Part shown: piece after piece, positions 1 to 64,000 of the stretch
How the letters are laid out: each line of letters begins with the position of its first letter
How positions within the stretch are numbered: the first letter of the stretch is position 1
NCBI RefSeq assembly: GCF_025150085.1
Contig: NZ_CP102280.1
Coordinates: 2,367,001-2,431,000 of the forward strand
Source: Dorea longicatena
GTDB taxonomy: Bacteria > Bacillota > Clostridia > Lachnospirales > Lachnospiraceae
Length of the DNA stretch: 64,000 nt
Direction: 5' to 3'
Notes under the pieces: generated by a model
Databases searched by the model: none
What the model saw: only the letters and a program-made list of their open reading frames with translations
What the model was told of the DNA's origin: nothing
Made by a program: the position numbers and the translations under genes

Positions 1-258
1 ATAATGTTCTTTAATATAAGTTTCCGTAATTCCAAGTACTACAGCTCCTTTGTTCTTGCGCAACTGTATTAACCCATCTCTTGCAAGTATCTGAAATGCC
101 TCTCTTACCGGCATCGCCGATACATTTAACTGTGTGGCTACACTTTCCAGTGAAAGGACTTCTCCTTCTTTCATCTGCCTGGACAAGATTGCCTTCCTAA
201 GTTCTGCCGCTACCTTTTCCTTGGCCGACGGCATCTTAATTGGTTTTAATCCATTCAT
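1..258 (-). CDS. GntR-family transcriptional regulator, N-terminal part (cut by window edge)
   Basis: The 86 visible codons begin with MNGLKPIKMPSAKEKVAAEL and form the winged helix-turn-helix of the GntR/FadR family, with the characteristic MPVREAFQILARDGLI recognition region at about residues 49-64. This would bind an operator DNA and respond to a small metabolite through a C-terminal domain that lies beyond the window start. The start codon overlaps the stop of the upstream GntR gene as ATGA (255-258), so the two regulators are translationally coupled. The effector and target genes cannot be judged from what is visible. Confidence 0.85.
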   Translation of the reverse strand, partial: MNGLKPIKMPSAKEKVAAELRKAILSRQMKEGEVLSLESVATQLNVSAMPVREAFQILARDGLIQLRKNKGAVVLGITETYIKEHY

Positions 259-860
259 TCATTCATCCCTCTCTCTTCATTGACCGCTCTTGCAAGCAAT
301 TTAAAATATACATCCAGAGATTTTTCTACTTTCTTCAGTTCCCCATTTTCTAAAAGTTCTGTCATCTTATCCTTTTCTTCTTTTATCTTATCTGCATAAT
401 GTCCCGTTGATAGTGCAAAACGGATATAGCTGTCACTGGCATTTCTTAAAAGTCTTTTGATATACTCATTTTCCACCAGATCACACATGGCTTCTGCAGG
501 CTGTACCTCTCCTGACAATCCCGATGTCATAAGCAACTCTTCCAACTGCGCAGTCTTTCCACTATGTTTCAGACTCTTCAATGCCTTCTTTGTCATCTCC
601 GAAATCATACTGTAGATCAGACATATCTGTTCTTTATCCAATTCTGTCACAGTAATTCTTCTGGTTGCAAGGCGGATAATTAACCCCTGATTTTCCAGGA
701 TCTGGAAAGCTTCCCGGATTGGAATTCTGGAAGCTTCAAACGCTTCTGCCAGTTCTTCTTGTTTTAACTGACTTCCTCCGGGAATTCTTCCGGACAATAT
801 TTCATCAGCGATCTGTTCCGCCATATAGTCGCTCAATCTTTTTTCTGATATATCTTTCAT
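255..860 (-). CDS. GntR-family transcriptional regulator (FadR-like)
   Basis: A 201-aa protein. Residues 8-75 form a GntR winged helix, with the motif ASRIPIREAFQILENQGLI typical of the FadR/FCD branch. The helical C-terminal part (80-195) is short for an FCD effector domain and lacks a clear metal-binding histidine set, so its ligand is unknown. The last four bases overlap the start of a second GntR gene (ATGA). A dyad upstream at 870-911 (CTTGATTT and its complement, 26 bp apart) could be its own operator. Two GntR proteins in one operon suggest a heteromeric or cascaded switch; that is inference. Confidence 0.85.
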   Translation of the reverse strand: MKDISEKRLSDYMAEQIADEILSGRIPGGSQLKQEELAEAFEASRIPIREAFQILENQGLIIRLATRRITVTELDKEQICLIYSMISEMTKKALKSLKHSGKTAQLEELLMTSGLSGEVQPAEAMCDLVENEYIKRLLRNASDSYIRFALSTGHYADKIKEEKDKMTELLENGELKKVEKSLDVYFKLLARAVNEERGMNE

Positions 861-862
861 AA

Positions 863-916
863 TTTTCCCCTTGATTTAAAACCTTATAACAATAATGTAT
901 CCAAAATCAAGGAAAA
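863..916 (-). promoter_or_regulatory. Dyad upstream of the tandem GntR genes, possible autoregulatory operator
   Basis: CTTGATTT at 870-877 and AAATCAAG at 904-911 are exact inverted copies, and their outer flanks (TTTTCC and GGAAAA) extend the symmetry. The AT-rich segment between them contains promoter-like TATAAG. The position just upstream of the GntR start at 860 fits autoregulation. Read from sequence only; no footprint is implied. Confidence 0.4.
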
Positions 917-983
917 TGTAAAGAGTTATTTTTTCGTTTTCTAATATTTTGGGCTGCATATTCCACGAAAAAATCATAATATT

Positions 984-1415
984 TTACAAATATTTCTTCA
1001 TATCCTGAATCAGTTTTTCACATGTCTTTTCAAATTTCTTTGCAAGTGAAATGCTTTCTTTTTCCGCTTCCGGATAACGATTTAATTTCTCTGTAATGGA
1101 TTTTATTCCCATATTTGCCCCGTCGATCATCATTTCCGCAATCTTCGAACTGTCATCATTGAGCATCATCTTTACTTCAGCACTGATCCAGGCAAATGTC
1201 TCTGCTGCCTTTTCTGACAGCTTTTCCTCCTGCAATTTTCCTTCTGACAATCTTATTGATTCCTTCTCCATTTTTTCATAGTCTTCTTTATATTTACAGA
1301 ACAAGTCCTGAAGCTCCTGACTTTTCAGATATACCGCCAACTGCTCGATACTATTCAGTGCCATCCGGCATCCAGAATTACATTCCTTCAGAATTTCGTA
1401 TGTTGATGTGTCCAT
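984..1415 (-). CDS. Hypothetical helical-bundle protein
   Basis: A 143-aa acidic, Lys/Glu-rich protein with no signal peptide or membrane segment, predicted by eye to be almost entirely alpha-helical. It starts MDTSTYEILKECNSGCRMAL and resembles small four-helix-bundle proteins of the ferritin-like/DUF2383 kind in length and helix spacing, but no metal-ligand pattern (ExxH) is present, so no enzymatic role is assigned. It has a good ribosome binding site (AAAGGAGG) before the start. It sits alone between the GntR pair and the phosphate transporter; no functional link is evident. Confidence 0.6.
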   Translation of the reverse strand: MDTSTYEILKECNSGCRMALNSIEQLAVYLKSQELQDLFCKYKEDYEKMEKESIRLSEGKLQEEKLSEKAAETFAWISAEVKMMLNDDSSKIAEMMIDGANMGIKSITEKLNRYPEAEKESISLAKKFEKTCEKLIQDMKKYL

Positions 1416-1590
1416 GATACTTCCTCCTTTTTAAATTGCTTGCTATCTTTTTATACTTTGTCTTTCTTCATGTATTTTTCATTATTTTTCTTTTATAGTA
1501 TGTCTCGAATTTTGTTTTCTATGTATTTACCCTAAATAACACTGGCAATTTTTCTTGCATACTTAGCTATCTACAGAACACAGGATGATT

Positions 1591-1637
1591 AAAAAAAGCC
1601 CTTGCAGATATCATTTTAATATCCACAAAGGCTTTTC
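1591..1637 (-). terminator. Rho-independent terminator after the Na/Pi transporter gene
   Basis: On the minus strand an AAAGCC...GATATC arm pairs with GATATC...GGGCTTT across a short loop and runs into a stretch of T residues (1597-1591). It lies directly beyond the stop codon at 1652. Confidence 0.75.
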
Positions 1638-1651
1638 TATCTCTCATATTC

Positions 1652-3334
1652 TTAATTTACCATAAAATACTTCAGACTGATTTCATTAGACGCAACATCT
1701 GCAAGGTTGACACAGCTGTTTCCCATACGATCGATCAGATGCAAGATATTCGTAAATGGTGTCGTAAGGCTTGCTTTACATTTTCCTTTATTGACACGCT
1801 GTACATGTGCTTTTCGCATCTTCAGATCCAGATCCATGATCTTATCTTTCCGTTTGATCAGCTTCTCTGTCTGAACTGACTTATCACCCTGTAATGCCTT
1901 GATTGAATCGGTAAACATCTTCTCCAGTGTCTTCAGGCTTTTCTGCAACTCTTCCATCGCTTCCGGTGTATATTTGTATCTGTTTTCAATCTTTTCCTGT
2001 ACACATTTGGCAACTTCTACACTCAGCGTTCCCATACGTTCCACATCGCTTAAGATGTACATAAGACTTGCCGTCTGTGCAGCCTGCTGCTCTGTCATTG
2101 TTCCGGCAGAGAACAAAGCTGCCAGATATTCCGTGATCTGATCCGTCAGTTTCTTAATCTGCAGTCCCTTTTCCTGCAGTGGTTCCAATTCATTCATATC
2201 TTCAGTTTTGACAATTGTGATCGTATCTGCCACAACAACTTTAACCATTTCACTCACACGAAGAATTTCCTTTGCAACCAACTGAAGTGCCGCTGCCGGC
2301 TGGTTTATGATCTTATCATCCAAAAATACCGGTTTTGCAGAATCCATATCGACTGCTTTTCCATCCGGAATCAACGTCATAACAATCTTCACCATGAATT
2401 TGATCAGACAGACCCAGATTAGTGTCATTGTAATATTGAATAATGTATGCGCATTTGCAATCTGTCTTGAGATCACCTCAACTTCTGGTCCTTTCGGAGA
2501 AATATGCTGGATCAGCGCTGCAAATGGTTTCACAAACCAGATAAATAGCAAACATCCGGAAATGTTGAAAATACAGTGTGCAACTGCTGTACGTTTCGCA
2601 TCTTTTGTCTGACCGATACTTGCCAGAAGTGCTGTAATTGTAGTACCGATATTATCTCCAAGAAGGATTGGGATCGCACCTGCAAGTCCAAGCATACTTG
2701 TCACACCATCAGGTCCCGGCTGTGATGCAAAGTTCTGCAATACTGCAATCGTCGCACTACTACTCTGTACTACCAGTGTCATTAGTGTTCCGACAAATAC
2801 CCCAAGTACCGGAATATGTGCTACTCTTTCAATCAGATTCGTGAACACTGGGCTGGATGCCAGCGGTTTCATAACATCTCCCATGGTCTCGATTCCAAGG
2901 AATAACAGACCAAATGCGAAGATTGTCTGACCGATACTCTTCACTTTTTCAGATTTCGCAATAAACGAAATGATAAATCCAATAAAGATAATGATATAGA
3001 TGTAATCGCTGATCTTAAATGCGATGATCTGTGCCGTCATCGTCGTACCGATGTTCGCACCAAAGATGATTGAGATTGCCTGTGGAAGACTCATAAGTCC
3101 CGCACTGACAAAACCGATCGCCATAACGGTTGTCGCACTACTGCTCTGTAATACCGCTGTAGTAAGTGCTCCTGCAATAACCCCAAGTACCGGATTCTTA
3201 GTCAGAAGTGCCAGGATGCTTTTCATCTTTTCTCCTGCCGCTTTCTGCAGGCACTCACTCATCATATTCATTCCATAAATAAAGACTGCCAGGCCTCCTA
3301 AAAGCCCGAATATTATCTGCAATTTTTCATTCAT
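1652..3334 (-). CDS. Na+/phosphate cotransporter family protein (NptA/PF02690 with PhoU-like tail)
   Basis: A 560-aa membrane protein. Residues 1-320 carry about eight to nine hydrophobic segments and the two inverted QSSSATT/QSSSATI repeats that mark the Na/Pi-cotransporter family. Residues 350-555 are a helical PhoU-like domain. It is expected to import phosphate with sodium, or to modulate phosphate flux, at the cytoplasmic membrane. I chose ATG at 3334 (MNEKLQIIFGLLGG) because AAGGAG lies just upstream and the longer reading (to 3400) adds a non-hydrophobic tail with no ribosome site. A triple 11-bp repeat upstream resembles a Pho box. Confidence 0.9.
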   Translation of the reverse strand: MNEKLQIIFGLLGGLAVFIYGMNMMSECLQKAAGEKMKSILALLTKNPVLGVIAGALTTAVLQSSSATTVMAIGFVSAGLMSLPQAISIIFGANIGTTMTAQIIAFKISDYIYIIIFIGFIISFIAKSEKVKSIGQTIFAFGLLFLGIETMGDVMKPLASSPVFTNLIERVAHIPVLGVFVGTLMTLVVQSSSATIAVLQNFASQPGPDGVTSMLGLAGAIPILLGDNIGTTITALLASIGQTKDAKRTAVAHCIFNISGCLLFIWFVKPFAALIQHISPKGPEVEVISRQIANAHTLFNITMTLIWVCLIKFMVKIVMTLIPDGKAVDMDSAKPVFLDDKIINQPAAALQLVAKEILRVSEMVKVVVADTITIVKTEDMNELEPLQEKGLQIKKLTDQITEYLAALFSAGTMTEQQAAQTASLMYILSDVERMGTLSVEVAKCVQEKIENRYKYTPEAMEELQKSLKTLEKMFTDSIKALQGDKSVQTEKLIKRKDKIMDLDLKMRKAHVQRVNKGKCKASLTTPFTNILHLIDRMGNSCVNLADVASNEISLKYFMVN

Positions 3335-3427
3335 AATATTTTCCCATTCTCCTTCATTCGTCTTCTGTAGAACCTGCCGCCGGCAGTTTCTTTCGAACAC
3401 ATGATGTTCCCTCGACGTTACGGGCTT

Positions 3428-3483
3428 ATTGTAACGAAGGTGTATGCAGCCTATATCAAATCTATGTTAAATCTATGTAAAAT
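3428..3483 (-). promoter_or_regulatory. Pho-box-like triple direct repeat with -10 element
   Basis: On the plus strand ctatatcaaat, ctatgttaaat and ctatgtaaaat stand in tandem at 3451-3461, 3462-3472 and 3473-3483. This is three copies with exact 11-bp phasing, matching the TTAACA-type direct repeats bound by PhoP/PhoB in Firmicutes. A -10-like TACAAT (minus strand, 3433-3428) follows 17 bp downstream. The position ahead of a phosphate transporter supports control by phosphate starvation. Confidence 0.65.
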
Positions 3484-3540
3484 TGTACCCGGAGTTTATA
3501 TTACATTAAATTCTATGAAATTATTTTCGAAAAAATGTAA

Positions 3541-3590
3541 AGGAATCATCAAATGTATACAAAATTATCTGAATACTTAAGATGATTCCT
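3541..3590 (-). terminator. Putative terminator hairpin after the LMW-PTP gene
   Basis: aggaatcatc (3541-3550) and gatgattcct (3581-3590) are exact inverted repeats. On the minus strand the second arm is followed by TTACATTTTTTC. The plus strand also has a T run beyond its arm, so it could work in both directions. Confidence 0.55.
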
Positions 3591-3614
3591 TTTTATTGTT
3601 TACTCCTATTGTTT

Positions 3615-4082
3615 CTAATATAACGGTTCATTCTCCATCAGATATTGCAAGAATGCCTCGCAGCCTTCTTTCACATCGTCATAAGTCACGTCAAAATTCC
3701 CCGTGTACCACGGATCTGCAATGTCTCTTGCCTCTCCTGCATATTCCAGTAACAAATGCACCTTATGCTCCGGGTCTTTCCGGATGATGCGGTTGATGTT
3801 GCGGATATTCCACTGCTCCATGCCGATCAGGTAATCAAATTCTTCATAGTCTTTTTTCGTCATCTGGCGTGCTCTGTGGTTACCGCATGGGATTCCTTCT
3901 TCTCTTAACTTGTTCTGCGTTCCGTAGTGAACCGGATTGCCGTCTTCTTCGTTGCTGGTTCCGGCGGAGTCGATGTAGAAGGATGACTCTAGGTTCGCTT
4001 TCTTTACTAGATCTTTCATTACGTATTCTGCCATGGTTGAGCGGCAGATATTGCCGTGGCAAACAAATAGTACTTTTATCAT
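3615..4082 (-). CDS. Low-molecular-weight protein-tyrosine phosphatase
   Basis: A 155-aa cytosolic phosphatase. The P-loop CHGNICRS (residues 8-15, nucleophile Cys8 and Arg14) is the CX5R signature, and DPWYTG near residue 123 holds the general-acid Asp of the LMW-PTP family. It hydrolyses phosphotyrosine or phosphoarginine on protein substrates; the substrate is unknown. ATG at 4082 places the P-loop at the usual distance from the N-terminus. The first codons lie in a 35-bp repeat (4052-4086) whose other copy is at 14314-14348, so the present 5' end was supplied by the inserted island. See the attachment-site entries. Confidence 0.9.
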   Translation of the reverse strand: MIKVLFVCHGNICRSTMAEYVMKDLVKKANLESSFYIDSAGTSNEEDGNPVHYGTQNKLREEGIPCGNHRARQMTKKDYEEFDYLIGMEQWNIRNINRIIRKDPEHKVHLLLEYAGEARDIADPWYTGNFDVTYDDVKEGCEAFLQYLMENEPLY

Positions 4083-4086
4083 TGTT
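4052..4086 (-). repeat. Attachment site next to integrase, within the working LMW-PTP gene
   Basis: The minus-strand sequence contains AACAATGATAAAA (start region) and TGCCACGGCA (codons for Cys-His-Gly of the P-loop, 4061-4052). It matches 30 of 35 positions with 14314-14348. The integrase gene lies immediately beyond it. The identical blocks are the 10-bp core and a 13-bp block over the start codon. Confidence 0.75.
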
Positions 4087-4261
4087 GCATAACCTCGCAT
4101 TTCTTAGTTTTTCTTGGTTTTTCGGGCTTTGTAAGCCTTTGTAAATTTTTGCTTTCTGGCATAACCTGGTTTATTTTCGCATAATATCGTCAGCAAAAGG
4201 TGTAAAATAAGGTGTATGTTTTTCCATTTTACACCTTGCTATTTTCAATTAAAAATCGTAA

Positions 4262-5461
4262 TTACACAACCTGAATCCGGGCAACTTCTTCCCTGGCATC
4301 CTCAAGATTTACATGCGTATATGTATTCAGCGTTACGCTGATATCTGAGTGGCCCATCAAATATTGCAATGCTTTTGGATTCATTCCGGATTTTGCCATA
4401 TTTGAGCAATAGGTGTGTCGGCATACATGCGGTGTAATGACAGGCATCTGTACTTTGTAAGTATTATTATACTTCTGAATGATGTGTTGGAAATAATGCT
4501 CCCAGTGCAGGGAATAACAGATACTTTCATTTTTATCAAAGTATAAGAATCCACTTTTTCCATCTACCATAGGTTCTGCTTTGGGTGGGTTTCGTTTTTC
4601 TATTATTTTCCGAAAGCATTCCTCTACATCTGCAGTCATAGGTATCTTTCTCGTTCCGCTGGTTGTTTTAGTCTCTTGAATATAATATCCGATTTTTGAT
4701 TTTTTCTGCAATTGATGATCAATGTTGATCGTATGCTCCTTAAAATCAATGTCAGAAATGGTCAAACCACAAAATTCCGAGATGCGAAGGCCGGTTTTAA
4801 ATAATATGTAAATCCCCTCATAATACCTGCAAAAATGAGGATCCTCCTTCACAAACCGTAGGAACTTTCGTTCCTCAGCCCTGCTGATTGCCTCTCTTGT
4901 CACACTGTCATTCACAACCACTTCCATTAGCTGAAACTGAAATGAATTTTTCCTGATCAGGTCATCATCCACTGCCAACTGAAATGCCGGACGAAGAACT
5001 CCTCGGATTGAATGGATGGAACTATAACTTTTCTTTTCTACCTGCTGAAGATGTATCAGCCAACATTTTGCATCCGAAATCCGAACCGTATCAATCCTTC
5101 TTTTTCCAAATGGATCTTTCTTCAATAAATTGATAACTGTTCCGTATCCTGCAACTGTAGTAGGTCTGACACCGGTTTTTGTTGATGTATATTTTTCAAC
5201 CAGTTCCAGTACCGTCATATTTCCGCCATTTGTTGCAATCTGCTCAAAATGGTCCGCCTGGATTTTCTTCTCCATCTCCCGAAGCGACAAAGTACGGCGC
5301 TTTCCTTTCGGAGTTGCATCGTTATGGTCTAAGCGCCAGCTATATACGCAGCACTCCTTTCCCATCTCATCGACATACTTAAATCGATATCTGCCATCAG
5401 ATAACTGTATTTCTCCATTGTGTAATATACGTCCTCTATGATCTCTCCTTTTTTCACTCAT
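4262..5461 (-). CDS. Tyrosine-type integrase, Tn916 Int family
   Basis: A 399-aa site-specific recombinase. Residues 1-60 are an AP2-like arm-binding domain, 70-170 the SAM-like core-binding domain, and 190-395 the catalytic domain. Visible catalytic residues are Arg in FKTGLRISEF, His and Arg in HVCRHTYCSN, His in YLMGHSDISV, and the Tyr nucleophile in LNTYTHV. It should cut and rejoin the att cores at 4052-4061 and 14314-14323. The partner excisionase lies directly upstream. A truncated close relative is at 16399-17304. Confidence 0.93.
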   Translation of the reverse strand: MSEKRRDHRGRILHNGEIQLSDGRYRFKYVDEMGKECCVYSWRLDHNDATPKGKRRTLSLREMEKKIQADHFEQIATNGGNMTVLELVEKYTSTKTGVRPTTVAGYGTVINLLKKDPFGKRRIDTVRISDAKCWLIHLQQVEKKSYSSIHSIRGVLRPAFQLAVDDDLIRKNSFQFQLMEVVVNDSVTREAISRAEERKFLRFVKEDPHFCRYYEGIYILFKTGLRISEFCGLTISDIDFKEHTINIDHQLQKKSKIGYYIQETKTTSGTRKIPMTADVEECFRKIIEKRNPPKAEPMVDGKSGFLYFDKNESICYSLHWEHYFQHIIQKYNNTYKVQMPVITPHVCRHTYCSNMAKSGMNPKALQYLMGHSDISVTLNTYTHVNLEDAREEVARIQVV

Positions 5462-5596
5462 AATTTTTTAGTCTCCTTCATCAAATGTTCATTTAACTTG
5501 GAAGACCTTCTCGGTTTATTCATTATACCACAAGACCTTCTCTTCGCTAAGATAAAATGAACATTATTTTCATTACTATTTCTTCTATTCTGTCAC

Positions 5597-5806
5597 TTAA
5601 ACTGTACTGGCTGTATCCAGATAATCTTCAAATAATTTCCTTTTAAATCGGATATGAGAACCCACTTCCAAAATAAAATCTGCTCCTTCATTTTCACCTG
5701 CAATCTGTCTTAATCTCTTTTCTCCGATTCCGTAATATTCAGCTGCTTCGGAAACATTTAAAGAATATTTCTTCCAAACAGGTATTGTTTTTTCTGTATG
5801 ATTCAT
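5597..5806 (-). CDS. xis: Excisionase, Tn916 Xis-like
   Basis: A 69-aa winged-helix DNA-bending protein. Its PVWKKYSLNVSEAAEYYGIG and FKRKLFEDYLDT regions line up with Tn916 Xis in spacing and length. It directs the integrase toward excision. ATG at 5806 overlaps the stop of the DnaC-like gene (ATGA) and is 9 nt from GGGAGGAG; longer readings are not supported. The rep-xis-int layout couples replication and excision functions in one transcript. Confidence 0.85.
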   Translation of the reverse strand: MNHTEKTIPVWKKYSLNVSEAAEYYGIGEKRLRQIAGENEGADFILEVGSHIRFKRKLFEDYLDTASTV

Positions 5807-6618
5807 TCGCATTTCTCCTCCCCTCTGTTGGTATTCAACAGCGTTTTCGCTTTCTCCATTTTCATACTTGCAATCGCTTCTCGTTTGCTTGTGCCTCCAA
5901 CATACATTGGCGTACACATTTCTAAAATACGGTCATAGATACGCCTTTTATCCAACATGGTCTCGCTTTTTATTTCTTTCAGTGGAAGATTAGTCGTAAT
6001 GATCAATGGTCGTCCCGAACGGATCCTACGATCTATGACACTGAAAATAATTCCTAATGCATATTCTGAATTTCGTTCCACTCCAAGATCATCAATAATC
6101 AAAAGCTGATATGAAGCCAATGCATTGATATATTCCGTTTTGTCTGCCAGCGGAAATATATCATCGATAATGGTATTGAAGTTGGTCATCTTTACCGTTA
6201 CCTCCTGCTTTAGAAGTTCATTGGCAATGCACCCGGCAATATAACTTTTCCCGGTACCAACCGGTCCCCAGAACAAACAGCCTATATGATTTCTTTTCAT
6301 TTCCTCCCAGTTATCAACATAGCTTTTTGCCTTATGCATTACTGCATCTGACATATCTGCATTCTCAAATGTCCACTCTTCCATCCTGCTCTCGTCAAAA
6401 CAGATGCTCGTATTTCTGCTGACTAATTCCCGGTGCTCTTTGTCTTTAAAATATTTTTGTTCTTCTTCATACGCTTTTCTGTCACAAGCACATTGCCTAG
6501 AATGTTTCTTCATCCCCATAAAGTCACCCTTAGGAAAAAATGCTTCTTTCGCTTCCCCACAGACTTTGCAATATTGCAAACCATCACTGCCTACACATAC
6601 GGTATCTTCTTCTCTCAT
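5803..6618 (-). CDS. DnaC/IstB-like AAA+ ATPase (helicase loader)
   Basis: A 271-aa protein. The N-terminus has a zinc-ribbon-like YCKVCG...CAC cluster (residues 15-45). The ATPase core follows, with Walker A GPVGTGKS (about 118) and Walker B LLIIDDLG (about 178). The family loads replicative helicase at an origin. The start ATG at 6618 shares a base with the stop of the initiator gene upstream (TGATG) and the end overlaps xis, so three replication/excision genes are read as one unit. Confidence 0.88.
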   Translation of the reverse strand: MREEDTVCVGSDGLQYCKVCGEAKEAFFPKGDFMGMKKHSRQCACDRKAYEEEQKYFKDKEHRELVSRNTSICFDESRMEEWTFENADMSDAVMHKAKSYVDNWEEMKRNHIGCLFWGPVGTGKSYIAGCIANELLKQEVTVKMTNFNTIIDDIFPLADKTEYINALASYQLLIIDDLGVERNSEYALGIIFSVIDRRIRSGRPLIITTNLPLKEIKSETMLDKRRIYDRILEMCTPMYVGGTSKREAIASMKMEKAKTLLNTNRGEEKCE

Positions 6619-7145
6619 CACAAACTCTCTCCTTCCCCATAGCAATAATTTACTTCATGATATTTATTACTTTTATATTTCTCAGTTACTTTACTAGGTG
6701 CCACATTTCCGACTCCTGTACAGCCATTTTTACGACCAGATGAAGGTTGCTTTTCCGACTCTGTTGTAACCATCTTTTCAACCGCCTTATCGTCAACCGG
6801 CTGTAAACCTATCTCATCAGATGGAATTTTTACATATAAATGATTGGGTTTTGAAAATCCACCGGATCTACGAACCAATAATCCCTCATCATCTAATTCC
6901 TTCAATGCTGTTTTTACAGAAGATTTGCATTTGTCGATTTGAACAGACAATTCATCTATCGGAAAAATCAGATAAACATTTCCATACTTATCTATCCAGC
7001 TATTCTTTCTCGATATCCGCGCCCGGTCATACAAAACCATATAAAGAAATTTTGCAGTTTGAGAAATTCGCAACTTTAGCAAAAATTTCGGAAACTGGAA
7101 GTACTGAAGCATCTGCTCAGACTCCTTCATGTATTCATATTTCAT
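6618..7145 (-). CDS. RepA_N-like replication initiator
   Basis: A 175-aa protein. Residues 15-125 match the pattern of RepA_N/phage-type initiator winged helices: FPKFLLKLRISQTAKFLYM, then a DRARISRKNSWID turn and KALKELDDEGLL. The C-terminal 50 residues are polar and probably unstructured. It probably binds repeats upstream (7237-7357) and recruits the DnaC-like loader. Its presence implies that the excised island replicates, at least transiently. Confidence 0.75.
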   Translation of the reverse strand: MKYEYMKESEQMLQYFQFPKFLLKLRISQTAKFLYMVLYDRARISRKNSWIDKYGNVYLIFPIDELSVQIDKCKSSVKTALKELDDEGLLVRRSGGFSKPNHLYVKIPSDEIGLQPVDDKAVEKMVTTESEKQPSSGRKNGCTGVGNVAPSKVTEKYKSNKYHEVNYCYGEGESL

Positions 7146-7657
7146 TCTTTTCTCGCCTCATTTCTGTTTCTAATTGTTGTAAAAATCATTTTTATGCCGG
7201 CTAAAAAATCTCCTTACATATATTCAAAAGATGAAGGGCATAAATACAGCCTCTTGACGAAAAATTTTTATTTTTCCTGCAAAAAATACCCTTTCATTAA
7301 TACGAAACGCTGAGAGGCATTTTTACAGCCCCCTGATGAAAATTTTTTTATTTTTTCGGTTAATTGAATATTTGAAAACAAAAAAGCACTCACCTATTCC
7401 AGGTGAATGCCTTATCAAAATTTCCTTATTTTGTTGTCTGTAACGCTTATCCAGATATGCCTGCATATCTGCTAAAATATAATTGCCAGCAATTATATTT
7501 TCACGTGGGTATGGGGACGTAACCCCCATCAAGTCCGCTACTCGTAAGTAATACAAAATTGTCAAAATGACAATACTGTTTTACACGGGTGGATCTTGCT
7601 CTTTACAATTTTTTATAACATACTTCTTTCTTTGTCATATATCTCTTTCCTCTACTC
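7146..7657. other. Gene-poor region with AT-rich long direct repeats and a terminator
   Basis: This holds two copies of a roughly 40-bp block (about 7237-7275 and 7316-7357) sharing GGCAT, TACAGCC, TGA, GAAAA and a run of T/A, placed just upstream of the initiator gene, as iterons or a replication origin would be. A minus-strand terminator (7386-7410) closes the cargo operon. An 80-codon reading through 7323-7565 runs across that terminator and is not accepted as a gene. Confidence 0.5.
7380..7410 (-). terminator. Rho-independent terminator of the cpREC operon
   Basis: The minus strand reads GCATTCACCT, a 5-nt loop, AGGTGAGTGC, then TTTTTTG. The stem is 10 bp with one G-T mismatch. Confidence 0.75.
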
Positions 7658-7933
7658 CTACCAATATCTCCGAATCATCCGCAACATATTTTCTCTACCA
7701 ACAGGATTCATCGTATGAAGCCTGATTGGATAAAAACGTTCATTTTCCACCAGCCAATCCAATAATTTAATCCCATCCCCGCCATCATAAGCATAATCTC
7801 CCAAATCATGATCACAGTCAATTAACACAATCGGTTCCTCCGCTGATTCAATGGTTCTCTTGGCAATATTCACACTTTTACACCATACATATCCTTCCGG
7901 AGCCGGTCGTATATCATCCAGCCATATCTTCAT
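7658..7933 (-). CDS. Cyclic-phosphate processing receiver domain (cpREC) protein
   Basis: A 91-aa stand-alone receiver-like protein. It begins MKIWLDDIRPAPEGYVWCKS, which is the signature opening of the cpREC family, and has the conserved IDCDHDLGDYAYDGGDGIKL segment at about residues 38-57 and LHTMNPVGRENM near the end. The family is tied by genome-context studies to RNA or nucleotide cyclic-phosphate handling and to mobile or defence loci; its biochemistry is not settled. AGGAG lies before ATG at 7933. It is last in a run of four same-strand genes (9710 to 7658). Confidence 0.8.
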   Translation of the reverse strand: MKIWLDDIRPAPEGYVWCKSVNIAKRTIESAEEPIVLIDCDHDLGDYAYDGGDGIKLLDWLVENERFYPIRLHTMNPVGRENMLRMIRRYW

Positions 7934-7960
7934 ACATTTTTCTCCTGACAATAATAATCC

Positions 7961-8326
7961 TCATTTTTTATCTGCCTTCCATCCATTGTCCAGATAAGAT
8001 CTATAATGACTGCTATTATCGTAAATTATTTTTGATACGGAAACCAGTCCAAATTTCTTCATTATTTCGTCCATATATTCTTCACCTATATTGGGATTCA
8101 TATATATAATACATACATTTTTTGAAGTAATTTCAACTCGCCCTCTAGGATAATAATTATATGGATATCGACACTTTCGAGGCTTTATCTCCTTCCAGAT
8201 TTTTCTGTGCACATAAGAATCCCCTGATTTTGAAATCCCAGATTTATATTTTTGATTGTCAAATGGAACTGCCCAGATTTTTCCGTCTATTAACCAAAAT
8301 ACTCCTTTATGTGGTCTTGCTAACAT
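7961..8326 (-). CDS. Hypothetical protein of the cpREC operon
   Basis: A 121-aa basic protein, rich in Tyr, Lys and Arg, with no membrane segment. It opens MLARPHKGVFWLIDGKIWAV, which looks like a beta-hairpin, and has a central KPRKCRYPYNYYPRGRVEIT stretch typical of a nucleic-acid or phosphate-binding surface. I do not recognise the family. AAAGGA lies 7 nt before ATG at 8326, and the start overlaps the end of the upstream gene (stop at 8307), so the two are probably translated together. Confidence 0.6.
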   Translation of the reverse strand: MLARPHKGVFWLIDGKIWAVPFDNQKYKSGISKSGDSYVHRKIWKEIKPRKCRYPYNYYPRGRVEITSKNVCIIYMNPNIGEEYMDEIMKKFGLVSVSKIIYDNSSHYRSYLDNGWKADKK

Positions 8327-9218
8327 TTTGTTTTCCTTTAATATAATCATCCCAATTTAATTCATCTTTTGAAACAATCTTTGCCTTATATAGCGGTGAT
8401 AAATATTGATACACTTCTCTATGATTAAAGAAATAATCCCCATGTTTTAACGCACCGGTTTCAATCTCTCCTTCCGGATTCACATATTCACATTGTATTC
8501 CACAGCAATCATCTCCTACTTCTTTGAGCCGACAATAAAAAGCATCTGGTGCATATGGTCTGCAATCTATAAACAGAACATCTCCCGTCTGATACGGAAC
8601 AGGCAGGTTTAAATCTGGGCATACAGAATGAAACAGCCACTCTGCCATACTTCCTAATGGTCCTTTCAAATAATTTGACGATACTTTTTCATGAATAAAA
8701 TATTGAATCTCTCCATCTTTATTCATGATGTATGTGTACATCGGTGATAAAAATTCGTTTTTCTTAATCTTATGCTCACCATCAAGATATAATTCAACCC
8801 GCCAATATAAAGTGTTCCATGTAGAATCCGGTTCATTCCAGTAATATTCCTGTACTGCCTTTTTCATATCTTCAAGAGATGTCATAATATATGGACCATC
8901 TACAATATCACTTTTATTATCATCGTCATATCCCATCAATTGTATAAGAAAAATCTTTTCGCTTTCCATCGTTAAATATTGCACTGCCTGATCTATACAC
9001 TCACAGCATAATTTCAAATAATCCGTATCCTGTTGCTTTGTGTCTGATGTTGCTCTCAGCTTATACAATAATCCCTGTTTTCTTTTTAAACCGACTGGTG
9101 CTCCGGCAATAATTGACACATAGTCTCTCAACTTCAGTCGTTCTGTATCTTCCATTAAATATGCATGCAATTTCGGTGATTCAATCAAATCCAAAATCTC
9201 TTGCTTTAATTCTATCAT
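8307..9218 (-). CDS. Hypothetical protein of the cpREC operon (303 aa)
   Basis: A 303-aa acidic soluble protein. The N-terminal 110 residues are helical. Residues 110-180 look like alternating strands (NTLYWRVELYLDGEHKI), and 200-260 contain a compact beta region with DVLFIDCRPYAPDAFYCRL. The Cys/Trp pattern suggests a folded beta domain rather than an enzyme with a recognisable motif. I do not know the family. It is located between the CX5R protein upstream (9-bp gap) and a small basic protein downstream (overlap), so it is part of one operon. Confidence 0.6.
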   Translation of the reverse strand: MIELKQEILDLIESPKLHAYLMEDTERLKLRDYVSIIAGAPVGLKRKQGLLYKLRATSDTKQQDTDYLKLCCECIDQAVQYLTMESEKIFLIQLMGYDDDNKSDIVDGPYIMTSLEDMKKAVQEYYWNEPDSTWNTLYWRVELYLDGEHKIKKNEFLSPMYTYIMNKDGEIQYFIHEKVSSNYLKGPLGSMAEWLFHSVCPDLNLPVPYQTGDVLFIDCRPYAPDAFYCRLKEVGDDCCGIQCEYVNPEGEIETGALKHGDYFFNHREVYQYLSPLYKAKIVSKDELNWDDYIKGKQNVSKTT

Positions 9219-9227
9219 CATATAAAT

Positions 9228-9710
9228 CTATTCACCACTTTCTCTTATCACATTATTTTCAACTCCATATTTTTCAAGCGCATCGTACACCTTGTGATAC
9301 ACCATCTGATTCGGATAATATCTATAATCAGCAAATATCTTAATACCGTCTTTATAGAAATATTCATGGATAGCTGCCGCACATCCTGAACTTCTACTTT
9401 CACCATATTCACATTGACAGATAATATCCTTTCCTTCCCTTTTCGCATTAAAGATAAACTCTGCAAGATCATCTGCTTCTGGAAGATATGTCTCGTAAGT
9501 CAAATGATATTTCGGCAGTACTGCCAGATCAATGTCATATAGTGCTATCTGGAATACACAGTTTGTTTTCGCCGTATAGTCTACCGGCCTGTATTCCGCA
9601 TCACGGAATTTTCCTGGCGGATCATAGAAACTGATTACCACTGCATTTTTCGGGAAATCTTTTTTCAATAATTTTTCTATTGATTTTCTTGAATAAATGG
9701 ATATTTTCAA
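9228..9710 (-). CDS. Protein-tyrosine/dual-specificity phosphatase-like protein
   Basis: A 160-aa protein. IICQCEYGESRSSGCAAAIH near residue 113 contains the CX5R phosphatase loop (CEYGESRS) followed by the usual small-residue helix, and a candidate acid loop (FYDPPGKFRD) lies near residue 25. It probably acts on a phosphorylated protein, RNA end or nucleotide. I chose TTG at 9710 because AGGAG lies 9 nt upstream; the longer ATG reading to 9791 adds a hydrophobic stretch without a ribosome site. It leads the four-gene cpREC cluster, so a phosphate-ester pathway shared by both proteins is plausible. Confidence 0.65.
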   Translation of the reverse strand: MKISIYSRKSIEKLLKKDFPKNAVVISFYDPPGKFRDAEYRPVDYTAKTNCVFQIALYDIDLAVLPKYHLTYETYLPEADDLAEFIFNAKREGKDIICQCEYGESRSSGCAAAIHEYFYKDGIKIFADYRYYPNQMVYHKVYDALEKYGVENNVIRESGE

Positions 9711-9790
9711 CTTTTTCACTCCTATCTGTGCTTGATAAGTAATAGGATATATGATTGTATGGGGCAAAAATGGGGCATTACTTCTGTACA

Positions 9791-9822
9791 CAAAATAAAA
9801 AAACAGTGCCGAAACACTGTTT
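9791..9822 (-). terminator. Rho-independent terminator after the 324-aa protein gene
   Basis: The minus strand reads AAACAGTG, a loop, CACTGTTT, then TTTTATTTTG. It separates the WYL/DUF2779 cluster from the cpREC cluster. Confidence 0.8.
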
Positions 9823-9828
9823 TACAAC

Positions 9829-10803
9829 TTATTTCTTTTTGTATATTGTAGAATCGGCACTATCACATATCAAAGGTCTGATTTTAATTAATCGCTTTTC
9901 TAATATCTCATTCATATTTCCTATATCATACTTTTCACAACCTATAGCTTTTTGAACCCATTTATCATCATCCTCTTCAAAAGTTTTTATAAACTCTTCT
10001 GTAGCCATAATTTTCTGCATTTTGGGCCAAACAATAAAATCTAACTGTAATGGCGAAATCTGTCCATCATATTTTTGCTCACAATATTCTTCAATATTCT
10101 TTAAATATGTATTATAACCATATTCTTTATTTTCAAGATCCTCTTTTTCCATATGACTCCATGATTTTACACTTCCTTTTTTGAAATATCTTTTCACCCA
10201 TTCCAGACTAAATTTATCTAAAGGCATATGACAGTATTTAAATCTTTCTTTTTTCTCTTCAAGTTTTTCTTTTGCATCAAATATACAATACAAATATTTA
10301 AAAGCCATATTAATAATTTTTTGAGCTTGTCCATATGTTAATTTCTCGTCCAGATACGAACTATAATCCTTTATCAAGCTTTCACACCATTCTGTATGTT
10401 TTTTATTAAATGTTTCTTTATTCTCCTCTTCTTTATTTTCTTTAAAATACTCCTGTAACTCTTCTGCAACTGTTTTTAAAGGTTCTCGCATAGGATTCTC
10501 TTCTTCTAGGGAACTTCCTTTTTTATCTCTTTTTTTGTCCCATTCTTTTTTTTCCTTTAACAATTTTTTACCGTCTTCATTTGCTTTACTATTCCAATGA
10601 ATTGTCCTACAAGCATCCAAATATCCCTGATATAAAGCATCTATATAAACCTCTTTATTATTCCAGTTTACATCTGCCGGCTCTTTTGGATCAAAGTATT
10701 TTTGACAAGGTTCTTTTGTAGTTATTTTTCTAAACTTTAGCGCCTCTTCTTCAACTTCTTTTTTAATATCAACTATCTTTTTGCTTTCCACATCAATCTC
10801 CAT
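9829..10803 (-). CDS. Hypothetical charged protein paired with DUF2779 nuclease
   Basis: A 324-aa, strongly Lys/Glu-rich, helical protein with no membrane segment. A coiled-coil-like region spans about residues 60-130. A conserved-looking core follows: YGQAQKIINMAFKYLYC (about 155-171), CHMPLDKFSLEWV and DFIVWPKMQKIM. The family is not recognised. The start overlaps the end of the DUF2779 gene by 11 nt, so the two are coupled and probably act together. It could be a nucleic-acid-binding partner, or an antitoxin or adaptor; that is inference. Confidence 0.6.
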   Translation of the reverse strand: MEIDVESKKIVDIKKEVEEEALKFRKITTKEPCQKYFDPKEPADVNWNNKEVYIDALYQGYLDACRTIHWNSKANEDGKKLLKEKKEWDKKRDKKGSSLEEENPMREPLKTVAEELQEYFKENKEEENKETFNKKHTEWCESLIKDYSSYLDEKLTYGQAQKIINMAFKYLYCIFDAKEKLEEKKERFKYCHMPLDKFSLEWVKRYFKKGSVKSWSHMEKEDLENKEYGYNTYLKNIEEYCEQKYDGQISPLQLDFIVWPKMQKIMATEEFIKTFEEDDDKWVQKAIGCEKYDIGNMNEILEKRLIKIRPLICDSADSTIYKKK

Positions 10804-12322
10804 CTTCCGTATCTCCTTCCACAACTCTCACAAGTTCTCCCCACACTTTCACCATCGCATATGTATCCAGCTCGCAATACTTCAACAAATTATGTCTTGC
10901 CTTCTTCTGTTCCTCCGCAGGCATATCTTTTATCCTCGGAAATATCGTCATTGCCTCTGAGCCATTGTGTACACCTTCCAGATTATGATAATTCAATTCC
11001 GGATCATCCGGAAATATCGCCGGCAGAACACTTTTAATTGAAAATGATCCTCCCATCGCCCGGTTATAATAATGACCTGCCTGAAATGGATCCAGTAAAT
11101 CTTTGATATTCTCTTTGATATTTAATAAATGCTCAGATAAATCCGGGAACATTCCCGCCAATTCTTTAATTCTGCTGCATTCAAACGACTTATTGTACGC
11201 CGTTACACACACATTCATCGGAATATCCCTACACAAAGCTTCTGCAATTGCCTGCAATGGATTTTCCCCTGATTCTGCCAGAAATTCTTTATGTAATAAC
11301 GGTCCACCTGCAGACTTTATATAATGTAATGAATACTGGAATGGTATCTGCTGATATGGCTTTGTTCCCGGGAACAACGGTATCACTGGTTGCATGGTCT
11401 CAAAATCCAGAAAGTACAACGGATAAGACAATGTACTTAAAAATTCCCGAATTCCATCAATATTTACATATGTACCTTTGTCTTCTAACGCAAATTCTAT
11501 CTGCCTTAATTGCTTTTCATTCTTAATCTTTCTACAGTCTTTTAATTGTCTATAATCAGAATTTCCTTCCCGATAATACTCTAATTTCTTTTTCAACGGC
11601 ATCCGATATAAGTCAAATACGGACGGAGTTGGTAATTCTTTTGCACAATATTCCCAATACGGACATCCATATGGATCTTTACAGTATAATCCCAGTTCCC
11701 GCTCCGGCTCATTCTCTGATTCCAACAATGTATCTTCCTGTAATAAATTCTTCTCTACTTCCCCAATCTCATTTCTCACAAATTCAGACACATCCGTAAT
11801 TTGAAACAGCCTTTCCAAATCCAATTTTCCATCATATACATAATCGTTATTAATGGAAACTATGTACGTTCCTGTAATCCGCACTCCGCAATGTTCCAGT
11901 ACGTACTCCTGATAAGCAACGTCTGCCACATATACCGCTTTCATATTTTTCTCATTTACCGTCGAACTTTTTACTTCATATATTGCCCATCCGTCATTTT
12001 CTCTTTTCAAAATATCTACCGCACAATAGCACCCCTGATAAGAAAATGATGCTTCACATATGACAGATGTCTCGTGTTCTATTTCCACTTGTGTCCGGTC
12101 TGTCATTGCAGGTAAATTTAATTGTCCATTAACAGTCTCTGTTACATCTACCGGCTTTCCAAATAATTCTCTTGCCAGCTTCCCTACTTCTGTTCCCGCT
12201 TCCATTCTGGAATCATCTGTGGCATCTTCGGCTTTCTCTTCCGGCTTGTATTTATCCATCCACAACATCTTCGGACATTGCCACAATCTGCAATATTTCG
12301 ACTTTGAAAAATGATTCTTCAT
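10793..12322 (-). CDS. DUF2779 protein: Cas4-like PD-(D/E)XK nuclease fused to DnaQ-like exonuclease
   Basis: A 509-aa two-nuclease protein. In the N-terminal half, CAVDIL followed by AIYEVKSST (about residues 103-120) gives the D...ExK nuclease core. Cysteines at the front (YCRLWQC) and in CKDPYGCPYWEYC (about 215-227) look like a Cas4/AddB-type iron-sulfur cluster. The C-terminal half has the DEDD-exonuclease steps FLDFET (about 303), AYNKSFE (about 378) and YCELDTYAMV near residue 490. It is expected to degrade DNA or RNA. The WYL regulator upstream and the partner downstream suggest a regulated defence function. Confidence 0.8.
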   Translation of the reverse strand: MKNHFSKSKYCRLWQCPKMLWMDKYKPEEKAEDATDDSRMEAGTEVGKLARELFGKPVDVTETVNGQLNLPAMTDRTQVEIEHETSVICEASFSYQGCYCAVDILKRENDGWAIYEVKSSTVNEKNMKAVYVADVAYQEYVLEHCGVRITGTYIVSINNDYVYDGKLDLERLFQITDVSEFVRNEIGEVEKNLLQEDTLLESENEPERELGLYCKDPYGCPYWEYCAKELPTPSVFDLYRMPLKKKLEYYREGNSDYRQLKDCRKIKNEKQLRQIEFALEDKGTYVNIDGIREFLSTLSYPLYFLDFETMQPVIPLFPGTKPYQQIPFQYSLHYIKSAGGPLLHKEFLAESGENPLQAIAEALCRDIPMNVCVTAYNKSFECSRIKELAGMFPDLSEHLLNIKENIKDLLDPFQAGHYYNRAMGGSFSIKSVLPAIFPDDPELNYHNLEGVHNGSEAMTIFPRIKDMPAEEQKKARHNLLKYCELDTYAMVKVWGELVRVVEGDTEDGD

Positions 12323-12338
12323 CTCTTATGCCTTTCTT

Positions 12339-13439
12339 TTAATCTTCATATGCTTCCCACGCTTTTTTCAAGTCATCCCTTAATTTATCTCTTAATCTCT
12401 TCGGCTGCAATATCACCACATCCGGCGCATAATTTTTTGCGAACTGCTCCGCTGCACGTTCATTTACATGCACGCTCACCGATACATGCGTATCCGTTTC
12501 TTCTGAAAACTTCACCCCTTTTCCAAATAAATCAATCACATCGGATATCATTGCTTTTACGATTCTAAATTTAACAAACGCATTTTCACTGGAATACATA
12601 TACACATGCTCTTTCATATATTCATTCAGATTCATTGGCTGATGTCCGGACCATTTCAAAGTTTCAAATGGCTTACCTTTTTCCTCAAGAATCTGTATGT
12701 TTCGAATCCTGTCTACACGGTAATTCGAGATATCATCATATTTATCATAGTTGCAGATCAGATAATACTTTCCCTCCTGTGCAGCCATTTGATACGGTGT
12801 AACAACATATTCCCGTACACTTCCATCTTCCCGCTTTTTCAAATGCATCTTCTTATCCGTATGATACTCTGCATATTCAAATAACACTTTCTGCTTTTTG
12901 CGAATGGCTTCATCCAATATACTAATATTATAAAACACCTGCTTATTGTCCGTCCGGTCAACCGGCAACGGATAAATGTATTGCGAGCGTGATTTAAAAT
13001 ATATATTAGATAATGATTCTAATTTTGTAATCAATTTTTTTGCCTGGCTATAGGGTATATGCTTTGAAAATAATAGGCTGTCTATTAATAGACGCAATTC
13101 TTCATTCGTGAATTTCTGCTTCAAATAAAAATCTGTCCATAACAAATCGTCTTCCGGGATTCCTTTATCCTCCAAATCTAAGCTATCTTCGTCTGATACT
13201 ACACTCTTTTTTCTGAAAATTTCTTTCCGTGATACTTCTCTATATTCAATACTGCTGCCATATTCAATCAGATTTAAGAGATTTCTCTTTATAGCTTTCC
13301 GGTCAACCGGCATTTCATACTCTTTTTTCAAGATATCCTGTATTTCTTTCTGGCTCAGCCTATGTTCTTCATCCGTATATTTCTGTAAGATATCTAAAAT
13401 ATACAAAATCAACAATTTTTTTGGATGTATATCACTCAT
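12339..13439 (-). CDS. WYL-domain transcriptional regulator
   Basis: A 366-aa protein. Residues 1-90 carry an HTH_11-type winged helix (RLSQKEIQDILKKEYEM). Residues 170-300 form a WYL domain, with YVVTPYQMAAQEGKYYLIC and DKYDDISNYRVDRIRNIQIL showing the Tyr/Arg ligand pocket. The C-terminal WCX part ends at 366. Such proteins (BrxR, CapW) often repress phage-defence operons and release on nucleic-acid signals. It is the first gene of the DUF2779 cluster, with a 16-bp gap. The start is ATG at 13439; an in-frame ATG lies 30 nt earlier. Confidence 0.88.
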   Translation of the reverse strand: MSDIHPKKLLILYILDILQKYTDEEHRLSQKEIQDILKKEYEMPVDRKAIKRNLLNLIEYGSSIEYREVSRKEIFRKKSVVSDEDSLDLEDKGIPEDDLLWTDFYLKQKFTNEELRLLIDSLLFSKHIPYSQAKKLITKLESLSNIYFKSRSQYIYPLPVDRTDNKQVFYNISILDEAIRKKQKVLFEYAEYHTDKKMHLKKREDGSVREYVVTPYQMAAQEGKYYLICNYDKYDDISNYRVDRIRNIQILEEKGKPFETLKWSGHQPMNLNEYMKEHVYMYSSENAFVKFRIVKAMISDVIDLFGKGVKFSEETDTHVSVSVHVNERAAEQFAKNYAPDVVILQPKRLRDKLRDDLKKAWEAYED

Positions 13440-13570
13440 ACTTTTTGCTCTCCGTTCTGCGCAGTTCATATAGTATCATTGTATGCCTACATTTCACAGA
13501 TTTCAACGGGCATAAAAACGAACAGCAAAATATCATTCAACATCTCATCTCTTGTACATAATTTTCGACT

Positions 13571-14005
13571 CTATAATTTTGTATAATCCGGCATAACAAG
13601 AAATCCGTTTTTATCGTATTGAATTTTATTATTTCCTTCATAAGTATCTATCCATGTCTGAGCAGCGGCTTCATATCCTGTCACCGCTTTAATATTACTG
13701 TTATCAATAATTGATGCAATCCAATTTCCATTACATTCCCTCGTCAATATATAGATTAGTTCTTCCTTTTGTTTTGTTGACAACCTTTTAGAATTCTTTT
13801 CTGGAACATACTCCGGTTTATCCAATCGAATAAATGCACAATTCTTCAGATTCCATGTATTATCTAAAAATACATGCAGATATGGTACTGCTGTCTTCGT
13901 ATCATGCTGCTCTACTGCAACCTTAATACTTAACTTTTTACATAGCCTTGGATTTATAAGTGCCAAACAAAGATTGTCCTGCTCACCTTTTGTATTATTC
14001 CACAT
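13571..14005 (-). CDS. Hypothetical protein near the island end
   Basis: A 144-aa soluble protein starting MWNNTKGEQDNLCLALINPR, with a mixed alpha/beta pattern and one Trp-rich segment (CNGNWIASIIDN). No motif is recognised. It sits apart from the WYL gene with a 130-bp gap and its own weak ribosome site, inside the island close to the right attachment site. It could be an independent cargo gene. Confidence 0.5.
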   Translation of the reverse strand: MWNNTKGEQDNLCLALINPRLCKKLSIKVAVEQHDTKTAVPYLHVFLDNTWNLKNCAFIRLDKPEYVPEKNSKRLSTKQKEELIYILTRECNGNWIASIIDNSNIKAVTGYEAAAQTWIDTYEGNNKIQYDKNGFLVMPDYTKL

Positions 14006-14114
14006 TTATCATTCCTCCACTACGAATTTTTACTAACTATATCTTAATGGATCTAATGGGGCAAAAAAGGTACACAGCTTGTGTTATTACTCATTCCAAA
14101 TTTCTTTCGTTTTC

Positions 14115-14138
14115 CCTCATGATCATGAGGATTTTTTC
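14115..14138 (+). terminator. Plus-strand terminator hairpin with no plus-strand gene
   Basis: CCTCATGATCATGAGG (14115-14130) is a perfect palindrome followed by ATTTTTTC. The T run is on the plus strand only. No plus-strand gene precedes it in the island, so it may block readthrough at the island boundary or end an unseen antisense RNA. Confidence 0.5.
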
Positions 14139-14313
14139 GTTCAAATTGTGTGATTATATGCAAAAAGCGTAGGATTTTTCTCCCACGCCTTTATCTATTA
14201 TTATTTCAACTATTCCGATCCGATCTTCCAAAGGTGTAAATAAGGTGTAAATTCTACGTTTCCATCCAAGAAACCCAATAAAGTCAAGGCTTTTTCCCCC
14301 GTTCCTTAAACAC

Positions 14314-14348
14314 TGCCGTGGCAGATGAAAAGTATTTTTATCATTGTT
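14314..14348 (-). repeat. Attachment site, right end, with severed LMW-PTP start
   Basis: The minus strand reads ATGATAAAA...TGCCACGGCA then GTGTTTAA, that is MIKILFICHGS(V) and stop: the first 11 codons of the original phosphatase gene, ended by island DNA. The 10-bp core (14314-14323) is identical to 4052-4061. A strong ribosome site (AAGGAG) precedes this dead start, showing it was the native gene front. Confidence 0.75.
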
Positions 14349-14564
14349 TTGTTTCTCCTTGTTTTGCCCTGGAATGCCCTGTTTTGCAAGGGATTTCGGG
14401 AGTTTGTAAAATGTGCGTTTTAGCTGACATCTTGGCAAAATAGGGCAAGATGATGCAAGTTATTGCGGGCTGTTAGTAGTAAAGTTGGTAGTAAAACAGG
14501 GATGGATTACTACTAAGGATTTACATGTAACCTAACATCTCTTTCTACTCTAATCGCTTATTCT

Positions 14565-15572
14565 CTATAGATATGTAAAATAAGAAGAATTGACAATACA
14601 ACTATTAATATTATATGATTTGACATCAATATCAGATTTTATCATTTCTAAATCATAGTCCGCAAGCAATGTACTTATTTCCAATCCAGTTAACTGCTTT
14701 AGATACACAATATTTATCCCATTATTAAGCATTTCATATATTGCCGTTTTCTTATAACTTTCCAGCGGATAAAGTGAAACGTTTTTTGTTCCTGACTTAT
14801 AAGTTTCTAATAGTTCATCCATTTTTAATTCCTTATATAATTTTTGTAATTCTGCTGTAATTGTGCTTGGGTTCACTTTTTTCCCAATTGCATTATATAA
14901 GAAAATAAACAACGAATCTTTTTCAGAATATTTTGCATCATACTGTTTCTCTGCAAAATCTATGCTTTCAATAATATGTGTACGTACACTTTTAGGTAAC
15001 TGTATCGAAATCGAATTATGTACTATTGTTCGAACTGTTTCATTCCTTAACTCTCCCACTTTTATTTCTAGTAAATCACTAGGTTTTAGTGGAATTATCA
15101 ATGATAATTCTATGTACACTCTCGCTATCAGCAAATGGTAGATTTTATCTTGAGACTTACCATGGTCTTTAGAGAAATAATAATCCATTTTATATAATAA
15201 TTTTTGTAATATATCCATTGGAATAATTTTTTTCTGTGATCCATTTTCAAGTTTATCCAAATATTTTTTTCTAAATTCTGCCGAACCAATATATCCTAAT
15301 AAATCTCTAAAATTATACTTTTCTCGCATCAAGTATTCAAATAAACAAGATAAGGCAGCAATATATGCATTCAAAGTGCTTGATACGCCCATTTTTATCC
15401 CTACAAGCGAGTCAAAAAACTGATCAATATCATATAATGATAAATCGAAACATTTATTTAATAGATCCCTCTGCTTTAAGTAATCTAAAAAGTTTTTCAG
15501 TTCTGTATCATACTGTTGATTTTCTCTTAATAAGTTATTTAACAATCTTGTAAATTCTTTTCCTGTTTCCAT
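14565..15572 (-). CDS. Tyrosine-recombinase-like protein with degenerate catalytic domain
   Basis: A 335-aa AT-rich gene. The N-terminal 130 residues resemble the SAM-like core-binding domain of phage integrases (SSTLNAYIAALSCLFEYLMR). Near the C-terminus KKTAIYEMLNNGINIVYLKQLTGLEISTLLADYD has the shape of the HxxR...LGH...Y region, but the HxxR, the LGH histidine and a clear catalytic Arg are not seen. It is therefore likely inactive as a recombinase, or a repurposed relative. AAAGGAG precedes the ATG. A membrane protein gene lies 12 bp upstream in the same operon. Confidence 0.55.
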   Translation of the reverse strand: METGKEFTRLLNNLLRENQQYDTELKNFLDYLKQRDLLNKCFDLSLYDIDQFFDSLVGIKMGVSSTLNAYIAALSCLFEYLMREKYNFRDLLGYIGSAEFRKKYLDKLENGSQKKIIPMDILQKLLYKMDYYFSKDHGKSQDKIYHLLIARVYIELSLIIPLKPSDLLEIKVGELRNETVRTIVHNSISIQLPKSVRTHIIESIDFAEKQYDAKYSEKDSLFIFLYNAIGKKVNPSTITAELQKLYKELKMDELLETYKSGTKNVSLYPLESYKKTAIYEMLNNGINIVYLKQLTGLEISTLLADYDLEMIKSDIDVKSYNINSCIVNSSYFTYL

Positions 15573-15584
15573 TGACTTTCTCCT

Positions 15585-16274
15585 TTAACTTCTATTTTTT
15601 ATCACATCCAAACGCTCCATTACTGTTGATGTATTCTCTCCATCTTTTACAGATTGCAAATCATCATGTAAAGACCTATGTGCCAATATATTTAACTCAT
15701 CAAACGGAGCTACTTGACAACCATCCAAATAATTCGCAGTTCGTAAATTTGCCTTTGCCATAACATTCATATTTTTATTAAGTTCTCTCAAATCTATATT
15801 AAAATCCCCATATATCTTATTATCATATGAAGGTGAAAAAATTACTGTTCTCTCCATATTCACCAACTTACCTGTAACACCTTTTTTATATTGTACATTA
15901 ATATCTATTTTAGGAAATGCACTTGAACAAACTGTCTCGCCCCAAAAAGCAATTCGTCCCTGTGTTGATTCACCTGGATATAACTCAAATTCCTTGTCAA
16001 ATAATGCATCAAGATTTAACTCATTCCTATCACCATTATTTTCAATTTTTTTAATTTCTATTGCAATATCATTGGCTGCACTTTTCCCTGTATTAGTAAT
16101 CCTTAAATACAATTCGCTCTTCAATTCAAGTAATTTAAATGATAACAATGGTTCTAAGCTTTTTAAATACTGTTTATTATTTTTGTGATTATAATATATA
16201 GATACAATAACAGCAATCAAAGATATACATGCTGCAACAATCGAAATTATAGTTTGTATCGTAATATTTTTCAT
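15585..16274 (-). CDS. Hypothetical membrane-anchored protein
   Basis: A 229-aa protein. Residues 2-25 (ITIQTIISIVAACISLIAVI) form one membrane helix. The next 150 residues look like a beta-rich Ig-like domain (LYLRITNTGKSAANDIAIEI), with a helical tail. AAGGAG is 8 nt upstream of ATG at 16274; the GTG three codons earlier is less likely. It is paired with the recombinase-like gene downstream. Short membrane proteins with a single domain next to an effector are common in defence pairs, but the function here is unknown. Confidence 0.55.
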   Translation of the reverse strand: MKNITIQTIISIVAACISLIAVIVSIYYNHKNNKQYLKSLEPLLSFKLLELKSELYLRITNTGKSAANDIAIEIKKIENNGDRNELNLDALFDKEFELYPGESTQGRIAFWGETVCSSAFPKIDINVQYKKGVTGKLVNMERTVIFSPSYDNKIYGDFNIDLRELNKNMNVMAKANLRTANYLDGCQVAPFDELNILAHRSLHDDLQSVKDGENTSTVMERLDVIKNRS

Positions 16275-16355
16275 GTCTGTCACTCCTTAAAATATGATTA
16301 TCTTGACAATTGTTCATACATATATTATATCGTCATTTTTCCTTCTTTTCCATAG

Positions 16356-16384
16356 AAAAAACGCCCCAGCCAAGCCGGAGCGTT
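16356..16384 (-). terminator. Rho-independent terminator after the integrase remnant
   Basis: The minus strand reads AACGCTCCGGC, a TTGG loop, CTGGGGCGTT, then a TTTT run. It lies 15 bp beyond the stop at 16399. Confidence 0.8.
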
Positions 16385-16398
16385 ATCCATCTTCTATA

Positions 16399-17304
16399 TC
16401 AAATTACCTTGAACATCTTCTGTGACATCGGTTTCTCCTTCTTCTGTTCAACCTCCGCCTGCGCCTTCCTAAACTCTTCCATACGTTTCAATTCTTCCTC
16501 AGCATCATCGAATCCGATATGCGTGTACACATTCATTGTAACCGATATATCCGAATGCCCCATGAGGTACTGCAACGTCTTTGGATTCATTCCCGATTTT
16601 GCCATATTTGAACAATACGTGTGTCGGCATACATGAGGCGTGATATTTGGCAACTGCACCCGGTAGATGTCATTGTATCTGCCGACCATATGATTGAAAC
16701 GATGTTGCCAGTGCATTGCCACAAGTGGCATTCCATTATCATCGTAAAACAGAAATCCACTATATCCGTCTATGGTTTTCTCCACTTTCGGTGCATTTCT
16801 GTCCTCAATAATTGCCTGAAACATCTGTGCCACATCCTCTGTAATCGTCAATACTCTTGTTCCGGCATCCGTCTTTGTAGTTTCTATGATGTATCGCATA
16901 TCCGATGTTCTCTGCAATTGGTGGTCGATATTTACAGTTCTGTTCTCAAGATCAATGTCCTTTAGTGTCAGTCCACAAAATTCCGATATTCGCATTCCCG
17001 TATGAAAGAGTATGTACACCACTTCATAGTATTTACAGTACACCACATCGTCATGCACAAACTTTAGAAACTTTCTCATCTGCTCTTTTGTGACTGCCTC
17101 TCTTGTGACTGCGTCATTTACCAATACCACGTCAAGCTGGAATCCGAATGGATTTTTTACCAGAATGTCATCATCCACCGCCATCTGAAAGGCTGGTTGC
17201 AGCACTCCCCGGATGGTATGAATGGAACTGTAGCTTTTCCCATCTTCCTGTTGCAATTTTATAAGGAACAGCTTTGCATTTATACACTTAAATGTTCTTT
17301 CCAA
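16399..17304 (-). pseudogene. N-terminally truncated Tn916-type integrase
   Basis: It keeps the last part of the core-binding domain and the whole catalytic domain: FHTGMRISEF (Arg), HVCRHTYCSN (His/Arg), YLMGHSDISV (His), MNVYTHI (Tyr). It aligns closely with the island integrase at 4262-5461, but the first roughly 120 residues (AP2-like domain and part of the core-binding domain) are missing. The reading frame begins inside foreign DNA, an Abi_2 tail at 17280-17451. The catalytic residues are intact, so a shortened product could exist, but normal DNA binding is unlikely. Confidence 0.85.
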
Positions 17305-17451
17305 TCCGTAGGAAGATTCATTGCTGCGAGACTGACCACACCATTATTATTTTGAATCAGCTTATCGAAAGCATTTACAAATACTGTCCATTCCTCATCA
17401 GATGAACGCAGGTACTTCATCGCCAGTAAGATTTGATACCAGCCATTACTT
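17280..17451 (-). pseudogene. C-terminal fragment of an Abi_2-family (AbiD/AbiF-like) protein
   Basis: In the minus-strand frame ending at 17280 the translation reads ...WYQILLAMKYLRSSDEEW through VSLAAMNLPTDWKEHLSV and stop. The C-terminal phrase resembles the end of Abi_2 abortive-infection proteins (...MGFPxxWK). A stop codon lies just upstream, so only about 55 codons remain. The last codons merge into the truncated integrase, marking a deletion joint near 17285-17300. Confidence 0.55.
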
Positions 17452-17515
17452 TAATTGTACTGGATATACATTTGTAGTCTTCATCTTCGGCAACGGAAAT
17501 TCCCCCTCGTATTGC

Positions 17516-18046
17516 CTACCACCAAAGGTGGTCGGGGCTATCAATGGCTGCCCCAACACAATCTTCTTCCTGTAAAATTACTTTTTCTCCTTCGCCACAT
17601 GGTTCTTGAAAATCGTTATAATGATGCTCTAGTATCTCATTTGTTATTATGAATGGAGAATTAGCATTCAAAGACTGATTCCTTTTATACAATCTTTTTT
17701 GTAAGGTTCCTTTACTAGCCTTCATATAAACAAGTTCTGGTGTACCGCCAGCTTTTTCTATAAGCCTTTTATAATACGCTCTGTTTGCCTTATTCCAAAA
17801 GCTGAAATCAAGGACTACATGTTTTCCTTGTTGAATGAGAGACAGGAGTTCCTTCTGGAGTGCCATTTCCACTATTTCTGAAAGTTTCTCATACTGTTCG
17901 TTTGGATAATCAATCCCCTTTCTCCCGTAAGTTTTCCACATTTCCTCATCAATGGACAAGCGAACATAGCCTTCTTTTTCTTTCTGCTTTGCATAAGTTG
18001 TTTTCCCGGAACCGCATATTCCACACATCATAATAACTTTAATCAT
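17516..18046 (-). CDS. P-loop ATP-binding kinase-like protein (AAA_33 family)
   Basis: A 176-aa protein. Walker A GICGSGKTTYA is at residues 9-19, a KHVVLDFSFW segment near 75-84 is a Walker B-like strand, and a lid region has RKRNQ-type arginines. The AAA_33 family includes polynucleotide kinase-, gluconate kinase- and zeta-toxin-like enzymes; no antitoxin gene is adjacent, so a toxin role is not supported. It probably phosphorylates a small molecule or sugar. Integrase debris lies downstream and gene fragments upstream. Confidence 0.75.
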   Translation of the reverse strand: MIKVIMMCGICGSGKTTYAKQKEKEGYVRLSIDEEMWKTYGRKGIDYPNEQYEKLSEIVEMALQKELLSLIQQGKHVVLDFSFWNKANRAYYKRLIEKAGGTPELVYMKASKGTLQKRLYKRNQSLNANSPFIITNEILEHHYNDFQEPCGEGEKVILQEEDCVGAAIDSPDHLWW

Positions 18047-18093
18047 AAAAATCTCCTTGTTTTACTAATCAATACAGCCTTCTATTGATACTA

Positions 18094-18186
18094 TCAAAGC
18101 GTTATTTCTTCAACAGCTTTATCTAAAAATATTTCTCCGTCTAAATGTTCTAATTCATGGCAGAAGCACTTTGCCATTTCTGGTCC
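18094..18186 (-). pseudogene. Peptide deformylase C-terminal fragment
   Basis: The minus-strand reading MAKCFCHELEHLDGEIFLDK then AVEEITL and stop carries the deformylase metal motif HELEHLDG (family consensus HExxH) and the usual strand after it. Everything upstream of this motif is gone and is replaced by the tail of a cupin fragment. It is non-functional debris. Confidence 0.65.
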
Positions 18187-18450
18187 TATTTTAGTTTTCT
18201 ATATTCTTCATCACTTACCGGTTCAAGCCATTCATTGGAACTATTTTCGCCCGGCACTACTATTGCCAGATGTGAAAACCATTCATCCGGTGCGGCTCCA
18301 TGCCAGTGCTTAACACCTGTAGGAATATTGATGCAGTCACCTGGCTTCATTTCTACAGCGTCTTTGCCTTCTTCCTGATAATATCCTCTTCCAGCAACAC
18401 ATACCAGAATCTGTCCGCCTCCACTTTTTGCATGATGGATGTGCCAGTTA
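18186..18450 (-). pseudogene. Truncated cupin gene, paralogue of the intact copy at 18926-19348
   Basis: The translation contains NNWHIHHAKSGGGQILV, GYYQEEGKDAVEMKPGD and VKHWHGAAPDEWFSHLAI, the metal-binding cupin motifs, and ends ...EEYRKLK. The front of the gene is missing: a stop lies directly upstream in frame, and the preceding bases look like a short deletion. It is close in sequence to the intact cupin, suggesting an old tandem arrangement. Confidence 0.7.
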
Positions 18451-18560
18451 TTTCTGCATTAAACTGGACTCCCTATTCGCAATCCCTTGTAGTTACTGGC
18501 TTTAACGGCATACACGTCTGTGCTTTGTGCGAACTTTTCGTGACGAGCAGTTTTGCCAGG

Positions 18561-18899
18561 TTATTCCTCTGTTTCGTCCTCGTTCCAAACCTCTTTTGCA
18601 AGGTTGAACACTGCCCAGCCTTTTGGCCAGCCTGCATAGAATGCTACGTGGGTGATAATCGCTGCGATTTCTTTCTGCGTTACCCCATGATCCTTGGCAT
18701 TCTGTAAATGGAATTTCAAAGAGGAATCTGTGATTCCCTGTGCCATCAGTGCTACGACTGTGATGATACTTCTTGTTTTTAAATCAATATCTTCGTTATT
18801 CCAGTTCTCTCCGAACAGAACGTCATCGTTAAAATGTGCAAACTCCGGGGCAAATGTTCCCAGAGCATTTCTTCCCGCTGTCTGTGTGATCTTTGCCAT
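18561..18899 (-). CDS. Carboxymuconolactone decarboxylase-family protein
   Basis: A 112-aa all-helical protein of normal family length. DLKTRSIITVVALMAQG and EIAAIITHVAFYAGWPKGW (about residues 80-98) are the conserved helices of the CMD/AhpD-like fold; there is no CxxC, so a peroxidase role is unlikely. These small proteins often sit with cupins in stress or redox-responsive operons. It is downstream of the cupin gene with a 26-bp gap and shares its promoter. Confidence 0.85.
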   Translation of the reverse strand: MAKITQTAGRNALGTFAPEFAHFNDDVLFGENWNNEDIDLKTRSIITVVALMAQGITDSSLKFHLQNAKDHGVTQKEIAAIITHVAFYAGWPKGWAVFNLAKEVWNEDETEE

Positions 18900-18925
18900 G
18901 ATACTAAACCTCCGTCTTTCTTGCT

Positions 18926-19348
18926 TTATGGTAATTTGTTATACTCTTCTTCCGGTAAAAACTCAAGCCATTCATTGGAAGCACCCTCTGCCGGAACTTC
19001 AACAGCCAGATGCTGGAACCAGCTGTCTTTCGCTGCTCCATGCCAATGTTTTACTTCTGGTGGAATATTTACTACATCTCCGGCTTTCAGCTCACGAGCC
19101 GGCTTTCCTTCTTCCTGGTACCATCCTCTTCCACCAGTAACCATAAGGATCTGTCCACCTTTATGATGGATGTGATATGCATTGATGGTTCCAGGAGCGA
19201 AAGTAACGAGACCAACTGGTACTCTCTCTGTTGTAAGCATATTCAGATAGCACTCACCTGTAAAATATTTTGCAAATACTACATTTTCTTCACCGATTGG
19301 AAATACGTTACCTCCACCTAAGTCTTTTTTCATCTGTTCAATATCCAT
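18926..19348 (-). CDS. Cupin-domain protein
   Basis: A 140-aa protein with a single beta-barrel. Cupin motif 1 INAYHIHHKGGQ (about residues 56-67) and motif 2 VKHWHGAA (about 100-107) provide the three histidines that would hold a metal. It is the same length as cupins found beside carboxymuconolactone decarboxylases in MerR-controlled operons. A strong AAGGAGG lies before the ATG. The exact substrate is unknown. Confidence 0.85.
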   Translation of the reverse strand: MDIEQMKKDLGGGNVFPIGEENVVFAKYFTGECYLNMLTTERVPVGLVTFAPGTINAYHIHHKGGQILMVTGGRGWYQEEGKPARELKAGDVVNIPPEVKHWHGAAKDSWFQHLAVEVPAEGASNEWLEFLPEEEYNKLP

Positions 19349-19377
19349 AAAAAATTCCTCCTTGCTCTTTTTCTTTT

Positions 19378-19408
19378 ATGGTACAACCTGAAGTAAACTC
19401 CAGGTCAA
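19378..19408 (-). promoter_or_regulatory. MerR-type promoter/operator with 19-bp spacer
   Basis: On the minus strand TTGACC (-35, 19408-19403) and TACCAT (-10, 19383-19378) are separated by 19 bp, the over-long spacer characteristic of promoters activated by MerR-family proteins. The dyad ACCTGAAG/CTCCAGGT (plus strand 19386-19405) fills the spacer. No MerR gene is present nearby, so the activator must act from elsewhere. Confidence 0.7.
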
Positions 19409-19571
19409 TAGACTTTGCAGCTTTTTACATAAAGTTCATAATTTTCCTGTGGCAGTTTGCTTTTCAGGTACGCTCTATTTCTTATCGGCTCCATCATACA
19501 CCCATATTACTTTCTATGTCCAATACCCATTATCATGGGTTGCTTAATGCCTTTTAAGCATAATCTGTTTC

Positions 19572-19632
19572 TATATCACAATGCAAAACAGATCTGCTGT
19601 ATTCTGGCAGACCTACTTTGCATTATGATATA
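19572..19632. repeat. Long imperfect inverted repeat at the end of the recombinase cassette
   Basis: TATATCACAATGCAAA (19572-19587) and TTTGCATTATGATATA (19617-19632) are inverted copies with one mismatch, and an inner pair TCTGC/GCAGA continues the stem. It begins 3 bp beyond the stop of the last recombinase-operon gene. There is no T run, so a transposon end or folded recombination site is as likely as a terminator. Confidence 0.55.
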
Positions 19633-19634
19633 GC

Positions 19635-20018
19635 TTAAATCTGTTTGATAAGATTCAACTCTTTCTTGGATAGTGCTTTTTTTAACTTCTGGTTTTCCTT
19701 TATTAGATTCTCATTTTCGCTTTTCAGTTTCTGTAGCTGTTGCCGGAGCAGATTCATTTCCGCTTCCATCGCCTGACTGATAATGTTTCTCCTTGGATCC
19801 ACCATACCAGCCTGCTGTTCCATTGCTGCATCAATCTCACCTCTTACAATCGGATTCTTGTAAAAGAATCCTCTAGATAAACCAGTCTTTTGCATCAGTG
19901 CTGGTACGGACACCTTTTCTCTCTCCAACACCATTGTCCGTATTGTCAGGACTGCCCGTTCCACTTTTTCTTCGCTCTTTCTTTTATTCAATTCCAGCAT
20001 CTTGTCGTATTTGCTCAT
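19635..20018 (-). CDS. TnpC-like DUF6262 protein
   Basis: A 127-aa basic protein. The N-terminal half has a helix-turn-helix-like region (VSVPALMQKTGLSRGFFYKN, about residues 40-59) and the C-terminal half is a leucine-rich coiled coil (about 75-115). This matches the DUF6262/TnpC accessory protein of Tn554-type elements, which aids orientation or efficiency of insertion. ATG at 20018 lies within the end of the preceding recombinase gene, with GGGGAGAAG upstream. Confidence 0.75.
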   Translation of the reverse strand: MSKYDKMLELNKRKSEEKVERAVLTIRTMVLEREKVSVPALMQKTGLSRGFFYKNPIVRGEIDAAMEQQAGMVDPRRNIISQAMEAEMNLLRQQLQKLKSENENLIKENQKLKKALSKKELNLIKQI

Positions 20019-21501
20019 ATTCTTCTCCCCATCCGTCCAGACTTGCCAGTATAATCTGTGACATAAAATTTCTAACTTCTCTTGTTTCATCTGCCATCCG
20101 CTGATTGCTCATTTTTCGGTAATATTGGACACTTCGTACTCCCTTATGTCCCAGGAGCTTCGCTATCGTCCAGTCATCCACATGGAGTTCCGTTAATTTT
20201 ACCCCATAGCAGTGCCGGAACATATGCGTTCCAAATCCGAATAAGTTTCCGCTGTCATCCCGGATATCTTTTTCATAGATCATTCGAAGCACTTTATCCT
20301 GCAAGGTTTGGTAACTGATTGGTCTCTCCGGTTTGTTCTCGTCCGCAAAGATATAAATGCTTTCAGGATAATGCTCATTTGCATAACTGACTGCCTTTCC
20401 AATCAGCTGTGCCAGCTCCCGGCTGATCGGTTTTTCATATCTTCTTGTTTTCGGCTGGTATATGATAATCATATCCTGACGGTCATGTTTATAAAGGCAG
20501 TCTTTCCGCAAGGTCAGCGTGTCGGAAATTCTGGTTCCAAGCATCTGGTGGATGATCATTGCCCTTGCTATCTGCTCTTCCATTTTTACAATCTGGGCAT
20601 TCAGTCTTTTCAGCTCACTGTCCGAATAAGATTTGAATTCTGCTTTCCGTTCTGGCGGAAAATCAGATTTTAAAAACAGTTTTGTAAGATGTGGAAAATC
20701 ATAAATTTTTCCGATTGTTTCCAGCACATTTCGAAGCTTTAGCAGGTCATCCCGGATGCCATTCCCTCCGTTTGATTCTACCTTGATGTTGATTAAAAAT
20801 TGTTCTATGATCTCCCGGTCAATCTCTTCGCAGGTGCTGATCTTGGAATGCTTTTCATCCAAATACTTTGAAAATTTATTCATTGCGGACAGTTCACGTT
20901 TTATACTGCCAAGGGCTTCGGTTTTCAGATGATGGTAAATTGCTTTTTTTACTTCTTCCCGAATATCTGGTTGCCGGATTCCTCTGAAATTTAGTGTCTT
21001 ATGGTTGACAATCGGATTTGTCCGCAGGATAAGCGGAAGCCTTTCCAGATGCCAGATATCCTTTGCCAGCTCATTGGTTTCTGATCGATCCAGTGTAAAT
21101 TCCAGAAGGCTTTCAAAATACCGGATCAGGGCAGCTTTTTCCACCGATTCAGTCTGAATGTTCGTCACTTTATGCTTCGTCAAAGCCCTACCGTTTTGTA
21201 TCATCCACATTTTCAACTGCTTTATCCAGAAGTCTTTTTCTCTGTCAAGCAGGCTGTTCTCCTGATGGGATGACTTCTGAAAAAATTCACATAAGCTGTT
21301 AAAATAATGTCTTTCCCTTTTTATGGTCAGGATGGATACCTGCGTTCCACGGTAGTAAATGTATTCGACAAATTCTGTCTGAAGCTGGTTTCCCGGCAGT
21401 TTATCCAGATCAAAATATTGTTCCTTATTCAGCTTTTCCTTTTGCTCATCGGTAGCCAGCTTATAACATTCCAGTTGTTGGAATTTCAGTTTATTATCCA
21501 T
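19984..21501 (-). CDS. Tyrosine recombinase, third member of the trio
   Basis: A 505-aa recombinase. The catalytic residues are visible: Arg in QMLGTRISDTL, His/Arg in HMFRHCYGVK, His in LLGHKGVRSV, Tyr in QYYRKMSN. The long N-terminal half is helical and should bind DNA. ATG at 21501 has AAAGGAG upstream and overlaps the previous gene by 8 nt. All three recombinases keep complete R-H-R-H-Y sets, so each is probably active. Confidence 0.85.
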   Translation of the reverse strand: MDNKLKFQQLECYKLATDEQKEKLNKEQYFDLDKLPGNQLQTEFVEYIYYRGTQVSILTIKRERHYFNSLCEFFQKSSHQENSLLDREKDFWIKQLKMWMIQNGRALTKHKVTNIQTESVEKAALIRYFESLLEFTLDRSETNELAKDIWHLERLPLILRTNPIVNHKTLNFRGIRQPDIREEVKKAIYHHLKTEALGSIKRELSAMNKFSKYLDEKHSKISTCEEIDREIIEQFLINIKVESNGGNGIRDDLLKLRNVLETIGKIYDFPHLTKLFLKSDFPPERKAEFKSYSDSELKRLNAQIVKMEEQIARAMIIHQMLGTRISDTLTLRKDCLYKHDRQDMIIIYQPKTRRYEKPISRELAQLIGKAVSYANEHYPESIYIFADENKPERPISYQTLQDKVLRMIYEKDIRDDSGNLFGFGTHMFRHCYGVKLTELHVDDWTIAKLLGHKGVRSVQYYRKMSNQRMADETREVRNFMSQIILASLDGWGEEYEQIRQDAGIE

Positions 21502-23245
21502 GCTTCTCTCCTTTCTGCATACAGGCAAGCAGGCTGTTTTCCTCTTCCTCAAAGTATGCGTCATTTTCTTTAGCAATTTTTCTTGGCATATAATCTATAT
21601 ACTGCATGGTCATTTCCTCAAACGTATGTCCCAGATAGTCCCGGATGCTTTGGATTGATACGCCATGCTCATAAAAATTGGTTGCTACGGTATGTCGGTA
21701 ATCATGAGACTTAAAAATATATTCTCCATTCTGTATGCCTATCTGGGAGCAGTATTTTTTCATCTGCCCCATGAAGGTGCTTTTGGAAAATGCTCCACCT
21801 TTCCGATTCCGAAAAATGTATGCTTCTTTTTCGGTAGGGTGCTTTTTCAGATAAACCTGCATCAGACGATACAATGTTACCGGAATGGGAACCCTTTTAT
21901 AATTTTTCATTTTCACCTGGTAGACCTTCATCCAGCAGTCACCATTCTGGATATAATACGCATCCCCTTTTAAGGTGCAGACCTCACTGATCCGGAGTCC
22001 CACACACCAGAGATGTAAAAACATCATTCTCAGGTGTTCAGGAAACTGTGAGAGGTTTTGGATAATTTCCATATACACATCCTCTTCCACACTTCTGTCA
22101 TGGTGGACTGGGATCTGTTTTTCCAAGTAATACGATGCATAAAACGGAACCTTTTTTATATACCCCTTTACTTCCAGAAATTTCATAAAAAACTGTATTC
22201 CCGAAACATTGGTATTAAATGTCTTTGCTCCCATAGCACCATTCTGCAAATTCTTTAAATATACATCAATCAGGCTGGCATCACACTTGGTAACTTCCAG
22301 TTCGCTGATCTCCTGCAAAAAATTTCGAATGGTTCGGAATCTTTCGTACACCGTACTGAGCGCTAGTTCTCCGATTCCAATTTCGTACTTCATATATTCC
22401 TGAAGCAGCAATCGATTCTTGGGCTGTAGAACTTCCTGAAATGATATTTTTTCTATACTGTCACTCTGGTTTATTCTTTCTTTGGCAATACGAAACCGCT
22501 CTAAATACCAGATGGTAGCATCCCATCTTGTTTCATCAGTTTCTATAAAAATCACTTTACGGGCAGTTTCCACAATGCTCTTCAGTCGTTTTCGCCGTTG
22601 CTCTTTCTCGACTTTCTGCTTCAGGTAGTCCTGAAATGCTGTTTCCTGTTCCAGCTCCAGAAGCTGGATATCTGTAATCTGCTCCCGGATGCAAAATTCG
22701 TAAAAAAGCTGTAGCCCGGTCAGTTTATATTCCCTCAGTCTGGAAATTTCATAATTCTCCAGAATATATTCCAGCACGGTAAAAATCTGACGTTTCAGTT
22801 TCTCACTGGCTGCCGCTTTAAAATTCCAGACCATGTTGCTCCGACACCGTACCGTTTCCACACTCTTTACGATTACAGGATCTGAGTGGTATGGAACAAA
22901 AAGTATTTCATTTTTATATTTCCATTCACATTCCCTCTGTCCAGCCGGAGTTTTCATCCGTTCCCGGATGTACGCCTGCCGTATCCGGTCGAACGTTCCG
23001 GTATATCGGTAAATGTAATTTCGCTTTATCAGCGGTGTTATGTATAATTCAAATTTCATTCGCAGTTCATAATCTATTTCCGAAAGATGTTCTACCATCT
23101 CATCTGCCAGAAACAGCAGAATCTGTTCTGTAATGGAACTTCCTGCTTCCTCTTTTGCAAACTCCCGGATTTCTTTTCGTAGCTGCTCAATCCGCCTGCT
23201 CCGTTCTTGTTCTGCCTCTATAAAAGACTGTAAAAACGCAGGCAT
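21494..23245 (-). CDS. Tyrosine recombinase, TnpB-like
   Basis: A 583-aa recombinase. Arg is in CVGLRISEVC, His/Arg in HDYRHTVATN, His in YLGHTFEEMT and Tyr in QYIDYMP. Tn554 TnpB has a comparable size and an extended N-terminal DNA-binding region, as here (residues 1-330). AGGAGG is 9 nt before ATG at 23245. It is 12 bp downstream of the first recombinase stop and overlaps the third, so the three are made in fixed ratio. Confidence 0.87.
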   Translation of the reverse strand: MPAFLQSFIEAEQERSRRIEQLRKEIREFAKEEAGSSITEQILLFLADEMVEHLSEIDYELRMKFELYITPLIKRNYIYRYTGTFDRIRQAYIRERMKTPAGQRECEWKYKNEILFVPYHSDPVIVKSVETVRCRSNMVWNFKAAASEKLKRQIFTVLEYILENYEISRLREYKLTGLQLFYEFCIREQITDIQLLELEQETAFQDYLKQKVEKEQRRKRLKSIVETARKVIFIETDETRWDATIWYLERFRIAKERINQSDSIEKISFQEVLQPKNRLLLQEYMKYEIGIGELALSTVYERFRTIRNFLQEISELEVTKCDASLIDVYLKNLQNGAMGAKTFNTNVSGIQFFMKFLEVKGYIKKVPFYASYYLEKQIPVHHDRSVEEDVYMEIIQNLSQFPEHLRMMFLHLWCVGLRISEVCTLKGDAYYIQNGDCWMKVYQVKMKNYKRVPIPVTLYRLMQVYLKKHPTEKEAYIFRNRKGGAFSKSTFMGQMKKYCSQIGIQNGEYIFKSHDYRHTVATNFYEHGVSIQSIRDYLGHTFEEMTMQYIDYMPRKIAKENDAYFEEEENSLLACMQKGEKHG

Positions 23246-23257
23246 AAAAACCACCTC

Positions 23258-24376
23258 CTATAGCAATTCCTCAATCCCATACAGGGAGGAGTGTTTCTCG
23301 TAGAATTCCTGGCTGGCATCCAGCAGTTCATCATCCACAATGTCCAGATAATTGATGGTTGTCTGGATGTGGCGGTGTCCATAGGCCAGCTGTATCAGTT
23401 CCAGCGACCATCCTGCTTTTCTCCGCTCATTTCCAAAGTAATGCCGGAGCATATGAGGCGTGATCTTAATCCCTGTTTTCTTATCCATTCTTTTTAGCAT
23501 GGAGTATACTGCTTCCACGTTCATTGGTTTTCCGATATTATCTCCGGAAATATTCACAAACAGGCTTGTCTGGTGCTGAAGGAGTTTTCGGTACTCTGCA
23601 ATATACAGATTTAAAAAATCGAAGGTATCTTTGCTGATCTTCGCACTTCGGTATTCTGCATTCTTGGCTCTCGCTCCATTTTCATTGTCCTCACGGAAAT
23701 ATACCCGGATTATGTGGTTCCGATAATCAATGTCCTTACTATAATCAATTCCCAAAATCTCACCGATCCGGTAGCCTGTCTCTGCCAGAAGCAGCATGAG
23801 AAGCCGATCTCTTATATTGGTACACGCTTTCAGGATTTCTACAATTTCATCTTTCTTTGCTGCCCTTGCCTTATGCTCTTCCTCTTTTAAATAGCCTTTG
23901 AAGCTCCTTGACCGTATGCTTTTCTTTACACCTACCGCATCGACTGCCATAAAATAATTATAGGACAGTGCTTTCAGTTCCCCGAACTGCTGGTACTCTT
24001 CTTCTATAAAAAGATAGAACCTGAACACATCTTTTAAGTATGCGTTGCAGGTTCCATTGTTCGGAGATCTGTGATTTTCATCTTGCGTATGTTTCCCAGC
24101 TTTCAGCCAGTATAAAAACTTTACAAAGTGTTCTGTCTGTTCGACATAAGGCATTTGATATATATCTATCAATTCCTGTTCTTTTTCATGGATGTATTCC
24201 AGATAATACAGGATGGAAAGTGCGGAGCGCCGTATCGTATTCGGCGAACATTTGCTCCGTATCTTGTGCATCAGATATTTGGTAGGAAGCAGGACAATGT
24301 CCAAAGTTTCTATATCTCTGATGAAGAAATAAACTGCAGAGCCTTCTCTTTCTGTTTCCAGCTCATATCTTCTCAT
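23258..24376 (-). CDS. Tyrosine recombinase, TnpA-like
   Basis: A 372-aa recombinase, close to Tn554 TnpA in length. Arg is in AETGYRIGEIL, His/Arg in HMLRHYFGNE, His in AYGHRHIQTT and Tyr in INYLDIV. The N-terminal 170 residues are a SAM-like core-binding domain. It is the first gene of the recombinase operon, and the 165-bp gap upstream to the helicase stop should hold the promoter and perhaps the element end. Confidence 0.87.
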   Translation of the reverse strand: MRRYELETEREGSAVYFFIRDIETLDIVLLPTKYLMHKIRSKCSPNTIRRSALSILYYLEYIHEKEQELIDIYQMPYVEQTEHFVKFLYWLKAGKHTQDENHRSPNNGTCNAYLKDVFRFYLFIEEEYQQFGELKALSYNYFMAVDAVGVKKSIRSRSFKGYLKEEEHKARAAKKDEIVEILKACTNIRDRLLMLLLAETGYRIGEILGIDYSKDIDYRNHIIRVYFREDNENGARAKNAEYRSAKISKDTFDFLNLYIAEYRKLLQHQTSLFVNISGDNIGKPMNVEAVYSMLKRMDKKTGIKITPHMLRHYFGNERRKAGWSLELIQLAYGHRHIQTTINYLDIVDDELLDASQEFYEKHSSLYGIEELL

Positions 24377-24545
24377 TTCTGCTCACTTCCTTTCCTCTAA
24401 CGCTATACACAGTATACCCAACTCATGCCGATAAAGCTATCACCAATACTACCAATTCGCTCCAAACCGCCCCTGAAATACCACTAAACTTTTTGTCCTG
24501 TCTGCTACCCGGATCTGGGCAGAACCAACAACGCCACGGATGCTC

Positions 24546-26522
24546 TCAGCTGTAGTAACGCTCCACTTTCCGGCTTCGGATAAAATCTTCTACTTCTTCG
24601 ATCCGTTCTGCCATCTGGCACTTTGGCAGTGCTTCCAGAACATCACTCCGATACCTGCCTTTTTTCGTGGCACGGTGATCTAAAATAGACACAACGCAGG
24701 TGTCCTGCTCCGTGCGGATTGCCCGGCCAAATCCCTGACGCAACTTCTTCTGCATATCTGGCACTACGATGGTCTGGATGTAGGATTTCAGCGATCGGTA
24801 CTGCTCCCTCTGGGCTTCATGGATAGGGTCCGGAACAGAAAACGGTAGTTTTACGATAATCAGGGACGATACCATGTCACCCGGAAAGTCCACACCCTCC
24901 CAGCAGGAGCCGGCTGCGAACAACACGGCATTCTCCATCTTCTTAAACCGGGCGATCTCTTCCTGGGAGTTTCTCCATACCTGCACCATCGGAAACGGGA
25001 TCTGATCCCGCAAAAGCTGCTGCACATTTCCCATCAGGGTATAAGATGTGAACAGTACCAGCGTATGCCCGTAAGTGGAACACACCAGATCACGGATCTG
25101 CCCGGCAAGCTGCTCGGCCTCTTCCCGGCTCCCCTTTTTTCTTGGTTTTAAATGCTCCGGGATGTAAAGCAGACAGTTCTCCTGATAGCAGAATGGGGAT
25201 TCTGCCACACACTCCCGGACACCTGTTTCTTTTTCCAGCCCGGTCATCTGTCTGGTCCTTGCAAAACCGTTCCCGGCTTTTAAGGTGCCGCTGGTTAAGA
25301 TCGCCGGAAATCCCTGGCTCCATAAGGTGGTGTCCAGATACTTCGGGATCTCCCGGTTGACTGCCATAAAGGTTAAATGTCCCCGGCTGTCCTGCTGCAA
25401 AAACAAAATATACCGTTTGTCGTTCTTTAAAAACCAGCCGAACAGCTCTTCCATCTCTTCCAGCCGCCGGAAAGTCCAGTAAGGAATATTCCCGGCGAGC
25501 CTTTTAATCATAAGCTGAAGTCTTTCCTGCATCTGGGCTAAGGCTGTGCCAGCTCCCGGCGGAAAATAAAAACTTTCTTTTCCAGCCATGTCCTCGATGC
25601 CATCTTTCCGGTGCTTTCGAATCTCCATCTGAAGAGCGGAAACCCCTTCCAGCAGCCGTTTTCCATCCGTGCCTTTATGCTCTCTGACTAAAAAGTAAGC
25701 AATCTCCTGCACATCTTCCCTTCCAATGCTTCTTCCATACATCTGGCTGGCGGCTTCCGGGAGTTTATGGGCCTCATCCACGACCAGAGCCCTGTAATCT
25801 GCCAGAAGCGGACGGTACCCATTTGCCCGGTGCATGGCATCTGCCAGAAGATAATTGTGATTGCAAATCTGTAAAAAAATATCCTCTTTCCTGGAAATAT
25901 CCAGATGCTTCTGATAACGGCATCCTGCTTTCCCCGGACATTCCCTGGGGCAGAATTTCGGTACGCACACCAGCCTGCGGTCAAAACCGCTCAGGTTATG
26001 TACGGAATCTAAATCAAAGTTATGCCGGAGGGACTTCAATGCCTCCATCTGTGCCTGATTTTTATTCTTGTCCCGGACTGCCTCTAATCTCTGGGCCAGC
26101 CTGTAATCGCATACAAAATGTTCCTTTCCCTTGCGGACGACCGCTTTTAACTCTCCCTGAAGCAGATCTGCTTTTAACAATACGTCCGATAAGAAAGGAA
26201 CATATTCCTCTATGATGGCTTTCTGTAAGGCGATACTGGAAGTGGATACCACTACAGACCGCCTGTCACATCCCGAATAACCGGAATGCAGTACACTATA
26301 TTTCCGCATCAGGATGCAGGCTGTCAGATAGGCATAGGTCTTTCCGATGCCGACTCCTGCATCACAGAGCGTGATTTCATTTTTCATAAGGGCATCCAGC
26401 ATTTCATGGCAGAGACGGATCTGTTCTTCCCTTACATGAAGCCCGGCTTCCGGGAGAAGCTCCCGAAAGATCTGTTCCACTTCGCCATGTGCCCTTTTCT
26501 GATATTCATTTTTATAACACAT
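24546..26522 (-). CDS. DinG/XPD-like ATP-dependent DNA helicase
   Basis: A 658-aa superfamily 2 helicase. Walker A GVGIGKTYAY is at about residues 58-67. A four-cysteine iron-sulfur cluster region includes FCPRECPGKAGCRYQ (about 196-210). The DEAH box is in VVDEAHKLPEA (about 246). Motifs SCWEGVDFPGD and QGFGRAIRTEQ occur near the end. It is expected to unwind 5'-3' and resolve R-loops or G-rich DNA during element replication. AAGGAG precedes the start. Confidence 0.92.
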   Translation of the reverse strand: MCYKNEYQKRAHGEVEQIFRELLPEAGLHVREEQIRLCHEMLDALMKNEITLCDAGVGIGKTYAYLTACILMRKYSVLHSGYSGCDRRSVVVSTSSIALQKAIIEEYVPFLSDVLLKADLLQGELKAVVRKGKEHFVCDYRLAQRLEAVRDKNKNQAQMEALKSLRHNFDLDSVHNLSGFDRRLVCVPKFCPRECPGKAGCRYQKHLDISRKEDIFLQICNHNYLLADAMHRANGYRPLLADYRALVVDEAHKLPEAASQMYGRSIGREDVQEIAYFLVREHKGTDGKRLLEGVSALQMEIRKHRKDGIEDMAGKESFYFPPGAGTALAQMQERLQLMIKRLAGNIPYWTFRRLEEMEELFGWFLKNDKRYILFLQQDSRGHLTFMAVNREIPKYLDTTLWSQGFPAILTSGTLKAGNGFARTRQMTGLEKETGVRECVAESPFCYQENCLLYIPEHLKPRKKGSREEAEQLAGQIRDLVCSTYGHTLVLFTSYTLMGNVQQLLRDQIPFPMVQVWRNSQEEIARFKKMENAVLFAAGSCWEGVDFPGDMVSSLIIVKLPFSVPDPIHEAQREQYRSLKSYIQTIVVPDMQKKLRQGFGRAIRTEQDTCVVSILDHRATKKGRYRSDVLEALPKCQMAERIEEVEDFIRSRKVERYYS

Positions 26523-26543
26523 TACTTCTCCTTGTCAGAAATC

Positions 26544-27269
26544 TTATCTTACCGTACCCTTACAGACGGGTCTGGTCGCTTCCGGTGTATTCTGTCCCTG
26601 TTCCTGCATTTTCTTTATGGCAGCATTCCCTCTTGCCATCATCCTTCGGATATCCGTCCGGGAAACATTCCATGTCCTTACTTTCTGAGGAGCTTTCCTT
26701 ACCTGCTCAGACAAATGGCATTCACAGAGTTTCGGATATACCACCATTGCTTCCGGTAATTCCAGCGGATACTCAATCATGGGATGGTACACAATATCCC
26801 GGATCACCTGCTCATAACATTCCATCTGCATTCTTGCCGTACTGTCCTGATAGATATTTTTCCCTTTCATGGCACTGTAGACCTGCGATGAGATGTATCC
26901 CAACGCTTCAAAACTACAGTACCCATACGGAGTCACGCCGGAAAGGGAATCCGGATCTTTTAAGGCATTCAGATAAACTTCTTTTCCCTGGGCGATCAGC
27001 CACATCCGAAAATCGGAAAAACTGTCATCACTGCACCCTGCTTCCATCATAATACCTGCCGCTGTCCATAAGCCGTACTTATAAGCCGCATCCCGGTAAC
27101 TGTAAACAAGATTGTGGAATTGGAGGACATCCTCCGGTGTCATATAGAAGAGCTGCTGCTTGATCCACACTGCCGAAGCATCCAGATCGGTGCCGCACAC
27201 TTCCTTTGCTTTTTCAATCAGATTCCAGAATTGATCCTTGCTCATTCCACTTCTTTTTGTTTCTTCCAT
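26544..27269 (-). CDS. DUF4240-domain protein
   Basis: A 241-aa soluble protein. Residues 12-140 match DUF4240, with DQFWNLIEKAKEVCG, then YSYRDAAYKYGLWTAAGI and FSDFRMWLIAQGKEVYLNAL. DUF4240 proteins occur widely in ICEs and toxin-immunity contexts; the function is unknown. The C-terminal 100 residues are basic. It lies 21 bp upstream of the helicase gene in the same direction, and a structured non-coding region precedes it. Confidence 0.8.
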   Translation of the reverse strand: MEETKRSGMSKDQFWNLIEKAKEVCGTDLDASAVWIKQQLFYMTPEDVLQFHNLVYSYRDAAYKYGLWTAAGIMMEAGCSDDSFSDFRMWLIAQGKEVYLNALKDPDSLSGVTPYGYCSFEALGYISSQVYSAMKGKNIYQDSTARMQMECYEQVIRDIVYHPMIEYPLELPEAMVVYPKLCECHLSEQVRKAPQKVRTWNVSRTDIRRMMARGNAAIKKMQEQGQNTPEATRPVCKGTVR

Positions 27270-27794
27270 CTGTTCTCTCCCCTTGATGTGACGTTAATAC
27301 CACAAGAATACGGCTGTAGTCTCCCACAGCCGCATGGTATCTGATATCAACGACACACTTCTTCATTGATTTCTTTTTTATCTTGCTGTTCCGCATTTGA
27401 CCTCGCACCCCCGGAACTATCCCTGTATTTCTTCTGGGAAAGGGGACACTACAGGCGGGCGGCTGGCCTGCCGCCGCTCACAGATGTCCTAGGGGTCTTT
27501 CTGATTACAACCCGGAGTCCATCTTCCGCTCTCTGGCTGGTAACGTGTATCATTATCCCCCGTCCGTGATCCTGGCGAAAGGCTGCCACCGCCTTATTCA
27601 CAGCTATGCTTTCTCGCTCCAAGTCTAAGAATCTTTACCCTATACTTAATCATGGCGCTCATACTGTCACGCTTCTACGGTTGGGAACGTACCTGTAGTG
27701 CCGATATTCACTTGCCAAAGAACAGCCGAGGGATGTCCCTCTGCTTACTAGCCGATGGCAGTGTATTTTTTTATTCACTTCACAAAAAAATATT
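27270..27794 (-). ncRNA. Candidate large structured RNA of unknown class (525-bp non-coding, GC-rich)
   Basis: No acceptable gene covers this interval, yet it is clearly more GC-rich than its flanks. On the minus strand CACTACAGG (27700-27692) can pair with CCTGTAGTG (27455-27447), extending to 11 bp with one G-U, closing about 240 nt. Local hairpins lie at 27728-27741 (GAGGGA/TCCCTC), 27458-27475 (GGCGGC/GCCGCC) and 27311-27332 (CGGCTGT/ACAGCCG). It resembles large phage- or ICE-borne RNAs in size and layout. I recognise no named class, and it is not RNase P, tmRNA or a group II domain V. Confidence 0.45.
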
Positions 27795-28289
27795 TTATCT
27801 TGCATCCCCGGATCTGTTTTTCTTCTTTGCCGGATTCTTTTGTTTTTCATCGTTCTTACGGCTTTCTTTCTGTTTTTTTGCTTCTTCCGGCGGCATCTTC
27901 ATCACATGGAGTTCTCCGTTAAACAGAGTAAAAATTTCCGGTGACTGGTATTTTTCTTTAAATTTTTCAATCTGCCCCGGTGTCAGCGAAGTAAAATCAT
28001 CTTCTGTCAGCCCTACTACAAGGAAAGTCCCGGCTATCGCATCATAGACCTGTCCATGATCATCATATAACGCCCGGTTCAGTGGCAATCCCTCAAATTT
28101 TCCATTGCCGTTTAAAAGGATTCCAACTTTATCATCAAACGGATAGGTCATTTCAATGTCACCGCCTACCGCCTGCTGCAGTTCCTCCAGCTCATTGGGG
28201 ATGTTCTTGACATAGGGAGCTTTCATCGGCTCGACTACCAGTACCGTCATCATTTCTTCCTGCATTTCGGACCCTTCTTTCTCATCCAT
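27795..28289 (-). CDS. DUF3846-domain protein
   Basis: A 164-aa protein. TVLVVEPMKAPYVKNIPNEL, QAVGGDIEMTYPFDDKVGIL and LNRALYDDHGQVYDAIAGTF (about residues 15-95) are typical of DUF3846. The last 35 residues are Lys/Glu-rich. The family is restricted mainly to mobile elements and is of unknown role. A strong ribosome site and an in-frame second ATG (residue 13) leave the exact start open. Confidence 0.8.
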   Translation of the reverse strand: MDEKEGSEMQEEMMTVLVVEPMKAPYVKNIPNELEELQQAVGGDIEMTYPFDDKVGILLNGNGKFEGLPLNRALYDDHGQVYDAIAGTFLVVGLTEDDFTSLTPGQIEKFKEKYQSPEIFTLFNGELHVMKMPPEEAKKQKESRKNDEKQKNPAKKKNRSGDAR

Positions 28290-28345
28290 CGTATCAATCC
28301 TCCTGTCTGTTCGTTCTAATAGTCAGCCGATGAGAACCTTTTGTT

Positions 28346-28786
28346 TTATTCAAATTTCATGGACTTTTTGATCTTTTCCCGTAACCTCCGCAATCTTGTA
28401 TAAACCGTCTGCTCCGGCAGTTCCATGTGATGACTGATCTCTTTTGGTGCATATCCCATCATCTTCAGGACAATCATCTGAAGAGTTTTCTTATCAGTTG
28501 ATAACAGGATCTGAAGCAGTTCTTCGTTCTCCACGGTATCCAGCAGGGCTTCTACGCTCTCCGGCTGGGACTCTTTGGTTTCTTTTTCTTCCAGGAGCAG
28601 TTCCATACAGTCCAGAAGCGAGGTCTGGTGTTCCCGGAATCTCCGCTCTGCATTGAAATCGTCCCAGTCATACTCCCGAAGCTTCTGGATCGTCTCTTCA
28701 TCCACGCCCTGTTCACGCAGGATCTTCTCTTCCTCTGCTTTCCACTGGTTCCATCTATATTCTTCTTTTGCTTTATTGTAAGCCAC
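28346..28786 (-). CDS. Sigma-70-like protein (region 4 helix-turn-helix)
   Basis: A 146-aa protein. Residues 90-145 contain TLQMIVLKMMGYAPKEISHH then MELPEQTVYTRLRRLREKIK, a sigma region 4/TrfA-like HTH. The N-terminal part is helical and acidic and does not look like region 2, so it may be a partial sigma factor or a regulator that contacts the -35 element. Two 17-bp direct repeats stand upstream (28955-28993). Confidence 0.75.
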   Translation of the reverse strand: MAYNKAKEEYRWNQWKAEEEKILREQGVDEETIQKLREYDWDDFNAERRFREHQTSLLDCMELLLEEKETKESQPESVEALLDTVENEELLQILLSTDKKTLQMIVLKMMGYAPKEISHHMELPEQTVYTRLRRLREKIKKSMKFE

Positions 28787-28954
28787 TTATGTTTTCCTCC
28801 GATCTGAATTTTTGCGAAATCAAATCGGAGTGTGGCGGTGCTCTGGTCCGTTCTTCCTGTCTACAGGAATGTCCGGCATTTCTGCTGTCTCCCTGCAAAC
28901 ACGGATCTCCTTTGTAATCATATCTTTACAAAGGCACAGTGTATCGGATGCACC

Positions 28955-28993
28955 TGTCAGTTAACGGTCAGAAAACTGTCAATTGACGGTCAG
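28955..28993 (-). repeat. Pair of 17-bp direct repeats, 22-bp period
   Basis: TGTCAGTTAACGGTCAG (28955-28971) and TGTCAATTGACGGTCAG (28977-28993) differ at two positions and are spaced two helical turns apart. They lie between the response-regulator stop and the sigma-like gene start, so they are good candidates for an operator of the sigma-like operon. Confidence 0.5.
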
Positions 28994-29058
28994 CTTTTAT
29001 CACCTTCTTTCCAGAATAAATAAAATAAGACGAACAATCTTTTTACGGATCATTCGCC

Positions 29059-29778
29059 TTACTGTTGTTCGTTTTCTTTATTCAATTCAAATTTGTAACC
29101 TATATCCCTGACACTGACGATACAATTCCCAGCACCATCTTCAACAACATTCAGCTTTTTTCTCAGTCGCTTTACCAGACACCAGATGATATTTTTAATA
29201 TCACCAACAGGATAATCTTTCCAGACAAGCTGGTAAATCTGTTCAAACGTGTATACTCTCATCGGTGTCGCCGCTAATAAGTATAAAAAATTATATTCTT
29301 GTCGTGTTAAATGTAACGCTACATCATTCCAAAATACTTTATGTTTCTTATGATCCATTACAAGTTTTCCCTTATTAATCATCGTTTCGGATTGCTTTTG
29401 AGTTATTTTTTGTTTATTGTTTCGTCGTGCCAATGAAAAAATCTGCAGATCTACTTCTTCTATAGTGCTATTTATATCCATTACACAATCTGCACCAGCG
29501 TATATTAATTCTTTTTTCCATGACATACACAATAAAGAAGATGCATCCGTCAAAATAATAATTGGTATCTGCGTTATCTTTCTAATAGCAGATATAATAT
29601 TACTTATGTTCTCTTTATAAACGATTACTCCTATTACAAGCATATCATAAGAAAATAAACTCAAATTATGCAGTAAAATTTGTAGATTTTCTGCATAATC
29701 TGAGTTTATCTCATTGAATAGTTTTCGATATGATTGATTGTCAAAATATGCTAATATCTTGTATTTTGTGTCTTTCAT
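29059..29778 (-). CDS. Orphan OmpR-type response regulator with degenerate receiver
   Basis: A 239-aa protein. The C-terminal winged helix (about residues 135-232) is typical of OmpR/PhoB: LHLTRQEYNFLYLLAATPMR, then KNIIWCLVKRLRKKL and VSVRDIGYKFEL. The receiver (8-120) lacks the phospho-acceptor Asp: the usual DLILLD strand reads DMLVIGVIVYK. No histidine kinase is adjacent. It is therefore probably phosphorylation-independent. It is read from the DtxR gene side (31-bp gap) and may belong to the iron cargo. Confidence 0.8.
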   Translation of the reverse strand: MKDTKYKILAYFDNQSYRKLFNEINSDYAENLQILLHNLSLFSYDMLVIGVIVYKENISNIISAIRKITQIPIIILTDASSLLCMSWKKELIYAGADCVMDINSTIEEVDLQIFSLARRNNKQKITQKQSETMINKGKLVMDHKKHKVFWNDVALHLTRQEYNFLYLLAATPMRVYTFEQIYQLVWKDYPVGDIKNIIWCLVKRLRKKLNVVEDGAGNCIVSVRDIGYKFELNKENEQQ

Positions 29779-29808
29779 ATTTAATCTATTTTAGCAAAGC
29801 AACATTTT

Positions 29809-30225
29809 CTACTTCTTCACAGGAAAATCATCAAATGTATTGTCAATTTTTTGTGAAGCAATCTCTCTCATCGCATGCTCTTTCAGTTTTTGAAAACTTT
29901 CATCACTGACTGCATGTTCCATGCGACAAGCATCAACTTCTGCAATTTGTGGATTAACTCCAACGGATATAAGTTGATGAGTAAAAAAACAATGGCGTTC
30001 GTAAATTTTTTCAGCCACATCCCAGCCAAGGTCGGTCAGGTGTATATAATGGTTTTCGTCTGTTGTCAAAAAGCCACCCTCTCGTAAAGTTCCTACTGCG
30101 TAACATACGCTGGGTTTTGAAACTTCCATGTACCGGGCAACATCCACAGAGCGCACCATACCGAGCTTCTTTTGGAGTATAAGCACGGCCTCCAAATAAT
30201 CCTCTCCGGCAGTATGAAGTTTCAT
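29809..30225 (-). CDS. DtxR/MntR-family metal-dependent repressor
   Basis: A 138-aa protein. Residues 1-65 form a winged helix opening HTAGEDYLEAVLIL. The dimerisation domain carries RHCFFTHQLIS and EVDACRMEHAVSD. The metal ligands are mixed: Asp/Glu in EDYLE as in MntR, but Cys in ACRMEH, as in DtxR (Cys-x-x-Glu-His). Iron sensing is thus more likely than manganese. It is the last gene of the ABC pair operon (19-bp gap) and probably represses the transport cargo when metal is plentiful. Confidence 0.85.
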   Translation of the reverse strand: MKLHTAGEDYLEAVLILQKKLGMVRSVDVARYMEVSKPSVCYAVGTLREGGFLTTDENHYIHLTDLGWDVAEKIYERHCFFTHQLISVGVNPQIAEVDACRMEHAVSDESFQKLKEHAMREIASQKIDNTFDDFPVKK

Positions 30226-30243
30226 AGGCAGCTCCTTTCGCCA

Positions 30244-31992
30244 TTAAGCAAGACTCCAGCCAGCCGCACTCTTTCGGATATTGACAAAATCCTGATAGAT
30301 ACCAGGCTGTTTCAAAAGTTCCTCATGGGTTCCTTGCTGTGCAATCTGGCCGTTGTCTATAACTAAAATCTGATCGGCGTTCTGGATGGTATTTAGGCGG
30401 TGAGCAATTACAAGCAGGGTCTTTCCCTTCACCAATTCGGAAATAGCCTCCTGAATATAGCTTTCATTGTCCGTATCCACACTCGCGGTAGCTTCGTCCA
30501 AAATGACGATAGGCGCGTCTTTCAGGATACAGCGGGCAATCGAAATACGCTGCTTTTCGCCACCAGAGAGTGTCGCACCGCCTTCGCCAACCACTGTCTG
30601 GAACCCATCAGGCAGAGCCATAATGAAATCATAGCAGCGGGCTTTTCTGGCAGCCTCATAGATTTCTTCTTCCGTGGCATCTGGCTTTCCCATGATGATA
30701 TTGTTGTAAATGGTGTCCTGAAACAGATACACGCGCTGGAATACCATGCTGATCTGATTCATCAATTCCGACAGAGGTACATTGTGAATATCCACACCCC
30801 TTATCGTCACATTGCCGGATTTTATATCCCAAAGCCGCGCCAGTAAGTTTGCAATGGTGGACTTACCACTACCGGATGGCCCAACCAGCGCTGTCATAGA
30901 ATTTTTCTTCATGGCAAAACTGATATGGTGCAAAACCTCTTTATCCTGATAAGCAAATGTAACATCGTTGAACAGGACTTCCGGCTGTCCCGGCTGTGCC
31001 TGAGCCGGAATATGCTGCTTGCCGTTGTCGGAAAGTTCCGGTTCATCCAATACCGCTTCAATACGATCAAGGGCAGCGTTCATAACGGTTAGTCTGGATG
31101 CTTCTCCATAGAGAGCCTTCAACGGGCCAAAAAGATCAAATACAAATAGCAGAACACCCAACACATAAGCCAAAGAAAGCGCACCGCTCTGTTCCAACAC
31201 AATAGACAGGCCGAAAATTGCCGCAATACCAATACCGTAAAGGATATTCAGCCCCATTGTCCACGGGGTCATTTTCCGTTCAAAATCAAGCGATGTATTT
31301 CTGGAACGTTTGAAATTGCCGGACAGTTCTTCGGATTTTTCTCCAAGCAGGTTATAGCTCTTAATAACACCAATGCCCTCCACAAAAGACAGCACCGCAT
31401 CGGTCAGCCGTTCACTCTGCTCCTGACGGCCTGCTGCTTCTCGTAGGGAAACTTTGTTCATTCCCTTAGATACCAGCCATGCCAAAATAGTAACTATCGC
31501 AGCAATCAAGCCAAGCTGCCAATTCAGATAAAACATGAACGCCAGCAAAACCAGCGAGGACAGCAGATAGCTCATCATGTTTCCCAGCGTACTCATAGCG
31601 ACTTCTTCAATGAACACCATGTCGGTACTGAGGACAGAACTGATCTTGCCAATATTGCCGGAAGTGAAATATCCCATCGGAAGTTTCCGCAGATGGCCGC
31701 CCAATTCGATACGCTTGTCAGCGAACATCAAATATCCCGCTGCACTTTGCAGGCTGTCACTAAGATAGTGGACGAGCATCTGAACCAGCACAATAGCGGC
31801 AAGGCCAAGTCCCACATAAAGACAAGTCTGCCCGGTAATCGTCTTATTTGCAAATCCACTCAAAACCACAAAGGCCAGAAAAATCGGCATTTTGGACAGA
31901 ATGGATTCCAGAAACGCACAAACAAATGCGCCCTGAATACGGCTCTTATAATGGTCGGAAAGTTTCAATATTCTTGAAAACAAAGCAAACAT
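30244..31992 (-). CDS. ABC transporter, fused permease/ATPase, second half of pair (YbtQ-like)
   Basis: A 582-aa type-IV (exporter-fold) ABC half-transporter. Residues 15-300 hold six membrane helices. The ATPase domain has Walker A GPSGSGKST, signature LSGGEKQR and Walker B IVILDEATAS. It probably forms a heterodimer with the neighbour upstream, whose stop codon directly abuts its ATG. By context (DtxR and ECF transporter) the pair resembles YbtPQ/IrtAB, which move siderophores or their iron complexes; that is inference. Confidence 0.88.
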   Translation of the reverse strand: MFALFSRILKLSDHYKSRIQGAFVCAFLESILSKMPIFLAFVVLSGFANKTITGQTCLYVGLGLAAIVLVQMLVHYLSDSLQSAAGYLMFADKRIELGGHLRKLPMGYFTSGNIGKISSVLSTDMVFIEEVAMSTLGNMMSYLLSSLVLLAFMFYLNWQLGLIAAIVTILAWLVSKGMNKVSLREAAGRQEQSERLTDAVLSFVEGIGVIKSYNLLGEKSEELSGNFKRSRNTSLDFERKMTPWTMGLNILYGIGIAAIFGLSIVLEQSGALSLAYVLGVLLFVFDLFGPLKALYGEASRLTVMNAALDRIEAVLDEPELSDNGKQHIPAQAQPGQPEVLFNDVTFAYQDKEVLHHISFAMKKNSMTALVGPSGSGKSTIANLLARLWDIKSGNVTIRGVDIHNVPLSELMNQISMVFQRVYLFQDTIYNNIIMGKPDATEEEIYEAARKARCYDFIMALPDGFQTVVGEGGATLSGGEKQRISIARCILKDAPIVILDEATASVDTDNESYIQEAISELVKGKTLLVIAHRLNTIQNADQILVIDNGQIAQQGTHEELLKQPGIYQDFVNIRKSAAGWSLA

Positions 31993-33777
31993 TTATTTCC
32001 CCTCCTTTGCAGTATGTACTTTCCACTCGGCGCTGTCCTGTGCCGCTTTCCACAACTTTTGATATTCTGGGCAGGACTGGATCAGCTCCTGATGTTTGCC
32101 CGTTGCAACCAGCTTTCCGTGATCCATAACACAAATCTGATCTGCGTTCATAATGGCTGGTAATTTGTGCGCGATAACCACAAGGGTCTTACCTTTTACA
32201 AGCTCTGCAATGGCAGCTTCCATCTTTTCCTCATTTTCGGGATCGGCATAGGCAGTTGCCTCGTCAAGCACCACAATTGGAGCATCTTTTAAGATTGCCC
32301 TTGCCAGAGAAATACGCTGGCGCTGACCGCCGGAGAGCATTTTTCCTGCATCACCAGCCATTGAATGAATACCCTGCGGAAGTTTCTCAAGGAACTCCAT
32401 ACACTGAGCTTTCTTTGCGGCCTCCACCACTTCTTCATCCGTTGCGTTCAGCCGACCAAGCCTAATGTTTTCAAGCAGAGAGGTGTTGAACAGGTATTGA
32501 TCCTGCGCCACATAGGAAATACGGCTGTTGAGTGCTTCAAGGCTCATATCGCATAATTTCTGCCCACCGATGGAAATACTGCCTTTCTGTGGGTCATAAT
32601 AGTGAATCAGCAGTTTCGCTAATGTACTCTTGCCGGAGCCAGATTCACCAACAAGGGCTGTTTTCTGTCCAGCTTTTGCCGTAAAGGAAATGTCATGGAG
32701 AACTTCATCCTCAATTACAACAGGCTTTCCATCCGGGCCGGGCTGTGTGGTCTGATAAGCGAAAGAAACATGGTCATAAGTAATGGTGTCATCTTTCCCG
32801 TGGAACGCATCTTCTGTCTGCTGGAGCTCTGGCGCATCCAACACCTGCTCCAATGCAGAAATTTTATAGTTGAGCTGGGGCATGGTAGGCAGGAAACCGA
32901 GAGATTTCAGCAGTGGCATACCAATACTTAAAGAAAGACACAGTACCAAGATCAAATTAGGCAAAGTAGACCAGCCAGAGAGAACGAACCATGCGCCAAC
33001 AGGTAAAGTCAGAATAATGGTGCATGGAAGCAGACTGCTGTAAATTGCCATCCACGGCCACGCCGCCTTGTACCACGCCAGAGTATAGTCCCGATAATCT
33101 GATACATCTTTGCGGAACCGCTCATAGGAATCTGCGTCCTTATTGAATACCTTGACAACCTCCATACCATTGATGTACTCAATGATCGTGTTGTTCATTT
33201 TCTGTGCAGACTGATAGTAGGGACCCATGCGCTTCATTCCAACAGAGTACATAATGACCATGGAGAGCAGGCTGATCGGGATAGAGGCCAAAGACATAAG
33301 AGCCAGTTTCCAGTCCGCACAAAACATAGCAACATAAATCACCAGCGGGATCAGTAAATTTGCGATACCCTCCGGGACTGAATGAGCAAGGAGCAATTCC
33401 AAGCTGTCCACATCATCGACAAACAGCTTTTTGATTGTCCCTGTCCCTTTTTCCTCCACAATGCCAAGGGGAAGTTTCTCAAACTTCTTTTGCAGAGATA
33501 CCCGCAGCCGGAACAATGTGTTATATGCTGCTTTATGAGAAATTGATAATCCCCATCCATAAAAAAACGCCTGCAAAACAAGACAGATCAAAACCCCTAT
33601 AACACGCAATAAAACAAATTCTGTTTCAACAGAATCGCCCATAACCAATGGCGAAATGACCTGATAGGCCAGCACAAAAGGCAGGATGCCCATAAGAACG
33701 CTGACCAGTACGACAACCGTGGCCACATACATATTTTTCTTATATGGCCCTGCGTACTCAAAGATTTTTTTGAACAT
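31993..33777 (-). CDS. ABC transporter, fused permease/ATPase, first half of pair (YbtP-like)
   Basis: A 594-aa ABC half-transporter. Six membrane helices lie in residues 15-310, followed by Walker A GESGSGKST, signature LSGGQRQR and Walker B IVVLDEATAY. It is the first gene of its transcription unit: AAGGAGGG precedes the ATG, and a terminator of the ECF operon lies 45 bp upstream. It is the likely heterodimer partner of the downstream half. Confidence 0.88.
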   Translation of the reverse strand: MFKKIFEYAGPYKKNMYVATVVVLVSVLMGILPFVLAYQVISPLVMGDSVETEFVLLRVIGVLICLVLQAFFYGWGLSISHKAAYNTLFRLRVSLQKKFEKLPLGIVEEKGTGTIKKLFVDDVDSLELLLAHSVPEGIANLLIPLVIYVAMFCADWKLALMSLASIPISLLSMVIMYSVGMKRMGPYYQSAQKMNNTIIEYINGMEVVKVFNKDADSYERFRKDVSDYRDYTLAWYKAAWPWMAIYSSLLPCTIILTLPVGAWFVLSGWSTLPNLILVLCLSLSIGMPLLKSLGFLPTMPQLNYKISALEQVLDAPELQQTEDAFHGKDDTITYDHVSFAYQTTQPGPDGKPVVIEDEVLHDISFTAKAGQKTALVGESGSGKSTLAKLLIHYYDPQKGSISIGGQKLCDMSLEALNSRISYVAQDQYLFNTSLLENIRLGRLNATDEEVVEAAKKAQCMEFLEKLPQGIHSMAGDAGKMLSGGQRQRISLARAILKDAPIVVLDEATAYADPENEEKMEAAIAELVKGKTLVVIAHKLPAIMNADQICVMDHGKLVATGKHQELIQSCPEYQKLWKAAQDSAEWKVHTAKEGK

Positions 33778-33814
33778 AAGCCCTCCTTATATTGAGCCGT
33801 ACTGTCTGTGCTTC

Positions 33815-33849
33815 AAAAAAAAGAGGCCGCCAAAGTAAAGCGGCCTCTT
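33815..33849 (-). terminator. Rho-independent terminator of the ECF operon
   Basis: The minus strand reads AAGAGGCCGC, a loop, GCGGCCTCTT, then a TTTTTT run. The 10-bp stem is perfect. It follows the ATPase gene stop at 33904 and separates the ECF unit from the ABC pair unit. Confidence 0.9.
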
Positions 33850-33903
33850 ATCATTATCTTTCTGTCCAGTCAAGGCGGCCCTGACATTCATAATTTCTAA
33901 AAT

Positions 33904-35370
33904 TCACTGGCGGATTCGGAAAAAATCCAAAACCTTTTTACTGCCGGATTCGTCCAATGGATAGCTTTCTTTTACTTGCCCTTTTTCCATATGGACTACA
34001 TACGAACATCCCGCCATCACCAACTCCGGATCATGCGTAATAACAAGAAGCGTTTTGCCCTGATCCGCGAGTGACTTCAAACTCCGCGCAACTTCCCGCA
34101 TATGTTTGAGATCAAGCCCGCTGGTTGGTTCGTCAAACACAATAATCTCCCGGTTACTCACAATGGCAGACGCGATCGCTACCCGCTGTTTTTGCCCGCC
34201 GGAAAGAGAAAGCGGGTGCCTGTCTTTATATTCCAGCAGATCAAACTGTTTAAGAATTTTATCCACAACAGTTTCATCCTTGTTGTCCATGCTCAGAAGC
34301 ACTTCATCCGTCACGCTTTCGGTAAATAGCTGATGGCTGGTATCCTGCATTACCATGTAGCAATGTTTGAGCCGGGCTTTCCAATCAAGGGTTTTCCCGT
34401 CAACCTGCAAAAGGCCACACTTCTTTTCCAGTCCGCAAATACAGCGGGCCAGAGTAGATTTTCCAGCGCCATTCAGACCGATAATGGCAATCGTTTCTCC
34501 AACAGGCAGTTCTGCACTCGGAATATGGAGGCTTTCCGGTTCCCGCTTTTTATACGCAAAGCAGAAATTTTGAAATTCCATCTGTTTAGCTGTATGCGCC
34601 TGATACTGATTCGCAGGCTTCAACTTCGAGAGAGAAAACGGCCGCAGCCCCATTTCTTTTCGAATGCCATCCGATAAGCTGTCAAATTCAGCAGGCGTGT
34701 ATTCCCGTTCAATCTCCCCATCTTTTACATACAGCACACGATCTGCAAGATCGTGAAGGTAGTAAAGGCGGTGTTCTGCGATCAGAATTGTTTTGCCCTG
34801 CCTTTTCCAGAGGCTCAGGACCTGCCGCAGGTCATCAATAGCAGCCATATCCAAATTAGAAGATGGTTCGTCCAGGACCATAATTCCCGGCAGCAATACA
34901 CTTGATGAAGCACAGGCTATTTTTTGCTTTTCGCCCCCGGACAGAGCAAACACGCTTCGCCCCATCAAATCTTCAATATGATAATCGGAAACTGTCCGGT
35001 CAATCCTTTTCAGGATATCCTCCTGAGGATAGCCTAAATTTTCACAGGCAAAGGCTAATTCACTATCCGTATCCACGTTGAAAAACTGACTTTTGGGATT
35101 CTGGAATACAGATCCCACCATAGCAGCCAAGTCATAAAGCGGCGTATCTGATACGCTTTTTCCGTCCAGAAGGACATCGCCCTCTAAATTGCCCTCGTAA
35201 TAATGAGGCACCAGCCCGTTTACCAAACGGGTAATCGTTGTTTTCCCACAGCCGGATTCTCCCGTGAGTAAAACAAATTCCCCTGTGTTTATGGTGAGAT
35301 TGACATTTCTAATCCCTCCGCCGCTGGATTCTTCACCATAAGAAAAAGAAACATTTTGAAAATCTATCAT
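33904..35370 (-). CDS. ECF transporter double ATPase (EcfA-like)
   Basis: A 488-aa protein with two ABC ATPase domains in one chain. First domain: Walker A GESGCGKTT and signature ALSGGEKQK. Second domain: GLNGAGKST, SLSGGQKQR and IIVFDEPTSG. It powers uptake of the substrate bound by the S component. I chose ATG at 35370 (MIDFQNVSFSYG) with AGGAGG 9 nt upstream; the start overlaps the EcfT stop. Tandem-ATPase forms are common in ECF-type cobalt or iron-complex importers. Confidence 0.9.
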   Translation of the reverse strand: MIDFQNVSFSYGEESSGGGIRNVNLTINTGEFVLLTGESGCGKTTITRLVNGLVPHYYEGNLEGDVLLDGKSVSDTPLYDLAAMVGSVFQNPKSQFFNVDTDSELAFACENLGYPQEDILKRIDRTVSDYHIEDLMGRSVFALSGGEKQKIACASSSVLLPGIMVLDEPSSNLDMAAIDDLRQVLSLWKRQGKTILIAEHRLYYLHDLADRVLYVKDGEIEREYTPAEFDSLSDGIRKEMGLRPFSLSKLKPANQYQAHTAKQMEFQNFCFAYKKREPESLHIPSAELPVGETIAIIGLNGAGKSTLARCICGLEKKCGLLQVDGKTLDWKARLKHCYMVMQDTSHQLFTESVTDEVLLSMDNKDETVVDKILKQFDLLEYKDRHPLSLSGGQKQRVAIASAIVSNREIIVFDEPTSGLDLKHMREVARSLKSLADQGKTLLVITHDPELVMAGCSYVVHMEKGQVKESYPLDESGSKKVLDFFRIRQ

Positions 35371-36119
35371 GGCAAAATCCCTCCTGCGGAAATTATCGGG
35401 GAAGCAATCGCCCAAAACACTACAAAGCAACAAAACAAGATCAGCACCACATCGGCAAAATTGAATTTAAGCTGGCAAATGTTTGTGCGTTTGACAGGAG
35501 CGCCGAGGCCACGGGTAATTGCCGCAGCGGAAAGTTCCTCACCGATTTTCACGGAGCAGGTAATCATCGGGATCAGCTTATACTCCAATATTTTTGAAGA
35601 TTTTTTCCCTCCAAGTTTAATCCCACGCATTTTCATAGCGTCACTGATTGCTTCTGACTCCTGAAAGACAGTTGGAAAGAAGCGGAACATGACCGTTAAG
35701 GGGATCGTCACTTCTTTAGGCATATGGATTCTTTCCATGCCGGAAATCAATTCACTGACCGTTGTTGTTTTCACTGCATAGGCAGCAATCGCAACACTGG
35801 GAAGGATTCGGCAGAAGAATCCTGTTGTAAACAGAACGAGGAAATTCAATATTCCCGTAAGGTGCGGCAAAACATAAATTTGAACAGCATAAAAAGCAGA
35901 AAACACAGCAATATAGCCCACAGCTTTTGCACATTGTTTCGAGGTAAGCAGCAATATAGCCGGAACCGTACAAAGAACAAGGCGGATCAGCCCCATAGCT
36001 TCTCCGCCTGTTCCACCCATGACAAAAATGCTTATGATGAAGATGAGCAACAGTTTTGTACGCGGATCGAGCCGTAACCCTTGTTCTGTTTTTTTGCTGA
36101 GCAGAATTTCCCGCGCCAT
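35367..36119 (-). CDS. ECF transporter transmembrane protein (EcfT-like)
   Basis: A 250-aa membrane protein with five to six helices. The coupling-helix motifs include ISDAMKMRGIK and AAAITRGLG, the two Arg-Gly signatures of EcfT that contact the ATPase. ATG at 36119 shares a base with the stop of the S component gene (TAATG), so S, T and A are translationally coupled. Confidence 0.9.
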   Translation of the reverse strand: MAREILLSKKTEQGLRLDPRTKLLLIFIISIFVMGGTGGEAMGLIRLVLCTVPAILLLTSKQCAKAVGYIAVFSAFYAVQIYVLPHLTGILNFLVLFTTGFFCRILPSVAIAAYAVKTTTVSELISGMERIHMPKEVTIPLTVMFRFFPTVFQESEAISDAMKMRGIKLGGKKSSKILEYKLIPMITCSVKIGEELSAAAITRGLGAPVKRTNICQLKFNFADVVLILFCCFVVFWAIASPIISAGGILP

Positions 36120-36715
36120 TATGCAATACCGGCACGCTGGAAGTGCTTTTTGCAAATGGCTTTCCCAATCACACCTCCGACAAGGCCAAACACAAAGCAG
36201 GCAACCAGCAGAATAGGCGCAATCCACATAGGCATATATGTATTAAGGGTAGCTGCATATTCAGCGCCGTATCCTTCAGTCAACATTACCATATAGCTTT
36301 CACGGTTCAGGAAAATGGGAGCAAAGTTGCCAAACACCCAGATGCTGAACACGCCGCAGGAAAGAACTGTGCTCTTTGCACTTTTGTAGTCCGCCTTTTT
36401 CAGGATCACGTCGGCCAACAGGCCGCCAACGAGACCAGTTACCATAGTAAGATAGCCGTTGCCGAAGAACACCATGATTAGGCCAATCAGGAAACCCATG
36501 ATTGCAGTCATCCCGAATTTTTTAGCCTTTGTAACATACAGCATATAGGGGATGCCGCCAATCAAAGGGCACAGCACCGCCATCAGCGGAATAAAAATGG
36601 GGATAAAGCCAAGCATCGCCACCAGCATAACAATCACGACATAGATGACGGTGTAGATGCCGATAGTAATTAAATCTTTTCCCTCAAGCCGGGAACTTTT
36701 TTTCTGGGAACTCAT
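36119..36715 (-). CDS. ECF transporter S component, MptD/Trep_Strep family
   Basis: A 198-aa membrane protein with about six helices and the hallmarks of the MptD (TIGR02185) family: GKDLITIGIYTVIYVVIVML, PYMLYVTKAKKFGMTAIMGF and FGNGYLTMVTGLVGG. It determines substrate specificity of the transporter; the true ligand is not known, and a metal chelate or siderophore fragment is likely from context. It is the first gene of the S-T-A operon, with AAGGAGG before the ATG. Confidence 0.87.
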   Translation of the reverse strand: MSSQKKSSRLEGKDLITIGIYTVIYVVIVMLVAMLGFIPIFIPLMAVLCPLIGGIPYMLYVTKAKKFGMTAIMGFLIGLIMVFFGNGYLTMVTGLVGGLLADVILKKADYKSAKSTVLSCGVFSIWVFGNFAPIFLNRESYMVMLTEGYGAEYAATLNTYMPMWIAPILLVACFVFGLVGGVIGKAICKKHFQRAGIA

Positions 36716-36750
36716 ACCAGTATCCTCCTTATATCTGAGAAAATGAAAAT

Positions 36751-36813
36751 GTGGTGCGGTTAGAGTGTTCTAACCACACCACATATAATAGCAATTTGCG
36801 CCCACGATTCCAA
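36751..36813 (-). promoter_or_regulatory. ECF operon promoter with 14-bp-arm palindrome over the start site
   Basis: On the minus strand TTGGAA (36813-36808) and TATTAT (36790-36785) have a 17-bp spacer. Right after the -10 a palindrome with arms 36751-36764 and 36769-36782 (13 of 14 matching) would cover the transcription start. It is suited to an operator for the adjacent AraC or DtxR protein, or to an RNA hairpin. Confidence 0.6.
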
Positions 36814-36856
36814 CCCAAAACCAATTTTATTCTACCCAAAATCAGTATTTTTGCAT

Positions 36857-37822
36857 TTATCCAATCGTAGCTTCTGCTTTATAGTTTTTCGGATTCACTC
36901 CGTATTTCCTTTTGAAGGCCGCTGCGAAATTGCTCGCTTTTGAATATCCCACCAGTATAGCCACCTGGCTGACATTCAAATTACTTTCTAACAACAGGCT
37001 TGCCGCCTTTTCTAACCGCTGGTCGATGACATACGCATGAACCGATGTTCCGAACAGGGAGGAAAAGCCCTTCGTCAATTTTGAAGTGCTGATATTGACC
37101 TGCCGCGCCAATTCCTCGCAGCTCGGAGCCAGGGCAAGCTGGCTGTCAATAATTCGCTTTGCCTCTATGATGGAATCCCGGTCACTTCTGGAAATTGCAA
37201 CGTAGGTTGACGCGAGAATACTCAGCTCCAGGACCTCGCTCAAATATACCGATAGCAGCTCAAAGACCTTGCTTTCCAGAAACAGGTATCCCAACCCGCC
37301 GCGATATTGCGTAAAATCTTTTACCTCCGCAAAAATGTGTTCCATATACGGGGTAACGCTCACTTTTGAAATTCCTGTCAGTAATTTCTTTTCATAAGCG
37401 TTTATTTCACTATCTTCAAAGTAGTCATTCAAAATTTTGTGAAAATAGGGCATGGGAATTTTTATATTCTTGAAAAGAAAATCTTTCTTCCCGGAATAAC
37501 ACAAGTATTCCATTTTACCATGTCCTCGATAAATGCAGGATTCGCCTTTCTGGATGCTGACACTTTGACGCGCATCTGCAATATTCCACGATACGCCATC
37601 ATTGAAGCAAAATAAAAGTTGAATATAATCTTCGCAGCTTACACCCTGCACATTCATATCTGAAAAATAGTTCATTTTCCAGTCTGATACAACAGCTCCT
37701 TGCTTTGTAACAACTTGCGAAATCTGACCTGTTCCCATATCAGCCGGAATATCTATTGTCACTGTCTGCGGAGAGTTGGAGAGCAGATCGTGATACAGCT
37801 TCGTCATATATTGGTTTGTCAT
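36857..37822 (-). CDS. AraC-family transcriptional regulator
   Basis: A 321-aa protein. The C-terminal 100 residues carry both AraC HTH units (CEELARQVNISTSKLTKGFS and LNVSQVAILVGYSKASNFAA, then FKRKYGVNPKNYK). The N-terminal 200 residues resemble the ligand domain of YbtA/PchR-type siderophore regulators, though weakly. It probably activates the ECF and ABC operons when the siderophore is present. It is read from its own promoter (37862-37890). Confidence 0.88.
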   Translation of the reverse strand: MTNQYMTKLYHDLLSNSPQTVTIDIPADMGTGQISQVVTKQGAVVSDWKMNYFSDMNVQGVSCEDYIQLLFCFNDGVSWNIADARQSVSIQKGESCIYRGHGKMEYLCYSGKKDFLFKNIKIPMPYFHKILNDYFEDSEINAYEKKLLTGISKVSVTPYMEHIFAEVKDFTQYRGGLGYLFLESKVFELLSVYLSEVLELSILASTYVAISRSDRDSIIEAKRIIDSQLALAPSCEELARQVNISTSKLTKGFSSLFGTSVHAYVIDQRLEKAASLLLESNLNVSQVAILVGYSKASNFAAAFKRKYGVNPKNYKAEATIG

Positions 37823-37843
37823 CGTGCACCCTCCTTTTTCTAG

Positions 37844-37900
37844 TTAGTCGAAGCTAATCACATAATACTTTATATTTGTTTTTTAGTCAAGGTAATCTAA
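37844..37900 (-). promoter_or_regulatory. AraC gene promoter flanked by two TTAG...CTAA dyads (DtxR-like operators)
   Basis: TTGACT (minus 37890-37885), a 17-bp spacer and TATTAT (37867-37862) make a good sigma-A promoter. TTAGTCGAAGCTAA (37844-37857) lies just past the -10, and TTAGTCAAGGTAATCTAA (37883-37900) overlaps the -35. Both have the TTAG...CTAA ends typical of DtxR-family boxes, so metal repression of the cargo is likely. Confidence 0.6.
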
Positions 37901-37937
37901 ACTATTGACTACTCTCTAAGAGTCAACATATTAATTT

Positions 37938-39929
37938 TCAAAGTATGCCGTATCCCATGATCGTTCCGTTATTGATATCATAGCTTCTCTTGTTCACGGC
38001 ATCACTGGAGTTTCCCTCTACCGTATATACGGTACTTCCCTCAGTTTTCTCCACGATTCCCACATGGTCTGAGGTTCCGTCCCCGTTCCAGTCAAAGAAG
38101 ATCAGGGTTCCGGGTGCTGGCGAGTATCCTCTGCTCTTCCATTTCCCCTTGCTCTGGAACCATGCGATTCCGTCATCGCACAGGGAGAACTTCGGCATCT
38201 TGCCGCTCTCGATCAGTCCTGCCTGATCCCCACACCAGCTGGCAAAGCAGGCACACCACGCCACATGGCTGTCAAATCCATACCATGACCAGAACTTCTG
38301 GCCTCCTTCATTTCCAAGCTGGGTAAGTGCCACGGATACGATCTGGCCGTTGCCTCCAAACAAGCCGGCAAACAATCCGCCGCTGGAATAATACCGCAGA
38401 ACGTGAGGGACGTATTCTGGATCACCATAGGCACTCCAGCCATGCGAAGCAGCCTGCTCATTGGAAAACTGCAGGGCATTTTCTGCACTGTAGCCGCCAT
38501 ATTTCTGAATCGCCCACGTTATGTACCCGTTTCCGTAGTTATACCCTTGCAGGGACAGCTTCAGCTTGTCCATGTCCTGTGGGCTGGTGCATCCGGCTTC
38601 TCTTAGGCAGTCCGCATAATACTGGATTCCTACCTGTATGGAGTAGTCCGCATCCTGGATGGCATTCGGGCTGTTGGAATACCGGGTGTTGTATGGGCAC
38701 TCACTGCTCTGCATGGGATCGGTCCCCCGGCCGCCAGATTCCTGCATCATGATTGCCTGTATCACGGAAACGTATTCGGGGATTCCATACTGGTTGGCGT
38801 ATTTCTGGATGGTTGCCGTATAGGAAAGTACTTCCTGGCTGAGTGCTTCGTTGCTCTCTGAGCTTCCAGAGAATGCCGCACCGCCAATGATCCCGACCAT
38901 GATAACCAGAAGCAGAACCATGACCGCTCCGGCGGCTCCCAGTGCAGCTATCATGGACTGCACGGTTTTCGCTACCACTTCCACGGCGGCTCTAGCTGCC
39001 TTGAATGTATTCTCCCCTGCCCTTGCCGTTTTCTGTATCCGACGGATTCCATCAGAAGTCTGCAAGGCTGCTTTCTTCGCCGCCTGTTTCGCTGCCCTTC
39101 GTTCCATCTGCTTCTGCATCCGGGTTGTCAGGGCATTGGAACTGGCTACACGGAGCTTCTGCTCTGGCTGGATGCTAATCTTCGCAGATGGAGGGGCGGT
39201 CTTAATAGTACGCCGCTGTATGGTCTTCGGCTCCAACTGTTTCCGTGGCTTTTCCTTGATCCGGATGGTTTCCGGCTGTTTCTGGCAGATGGCATTCTGT
39301 CTTGCAGTATCTGCGACTGCCTTTTTCCGGCTCTGGTCTCGGATGGAGAACTGCTTCGTTCCTGATAGTTCCTGTCCATTCTGGATTCTCGGTGTCTCTC
39401 TGGCTACCCGAATTTTCTGTTCTTTTGTTTTGATAGCATCTGAAACCGCCTTTTGCCGCTTGGCTTTCTGGATCTGGACATCTTTGATCTGTGCTTCCTG
39501 AGCTTCCCGGCTTTTAATCTTCACGTTCTCAGATGTCTGTTCCCGATTCTTTTGCTCTGGTGCTTCCCGACTGACCGGATCGGGAGCCTGTGTGTCCCCT
39601 GTTCCTCTGGCAGCTTCTTTCTCCGCTTCTTTTTTGCCAGTAACTCTCAGTTTGATCTTCTCGTAGGAAGTCTGTGCTGCTGTCTTTCCGGCGCTGGTTA
39701 CAGTTCTGCCAGACTTTCTGGCAGCCCATTCCTCTGCGGATGCGACTTTTCCACTGGCATACTCGGATGGGGACTGTTCCTCCATGTCATTATCCCTGGC
39801 ATTTGCGATGGTCTGGGACTTTTCCTTGCTCTCCAGTATGGCCGTCCGCATCAGCTCCTTCGGGATTCTGGAGGCAGGATTTTTAGTCTTTGGTTTTGTT
39901 GTGACTTCTTTGGTTTTGATATCCTTCAT
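37938..39929 (-). CDS. Conjugation cell-wall hydrolase: lysozyme-like plus CHAP domain
   Basis: A 663-aa protein. Residues 1-335 are basic, Lys/Arg/Gln-rich and disordered. A membrane helix follows (GAVMVLLLVIMVGIIGGAAF, about 340-360). Next is a lytic-transglycosylase/lysozyme-like domain with IQAIMMQESGGRGTDPMQSS (about 390-410). The C-terminal CHAP domain has catalytic Cys in WCACFASWCGDQAG (about 560) and His in SDHVGIVEK. It is equivalent to Tn916 Orf14/CwlT, opening the peptidoglycan for the transfer channel. Confidence 0.9.
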   Translation of the reverse strand: MKDIKTKEVTTKPKTKNPASRIPKELMRTAILESKEKSQTIANARDNDMEEQSPSEYASGKVASAEEWAARKSGRTVTSAGKTAAQTSYEKIKLRVTGKKEAEKEAARGTGDTQAPDPVSREAPEQKNREQTSENVKIKSREAQEAQIKDVQIQKAKRQKAVSDAIKTKEQKIRVARETPRIQNGQELSGTKQFSIRDQSRKKAVADTARQNAICQKQPETIRIKEKPRKQLEPKTIQRRTIKTAPPSAKISIQPEQKLRVASSNALTTRMQKQMERRAAKQAAKKAALQTSDGIRRIQKTARAGENTFKAARAAVEVVAKTVQSMIAALGAAGAVMVLLLVIMVGIIGGAAFSGSSESNEALSQEVLSYTATIQKYANQYGIPEYVSVIQAIMMQESGGRGTDPMQSSECPYNTRYSNSPNAIQDADYSIQVGIQYYADCLREAGCTSPQDMDKLKLSLQGYNYGNGYITWAIQKYGGYSAENALQFSNEQAASHGWSAYGDPEYVPHVLRYYSSGGLFAGLFGGNGQIVSVALTQLGNEGGQKFWSWYGFDSHVAWCACFASWCGDQAGLIESGKMPKFSLCDDGIAWFQSKGKWKSRGYSPAPGTLIFFDWNGDGTSDHVGIVEKTEGSTVYTVEGNSSDAVNKRSYDINNGTIMGYGIL

Positions 39930-39960
39930 CTCTCACCTCCAGTCCCGGTCTGTACTGCTC

Positions 39961-42297
39961 TTACGCTTCGCCCGGCTTGGTCGTCATCAGGCGGTACAGT
40001 TTTGTATTTCTTGGAAACGAGTTTTCAAACGGCACCAGATTTCCGGAGCAGCGGATCAGTCCGTGGCCGGCACCTACATTGGTGATGTAGGATAACTGGT
40101 TGTCTGAAATATTCAGAAGTGCCGCCAGCTCATCCCGGTCGGTGGTAGCCTGATTCAAAAGGATCAGGAACTCACTGTTCGCCAGCATCAGGCGGGCGGT
40201 ATCGGATTTCAGAAGTTCCTCAACGTTCTGGGTAAGTCCGGTTACAAATCCGGAATACTTACGGATACGCTTGTACAGGCGGTAGAAAAAGTCCGCACTG
40301 TATTCATAGCGGAACAGCAGATAAAACTCATCCGCAAAGATCCATGTCGTTTTTCCCTTCTTCCAGTTCTGGATCACACGGTTAAAAATCGAATCCAGTG
40401 TGACCAGCATGCCAAGGGGCATCAGCTGTTCGCCCAGTTCCCGGATGTCATAGTCGATGATACGGCTCTTCGTGTTGACATTGGTTTCCTGGGCAAAGGT
40501 GTTCAGACTGCCATTGATAAACAGTTCCGAAGACAGAGCCAGCCCTCTGGCTTCTTCCTCCGGCTGGAGCATGAGTTGTCGGTACAGGTCCTTTAAGGTC
40601 GGCACCTGCCCTTTGTAACCGCCCCTCATGTAATCCCGGTACACATCTGCGGTGCAGCGGTCAAGGATGGATTTCTCCTTTGCCGAAAGGTTTCCGGCTC
40701 CTACGAGCTGCTCAAACAGGGAAAGGATAAATTCTGACTTTTCAATCAGAGGATTTCGGTCATTGCCATAGGCAGAATCCATATCCAGTGCATTCAGATG
40801 GGTATCTGAGGTTGCCGAGATCCGGATGACCTCTCCGTTTAAGGCTTCCACCAGAGAAGCAAACTCCGACTCCGGATCGAGGATGAGGATGTCATCTTCC
40901 GTGGAAAGGGCAAGGTCTACGATCTCCTCTTTTGCCGAAAAACTCTTACCCGAACCGCTGACTCCCAGTCGGAACGAGTTTCCATTTAACAGCTTCCTTC
41001 GGTCTGCCACCAGCATATTTTTGCTGACTGCATTCTGCCCATAATAAATACCGCCCGGCTGCATGATCTCCTGTGTATGGAACGGAATCAAGACGGCAGT
41101 GGACTCTGTGGTAAGGGTACGCACCGCATCGATCTTCCGCAGACCATACGGCAGGACGGTATTCAGTCCATCGACCTGTTGCCACTTCAAAGTTGCCATC
41201 TGGCAGAGGTGTTTTCTCGCAATGGAATACAGGGTTTCCGTATCGGAGTCCAGTTGTTTCTTGCTGTCTGCCATATGTACCATTGTCAGGATGCCGAACA
41301 TCATCCTCTGATCCCTGGTGGTCAGATCGTCCAGCATTTCCTTGGTCTCTTTTCTCTGCAGCTCCATGTCATAGGGAACTACGGCTGAAAAGTTATTGTT
41401 GGCATTCTGGCGTCTCTGCCAGTTGGTGACGTTTGTCTCCACGCCCAGCAGTCGGTTCTGGATCTCACGCACCGCTTCGTCTGTCGGTACGGGGATGATA
41501 TCAATGGACAGCATCAGGTTCCTGCCAAGGCTGCACAGTTCGGAGATCATCTCATCCTTTATATAGCTGGCGTAATCTTCCATAAAAAGGACTCTGCCGT
41601 ACTGCTCGCCCAGCTTGAAATGGTCGTTGTGGAACTCCATCGTGTCCGGGCAGATCCAGTCCTTGAAGCTGTGTCCCTTTTTCGCGAAGGCTTTCATGTC
41701 AAACGGAAAGCTCTGCGGAACGTCTGCCTTGAAAAAGTCCCGGAAGATCTGGAGCCTCTGTTCTGCATCCAGCTCTTCCCCGATGGAGGACAGCTTGGCC
41801 AGATGGGTGATGATATCCGTTCCCACACGGGCGAAGTATGTCCTGGCTTCATCGATGTTCTTCTTGTGGACGCTGACGGTCAGATAGCGTTCCTGGTAAA
41901 TGCTGTTGTTGGTACCGGAGATCTTGGAAAGGAGCATATTGTTATACTCTTTCCGGTACTCGTCCAGTCCATCTCCTTTCATTGGAATCAGCAGGGACTG
42001 CTCAAACTCTTCCTTGTTGATCTTACGGTTGTTCAGGGTGATCTTCGCCGTACAGCCGGAATCCAGTGCATTTAAAAGTTCGGAGTAGTCCAGGAACATC
42101 TCTGTCTTATCCGCTTTGCTGGCAATGGAATAGTTGATATCCGTAAACCGGAATGTCCGGGAATACTTGCTCTCCACCTGAAAAATACCGTCCGGCCAGA
42201 TCTTGCGGATCGGGATCGCCTGCTGGGCAGACCTCGGTACTTTGAATTTTTCTTTGTCCTGTTTCAGTGTCTGACTCAGGGTTTTAATCAAAGGCAT
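39961..42297 (-). CDS. VirB4/TraE-like conjugation ATPase
   Basis: A 778-aa protein with Walker A GVSGSGKSFSAKEE (about residue 455) and Walker B TWIFADEFYLLF (about 650). The N-terminal half is the VirB4 assembly domain. It drives type IV secretion channel assembly. The ATG at 42297 lies inside the end of prgI, and the stop is 31 bp before the hydrolase gene. Confidence 0.93.
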   Translation of the reverse strand: MPLIKTLSQTLKQDKEKFKVPRSAQQAIPIRKIWPDGIFQVESKYSRTFRFTDINYSIASKADKTEMFLDYSELLNALDSGCTAKITLNNRKINKEEFEQSLLIPMKGDGLDEYRKEYNNMLLSKISGTNNSIYQERYLTVSVHKKNIDEARTYFARVGTDIITHLAKLSSIGEELDAEQRLQIFRDFFKADVPQSFPFDMKAFAKKGHSFKDWICPDTMEFHNDHFKLGEQYGRVLFMEDYASYIKDEMISELCSLGRNLMLSIDIIPVPTDEAVREIQNRLLGVETNVTNWQRRQNANNNFSAVVPYDMELQRKETKEMLDDLTTRDQRMMFGILTMVHMADSKKQLDSDTETLYSIARKHLCQMATLKWQQVDGLNTVLPYGLRKIDAVRTLTTESTAVLIPFHTQEIMQPGGIYYGQNAVSKNMLVADRRKLLNGNSFRLGVSGSGKSFSAKEEIVDLALSTEDDILILDPESEFASLVEALNGEVIRISATSDTHLNALDMDSAYGNDRNPLIEKSEFILSLFEQLVGAGNLSAKEKSILDRCTADVYRDYMRGGYKGQVPTLKDLYRQLMLQPEEEARGLALSSELFINGSLNTFAQETNVNTKSRIIDYDIRELGEQLMPLGMLVTLDSIFNRVIQNWKKGKTTWIFADEFYLLFRYEYSADFFYRLYKRIRKYSGFVTGLTQNVEELLKSDTARLMLANSEFLILLNQATTDRDELAALLNISDNQLSYITNVGAGHGLIRCSGNLVPFENSFPRNTKLYRLMTTKPGEA

Positions 42298-42727
42298 CAC
42301 CCCTTCCTCCTGGCTTCTTTGGCTTCTTTGGTTTCTTCTGTTTCGTCCGCTTCTTCTCCAGAAGCTCCGCTCCGTTTCCCATCATCTTTTCACCCAGCCG
42401 CAGGCTCTCTTCCATGCAGGAAAAGTACAGGTTCTCTGATTTGAATACCAGCCGTTTCGGGTACAGCAGTTCGGATTTGATGACTGCCCATGCGAACTGT
42501 TCTGCCGTCATGCCGTGGTAACGAAAAAAGCCGCAGGCTGCAAAGGGAGCCGCCCCAAGGATGCACAGCCATCCGGTTACCTGTTCCCCGGCATATTTCC
42601 GGGTGACAAAATAGATTCCAAGGGCTGCCAGGATCGCCAGTACCGAAAATAAGCACTGCCGGAAGCTTAAGCCCCAGAACATTGACTCCTGATAGTCTCG
42701 GATTTCTTTATTCATTTTCACTTCCAT
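42284..42727 (-). CDS. PrgI-family conjugation membrane protein
   Basis: A 147-aa protein with two membrane helices (about residues 22-42 and 48-68) and the family opening IRDYQESMFWGLSFRQ. The C-terminus is very Lys/Pro-rich. PrgI is a VirB3-like inner channel component next to VirB4 in Gram-positive systems. The end overlaps the VirB4 start by 14 nt. Confidence 0.9.
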   Translation of the reverse strand: MEVKMNKEIRDYQESMFWGLSFRQCLFSVLAILAALGIYFVTRKYAGEQVTGWLCILGAAPFAACGFFRYHGMTAEQFAWAVIKSELLYPKRLVFKSENLYFSCMEESLRLGEKMMGNGAELLEKKRTKQKKPKKPKKPGGRGDAFD

Positions 42728-42735
42728 GTTGTTTT

Positions 42736-43173
42736 CTACCTTTCTCTTTGTAATCTCTGTTTTTTCTTTTGTTTCTGTTTTGGTACATCCCTTTGCCGGA
42801 TGCCATTTCTTTCCATAAATCTTTTTGTTCCTTCCGGATCAAGCTCTGCCAGTTTTTTCAGGTCGAATGCAACCCTCTGGAAAATGCAGTAACCGGAGGA
42901 TGCGGTATCCGGCTGTATCGTTCCCAGCTTATGCTGCTTTATAAAACGAAGCTTTTCTTTACTGAAATTGTGGTCGATATAGGCTTCATTGATACCGCCC
43001 AGCGGAGCAAAAGGCAGGTTTACCGTAAGGTCTGCAAAGCTTTCCGGGTATCCATCTTCCATATGGTAAAGCCCGATATAGAGATTGTCATCGCTCATGT
43101 AACCGTCTACCCTGAGAAATAATTCCTCCCGGCCATACTGCCAGTCGTAGCTCAGTGTCTTTGGTTCTTCCAT
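42736..43173 (-). CDS. DUF4313-domain protein
   Basis: A 145-aa soluble protein. YDWQYGREELFLRVDGYMSD and NLYIGLYHMEDGYPESFADL (about residues 9-50) match the DUF4313 pattern. The basic tail is KQKQKKKQRLQRER. It is found beside prgI in many clostridial ICEs; role unknown. The neighbours are 8 and 12 bp away, so it is within the transfer operon. Confidence 0.8.
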   Translation of the reverse strand: MEEPKTLSYDWQYGREELFLRVDGYMSDDNLYIGLYHMEDGYPESFADLTVNLPFAPLGGINEAYIDHNFSKEKLRFIKQHKLGTIQPDTASSGYCIFQRVAFDLKKLAELDPEGTKRFMERNGIRQRDVPKQKQKKKQRLQRER

Positions 43174-43185
43174 TTTTTTCGCCTC

Positions 43186-44025
43186 CTATAATCCCATGAT
43201 TTCTTTTACGATACGGTCGGATGCCTTGACTGCCCCGACCAGTACCAGCAGGTTAAATACCAGTTCCCCGACGTAATTCCAGACAATGGTCACGGCGGAC
43301 AGGCTGGTGTCCCCGATGGCCGGCGGACTTGATGCAAACACCGAAAAGATGATGCAGGCCAGTGCGATGATGGCTCCTTCCAGACATACCCCGGCGTAGG
43401 AACGGATAAAGTTCTTTCCTACAGACTGGGTTGGCTCCCCGGCAAAGGTTGCCAATGGAATCGGTGCGATGGCCGTGTACATGTACAGCTTGAACATTCT
43501 TCCATATACGGTCAGGATCATTACAAAGGAAAGCACGGTAATTAGCAGACTGCCTAACAGGGTTACGATCCACAAAGGGATGGATTCCAGCATCCCGACC
43601 GCTTCGATCTTGTCCACGATCTCCGAGGGCAGTTCCGTTACGGTTCCCCCTGCCATCCCGGAGTGGGACATGATGTTTGTCACGATGCCCTGCACAATGG
43701 AAAAGATCGCAGTCAGAAGCTCCATGCCGGACATAACGGCTCCCTGTGCCAGTGCAAAACGGATAAAGGCTTTCACTACGTGTTCCGGCTTTTTCATATC
43801 CGTGAAGCTCCCACAGGTTTTTATCAGCCCTGCCGCAAAGAACAGAACCAGCAGGCCGTACCCGATGGCTTTCAGTCCACCGTTGATGTTCGTCATCACG
43901 CTCCAGATTGCCCCGCCCTTGAAATTCTCCGGGCTTTGCGTCAGCAGTGTCCAGATTTCAGCCAGCTTGTCGCTCCAGGTCTGCAAGGCAGAATTTAGAT
44001 TCTGTACGATCCAGTTATCACTCAA
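43186..44025 (-). CDS. TrbL/VirB6-like multi-spanning conjugation protein
   Basis: A 279-aa protein with six predicted membrane helices (for example IVTLLGSLLITVLSFVMILT). It is the polytopic channel component of the secretion system. The start is TTG at 44025 (MSDNWIVQNLNSAL), 8 nt from GGGAGGTG. Note the Ala/Gly/Ser-rich segment GIVTNIMSHSGMAGGTVTEL in a loop. It lies between Maff2 and DUF4313 as in Tn1549-like elements. Confidence 0.88.
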   Translation of the reverse strand: MSDNWIVQNLNSALQTWSDKLAEIWTLLTQSPENFKGGAIWSVMTNINGGLKAIGYGLLVLFFAAGLIKTCGSFTDMKKPEHVVKAFIRFALAQGAVMSGMELLTAIFSIVQGIVTNIMSHSGMAGGTVTELPSEIVDKIEAVGMLESIPLWIVTLLGSLLITVLSFVMILTVYGRMFKLYMYTAIAPIPLATFAGEPTQSVGKNFIRSYAGVCLEGAIIALACIIFSVFASSPPAIGDTSLSAVTIVWNYVGELVFNLLVLVGAVKASDRIVKEIMGL

Positions 44026-44099
44026 ACAGTTTCACCTCCCATCCTCAAAAGTGAGCAGGGAGCCGGCATTTCGCATGGCTCCCCTTCTGGACTCTTCTC

Positions 44100-44459
44100 C
44101 TATCCCATGATCAGGTCCAGGATCTCTTTTGCAAAGGTAATGATGATACCGCCTGCCAGTGTCAGAAATCCGTTTGCCCTCTGGCTTGGATCGTGGCTCT
44201 TTAAGGACAGACCGACCTGCACGATACCAAATCCCAGCAGGATCAGGCCAATGGCGCGGATCAGGGAAAAGATAAACGTGGACAGGTTATTGACTACGGT
44301 CAGCGGATCGCCTGCGGCATAAACGCAGGTCGCCCCAATGCAGATCGACAGTACCGTAACTGCATACAGAGCAAACAGTTTCTTCTGCCCTCTCTTCATC
44401 TTCAGCGGTGCGGTCTCTTTCCTGATTTCTGTGTGTTTCTTATTTTTCAGTAAATTCAT
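44100..44459 (-). CDS. Maff2-family mobile-element membrane protein
   Basis: A 119-aa protein with a signal/anchor helix (residues 25-48, KLFALYAVTVLSICIGATCV) and a second pair of helices (60-80 and 95-115). This layout and the ending ITFAKEILDLIMG are typical of Maff2, a VirB2-like candidate pilin or channel subunit. I chose ATG at 44459 with GGGAGGA upstream, overlapping the virD4 stop region. Confidence 0.88.
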   Translation of the reverse strand: MNLLKNKKHTEIRKETAPLKMKRGQKKLFALYAVTVLSICIGATCVYAAGDPLTVVNNLSTFIFSLIRAIGLILLGFGIVQVGLSLKSHDPSQRANGFLTLAGGIIITFAKEILDLIMG

Positions 44460-44473
44460 TGGCATTCCTCCCA

Positions 44474-45304
44474 TCAAAAAAGCTCCCCGATGATGTCCTC
44501 ATCCAGAAGCAGTTCGTAATCGTCATATCTTGTTTCGTCAAATGTAAAATCATCATGCGCCAGCGGTGCTTTCGCATAATTGAACGGGCCGGCACCTCCG
44601 TCCTCGGTATACCGGATGTTGGGATGCTTCATCAGGTCATACTTGGCATCCAGTATGGGCCGCTCCCCGCGGATAAACAGAAGTGCATTCTGGTTATCCA
44701 GCATACGGACTTCATCCGGCTGTAACAGCTCCCTTCCGCTCTGCTGGAAGTTGGTGGAGTAGCTGCCGGATTTTCCTTTGGTCTGCCCGTAGGTGTTGGT
44801 GTCTATGGTTTCTTTCCCCAGTAATTCTGATACATATTTGTGTGTCTCTTTTTCATTGCCGCCCAGGTATAAAAACTCATCGCAGTTGCCCACCAGACTT
44901 TCCCAGGAGTCCTTGAACAGAGCCTTTAGCTGGCTCATGTTCTGGATGATGATGCTGCAGTAAATGGAACGGGAACGGCAGGTTGCCAGGATCTTCTCAA
45001 ACTCATTTGGCAGGGATACGTTTGGAAACTCATCCATGATGCAGTTGACCGGAACCGGGAGGGCACCGCCATGCACACGGTCTGCCATGTAATAAAGCGT
45101 CTGGAAAAGCTGGCTGTAGATCATGCCTACCAGATAATTCAAAGAGGTGTCTGCATCCGGGATACAACAGAAAAGGGCAACTTTTCTTTCTCCCATGTTG
45201 GAAAGATCCAGTTCATCAGTATTGGTCAGCTTGGCGATCTGCGGCAGATTGAAGGCTGCCAGCCGGACACCTACACTGATCAGGATGGACTTGGCGGTCT
45301 TTCC
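44474..45304 (-). pseudogene. VirD4/TraG-type coupling protein, C-terminal part (split by insertion)
   Basis: This is the downstream part of the type IV coupling ATPase. KTAKSILISVGVRLAAFNLP begins at the junction, and Walker B-like CIMDEFPNVSLPNEF and the IIQNMSQLKALF region follow; the end is acidic. In the intact protein YKQAAG joins KTAKS directly. Here a 9.83-kb transposon separates the halves at 45303-45304. Without a start this part is probably silent, unless translation initiates internally (for example ATG at 45196). Confidence 0.9.
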
Positions 45305-45348
45305 AGAGACGAAAAGTCAAGGACTTTTTCATCAAATTCAAAAAGAAG

Positions 45349-45507
45349 TTACATTTTGCGGACTTCCTCACGGAGCAGACGCTTGATTTTGTCCTCCATC
45401 GTCTCTTTTGCGGTCTGGCTGAAATGCACACGGACGATATAGGTTGTCTTTCCGATCTGCTTTCTGACAGTCGGGCAAGTGGCGGTGTTGGTTGCGGTAT
45501 TGTTCAT
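45349..45507 (-). CDS. tnpW: TnpW-family transposon protein
   Basis: A 52-aa protein, MNNTATNTATCPTVRKQIGK and then TTYIVRVHFSQTAKETMEDK..., ending in REEVRKM. This is the short conserved last gene of Tn4451-type elements. AGGAGG lies just before the ATG. It ends 45 bp from the transposon left end. Its function is not established. Confidence 0.8.
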   Translation of the reverse strand: MNNTATNTATCPTVRKQIGKTTYIVRVHFSQTAKETMEDKIKRLLREEVRKM

Positions 45508-45649
45508 TCAAAATCCTCCTGTAAATGAAAAATGCCCGGTGACTGTTCATCATCGGGCGGTGTCGGTATGAGGGAACAAGGCAAGGCGGCAACATTAAGG
45601 TATCTATAAAAACCTTGCCGTCTTTGCCATGCTTGCCGTGTTCCTGTTG

Positions 45650-47521
45650 TCAGTTGCGGAGATAGCAGATCCATGCTGTGCCGTCTTTCTCGGTCACAAG
45701 CCTGTCCCCGATACGGCTCTTTGCCGTTCTCATGGTGCGTGAGGAAATCCCACGCTCATTGACCGTCTTTTCCAGCTCTGCACTTGGCATACGCTTTCCA
45801 TCTGCCAGCAGTTCCAGAATGAGCATTTGCGCTTGTGCGGTCTTGCTCTCGGTCTTGGCGGTGTCTGTCCCGGCAAGAAGCTCGTCGGCGGTAATGTCAT
45901 AAGCTCCTATCCATTCAAAGCCTTTCTCGTCTCCCAGAGAAAAGGCAAGGGACTGTCCGGGCGGCGCAAGGGAGCTTTTCTCATGGATAAGCACCCTCGT
46001 TGTGGGGCTGTCCTTCAGCTTGCCGATAAAAAGCAGACTGCGGACTGCCGCCGTAATGTCGATAGACCCTAATCCCCGATAGGTGCTTTGCGTTCCTGCG
46101 GCTTTGTTCAGGTGTCCGATCAGCACGATAGCGCATCCGGTAGCCTGTGCAATGTCTCCCAGACTACGGAAGATGGGACGGACTTCATTTGCCCGGTTCA
46201 TGTCCACATCTGCGCCCAGAAACGCCTGCATCGGGTCAATGATAACCAGCCTTGCGTTGTTCTCTCGGATTGCTCTTGCGATGCGCTCATCAGCAAGGGT
46301 CAGCGGCGTGTCTCTATCATCAATAACAAGCACTCGTTCAAGGTCTGCGTCAGCTTCCATCAGCCGGGGCTTAACGGTATCGCCCAGACCGTCCTCGGCG
46401 GTCTGATAGATGATATTGAAAGGCTCAAGTGTCTCCATACCGGGTAAGGGCTTTCGGTTGGTGCAAGCCGCCGCAAGGCGCATAGCAAAGTAGGTCTTGC
46501 CCTCGCCGGGGTTGCCCTGTATGATGGTCAGCTTTCCAAATGGGATATACGGAAACCATAGCCAATCCACGCTCGTCAGCTCCACATCTGCCATACGGAG
46601 CATGGGGACAGGCTGGGCGGTGGGCAACTCTCGCAGCGTGATTGTCTCGGCTATGAATTTGCGGCTGGGAATGTCCCCCTGCTGACGGAGAACATCGTTC
46701 CAGTCTTTCCTTGCCGGGACAAGGCGAATGACGGCGATCTCGCCGGGAATGGACTGTGCCAGTCGGGTACAGGCTTCGCTTCCTGCGGTGTCGCTGTCAA
46801 GGCAGAGGAACACTTTTCGTGTGTCCTTGCGTTCAGAAAGGAAACGGTCAAGGGCTTTGCCCGAAACGCCGCCCAGGGCAAGATAATTTCTTGTCTGCCA
46901 ATCCTGCGGATAAAGGCAGATAAAGGACAAAAGGTCTATCGGTGCTTCAAAGACAAAGAGCTGGTTGCCGTTTCCCTCATAGCGGAACGGATAGGACTTG
47001 TCAGACCCGGCAATGTCCTGTCTGAATGGGTCTGCCGTTCCTCGCACATGGGCGTATCTCGGCGTACCGCTTCGGTCTCTGCCGACAAACACAACATTGT
47101 GCCGCTTTGCGTCCTCGTAAATATCCCCGGAAAGAAGAAAAGCCTCAACAAGCGTTTTGTTGAGACCTCGGCTTTCGCAAAGATATTGAATTGCTCTGTC
47201 GGCTGTTCTGTTGTGCAAGGGCAAGTGAAACGCTGTGGGCGGTGCTGTGCTGGCTTCGCTCTGTCCCTCGGCGCTTTCGCCGGTTAAGAGCTGGACTGCT
47301 TCGGGAAAGGACTTGCCGTAAAACTCCATGACAAAATCAATGGGATAGCCGCCCTTGCTCTGGCTGTGGCGAAACCATTTGTTTCCCCGGACGGTCAGGC
47401 TGTCATGTTCTTTCCAGCGGTATTCCCGTCCGCTTTTGATAAGCGTCTCTCCCTGTGTACGGAGAAAATCTTCCAGACTAGCGGCATTTGCCCGGTCAAT
47501 CTGCGCTTGGGTGTACTGCAT
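45650..47521 (-). CDS. Primase/RepA-like ATPase: CHC2-like, Toprim and RecA-like domains
   Basis: A 623-aa replication protein. Residues 1-90 are a CHC2/DUF3991-like region (REYRWKEHDSLTVRGNKWFR). The Toprim region has LFVFEAPIDLLSF (about 200) and VFLCLDSDTAGSEA (about 240). The ATPase domain has Walker A IIQGNPGEGKTYF (about 340) and Walker B RLVIIDPMQAF. A small winged helix ends the protein. It would prime and unwind the excised transposon circle. The start ATG at 47521 has AGGAGG upstream. Confidence 0.85.
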   Translation of the reverse strand: MQYTQAQIDRANAASLEDFLRTQGETLIKSGREYRWKEHDSLTVRGNKWFRHSQSKGGYPIDFVMEFYGKSFPEAVQLLTGESAEGQSEASTAPPTAFHLPLHNRTADRAIQYLCESRGLNKTLVEAFLLSGDIYEDAKRHNVVFVGRDRSGTPRYAHVRGTADPFRQDIAGSDKSYPFRYEGNGNQLFVFEAPIDLLSFICLYPQDWQTRNYLALGGVSGKALDRFLSERKDTRKVFLCLDSDTAGSEACTRLAQSIPGEIAVIRLVPARKDWNDVLRQQGDIPSRKFIAETITLRELPTAQPVPMLRMADVELTSVDWLWFPYIPFGKLTIIQGNPGEGKTYFAMRLAAACTNRKPLPGMETLEPFNIIYQTAEDGLGDTVKPRLMEADADLERVLVIDDRDTPLTLADERIARAIRENNARLVIIDPMQAFLGADVDMNRANEVRPIFRSLGDIAQATGCAIVLIGHLNKAAGTQSTYRGLGSIDITAAVRSLLFIGKLKDSPTTRVLIHEKSSLAPPGQSLAFSLGDEKGFEWIGAYDITADELLAGTDTAKTESKTAQAQMLILELLADGKRMPSAELEKTVNERGISSRTMRTAKSRIGDRLVTEKDGTAWICYLRN

Positions 47522-47532
47522 GAGCGTCCTCC

Positions 47533-47835
47533 TTACTTCTTGAAAACAGCGCATCGTCTGCAAATGCCATGCTCACGCTCGTCCAGCGTGTAGGGGCAGT
47601 TCGCACATTCCTCGCCGTTCTGTCTCATGATAACAGGCAGATAGCCCAGCTCCTGCAACATATCAATCTGGCGGTCGGTGAGGGTGGCTTCAAAGGCAAG
47701 GCATTTCCGGGTGTGTTCGTCCAGCTCGATCAGGTCGGAAAGCGGTCTGCCATCGGTCAAAGGTTCTCCGCTCAAAAGGAGTTTTGCCGTTCTGCGGATG
47801 GGGTTGTACTCGTTCTTCCAGTCGTATTTTTTCAT
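47533..47835 (-). CDS. Small zinc-ribbon transposon protein
   Basis: A 100-aa protein. The C-terminus CANCPYTLDEREHGICRRCA has two CxxC pairs suited to one zinc. The N-terminal part is helical and acidic, with no other motif. Its start overlaps the relaxase stop (ATGA), and it ends 11 bp before the primase start, so it is translated with the mobilization genes. Confidence 0.7.
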   Translation of the reverse strand: MKKYDWKNEYNPIRRTAKLLLSGEPLTDGRPLSDLIELDEHTRKCLAFEATLTDRQIDMLQELGYLPVIMRQNGEECANCPYTLDEREHGICRRCAVFKK

Positions 47836-49328
47836 CGTGTCATATCCTCCTTTTTGTGTCGTGTTTGGGGTCGATTTTGGAGCTTTTGTTCCTCTGTGCG
47901 CTCGTTAAATCGGGCGGCAGTATCTACACATGACTTGACCTTCCAAAGGCGGTGTAAATCGTCTCTGACGGTCTTAAACTCGCCATAGGTGGTGTTGTGC
48001 GCCTGTTCCAGCTCGTCATACTCTTCGGTCAGCTTTTTCATATCCACCTTGCCGTCCGGGAACTCTCCGGTCAGCTTACGTCTGGCGGCGTAGAACTGTT
48101 TCAGTTCCGCTTCATGCTCTGCCTTGTACTTAGCTCTGGGCTTCTCAAACTTGATTTTCTGCAAGCCGTCATAGACAGGCTTCAAGCTCTGGAAAGCAGC
48201 GGAGCTGTCATAGAGCTGCTTAATTGCTTTCATTCGGGCGGTCTGTTCGTCCAGCGTTTTCTTCAAGCTCTCTGTGGCAGCACTGTGTTCGCTGACACGG
48301 CGTTCCAAATCCTCAAGGGAGTAAATGCCGTTTGCCCGGAGATAATTGAAAGTATCGTTCATCTCCTTTAGGTTGCTGACCTTGCCTTTCTGCGAATATG
48401 CCCCGGCTCTGCGCTGGGTGTAATAGGCGTTCAGCAGAGAAACAAGGTCGGGTGCCTGCGGCTTGGCAAGCTCCGCTTTTGCTTCGGCAATCCAATCAAA
48501 CAGGAGAGCGATTTTCTTCTTGATGTCCCGGATAACGGCATTGGTTGCTCTGATCCAGCGGTTGAACTCGCCTTTCTCGGTGCGTATGCCTTTCTTCTCC
48601 ATTGCCCGGACGGTTGCGCCCTCATGGACGGTGGGAAGAAGCTCCACGCCCTGACGCTCATAGCTTCGGTGGTCGATACGAACATCAAGCCCTTTCTCCG
48701 CAAACTTGGCGTTGCATAGTTCCGCCCATGTCTGCCGCCAATGTTCCAGCGTTTCGGGACTGCCCCAGTCGGTAGTGGGAACGGCGTTGAACACAAACTT
48801 TCCGTCTCCGTCTCGGATACGGTTGCCGTCCTCGTCCAGCTCATACACCCGGCGTTGCTTTAGTCCCCATTTGCCGTTCTGCTCGATGGGGCGGATAGGG
48901 CAAAGCACATGAAAATGTGGATTGGGTATGCCGCCGTCCTCCCGGTCTGGCTGGTGTACGGCGAGGTCAACCACCATGCCCCGGCTCACAAAGTTCTCCA
49001 ATAAAAATTGCCTTGCAAGAGCGATGTTTTCCTCAAGGGAAAATTCATTCTGCAAGGCAATGTCAAAGCTGTATGCAAGCTGGGCGTTCTTTCCACGCTC
49101 GGCTTTTTCCACGGCGTTCCATAGGGTCTGGCGGTCTGCGTATTCGGGCGGTGCATGGGACGGCAGGAGAATGTCAGAGCAGATCACGCCGCCCTTGCGG
49201 GTGTAGTCGCTGTATTCGCCGTAATACTCGCTATACAATCGCTCCCCGGCACGGTAGGCGGCAGAAGCAATAGCGGACTGTCCTGCGCTTCGCTTAGTCT
49301 GCGTGACGCTCAGATGAAATAGTGCCAT
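47832..49328 (-). CDS. MobA/MobL-family relaxase (MobQ type)
   Basis: A 498-aa protein. The N-terminal 220 residues hold the relaxase domain, with a candidate catalytic Tyr near residue 25 (SAAYRAGERLYSEYY), the histidine cluster NPHFHVLCPIRP (about 137) and HRQTWAELCNAKF. The C-terminal half is a long coiled coil. It nicks oriT (predicted at 49952-49962) and pilots the strand, using the type IV channel of a helper such as the host ICE. Confidence 0.9.
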   Translation of the reverse strand: MALFHLSVTQTKRSAGQSAIASAAYRAGERLYSEYYGEYSDYTRKGGVICSDILLPSHAPPEYADRQTLWNAVEKAERGKNAQLAYSFDIALQNEFSLEENIALARQFLLENFVSRGMVVDLAVHQPDREDGGIPNPHFHVLCPIRPIEQNGKWGLKQRRVYELDEDGNRIRDGDGKFVFNAVPTTDWGSPETLEHWRQTWAELCNAKFAEKGLDVRIDHRSYERQGVELLPTVHEGATVRAMEKKGIRTEKGEFNRWIRATNAVIRDIKKKIALLFDWIAEAKAELAKPQAPDLVSLLNAYYTQRRAGAYSQKGKVSNLKEMNDTFNYLRANGIYSLEDLERRVSEHSAATESLKKTLDEQTARMKAIKQLYDSSAAFQSLKPVYDGLQKIKFEKPRAKYKAEHEAELKQFYAARRKLTGEFPDGKVDMKKLTEEYDELEQAHNTTYGEFKTVRDDLHRLWKVKSCVDTAARFNERTEEQKLQNRPQTRHKKEDMTR

Positions 49329-49653
49329 CGGCTTTCAGCTCCTTTTCTCTGTTCGCTTGGTTGGTGTGAGTAATCGCCATGTGCCGGACGGCTCGCTGGA
49401 CTTCGGACAGAGAAAAGATGTGTTCCATCAGCTCTGTCATTTCGGTGCGTGTGAGATCTTTGACCTCCGGGGCAAGGCTCTCAATCGTGCCGCCCAGATT
49501 GCAAAGGCGGTGGGTGCGCTTGGTGCGTTCGCCTTTCTCCAGATACTTCTTTCTGTTCTCCAGACGCTCCAGCTTGTGCTTCTCCTGTGCAAGCTGCGTC
49601 TCAGCTCGTTCCTTTTCGGCTCGAAGCTGATCGAGGGTTTTCGGTTTTGTCAT
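49294..49653 (-). CDS. DUF3847 relaxosome accessory protein
   Basis: A 119-aa, mostly helical protein: DQLRAEKERAETQLAQEKHK, then KRTHRLCNLGGTIESLAPEV and LMEHIFSLSEVQRAV. This is DUF3847, found before MobA/MobL genes; it probably assists relaxase like MobC. I chose ATG at 49653, with AAGGAGG upstream. It overlaps the relaxase start by 35 nt. Confidence 0.85.
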   Translation of the reverse strand: MTKPKTLDQLRAEKERAETQLAQEKHKLERLENRKKYLEKGERTKRTHRLCNLGGTIESLAPEVKDLTRTEMTELMEHIFSLSEVQRAVRHMAITHTNQANREKELKADGTISSERHAD

Positions 49654-49685
49654 TGTGATTGACCTCCTTTTTTGATTTTTGGGAT

Positions 49686-49732
49686 AAAAAAAGACCGTCA
49701 ACTTTTCGCACATTGCGACCAGTCAACGGTCT
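49686..49732 (-). terminator. Hairpin with T run in the leader of the mobilization genes (possible attenuator)
   Basis: The minus strand reads AGACCGTTGACT, a loop, AGTTGACGGTCT, then TTTTTT; two positions pair as G-T. It lies between oriT and the DUF3847 start, so it can end transcription before the mob genes unless relieved. Confidence 0.6.
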
Positions 49733-49764
49733 GATTTTCGGTATTTATTTTTCCAAACTTGCTG

Positions 49765-49990
49765 GCGGCGAACAGCATTTCATGCTGTTTGCGGACGGCA
49801 AGTCCACAAGGGATAGACGCACAAGCGTCGCAAGGGAGTGTAGCTCCCTTGACGGAACGAAGTGACGAAACATTTTCGGTCAAGCAGTTTTTCTCTGCTG
49901 ACCGGGAATGAAGCTCCGCAGGACGCACATACTCCCGATAGGAGAGTATAGAAGTGCGCCCTTTAGTTCCTAAAGGGATTTTCTTCTGAC
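49765..49990 (+). other. Origin of transfer (oriT) with RSF1010-like nic site and clustered hairpins
   Basis: AAGTGCGCCCT (49952-49962) matches the RSF1010/MobQ nic core, where cleavage is between G and CCC. Upstream an inverted repeat ATACTC/GAGTAT (49930-49950) sits at the expected place. Further hairpins are GCGAACAGCAT.. (49768-49792), AAGGGAG/CTCCCTT (49832-49850) and CGGTCA..TGACCG (49877-49904). The relaxase type agrees with this oriT class. Confidence 0.7.
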
Positions 49991-50035
49991 CCAAATTACA
50001 TAAAATGTAGATCAAGACATTTCTAAGAGGTACTC

Positions 50036-50644
50036 TCAGATTTTCACAACATAAGGTTCATCTTCAATAATACCCTGATCGTGGGTAACAATGATAACCG
50101 TTTTACCTTCTTCATTGAGTTCGTGCAATAACCTCATAACAATATCTCTATTTTTCTTGTCAAGTGAGCCAGTAGGTTCATCTGCCAAAACAACAGAACA
50201 TTTTTTCATCATAAGACGAGCTAAAGCAACTCTCTGTTGTTCACCACCGGAAAGCTGATAAACTTTTTTGTTAACTTCCTTTGATAACCCCACACGATTA
50301 AGAGCTTCTTTAAGTGATACTTTAGTTCGGCTTGATTTTTTAATCAAACTTAAATTTTCTTTAACTGTCTTATTTTCAAGCAGTGCAAAATTCTGAAAAA
50401 GAAACCCCACTGTATCCGCAAAAAAACTGTTTTTATTTTTAAGCCGGGTAATATTCAGCCCTTCGATTATGATACTGCCGCTATCCGGCTTTTCGATACC
50501 ACCAATCATATTGAGCAAAGTGCTTTTTCCACTGCCGCTATCCCCGCTGATTACTACAAAACTTCCATCCGGAATTTCCAAATTAAAGTTGGAGAAAATT
50601 ATTTTCTCTCCAAATGCTTTATTTAAGCCACGAATTATAATCAT
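50036..50644 (-). CDS. ABC transporter ATPase, lactococcin-972-type bacteriocin export/immunity
   Basis: A 202-aa ATPase of the LolD/MacB group. Walker A GDSGSGKSTLL is at residues 33-43, signature QLSGGEQQRVALA at about 130, and Walker B VVLADEPTGSLD at about 155. It pairs with the membrane protein directly upstream; ATG at 50644 overlaps its stop (ATGA). AT-rich codon use differs from the transposon backbone, marking it as cargo. Confidence 0.87.
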   Translation of the reverse strand: MIIIRGLNKAFGEKIIFSNFNLEIPDGSFVVISGDSGSGKSTLLNMIGGIEKPDSGSIIIEGLNITRLKNKNSFFADTVGFLFQNFALLENKTVKENLSLIKKSSRTKVSLKEALNRVGLSKEVNKKVYQLSGGEQQRVALARLMMKKCSVVLADEPTGSLDKKNRDIVMRLLHELNEEGKTVIIVTHDQGIIEDEPYVVKI

Positions 50645-52605
50645 AAACATCCACCTTTCAAGGACTTTGAGATATTTGTTTTTTCAACCCACATAACATT
50701 TGTGAAAATGATTGCCATTTCAATAATGGTGAGCAATGCTCCAACCAGTAAAGCAATCCCGACACTTGCGTTAGATATAAAAAGCGAAACAATGCAAATC
50801 AATATCACAACGGCTATATTTTCTAAGAGATTAACGGAAATAAATCTTTTGTGCCTTTCATAAAAGCGATAGCCCAAAACCTTTTTGAGGGAGATTTCCA
50901 TCGCATTAAGTCTAAATTCCATTTTCACTTCAGATATGATGATAGCGATATCTAACAGCAATACTAATACGCAAAGAGAGCTTATAAAGCCAATCAGTTT
51001 CACGAGGAAACTATGACTATAAGTATAATCCTCCCCGACATTCGTCAGCATAAAATAGTGTGGACCAAGCTGTTCTGCATATTTTTTCGCAGCATTACGA
51101 ATTGTGCTTTCATCGCATCCGTAGATCACCTCACCATTATATGTTCCTGTTTCGATATAACTTCCATTCAAAGCAACAGCCTCATTTGCCTGATAAATAA
51201 CAATCGGATTTGTTGCTCTTGACAATCCGTCAATAGCCTCTTCTCTGTTCGAATTGAGATAATAAAATTGCTCTCTGCCAGAATATTCTTTATAAACAAC
51301 ACGCAGTTCTTCTGCATTTTGGGTAAGAGAGTCAATTTCCTCTTTTGCGATATCTTTGTATGATTCCGCATTTTTTCCCTTTGGCACGAAGACCACGATA
51401 TCCTCTTTTTCATCATCTTCAGTAAGCATATCAGAAAACCCTTGCAGCATATCTCTGGCATTATGATTTACAAAAATATAATTATCCGTATCGCTTATCC
51501 GGCTGCCTATGCAGACCACCGGATTTATAGTGTTGTATTCATTTTCGTAAAGGTCATTCCAAAATTCGCTCTCTTTGGATTCCTCCTCATTTTCTTCAAA
51601 AGGAGGTTCAATCTGCATAACTCCAAAATAGTAATCATTATAATGATTTTCTAAAAGAGTAGTGTTTGTAAGTAAATTACCTTGAATGCTACTGAGATTT
51701 GTAGTTATTGTAAAAATCGTCATAGCAGTAGCAAATACTTTAAGACCGTTCAGAAGATAAAACATACCTTTTTTATCTGAAGCATTGGCAAAGGCTTTTT
51801 TTACATCAAAGCGGACAAAAGCAGCATAAGGAATTACGGAAAGAACTGCTCCGGCACAATACACTGCCAAAATGAGATGATCTTCATACGCTCCCGATAT
51901 AAATTGAGAAACAAGCAACTTTGCTAAGACGAATAATGCAGCATATGAAATCATATCAGCCACTACAGCTTTTAGAGCAATCACAGCAGCATTTTCGCCC
52001 AGAGAAGCTCGTACAACTACTTCCTTTTGTCTGCGTATCACCTCAATCATATTAAGTACAATCATCAATATGGCAACCAGGCCCCAAACAATGAACATCA
52101 TATCAGTTTCGGTTGATTGCCAAAACTCTGGCTGCGATATAGAATATTCTTTTGCCAAATCTTGATATGTGGCAATAATGTCATCATCGTCACCGATATA
52201 GCTGACCATTATTTCCTGTCCATTGCCTGTGTTTTTTGCTTCTCTAAAATCTTCAAATTCTATTACGGTGATTCCGCCTATCAAAGCCGTATATGTTTTT
52301 TCCTCAATATCCATTGTGCTTTTAAGACTATCCCGAACAACGGTATCATCACCATAAATATAAAGTCTTGTCTGATAATTAGAAACTCTCTGATTAAAAG
52401 TCGAAAAAATATGAACACCATGCTTCTCAGCTGTATCTTCTGCATTGGCTAAAAATGAATCCATATCGTCATTAGTAGTTGTGTATCTGGACGATAAATA
52501 ATAAGCACCATTAAAGTTCCAGAGCATATTTTGATATACTTCAGCTTGCATAACAAAAGCAAAAATAATCGTAATCAACAGCAATATATTTCTTATATGT
52601 TTCAT
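50641..52605 (-). CDS. Bacteriocin-associated integral membrane protein (DUF1430, immunity/export)
   Basis: A 654-aa protein with one N-terminal helix (residues 4-22), about three helices in 170-290, a large outside loop (300-540) and three more helices near the end. This is the layout of the DUF1430 lactococcin-972-associated immunity permease family. With the ATPase it should protect from, or export, a lactococcin-like peptide. AT-rich compared with the flanking mobilization genes. Confidence 0.82.
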   Translation of the reverse strand: MKHIRNILLLITIIFAFVMQAEVYQNMLWNFNGAYYLSSRYTTTNDDMDSFLANAEDTAEKHGVHIFSTFNQRVSNYQTRLYIYGDDTVVRDSLKSTMDIEEKTYTALIGGITVIEFEDFREAKNTGNGQEIMVSYIGDDDDIIATYQDLAKEYSISQPEFWQSTETDMMFIVWGLVAILMIVLNMIEVIRRQKEVVVRASLGENAAVIALKAVVADMISYAALFVLAKLLVSQFISGAYEDHLILAVYCAGAVLSVIPYAAFVRFDVKKAFANASDKKGMFYLLNGLKVFATAMTIFTITTNLSSIQGNLLTNTTLLENHYNDYYFGVMQIEPPFEENEEESKESEFWNDLYENEYNTINPVVCIGSRISDTDNYIFVNHNARDMLQGFSDMLTEDDEKEDIVVFVPKGKNAESYKDIAKEEIDSLTQNAEELRVVYKEYSGREQFYYLNSNREEAIDGLSRATNPIVIYQANEAVALNGSYIETGTYNGEVIYGCDESTIRNAAKKYAEQLGPHYFMLTNVGEDYTYSHSFLVKLIGFISSLCVLVLLLDIAIIISEVKMEFRLNAMEISLKKVLGYRFYERHKRFISVNLLENIAVVILICIVSLFISNASVGIALLVGALLTIIEMAIIFTNVMWVEKTNISKSLKGGCL

Positions 52606-52679
52606 TTAAAATTCTTAAACCTCCTTTGAATAGGTAACAGACACACGATTGCCCAAAATACTAATATGGATTTTTTCAT
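52602..52679 (-). pseudogene. Possible leftover bacteriocin leader peptide
   Basis: A 25-aa reading, MKKSILVFWAIVCLLPIQRR then FKNFK, with the positive N-terminus and hydrophobic core of a secretion signal. It ends overlapping the membrane protein start (TGA within ATGA). In lactococcin-972 operons the secreted peptide gene is just upstream of the immunity gene. Here only the leader-like part is seen. The ribosome site is weak, so chance is possible. Confidence 0.35.
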
Positions 52680-52732
52680 ACAACCACATTCTCTTGTTAG
52701 ATTCTAATTTTCCGTTTTCTTTATTCGCATAA

Positions 52733-52738
52733 ATTGTA
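52733..52738 (-). promoter_or_regulatory. Extended -10 element ahead of the bacteriocin immunity operon
   Basis: TACAAT on the minus strand with TGG directly before it fits an extended -10 (TGn); the -35 is poor. The position suits transcription of the leader-like peptide and the immunity/ABC pair separately from tnpX-tnpV. Confidence 0.4.
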
Positions 52739-52820
52739 CCATAAAACTCGTGAACAATTCTACCGCAACTTTGGACTACATGAGAAAAGTCCGAACAGTT
52801 TTCTGCCCGGACTTCCTCGC

Positions 52821-53165
52821 TCAATCATAAATCAATTCCACTTTCACAATCTCCTCTGCCTGTGCCTTGCAAGCGTTCATCTGCCGCACCCATTCCATTT
52901 GGTTTTCGGCTTTCAGTTGCTCGGTCACGCCGTTTTGCTCTGCCAGTGACCGCACGATCAGCTCCATGCGGTTTCGTGCTGTTTCGTCAATCTCGGCGCA
53001 ATGCTCAAAGAGCTTGTCGGATAGCACCAGCTCATTGAACAGTATCGGACGGTGCATTTCCAGATACGCCTTGCGAAGTCTGCCGTAGTGTCCGAGGGGC
53101 TTGGTCTTGCGGATAATGATGTTTGGGATAAGATAATCGCCGTTCTGTGTGTAAGTGATATTCAT
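52821..53165 (-). CDS. tnpV: TnpV-family transposon protein
   Basis: A 114-aa protein. GDYLIPNIIIRKTKPLGHYG, YLEMHRPILFNELVLSDKLF and QMEWVRQMNACKAQAEEIVK (near the end) are the conserved TnpV segments. It is found right after tnpX in Tn4451-type transposons. The start overlaps the recombinase stop (ATGA). Function not known. Confidence 0.9.
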   Translation of the reverse strand: MNITYTQNGDYLIPNIIIRKTKPLGHYGRLRKAYLEMHRPILFNELVLSDKLFEHCAEIDETARNRMELIVRSLAEQNGVTEQLKAENQMEWVRQMNACKAQAEEIVKVELIYD

Positions 53166-55048
53166 GCTGTTTGTACTCCTTTCATCGGCTCTCTCTGCGG
53201 TAAACTGCTGACAGGGACGAACACGCCCTTTGCAATGTCCTCCGCACGAATGGCGGCTTTCTTGGCTTCGATTTCTGCCTTTTTCCGCTTTTTGATTTTG
53301 TCCTCGTATCGCTTCTGTGCTCCGCTGGCTTTACGCTTCAAGTAGTTCTGATGAAGCCTGTCCTTGCGTTCCTCACGTTTGCGGATTTCCTCTAATTCTT
53401 CCGGGGTCAGCTCCACTTCTCCAAACGCCGGGGGAACAAATCGCCCGACAAAATTGAAGTAAATCTCGACCTCCTGTGTGGTCTGTATACTGCCTTTGCG
53501 GTCACGCTCATGCACAAGGATTTTCTCGATAAACTCGTTGAGCATAGCAATGGTCAGCTTGTCGAAGTTCTCGTATTTGTCAATCAGAGCGATAAAACGG
53601 TCAGCGTCCTTTTCGTGCTTCTCGTAGCTCTTGACTGCCTTTTCCAGAGCAGAGATTTCAGCGGTAAGCTCGGTCTGCTCCTTTTCGTATTGAGCGTCCA
53701 GAGTGGCGTATCTGCTGTCGGACAGCTTTCCTAAAATGTTGTCCTCATAGATTTTGCAGAGCAGGACTTCCAGCTCGGAAACTCTCTGCTTTGCTGTGGC
53801 AAGGCGTGTCCGCTGTTTCCTGACCTCTGCCGTCTGCTGGCTGGACTGTGCTTCCTGCACCACACGGACAAACTCGGCTCTGTCATGCTTGGCATACTCT
53901 GCAATGGCTTTCAGCATTTCAGAGACAAGGGACAGTACCACATCTTCATTGATACGGTGCTGTGTCGTGCAGAGCTTTCCAACTGGGACTTTGCTGTATT
54001 GGGAACAGGTGTATTGAGAAATGCGCTTGCCGTTATTGGTGCGGTGAACATACATCTTGCCGCCGCAATCGGCACAATAAAGCAAGCCCGTGAGGGGAGC
54101 TGCTTCGCCCCAGCCGTCCGGGTAGCGTCTGACATTCCCACGGATTTTCTGCACAAGGTCAAAGGTCTGCTGGTCAATAATGGCTTCGTGCGTATTCTCA
54201 AAAATCGTCCATTCGTCCTCTGGGACATAATGGCTTTTCTTGTCCTTGAAGTGCTTTCGGGTCTTGAAATTGATGGTGTGTCCCAGATACTCACGCTTTT
54301 CAAGAATGTTGCAAATGGTGGAAGAACCCCAGCCGTACACATCTTTGAAAGTCTTGTTTTTGTTCACGCCCTCGCCGTGTTGGGCAAGGTAAGCAGACGG
54401 AATAAGCACCTTTTCCGATTTCAGTTTGCTGGCGATCTGATACGGACCGTAACCCTCAATCGTCATGGCAAAGATGCGCTTGACCACCTCTGCGGCTTCG
54501 GGGTCAACCAACCATTGGTCTCTGGCTTCGTTCCAGAGATAGCCGTAAATGACCGTGCCTGTGAGGTGCTTGCCGGACTTGCCTTTTGACTGGAAAGTGG
54601 AACGGATTTTACGGCTGGTGTCTCTGGCGTAATACTCGTTCATAATGTTGCGGAAAGGGGTAAAATCATCGTCCCCTCTGGCACTGTCCACGCCGTCATT
54701 GATGGCGATAAGGCGAACGCCACGCTGACGCAGGATTTCCATAATCTGACCGACTTTCAGATAGTCACGACCCATGCGACTCATGTCCTTGATACACAGG
54801 TACTCCACATTCCCGGCTTCAACCTCTTTCATCATTGCCAAAAATCCGGGGCGGTCAAAGCAGGTGCCGCTAATGCCATCGTCTGTGAAATGGACAATGT
54901 TTGTAAAGCCCTGCCGTGCGGCGAACTCCTCCAACATAGCTTTTTGATTGGAAATGGAATTGCTCTCACGCTGTTGGTCATCATCTTTGCCAAAGTCATC
55001 ACGGCTCAGTCGTTCGTACAGAGCAGTGATTTTCTCGTTTTTTCTCAT
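53162..55048 (-). CDS. tnpX: Large serine recombinase, TnpX/TndX type
   Basis: A 628-aa recombinase. The resolvase domain holds the Ser nucleophile in ALYERLSRDDF (about residue 15). The recombinase domain follows. A zinc ribbon has CADCGGKMYVHR, then CSQYSKVPVGKLC (about 330-370). There is a coiled coil and a DUF4368-like end. It excises and inserts the transposon through a dinucleotide core (here CC/GG). GGAGCG lies upstream of ATG at 55048. The frame stays open upstream into virD4. Confidence 0.92.
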   Translation of the reverse strand: MRKNEKITALYERLSRDDFGKDDDQQRESNSISNQKAMLEEFAARQGFTNIVHFTDDGISGTCFDRPGFLAMMKEVEAGNVEYLCIKDMSRMGRDYLKVGQIMEILRQRGVRLIAINDGVDSARGDDDFTPFRNIMNEYYARDTSRKIRSTFQSKGKSGKHLTGTVIYGYLWNEARDQWLVDPEAAEVVKRIFAMTIEGYGPYQIASKLKSEKVLIPSAYLAQHGEGVNKNKTFKDVYGWGSSTICNILEKREYLGHTINFKTRKHFKDKKSHYVPEDEWTIFENTHEAIIDQQTFDLVQKIRGNVRRYPDGWGEAAPLTGLLYCADCGGKMYVHRTNNGKRISQYTCSQYSKVPVGKLCTTQHRINEDVVLSLVSEMLKAIAEYAKHDRAEFVRVVQEAQSSQQTAEVRKQRTRLATAKQRVSELEVLLCKIYEDNILGKLSDSRYATLDAQYEKEQTELTAEISALEKAVKSYEKHEKDADRFIALIDKYENFDKLTIAMLNEFIEKILVHERDRKGSIQTTQEVEIYFNFVGRFVPPAFGEVELTPEELEEIRKREERKDRLHQNYLKRKASGAQKRYEDKIKKRKKAEIEAKKAAIRAEDIAKGVFVPVSSLPQREPMKGVQTA

Positions 55049-55136
55049 AACTTGCGCTCCTTTCTTCGGTTTTAAGTTGTGTGTTCTAAGAGACTTCCCA
55101 ACCGCTTGATTAAGAAGTCTTTTAGAGCATACAACA

Positions 55137-56041
55137 CCTGCCGCCTGCTTGTAAATGTGATACTGCTTGACGGCAATGCTGTCCGGGTCCCGCATCTCCA
55201 GACGGTCAAACAAAATGTCCAGAGGGGACTCGTAGTCCTCGTCCTCTTCTTTTACCTGTGCCGAGCCTAACATCTCCATGATCATGGCGAAGTTCTGTTC
55301 TTCCGGTGGAGCTTCGTGGAGCAGATACAGCATCAGTGCCTGAAGCAGTGCGGTTTCGCTCTTCTCCCAGAAGGGATCGGAGGACTGGGAACCTTTGGGT
55401 GTGGTGTTTTGTATCAGATTGGAAATAAGACGGAGCACGTCTTTGTCATCGTGGACATACTCGAATGGATTGTAGCAAAAAGATGTGTCGGGATTGATGA
55501 GGTCAAAGACACGCACCTCATATCCTTTCTTTTCCAGCAGACCGCCTGTCTTTCGGAGCAGCTCGGCTTTCGGATCGGTGATGACCATCGAACAGCAGCA
55601 CTGCATGATGTTTGGCAGGGCAAAGCCTCTGGATTTTCCTGCACCGGAGCCTCCCACTACGAGAATGTTGAGACATCTGCGGTGCTTGTGGGTGTCAAGG
55701 CTAATGCGGAAGTTCTGTGTCAGCAGGATGTTCTGGGAGTACGGCTTCTGGCTATATTTCTTACAGATCTGCCGGGCATCGCCCCATCTGGCAGAGCCAT
55801 GTTCTTCCCCTCTGCGGTAGTTCTTCTGACTGGAATAAAAAATGCCGATCCCGGCTGCGTAAAGTAACGTGCAGACCAGCATCGACTTGATGGTATATTC
55901 CGTATAATGAAACTGGAAGGGATGGTTCAGCTTTTCTGTGAGAACCTCCATTAGCTCGAAAAGATTCCTGCCCGGCTGGATGGCATCCGCAAGCAGGATT
56001 GCTACCCACCAGATGACAGGCAGTCCGGCAAGCCAAATCAC
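55137..56041 (-). pseudogene. VirD4/TraG-type coupling protein, N-terminal part (split by insertion)
   Basis: This begins at GTG 56041 (MIWLAGLPVIWWVAILLADA) with two membrane helices, then Walker A VGGSGAGKSRGF (about residue 130), and ends at YHIYKQAAG. The rest of the ATPase is at 44474-45304. In the present state the frame continues through the transposon end into the serine recombinase, giving a possible 959-aa chimera. It lacks the Walker B and C-terminal regions, so no coupling activity is expected. Confidence 0.9.
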
Positions 56042-56064
56042 CCAGTCTGACTTCCGGCTGTTTG

Positions 56065-56337
56065 TTACCGGGATGGCTGCTGTTTGGGCCTCTCTGCTCT
56101 TGGCAGGTCCGTAATGTGGAAGCTGTCCACTCCCGGAACGAGGGCAAGGCTGCTTCCATTCTCCCAGTTTACGTGGATCTGCCCTGCATCGTCTACCATA
56201 TCCACCTTACCTTTTAAGCCGGGTGGCATGTGGCTCTCCCCCTCCATGCTGTTAAGCGTGACCTCGGTTCCCGGCGGATATCTTCTCCGCATGGCTTCTA
56301 TTCTTTCTTGTGTCATATTTCTGTATATTTGTACCAC
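56065..56337 (-). CDS. DUF4314-domain protein
   Basis: A 90-aa small beta protein. RIEAMRRRYPPGTEVTLNSM, then LKGKVDMVDDAGQIHVNWEN and SLALVPGVDSFHI are the DUF4314 pattern, an SH3-like barrel. Common beside virD4 in ICEs; role unknown. Its stop is 23 bp before the virD4 GTG start. Confidence 0.85.
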   Translation of the reverse strand: MVQIYRNMTQERIEAMRRRYPPGTEVTLNSMEGESHMPPGLKGKVDMVDDAGQIHVNWENGSSLALVPGVDSFHITDLPRAERPKQQPSR

Positions 56338-56346
56338 ATCCTTTCT

Positions 56347-56661
56347 TCATCTTCCCCTTCCACGGTATGGGCGGTATCTGGATTTCATGATCTTTAACAG
56401 GACGCTGTCGATCCCATCGGAATAGCGTCCGTTTTTCAGGTATGTGTCCCGGAGCTGGTTTAAGGCTTCCACGGATTTGCTGTGTTCGGCTTCTGTCAGG
56501 TAGAGCTTTCCCTCTTCCTGCTCTGCCAGCTTCAGAACCAGATCCCGTGTGGTATCCACCGGAAGCCCCTGTTCTTTTTCCTGCCGGAACACTTCCCGGA
56601 GTGCATGGATCAGCATGTGGTTCATGATCCGGTCCATCTTTACATATCGCATTCTTGTCAT
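56347..56661 (-). CDS. Small conserved ICE protein
   Basis: A 104-aa basic helical protein, MTRMRYVKMDRIMNHMLIHA with an Arg-rich end (SRYRPYRGRGR). No known motif; the type is common in clostridial ICEs near relaxase genes. GGAGG is upstream of ATG at 56661. It is 9 bp before the DUF4314 gene. A nucleic-acid-binding or structural role is plausible from charge alone. Confidence 0.65.
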   Translation of the reverse strand: MTRMRYVKMDRIMNHMLIHALREVFRQEKEQGLPVDTTRDLVLKLAEQEEGKLYLTEAEHSKSVEALNQLRDTYLKNGRYSDGIDSVLLKIMKSRYRPYRGRGR

Positions 56662-56757
56662 AGGCGAGCCTCCTTTTTTCCTCTTTTTTCTCAACCACAA
56701 CATACCACACTTCCTCCCGGAAAGCTACTGCAAAAGAGCCGGAAAAGCCCCTTTTTA

Positions 56758-57696
56758 TCAGCGTTCCGGGGACTTTTTACTCTTGGCAGGTTTCTCCGTT
56801 TTTTCCTCCGGGATGGCAAATTCATCGGTCATAAATTCCTGCTCGCTTTTGCCAAGGTTGCGGTCTACCTGCTTGCCAATGGAATAGGCTGCACTCTTTA
56901 CATCCTGGATAAAGGAGCGGAGTTCTTTCGGATCTTTCTGTCCGAATGCCTGCATCTGGCATACCTTGTCAAAGGAAAAACCGGAGACATCCACGCCGTA
57001 TTTCTGTGCTGTCACATACGCCGCACAATAGGCCTGTGCCGATACCCCTGCCCGGCTGTAGCTTCCATCGTGATGGTCAAGGGATGCACAGGCCAGCTCC
57101 CGGCTGATGGAATGGAACGTTGCATTTTCGCTCATGCCATTTCGGACATAGATCGTCCGCTTGTTCGGGATATACTGTGCCTGTACCTTATCCGGCAGGT
57201 GGTCTGCAATCTGAATCCGTACCTCGCTGTCGGTCAGCAGTGCTTCCATCAGCTGGTCCATCGGCTTTGGCTCTGCCTCTTCCGGCTGCTTGGTACGGAT
57301 CTGGCTGATGTCATAGGCTTTCTGGATGGAGTACCCCTGCTGGATGACACCGTCCTTTTCATATTCCTGTCCGACAATGAAGTTGTATCCCTTGCTTCCG
57401 GTCTTGACTACCTTACCTTCTTCCTTCCATTTTTCAAAGGTCTTGACCTGCCGGATCTCCGGATTCTGTGCATAAAGCAGGAACAGGTTGTCTGTCCTCT
57501 GCGGCTTGCACTGTCCCATAAAATCAAGGAATCCTTTTAAGGAGTCCCCATTCTGGAAGACCTCCTGTGCCTTTCCATCGATCATACCCCAGATTTCTTC
57601 CCTCTCCTGCTTTTTCTGTGCGGCATATTCTTCTTTCGATAACCGCTGGGTGGACTGCTCCTGCGTGTCCTGCCCTAAAAATTTTGTCAGGTCCAT
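56758..57696 (-). CDS. ArdC/LtrC-like protein with degenerate metallopeptidase motif
   Basis: A 312-aa protein. Residues 15-150 resemble the ssDNA-binding N-terminal domain of ArdC/LtrC (NLFLLYAQNPEIRQVKTFEK, YNFIVGQEYEKDG). The C-terminal part resembles the matching metallopeptidase domain, but the HExxH position reads RELAC in HSISRELACASLDHH. It may protect incoming single-stranded DNA, as ArdC does, without proteolysis. It lies four bases after the PcfB gene stop. Confidence 0.7.
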   Translation of the reverse strand: MDLTKFLGQDTQEQSTQRLSKEEYAAQKKQEREEIWGMIDGKAQEVFQNGDSLKGFLDFMGQCKPQRTDNLFLLYAQNPEIRQVKTFEKWKEEGKVVKTGSKGYNFIVGQEYEKDGVIQQGYSIQKAYDISQIRTKQPEEAEPKPMDQLMEALLTDSEVRIQIADHLPDKVQAQYIPNKRTIYVRNGMSENATFHSISRELACASLDHHDGSYSRAGVSAQAYCAAYVTAQKYGVDVSGFSFDKVCQMQAFGQKDPKELRSFIQDVKSAAYSIGKQVDRNLGKSEQEFMTDEFAIPEEKTEKPAKSKKSPER

Positions 57697-57699
57697 CTT

Positions 57700-58539
57700 C
57701 TACCTCGCTTTCACCTTTCGTTTATTTCTCGCTTTCTTCTGCGTTTTCTTTGGTCCACGGTTCTTTTCCCGGCTCTTCTTCTGGGATTCCTCTGCTTTCT
57801 CCCGTTTGATGTTCTCCAGCTCCCGGCGGACACTGGGACGCTCCTGTTCCCTTGGCTTTGCTCCATCAGTCCCGTTTTCCTGCCCGGTAGAAATATTTCT
57901 GCTGTGCAAGGAAGAGCCGGACAGATTCTCTTCCCCCTCTTCCTGCACCGGGATAAAATTTTCCAGTTCAGAAAACTCCTTTTCGGGGTGGTTCTGATTC
58001 TTTTCCCCTTCCGAAAAATCCATATCACCGACCTGGAATGCTTCGTCCAGATCGCTGATCTCGAACTGCACCTCGCCCTCCGGCATCTGTACGGTTTCCT
58101 GTACTGCTTCGGTTTCCGGTGCTTCCATTCCGGCAGTTACCTCATGGACAGCTTCCCCGACTTCGCTTCTTACAAAATCAAGGTTCATCTTATCCATGAC
58201 ACGGTTGACTTTGGCTGCGTCATCCGCAAAGACCATGACCTCGCTCATCTCCGGGTTCTTTTTATCCCGGATGATCACATAGAGCAGTCCCCGTTTCCTG
58301 CCCTCACTGCAGAATTCTCTCAGGCGGTCGGACGGCACGGTAAAGAACTTCAATGGCTTGTTCTCCTTTAACATCCGCACCATCCGGGTTCTGCCCCTCG
58401 TTTTCTTCTGGTCTTTTAATACGGCGGCAACAAATACCGCCAGATGCTTTGCCAGCGTACCCGAAAGCCTGAGCCCGTGGTCCACGCCGTCCAGCGAATA
58501 CCGGACGATCTGGTCCGCCGCATCGCCTCCATAATTCAT
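57700..58539 (-). CDS. PcfB-family relaxosome protein
   Basis: A 279-aa protein. Residues 1-140 match PcfB (DUF3801): NYGGDAADQIVRYSLDGVDH, KHLAVFVAAVLKDQKKTRGR and KFFTVPSDRLREFCSEGRKR. The rest is acidic then Lys/Arg-rich. PcfB links the relaxase to the coupling protein. ATG at 58539 is 5 bp after the relaxase stop; upstream extension has no ribosome site. Confidence 0.88.
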   Translation of the reverse strand: MNYGGDAADQIVRYSLDGVDHGLRLSGTLAKHLAVFVAAVLKDQKKTRGRTRMVRMLKENKPLKFFTVPSDRLREFCSEGRKRGLLYVIIRDKKNPEMSEVMVFADDAAKVNRVMDKMNLDFVRSEVGEAVHEVTAGMEAPETEAVQETVQMPEGEVQFEISDLDEAFQVGDMDFSEGEKNQNHPEKEFSELENFIPVQEEGEENLSGSSLHSRNISTGQENGTDGAKPREQERPSVRRELENIKREKAEESQKKSREKNRGPKKTQKKARNKRKVKAR

Positions 58540-58544
58540 ATCAT

Positions 58545-59840
58545 TCACCTGCTTTCTGTTCTCGGTTGTCTGTTTTTCTCCGTCTGCTCTTCCTGTTCTG
58601 CCTGCCTCTGGATCTGCTCTGCCAGACGCATCTTTTCTTCCATCTCTCTGGACTGCTGTTCGATCCGGATACAAAGGCGGATATCCTTCCGAAGCGGCTT
58701 TAGTTCTTCGGTGATCTGACCGATCCTGGCACTGTCCGGTTCGCTCCGGTAGAGCCGCTTCCGTTCTTTGGTGAGTGCCTGCACCTGTTCTTCCAATGGA
58801 ATTCGGTAGACAAGCAGCTCTTCACGGGTGGTGATCTGATGCTTCTGGAGAAATTCCATCTGCTCGATCCTGGCATCCAGTTTCCGGATATCTGCCCGGA
58901 GCACCGGGGAGATCCTTTTGGGTTTCTGCTTCAGAACACCCATCTGGTACAGATAGGAATAGTACAGGGCCTGTATCCCTTTTAACTTCTTTTTCGGGGG
59001 TCGGGAAGCTCCTTCTTTTCCAGCAGGTGTCCTGCTCTTTGGCTGCAAGATCCACTGTCGGATGCCCTCTTCCGAATAATTCTTCCCAAGGCTCCGCAGA
59101 CGGATATACCGTTCCATTCCCGGTGCTTTTAATGCAATGTACTTCCGGTTCAGCTTCCACTGGTATCCCCTCTGCTTCATCTGATCCAGGAACTGTTTCC
59201 ATGTGAAGCTCTCTGCCACTGCATCCCGGATATCCAGACGGATCGAGGTTCTCCAGGTCGGCTTTCCGTCCTGTTCTGCCATCCACTGGGCGTAGGATTT
59301 CCCCTTGCCGTTTTTCGGCTCGATGACGGATAAGCCGTATTTCAGGCATAAGGCATCCGAAGCTTTCCGCACATCTTCGTAGTAACTCCTGCTGTTGCTG
59401 TGATATTTTTTCCCATCTTCCATGCTCACGGAATTAAACACAATGTGGTTATGGTAATGCTCCGTGTTCAGATGGGTAGTGATCACTGCTTCGTATTTTC
59501 CCTGCAGGAGCCTTTTTGCCAGCTCCATGCCGATCCGGTGGGCCAGCTCTGGGGTGACTTCCCCTTTGGCAAAGCTCTGCACCAGATGGAAGCCCTGCAC
59601 CCCGTCCATCTTGTGGTATCGTTTCTTTGTAGCTACCATATCTTGATAGGCAGTCTCACAGACACAGCCGATGGCATCCTCAAAAATGGAACGCTCCGTC
59701 TTGTCCCGGTTCATGGCGTAATCAATGGCTTCTTCCAGAGAGCCGGCACTTTGCCCTTTTTTTGTGGTCTTATCCTTGTTTCGGATGTACGTGATGGAAT
59801 TGTCCAGACGGCTGACCGGGATGATACTGGTGTATGCCAT
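58545..59840 (-). CDS. MobP-type relaxase (relaxase/mobilization nuclease)
   Basis: A 431-aa protein. Catalytic histidines are in THLNTEHYHNHIVFNSV (about residues 121-137), with candidate Tyr residues near the front (ITYIRNKDKT, IDYAMNRD). The C-terminus is a helical, charged region. It nicks the ICE oriT and leads the strand into the recipient. MobC is encoded directly upstream and PcfB directly downstream. Confidence 0.92.
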   Translation of the reverse strand: MAYTSIIPVSRLDNSITYIRNKDKTTKKGQSAGSLEEAIDYAMNRDKTERSIFEDAIGCVCETAYQDMVATKKRYHKMDGVQGFHLVQSFAKGEVTPELAHRIGMELAKRLLQGKYEAVITTHLNTEHYHNHIVFNSVSMEDGKKYHSNSRSYYEDVRKASDALCLKYGLSVIEPKNGKGKSYAQWMAEQDGKPTWRTSIRLDIRDAVAESFTWKQFLDQMKQRGYQWKLNRKYIALKAPGMERYIRLRSLGKNYSEEGIRQWILQPKSRTPAGKEGASRPPKKKLKGIQALYYSYLYQMGVLKQKPKRISPVLRADIRKLDARIEQMEFLQKHQITTREELLVYRIPLEEQVQALTKERKRLYRSEPDSARIGQITEELKPLRKDIRLCIRIEQQSREMEEKMRLAEQIQRQAEQEEQTEKNRQPRTESR

Positions 59841-59843
59841 CGG

Positions 59844-60152
59844 CTACCATTCCTCTTTGACCAGCCTCCATGTTTCTTTTGTCATGCGGAGCATTTCCCG
59901 GATGCTCTCTTCCCCGGCCATCCCACAGCCGTTAGCTACATGGGCAAGCTGGTTGGCATTGTTGCACAGACCGGATATTTTCCGCAAAAGCTCCGTATGA
60001 TGCTCACAGGGTCTTGCCCGGACTTCGCCGCCCATGACAAGGGAACGGATATATTCCTCACGGGACAGGCCGCTTTTCTCTACCTGCTCTTCCAGAAAAC
60101 GCAGCTCCTTCGCATTGAGGCGGACTGGTATCACATGGTTTCTTTTTCTCAT
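59844..60152 (-). CDS. mobC: MobC-family relaxosome protein
   Basis: A 102-aa protein. A ribbon-helix-helix-like front (IPVRLNAKELRFLEEQVEKS) is followed by the MobC region (LLRKISGLCNNANQLAHVAN). It aids strand opening at oriT. ATG at 60152 is preferred; an in-frame ATG 42 nt earlier is possible. It ends 3 bp before the relaxase start. Confidence 0.88.
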   Translation of the reverse strand: MRKRNHVIPVRLNAKELRFLEEQVEKSGLSREEYIRSLVMGGEVRARPCEHHTELLRKISGLCNNANQLAHVANGCGMAGEESIREMLRMTKETWRLVKEEW

Positions 60153-60193
60153 CTCTTCACCTGCTTTCCAACGGGTTATTGGTTGTTGCTCCA

Positions 60194-60274
60194 TTACATT
60201 TCACGATTTTTCCAGATCAGGAAACCTGCCAGGACGCCGATGGCTACCGCTGCAGCAATGATTTTTTTCTTCAT
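60194..60274 (-). CDS. Tiny membrane peptide
   Basis: A 26-aa reading, MKKKIIAAAVAIGVLAGFLI then WKNREM: a single hydrophobic helix with positive flanks. GGGGTGAGG lies about 7 nt before the ATG. It is between DUF3789-like and mobC genes with no room for another feature. Small single-helix proteins are common in transfer operons; function unknown. Confidence 0.55.
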   Translation of the reverse strand: MKKKIIAAAVAIGVLAGFLIWKNREM

Positions 60275-60281
60275 ATGGGCC

Positions 60282-60659
60282 TCACCCCCTTTCCGATACC
60301 TGGCACAGCACCATCGGGGCGAACATGATCCCTCTCTTTTCCATCTCTTTTGCAAATTCCAGAAGGTTCCATTTCTTCCCATCGATCATGGCAGAATCGG
60401 CATCCAGATAATGGCAGGTGGATACATTCCGCTCTCCATTTGGGGCATTCTGCACAAGGCTTTCTCCGTCTGCCAGACGGAATAGTTCCTCTCCCTGGCT
60501 GTTTACAAAACAGATGCACACGCCGTGGTCGATGATCTCCTTCCGTTTCATCCGGCACCGCTCCAGTGCCTCATCCTCACGCTTCCCAGCTATGAAAAGA
60601 CACATTGCAAAAATTCCCATTACTCCTCCGGTCATTGTGCCAAGTATAAATCCCAACAT
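60282..60659 (-). CDS. DUF3789-like membrane protein
   Basis: A 125-aa protein beginning MLGFILGTMTGGVMGIFAMC, one helix that matches DUF3789, followed by a soluble region (HGVCICFVNSQGEELFRLAD). AAAGGAG precedes ATG at 60659. The soluble part is longer than usual DUF3789 proteins (about 40-60 aa), so it may be a fusion. It is upstream of the tiny peptide with an 8-bp gap. Confidence 0.65.
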   Translation of the reverse strand: MLGFILGTMTGGVMGIFAMCLFIAGKREDEALERCRMKRKEIIDHGVCICFVNSQGEELFRLADGESLVQNAPNGERNVSTCHYLDADSAMIDGKKWNLLEFAKEMEKRGIMFAPMVLCQVSERG

Positions 60660-60801
60660 TTTTTCGTTCTCCTTTCGTCTGTTTACGGCTCGGTATGGGG
60701 GATTGGGGTTCTCCCCAAAGTGCGTTTGGATATCCAAACGCTATGCTTGCAAAACCAGTCGCATCCGGTTTCGTCCCCTCTGAACCAGTTGTTTTTCTGA
60801 A

Positions 60802-61134
60802 TCATTCATTTTCCTTGATTTTGCTCAACCCATCCAGTGTGGTACAGATGATATGGAGTCTGTCAGCCATGCTGATCTCCGTGTTCATCGTCCCGGTGGT
60901 CTCTTTTCCGCAGACAACCACCATCCTGCACCGCCTTAATATCTGGTGGGACATTCTCCGCATGGCCTGCATATCCTCTGCATCCCCGTCATCAAGGAAT
61001 GGGGAAAAGCTGTACTGCGGGCAGATCGGCACATATCCCAGTTCGTAGATCTTCCGGCAGTACCGCTGTACTTTGGTCTTTCCTTCTTCTGCAGAACAGC
61101 AGACATAAGCAAGTGCCTGTTCCAATACGACCAT
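60802..61134 (-). CDS. Nucleoside-deoxyribosyltransferase-like protein (DUF4406/DUF7768 type)
   Basis: A 110-aa protein of Rossmann-like shape: EQALAYVCCSAEEGKTKVQR, ELGYVPICPQYSFSPFLDDG and RRCRMVVVCGKETTGTMNTE match small DUF4406/DUF7768 proteins of phages and ICEs, which may salvage or modify nucleosides. The start is either ATG at 61134 (AGGAAAGGAG just before it) or the nearby TTG three codons later. A longer reading to 61356 is out of keeping with the family. Confidence 0.65.
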   Translation of the reverse strand: MVVLEQALAYVCCSAEEGKTKVQRYCRKIYELGYVPICPQYSFSPFLDDGDAEDMQAMRRMSHQILRRCRMVVVCGKETTGTMNTEISMADRLHIICTTLDGLSKIKENE

Positions 61135-61212
61135 CTCCTTTCCTGGCCGGACAGGTTTCCTCTGCCCGGCGTTTTTCCAAAAAGAAACACCCACAAAGCA
61201 TTCCGCTCTGTG

Positions 61213-61270
61213 GATGTCTTGTGGACATCTGGATTCTTTTCTTCTCTTTTTCAGATGTCTGCCAGACATC
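61213..61270. repeat. Two hairpins with the same GATGTC stem
   Basis: GATGTC..GACATC at 61213-61229 and AGATGTCT..AGACATC at 61253-61270, 40 bp apart, sit in the 140-bp gap between the methyltransferase and the next gene. They could stabilise or process the mRNA, or be operator copies. Confidence 0.4.
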
Positions 61271-61273
61271 CGG

Positions 61274-62086
61274 CTACTGTGGTTCTTTGTTTTCCGCTTC
61301 TTCCCCAGCTTCCAGTGCAATGCGGACACGGTCGCTTCCCAGCTTATAATACGCATCGGTCACTTCAATGCCGACTGCCTGAAACCCCGACTCTGCCGCC
61401 GCAAGGATGGTAGTACCAGCTCCGGCAAACGGGTCTAAGATCAGGCCGCCCGGCTCACAGATCTGGATGACATCCTTCATCAGCTGGAGCGGCTTTTCTG
61501 TCACATGGATGCGGTTCTGGGGATTCCCATAACGGAACACACCCGGAAGGCAGGACACCGGGCGGTTGATCGGCATCGGTCCGTTGCTTCCCCATACAAT
61601 ATATTCTGCCTGCTGGCGGAATCTGCCTTTCTGCGGACGAGAGTTCCCCTTGTCCCAGACGGCAGTCCCTCTCCAGATCCACCCTGCCCACTGGAGGGCA
61701 TCGGTGATGGACGGGTACTGTCTCCAGTCAATAAAGAGGCAGATCGGAGCCCCTCTCTTGCAGGCTTTCCGCACATCGTACAGCCATTCTGCCATCCAGT
61801 GGGTCCAGGAACGCTGGTCTTTATTATCCCCATCAAAATCCGGCAGGGCATTTTCTGCTTTCATGCTGCTGTACTTCTGGTTGGTAGTTCGGTTGCGTTC
61901 GTTCTGCTTGGTTCCCCCGGACGCATAGGGCGGATCGGTTATAACTGCATCAAAGATCCCCGGCTGGAATCCTTTGACCAGTTTTAAGGTATCTCCATGC
62001 AGGATACGCCAGTTCTCCCCTCCGGCAGACTCATCCGGCACACAGTCCGGTTTTAAAAGATCTTCAAGTTTCAGGGTATTTCCCAT
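61274..62086 (-). CDS. Site-specific DNA methyltransferase (beta class)
   Basis: A 270-aa enzyme. Motif IV DAVITDPPYASGG (about residue 50) comes before motif I LDPFAGAGTTILAA (about 235), the order of the beta group (N6-adenine or N4-cytosine). No restriction endonuclease gene is adjacent, so it is an orphan that may shield the ICE from host restriction. ATG at 62086 is preferred (AAAGG upstream). Confidence 0.9.
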   Translation of the reverse strand: MGNTLKLEDLLKPDCVPDESAGGENWRILHGDTLKLVKGFQPGIFDAVITDPPYASGGTKQNERNRTTNQKYSSMKAENALPDFDGDNKDQRSWTHWMAEWLYDVRKACKRGAPICLFIDWRQYPSITDALQWAGWIWRGTAVWDKGNSRPQKGRFRQQAEYIVWGSNGPMPINRPVSCLPGVFRYGNPQNRIHVTEKPLQLMKDVIQICEPGGLILDPFAGAGTTILAAAESGFQAVGIEVTDAYYKLGSDRVRIALEAGEEAENKEPQ

Positions 62087-62156
62087 AGGCATCATCCTTT
62101 CGGTCGCTTATTTTCCAGATTTCTCTGGAAGTGCTTTTCTTTATGGAACTGCTCAT
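62064..62156 (-). CDS. Possible small overlapping gene
   Basis: A 30-aa reading, MSSSIKKSTSREIWKISDRK then DDAYGKYPET. Its ATG overlaps the stop of the preceding gene (ATGA) and its end overlaps the methyltransferase start. Coupling is typical of real small ICE genes, but the peptide has no motif. Alternatively it is simply leader sequence. Confidence 0.3.
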   Translation of the reverse strand: MSSSIKKSTSREIWKISDRKDDAYGKYPET

Positions 62157-62926
62157 CGGCAGGTATCCTCTTTTTTCAGTGTTTCTTTTCTTGGCGTTCT
62201 GGGCTGTTCACGGTGGTCCGACAGCTCGGTTTCCACGTATTCGCTGATGATTCCCAGCGCTTCATAGTAATTGCTGCTCTTGTGGACACGATCCGCCATT
62301 TCGTTGGCCTGTTCGGACATCCCGGCACGTCTAAGCAGTCTTGCGGCATCCCCAAGGATTGAGAAAATATTTCCGTCATGCCCTAAGAGCTTAAGTTCTG
62401 GACGGGACGGCTTTTGTTCCGGCTGCTTTTCCTGCACACCGTTTTCCGGTGCTTTCACCTGTATCTGGAAATCCGAACCGGCACCAACATAGAAATGTAA
62501 GTATAATTCACCACCGTCTACCTTGATCTCCCGCTGTTCCAGACTTTCTCCCCAGCCATCGCTGTACTGCCCTCTCAGATACTGCCCCACCACACGGTAT
62601 TCCTCTGGTGTCAGATTCTCCCGGAGTGTCAGGTTTGCACAGCCATATAAAACGCCCTCCTGTTCCTTTACCGCCATTGTAATGCGTTCCACTTTTTCCT
62701 TAATGTCCTTGTTTTGGTCAAAATAATCGATCAGGTTGCATGGCTGGTTGTCAGGCATACCGAGCCGATTGATCTCGTCAACCTTTTCTGCGATGGATGT
62801 CTGATACTGCACCAGGTCAGGTCCTTCCAATGGCTCCGCATCATCCAGATTCACAATATCTGAATAGTCCGGAATAAACTCTGCCATCAGAGGTGACAGC
62901 ATTTCCACTTCTATTTTATCTTTCAA
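62153..62926 (-). CDS. Conserved ICE protein with SDGWGE-type motif
   Basis: A 257-aa soluble protein. The central VVGQYLRGQYSDGWGESLEQ (about residues 110-130) is a motif I recall from ICE proteins of unknown role, followed by GGELYLHFYVGAGSDFQIQV. The C-terminal 80 residues are helical. The start is probably TTG at 62926 (MKDKIEVEMLSP), 5 bp after the primase stop with GAGGTG upstream; the earlier frame is inside primase. Confidence 0.6.
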   Translation of the reverse strand: MKDKIEVEMLSPLMAEFIPDYSDIVNLDDAEPLEGPDLVQYQTSIAEKVDEINRLGMPDNQPCNLIDYFDQNKDIKEKVERITMAVKEQEGVLYGCANLTLRENLTPEEYRVVGQYLRGQYSDGWGESLEQREIKVDGGELYLHFYVGAGSDFQIQVKAPENGVQEKQPEQKPSRPELKLLGHDGNIFSILGDAARLLRRAGMSEQANEMADRVHKSSNYYEALGIISEYVETELSDHREQPRTPRKETLKKEDTCR

Positions 62927-62930
62927 AGCA

Positions 62931-63902
62931 TCACCTCGCTTCCCTATTCTGCCGTTTCTCCGGTGTACGGGCAGCCATTTTTGCCATGTCTGCCCAGTCT
63001 GCCCCTTCGATTTCCGGCAGGTTCTCGATGATCCGATAGCTTCCCTCGTAGGCTTTTCGGATATGTTCACACGCCCACCGTCCGGCAAAGTCATTGTCGG
63101 TACACACTTCGATCTCGGTGATCTCCGGGTGCTGGGACAGAAAATGTTCCAATGCCTGCGGCTTTTTCATGCTCCGCTGGCTCTGCCCTTCTTTTGGTGC
63201 GCTGATCCCGCCAAGCTCCAGACGGTACTTATCCCGGCTTCCCTGTCTCTGTTCCAATGTCATGTGGGCAAGCACATCCACACAGGCTTCATAAACAGCA
63301 ACCCGTCTGCATCCCGATTTCGCCGGAACACAAAAAGCGTATGCCTTTTCACTTCCGGCCTGTTCCATCTTAAAAGACTTTCCGCTGGCATCGTAAATCC
63401 CACGCAGGAAAGCATATCTTGCCACCTGGTTTTCATCCCGTCCTATGAACACGGCATTGTGGTAGGGCAGACTCTCATATAAGATTTCCAAATGAACACA
63501 CCGCTGTAAGACCTCGCCACTGATGCCCCGCTCTTTCAGATAGCGGAACACCCTGCGGCAGTCTGGGCTGGCCGTAGGCAGGACAAATGGCTTCTTTGGC
63601 TTTGCTTCCACTGGAGGAGGGATATAGGTGGGATACTCATCTTTCAGCATTTGCACTGCCTCCAGAAAAGAACACCCGTCTACATGAATCAGGAAATTTA
63701 AAGCACTGGTGCCCCCGATATCTCTGGATTTCCAGTGCCACTGGCTGGTCTGCTCGTTAATCTTAAAGCTGTCGTGGTCTGTCAGCTCCCATTCATTTCT
63801 GGCTGAAGATTTTTTCAGACGGTTTGGCTGATATTTCTTCAGGTATTCAATGGCGGTGATCTCCCTTGCACGTTTGATTTCTTCTTCCGGAATCCACGGC
63901 AT
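62931..63902 (-). CDS. DUF3991/Toprim-domain protein (primase-like)
   Basis: A 323-aa protein. Residues 1-95 are the DUF3991 front (ITAIEYLKKYQPNRLKKSSA). A Toprim-like region follows with VAVYEACVDVLAHMTL (about 200) and ITEIEVCTDNDFAGRWACEH (about 260). It may prime lagging-strand synthesis in recipient cells. The start ATG shares a base with the metK stop (TAATG). Confidence 0.85.
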   Translation of the reverse strand: MPWIPEEEIKRAREITAIEYLKKYQPNRLKKSSARNEWELTDHDSFKINEQTSQWHWKSRDIGGTSALNFLIHVDGCSFLEAVQMLKDEYPTYIPPPVEAKPKKPFVLPTASPDCRRVFRYLKERGISGEVLQRCVHLEILYESLPYHNAVFIGRDENQVARYAFLRGIYDASGKSFKMEQAGSEKAYAFCVPAKSGCRRVAVYEACVDVLAHMTLEQRQGSRDKYRLELGGISAPKEGQSQRSMKKPQALEHFLSQHPEITEIEVCTDNDFAGRWACEHIRKAYEGSYRIIENLPEIEGADWADMAKMAARTPEKRQNREAR

Positions 63903-64000
63903 TACATCACGGTATCCCGGAGCTGCTCTGCCTTATCCGTTTTCTCCCACGGGAATTCCTTTCTTCCAAAATGCCCGAACACCGCACTCTGTCGGTAGAT
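63902..64000 (-). CDS. metK: S-adenosylmethionine synthetase, C-terminal end (runs off window)
   Basis: The visible 32 codons read [20 protein letters not shown] then [12 protein letters not shown], which is the C-terminus of MetK: FGHFGR... and WEKTDK are conserved. It makes S-adenosylmethionine for the methyltransferase encoded four genes downstream. The gene starts beyond the right edge of the window. Confidence 0.85.

Follow-up and report, generated by a model that had tools for sequence, protein, structure and literature searches.

A serine-recombinase integrative mobilizable element interrupts the virD4 gene of a Dorea longicatena ICE at a codon shared by most of its closest relatives

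Our analysis of a 64,000-nucleotide stretch of the Dorea longicatena chromosome (the window) identifies an integrative mobilizable element (IME) of 9,834 bp, one copy of its GG core counted, that interrupts the virD4 gene of an ICE of the Tn1549/Tn5252 superfamily (Table 1). We consider it probable, at roughly 0.85, that this IME, equipped with a serine recombinase and a MobQ relaxase, is specialized for a single codon boundary in VirD4 and that its insertion is reversible by excision. In the mechanism that we propose, the recombinase would be specific for one codon boundary in the VirD4 gene of Tn1549/Tn5252-superfamily ICEs, and the GG of the circular joint would recombine with the one at the Gly-Lys codons (AAG/KT.KSI, the slash marking the boundary), thus splitting virD4. 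The reverse reaction would release the IME and make virD4 whole again, whereupon the VirD4 and mating pore of the same or a co-resident ICE would export the ICE as well as the IME circle, whose nicking would fall to the MobQ relaxase of the IME. A promoter may form across the circle joint, with its -35 from the right end and its -10 from the left end, and would drive the recombinase so that the IME re-integrates in the recipient. As the integrated recombinase gene lies inside virD4 in the same direction, transcription of the ICE operon is a plausible trigger of excision.

Table 1. Features of the IME, its junctions and its host ICE (positions in the window).
Feature	Position	Strand	Basis
Host ICE VirB4-like protein, CD1110 family	39961..42300	-	NF045971 above cut-off
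virD4 3' part, 829 nt; has DEF	44474..45302	-	nearest model NF045973 (VirD4-like CD1115)
IME, 9,834 bp with one GG core copy	45303..55136	-	
Right core dinucleotide GG	45303..45304	-	junction sequence and intact relatives
TTGACT, -35-like hexamer, right end	45315..45320	-	
TnpW	45349..45507	-	PF14202
DUF3991/Toprim/AAA_25 primase-helicase-like protein	45650..47563	-	
Small ORF	47533..47835	-	without family match
MobQ relaxase	47832..49328	-	NF041496 above cut-off; PF03389
DUF3847 protein	49294..49713	-	PF12958
Candidate oriT: hairpin then AAGTGCGCCC	49919..49970	+	kept in relatives
Cargo: ABC ATPase	50036..50650	-	best match bacteriocin-export ABC model, 246.7 bits (cut-off 254.85)
Cargo: DUF1430 permease	50641..52605	-	PF07242; sub-cut-off match to bacteriocin-associated membrane protein
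TnpV	52821..53165	-	PF14198
Large serine recombinase, TnpX-like; co-directional with virD4	53162..55048	-	Resolvase, Recombinase, Zn ribbon, DUF4368
TATGCT, -10-like hexamer, left end	55126..55131	-	
Left core dinucleotide GG	55137..55138	-	junction sequence and intact relatives
virD4 5' part, 905 nt (301 codons and GG of the split Gly codon); has GGSGAGKS	55137..56041	-	
Host ICE MobA/VirD2-type relaxase, MobP	58545..59840	-	PF03432

Read on the minus strand, the junctions are ...GCGGCA-GG-TGTTGTATGC at the left and ...CGTCTCT-GG-AAAGACCGCC at the right, with the exact 2-bp core at both. This bears out the original prediction of a single element flanked by CC between two virD4 parts, whose boundaries (45303..55138) were correct to within the 2-bp repeat and whose combined length of 1734 nt is the sum of the 905 nt and 829 nt found here. 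The break falls between GGSGAGKS, which we take to be Walker A, and DEF, presumably Walker B. The 3' part scores 244.9 bits against its nearest model, for which the cut-off of 250 is set for whole proteins, and the assignment of the 5' part rests on alignment with the same relatives, which have the 3' part as well, rather than on a family-library score. The insertion lies within a VirD4 gene, its flanking repeat being very short; the element has one large serine recombinase at one end and, as had been predicted, a relaxase of its own and an oriT-like candidate site, and no T4SS families were found among its scanned ORFs. The frame that leads out of virD4 into the recombinase lacks conservation, with a TGA soon past the junction in the other sub-family, which counts against the proposed mechanism; a functional VirD4-recombinase fusion (959-aa ORF) was rejected on the same ground.

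The CD1110-type VirB4, CD1115-type VirD4 (its fragment just below cut-off) and MobP-type relaxase of the host place it among the Tn1549/Tn5252-superfamily ICEs. The further claim that the ICE is transfer-defective while the IME is in place proved too strong, because the same chromosome also has two other VirB4 genes and, in open frames of 586 and 617 aa, two other VirD4 genes, all of which could act in trans. In the strongest alternative the insertion would be without effect on ICE transfer, a co-resident ICE supplying VirD4 in trans, and we regard it as a serious possibility, though the less probable case. The VirD4 with the 586-aa frame is 79% identical over the C-part and a further VirB4 is 86% identical, and all eight genomes with a match to the right end of the element have one or more further VirD4 frames (586 aa or longer) among those listed, although VirD4-rich genomes are likelier to contain an occupied one.

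The same two further VirD4 and VirB4 genes would also accommodate an insertion that is effectively permanent in this strain, leaving the ICE stranded and the spread of the IME dependent on the two other ICEs of the genome. This we consider unlikely, as the recombinase, TnpV, TnpW, relaxase and both element ends look intact, the host ICE has open frames for VirB4, relaxase and CHAP, and near-identical relatives occur across many genera and in three VirD4 genes of one assembly. The latter, the draft assembly of Subdoligranulum variabile TSDC17.2-1.1, contains three left and three right junctions in VirD4 genes, which points to recent movement. An 8,501-bp "circular" Subdoligranulum record was rejected as an excised circle: it has GG at both ends, all seven contigs of that assembly opened are labelled circular, and six of them overlap the record by 124-125 bp, which makes it a collapsed repeat. 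Records of the recombinase lineage come from Lachnospiraceae, Oscillospiraceae and Erysipelotrichaceae, and Campylobacter plasmids carry it together with its element; a megablast of the element against E. coli genomes gave no match.

Reversible insertion at one codon, the reading that we favor, is supported by a natural empty site. In an ICE of genome G138 (locus L096), both 40-bp flanks are identical and contiguous, and virD4 is a 632-aa open frame; identity to the host ICE is 99.5% across 1,498 bp to one side of the site and 99.0% across 2,326 bp to the other. In three other genomes (G169, G027 and G118), C-parts 99% identical likewise lie in 632-aa frames. None of the six intact relatives checked at the junction (L096-L101) has extra or missing bases, in keeping with the predicted rejoining of the two parts. 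With regard to excision to a circle, the observation is this empty site in a near-identical ICE. Counting against the mechanism, an excised form of the 9,834-bp copy was not seen, and the genome has a single copy of the recombinase (35-36% identity for the next best match); that this copy can excise is an inference.

Target choice was surveyed in the closest 80 of 433 loci found, of which 70 lie at the same VirD4 codon, 7 outside VirD4 at a GG, and 3 are undecidable. At 66 of these loci the VirD4 5' part reaches the GG with the left end of the element directly next (66/66 on recount), and recombinase and VirD4 are co-directional in every one; L008 is likewise flush at its left end, and L028, L035 and L041 were assigned to the codon via their right ends. 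The suggestion that the element may parasitize the same ICE type is therefore well supported at family level. Fifteen listed loci at the codon have recombinases at least 98% identical but VirD4 5' parts only 35-73% identical to that of the host (L017, 98%, is omitted from this list), which implies movement of the element independently of the ICE. A right-end pattern (at most one mismatch) gave eight matches in 200 family genomes, all of them next to a VirD4 C-part and stopping exactly one base short of its Lys codon, and the reversed control gave none among the matches listed, so we judge that insertion into virD4 is not a matter of chance. A chance landing by a low-specificity Tn4451-like transposon, which the TnpX-like domains with DUF4368, TnpV, TnpW and the 2-bp repeat would suit, as would the 7 loci at other GGs and the copy that lies outside virD4 on a Campylobacter coli plasmid (the single one inspected), is largely contradicted by this survey, in which the ICEs and hosts occupied are very different, and is highly improbable. 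According to published work, DUF4368 typifies multi-targeting recombinases, which counts against one-codon specificity. A recombinase called multi-targeting because its target genes are >50% different may in fact keep to a single codon within one protein family.

Among the matches listed for the 200 genomes, 14 of the 138 VirD4 sites read are occupied, 14/98 of those with GG+Lys versus 0/40 of the others (Fisher p = 0.010, relatedness uncorrected), with the subsets falling short of significance (no-GG sites 0/22, p = 0.07; GG+Asp 0/18, p = 0.12). The window itself (L095) was entered once, as occupied; L217 (wrong side), L135 (duplicate of L096), rows not beginning at the site and listed rows such as G039:C150, G081, G194, G148:C5 and G015:C39 were excluded. 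Six occupied sites are diverged, with both VirD4 parts for L243, L244 and L248 and the right junction only for L245, L246 and L247, and at L247 recombinase or relaxase relatives were not found at the limit used. Left junctions also include a AAATACAAG type, distinct from that of the window, and natural VirD4 sites other than GG+Lys include the SGSA-KTLKS and GAG-DTVRS types.

The promoter-like hexamers are divided between the two ends, and only circularization brings them to a spacing of 17 bp. This spacing recurs in all 25 loci with both ends found, the patterns used requiring TTGAC and TA[TA]G[CT]T; without the pattern condition, the 12 distinct right ends (35 loci) have TTGACA (6), TTGACT (4) or TTTACA (2) at equal distance, and a 58%-identical element has TTGACA and TAGAAT, again 17 bp apart. 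Equally good pairs occur in the window at about 0.30 per kb on each strand. The virD4 flank of this host offers TTTACA 18 bp from TATGCT (also found by a blind scan), and because this pair equals that of the circle joint (9/12 matches each) integration need not silence the recombinase, which weakens the idea that it does; a 5/6 flank hexamer of this kind is present in 7/80 scored left junctions, that of the window included. The bases directly upstream of the -35-like hexamer are 83-100% conserved, nearly as much as the hexamer itself, a pattern that fits recombinase binding rather than transcription. A further-reaching proposal, in which the IME would be a state-reading lock on conjugation, with a promoter that integration cuts and circularization restores and with resistance VirD4 alleles, appears rather doubtful. 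Were it true, the integrated copy would in most hosts be activated only by ICE transcription through virD4, ICE transfer would proceed only from cells whose IME has become a mobile circle, and VirD4 alleles with Ala-GC for the core Gly-GG (SGSA-KTLKS type) would represent natural ICE resistance.

Tn4451 carries TnpW. The label "Tn4451-type" given to the element originally holds for its TnpX-like domains, TnpV and TnpW (at the level of domain content) but fails for the relaxase, MobQ here rather than MobV, and for the target, a GG mostly at the VirD4 codon rather than low-specificity GA sites. Tn4451 has a MobV relaxase and uses many GA sites (PMC5704250), and Tn4451/Tn4453 also differ in their cat gene; the title of Lyras and Rood 2000 gives a tnpX promoter formed in the circular intermediate of Tn4451/Tn4453, a likeness to the promoter proposed here. 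Tn6104, within Tn6103 of Clostridioides difficile R20291, has a TnpX-related large serine recombinase, TnpV, a MobA/MobL relaxase, ABC cargo and a 2-bp repeat; its excision was demonstrated, and the authors suggest that insertions may explain unseen Tn6103 transfer (Brouwer 2011, PMC3158075). Tn6104 lies within traG/virD4 of a CTn5-like ICE (PMC5704250), a match at gene level, but is 15.6 kb long with different cargo.

Disruption of virD4/traG by serine-recombinase IMEs is in print (Coluzzi 2017, PMC5357655; Guédon 2017, PMC5704250), and IME excision upon induction of conjugation, restoring the ICE, is a published hypothesis (PMC5357655, PMC5704250). IME_Sco1050_traG_site1/site2 and the class 5 streptococcal IMEs share a serine integrase, the Ser_1 family targeting traG, and streptococcal serine IMEs have a MobQ relaxase in 12/16 cases and sit within ICE genes including VirD4; the traG-site and class 5 streptococcal IMEs have other hosts. 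The class 5 HLGR_IME (PMC13214566) is likewise within a gene of Tn5252-type ICEs and has a wide host range reaching Gram-negatives, but differs in its topA target and resistance cargo. IME_oriT, in the oriT of Tn916/ICESt3 (PMC5704250), is also parked in an ICE transfer site, but with a tyrosine integrase, an oriT target and a MobT relaxase. Nesting of IMEs in virD4 is already known; new are the codon-exact targeting across very different VirD4s, the division of promoter hexamers between the ends, and that VirD4 types lacking the site were not found occupied. This recombinase lineage lives mostly off one codon of the conjugation motor gene, VirD4 occupancy offers a simple genomic readout of the ability of an ICE to act alone, and the published proposal of IME expulsion by conjugation becomes testable with small promoter and recombination assays.

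Among the best 25 families per protein for 20 window proteins, no resistance model reached its cut-off, two large ABC exporters in the window matching Tet(46) models far below cut-off. The oriT-like hairpin with AAGTGCGCC recurs in L013, L014, L044 and L084, where it lies upstream of a second MobQ gene.

Our findings confirm the observation in the original prediction, namely that virD4, the coupling-protein gene of the host ICE, is split by one mobile element, which proves to be an integrative mobilizable element (IME), and partly support its interpretation, which was largely anticipated in print. The window (G000:C1:2367001-2431000) belongs to a genome assembled as one contig of 2.92 Mb, and virD4 and the genes of the element lie on its minus strand. 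The element between the two virD4 parts measures 9,834 bp, with the dinucleotide GG common to both ends. A natural empty site is provided by the ICE of genome G138, in which both flanks are contiguous in a 632-aa frame, with 40 bp on each side identical to the window and overall identities of 99.5% over 1,498 bp upstream and 99.0% over 2,326 bp downstream. Three more genomes (L097-L099) have the same uninterrupted arrangement at 92-98% DNA identity, and intact relatives match at the junction, with an extra or missing base in 0/6 loci (L096-L101). GGSGAGKS and DEF, which we take to be Walker A and Walker B of VirD4, fall in different parts, so neither half by itself should form a working ATPase. 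The further claim that the ICE is therefore transfer-defective is unsafe because a co-resident ICE may provide VirD4 to the interrupted one; the chromosome holds two further long-frame VirD4 genes and two VirB4 genes besides that of the host ICE.

Features of the interrupted virD4, the inserted element and the other VirD4 genes of the genome (window positions unless marked chromosome)
Feature	Position	Strand	Remarks
virD4 5' part	55137-56041	-	contains GGSGAGKS
virD4 3' part	44474-45302	-	contains DEF
TnpX-like large serine recombinase	1st from left end	-	Resolvase, Recombinase, zinc ribbon, DUF4368
TnpV	2nd	-	
ABC permease + ATPase	3rd	-	bacteriocin-type
Candidate oriT hairpin then AAGTGCGCCC	4th; 49919-49970	+	kept in relatives
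DUF3847 protein	5th	-	
MobQ relaxase	6th	-	above NCBIfam cut-off
Small ORF	7th	-	
Primase-helicase	8th	-	DUF3991/Toprim/AAA
TnpW	9th	-	
Second VirD4 gene, long frame	chromosome 212540-213358		79% identity; GG + KTAKSIL; site free
Third VirD4 gene, long frame	chromosome 932726-933565		63% identity; SGSA-KTLKS; without GG

By its gene content the element is an IME, and a family scan of its ORFs found no T4SS families. The label Tn4451-type holds for TnpX, TnpV and TnpW but fails for the relaxase and the target, since Tn4451 (PMC5704250) has a MobV relaxase and many GA target sites, whereas the present element has MobQ and a single VirD4 codon. Coluzzi 2017 and Guédon 2017 describe IMEs with serine recombinases inside traG/virD4 of ICEs of the Tn5252 superfamily, with MobQ in 12 of 16 serine IMEs, and propose that the IME is driven out when conjugation is induced, so that VirD4 becomes whole again. 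Excision was demonstrated for Tn6104 in Brouwer 2011 (PMC3158075), where the insertions are put forward as a possible block to the transfer of Tn6103, and a 2026 paper (PMC13214566) adds topA to the class 5 sites known before, which it names as traG, maff2, snf2 and rumA. The titles and abstract openings searched made no mention of this precise codon, of the VirD4 type without GG or of a split promoter in this IME family, which leaves their absence from print unproven.

Most loci examined lie at one and the same VirD4 codon. When a single genome was scanned for each species, 433 stretches encoding a relative of the recombinase were found, of which the best 80 were examined; in 66/80 loci the VirD4 5' part extends to GG, with the left end of the element directly adjoining (66/66 on recount) and the recombinase co-directional with virD4 in every case. 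The left end of L008 is flush with the codon, L028, L035 and L041 were assigned to it from their right ends, and contig edges cut L026, L036 and L075 (3/80). The other 7/80 (L022, L025, L027, L029, L050, L068, L070) lie outside VirD4, all seven with GG at the expected position, 90-109 bp before the recombinase, under a pattern that itself required GG. Six of 11 viral-collection loci are at the codon, the site being readable in those six alone. The right-end pattern matched eight times in 200 genomes of the host's family, always one base before the Lys codon of the VirD4 portion 3' of the site (C-part), and a control pattern gave no match there among the matches listed. Among loci whose recombinases are 98% identical or more, the 15 listed (L017 omitted) have VirD4 5' parts just 35-73% identical to the window's. 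According to Durrant 2022 (PMC10083194), who clustered target genes at 50% identity, DUF4368 is typically found in multi-targeting recombinases. By that criterion, a recombinase that keeps to this one codon in VirD4s less than 50% identical would score as multi-targeting.

The VirD4 C-part matched at the limit used in 68/200 family genomes, giving 138 matches with a readable site. Sites with GG then Lys were occupied in 14 cases and free in 84, and all other types were occupied in none and free in 40 (Fisher p = 0.010, uncorrected for relatedness; p = 0.07 for the 22 sites without GG and 0.12 for the 18 with GG then Asp). Diverged elements with other right ends fill 6/14 occupied sites, both VirD4 parts being found in three and the right junction only in the other three.

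How the element might switch is testable. TTGACT lies in the right end, 12 nt from the end of its GG, and TATGCT in the left end, 5 nt past GG, so it is only in the circle that a 17-bp spacing separates the two hexamers. The spacing recurs in 25/25 loci with both ends found, under patterns that demanded most of both hexamers; right ends collected without that condition (35 loci, of which 33 were reached via the VirD4 C-part and two, L256 and the window itself, by coordinates) comprise 12 distinct sequences, of which 12/12 have TTGACA, TTGACT or TTTACA there. An element 58% identical pairs TTGACA with TAGAAT, and a promoter made in the circular intermediate is reported for Tn4451 in the title of a paper. 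Recombinase binding is an alternative reason for hexamer conservation, because bases just upstream of the right-end hexamer are conserved at 83-100%; those downstream are variable. A simple promoter switch is argued against by the integrated sequence, where the window's virD4 flank places TTTACA 18 bp from TATGCT with 9/12 matches, equal to the circle's pair and in agreement with a blind scan. Flanks at 7/80 left junctions scored have such a 5/6 hexamer.

The candidate oriT, which presumably resembles RSF1010-type nick regions, retains its hairpin in many relatives with different paired sequences while AAGTGCGCCC is unchanged. In loci L013, L014, L044 and L084 another MobQ gene, which shares 35-38% identity with that of the IME and probably belongs to the host ICE, has a second oriT-like copy upstream of it, and the IME and some host ICEs thus seem to begin transfer from sites of the same kind. 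In the window's ICE the relaxase is of MobP type, and no second oriT-like copy was found there. A Pusillibacter faecalis megaplasmid carries the element at 96.5% identity over 97% of its length, also splitting VirD4, and three Campylobacter coli plasmids carry it at about 95% over 61-72%. In the one examined, pCC14983A-1 (L256), the IME backbone (95% identity) lies at GG with no VirD4 adjoining and carries aminoglycoside phosphotransferase genes; on the right it is flanked by sequence from a gene annotated UV damage repair protein, and the plasmid's host belongs to a phylum other than the window's. Three left and three right junctions in VirD4 genes of one Subdoligranulum variabile draft suggest that the element moved between ICEs recently, provided that the assembly represents a single strain.

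Other insertions accompany the IME in virD4. Group II intron-like inserts with reverse transcriptase ORFs (PF00078), one of which also has a type II intron maturase domain, occupy other sites in L006, L008 (two) and L053, the last of these on the upstream side of the IME. In L014 (3921-9452) and L074 (824-9400) a further serine-recombinase element is found around residues 143-162 of VirD4, making both genes doubly occupied; that of L074 has an EF-G-like gene, possibly of ribosomal-protection type. L041 has a damaged recombinase copy and, upstream, a second VirD4 gene in opposite orientation with its two parts adjacent. In the window, three adjoining tyrosine recombinases (19984-24376, PF00589 in each), which we take to resemble a Tn554-type trio, may serve the host ICE as its integration module. 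Cargo adjoining the ICE core (29809-37822) comprises an AraC-type regulator, an MptD-like ECF S component with T component and ATPase, two MsbA-like ABC exporters and a repressor-like ORF recognised by eye.
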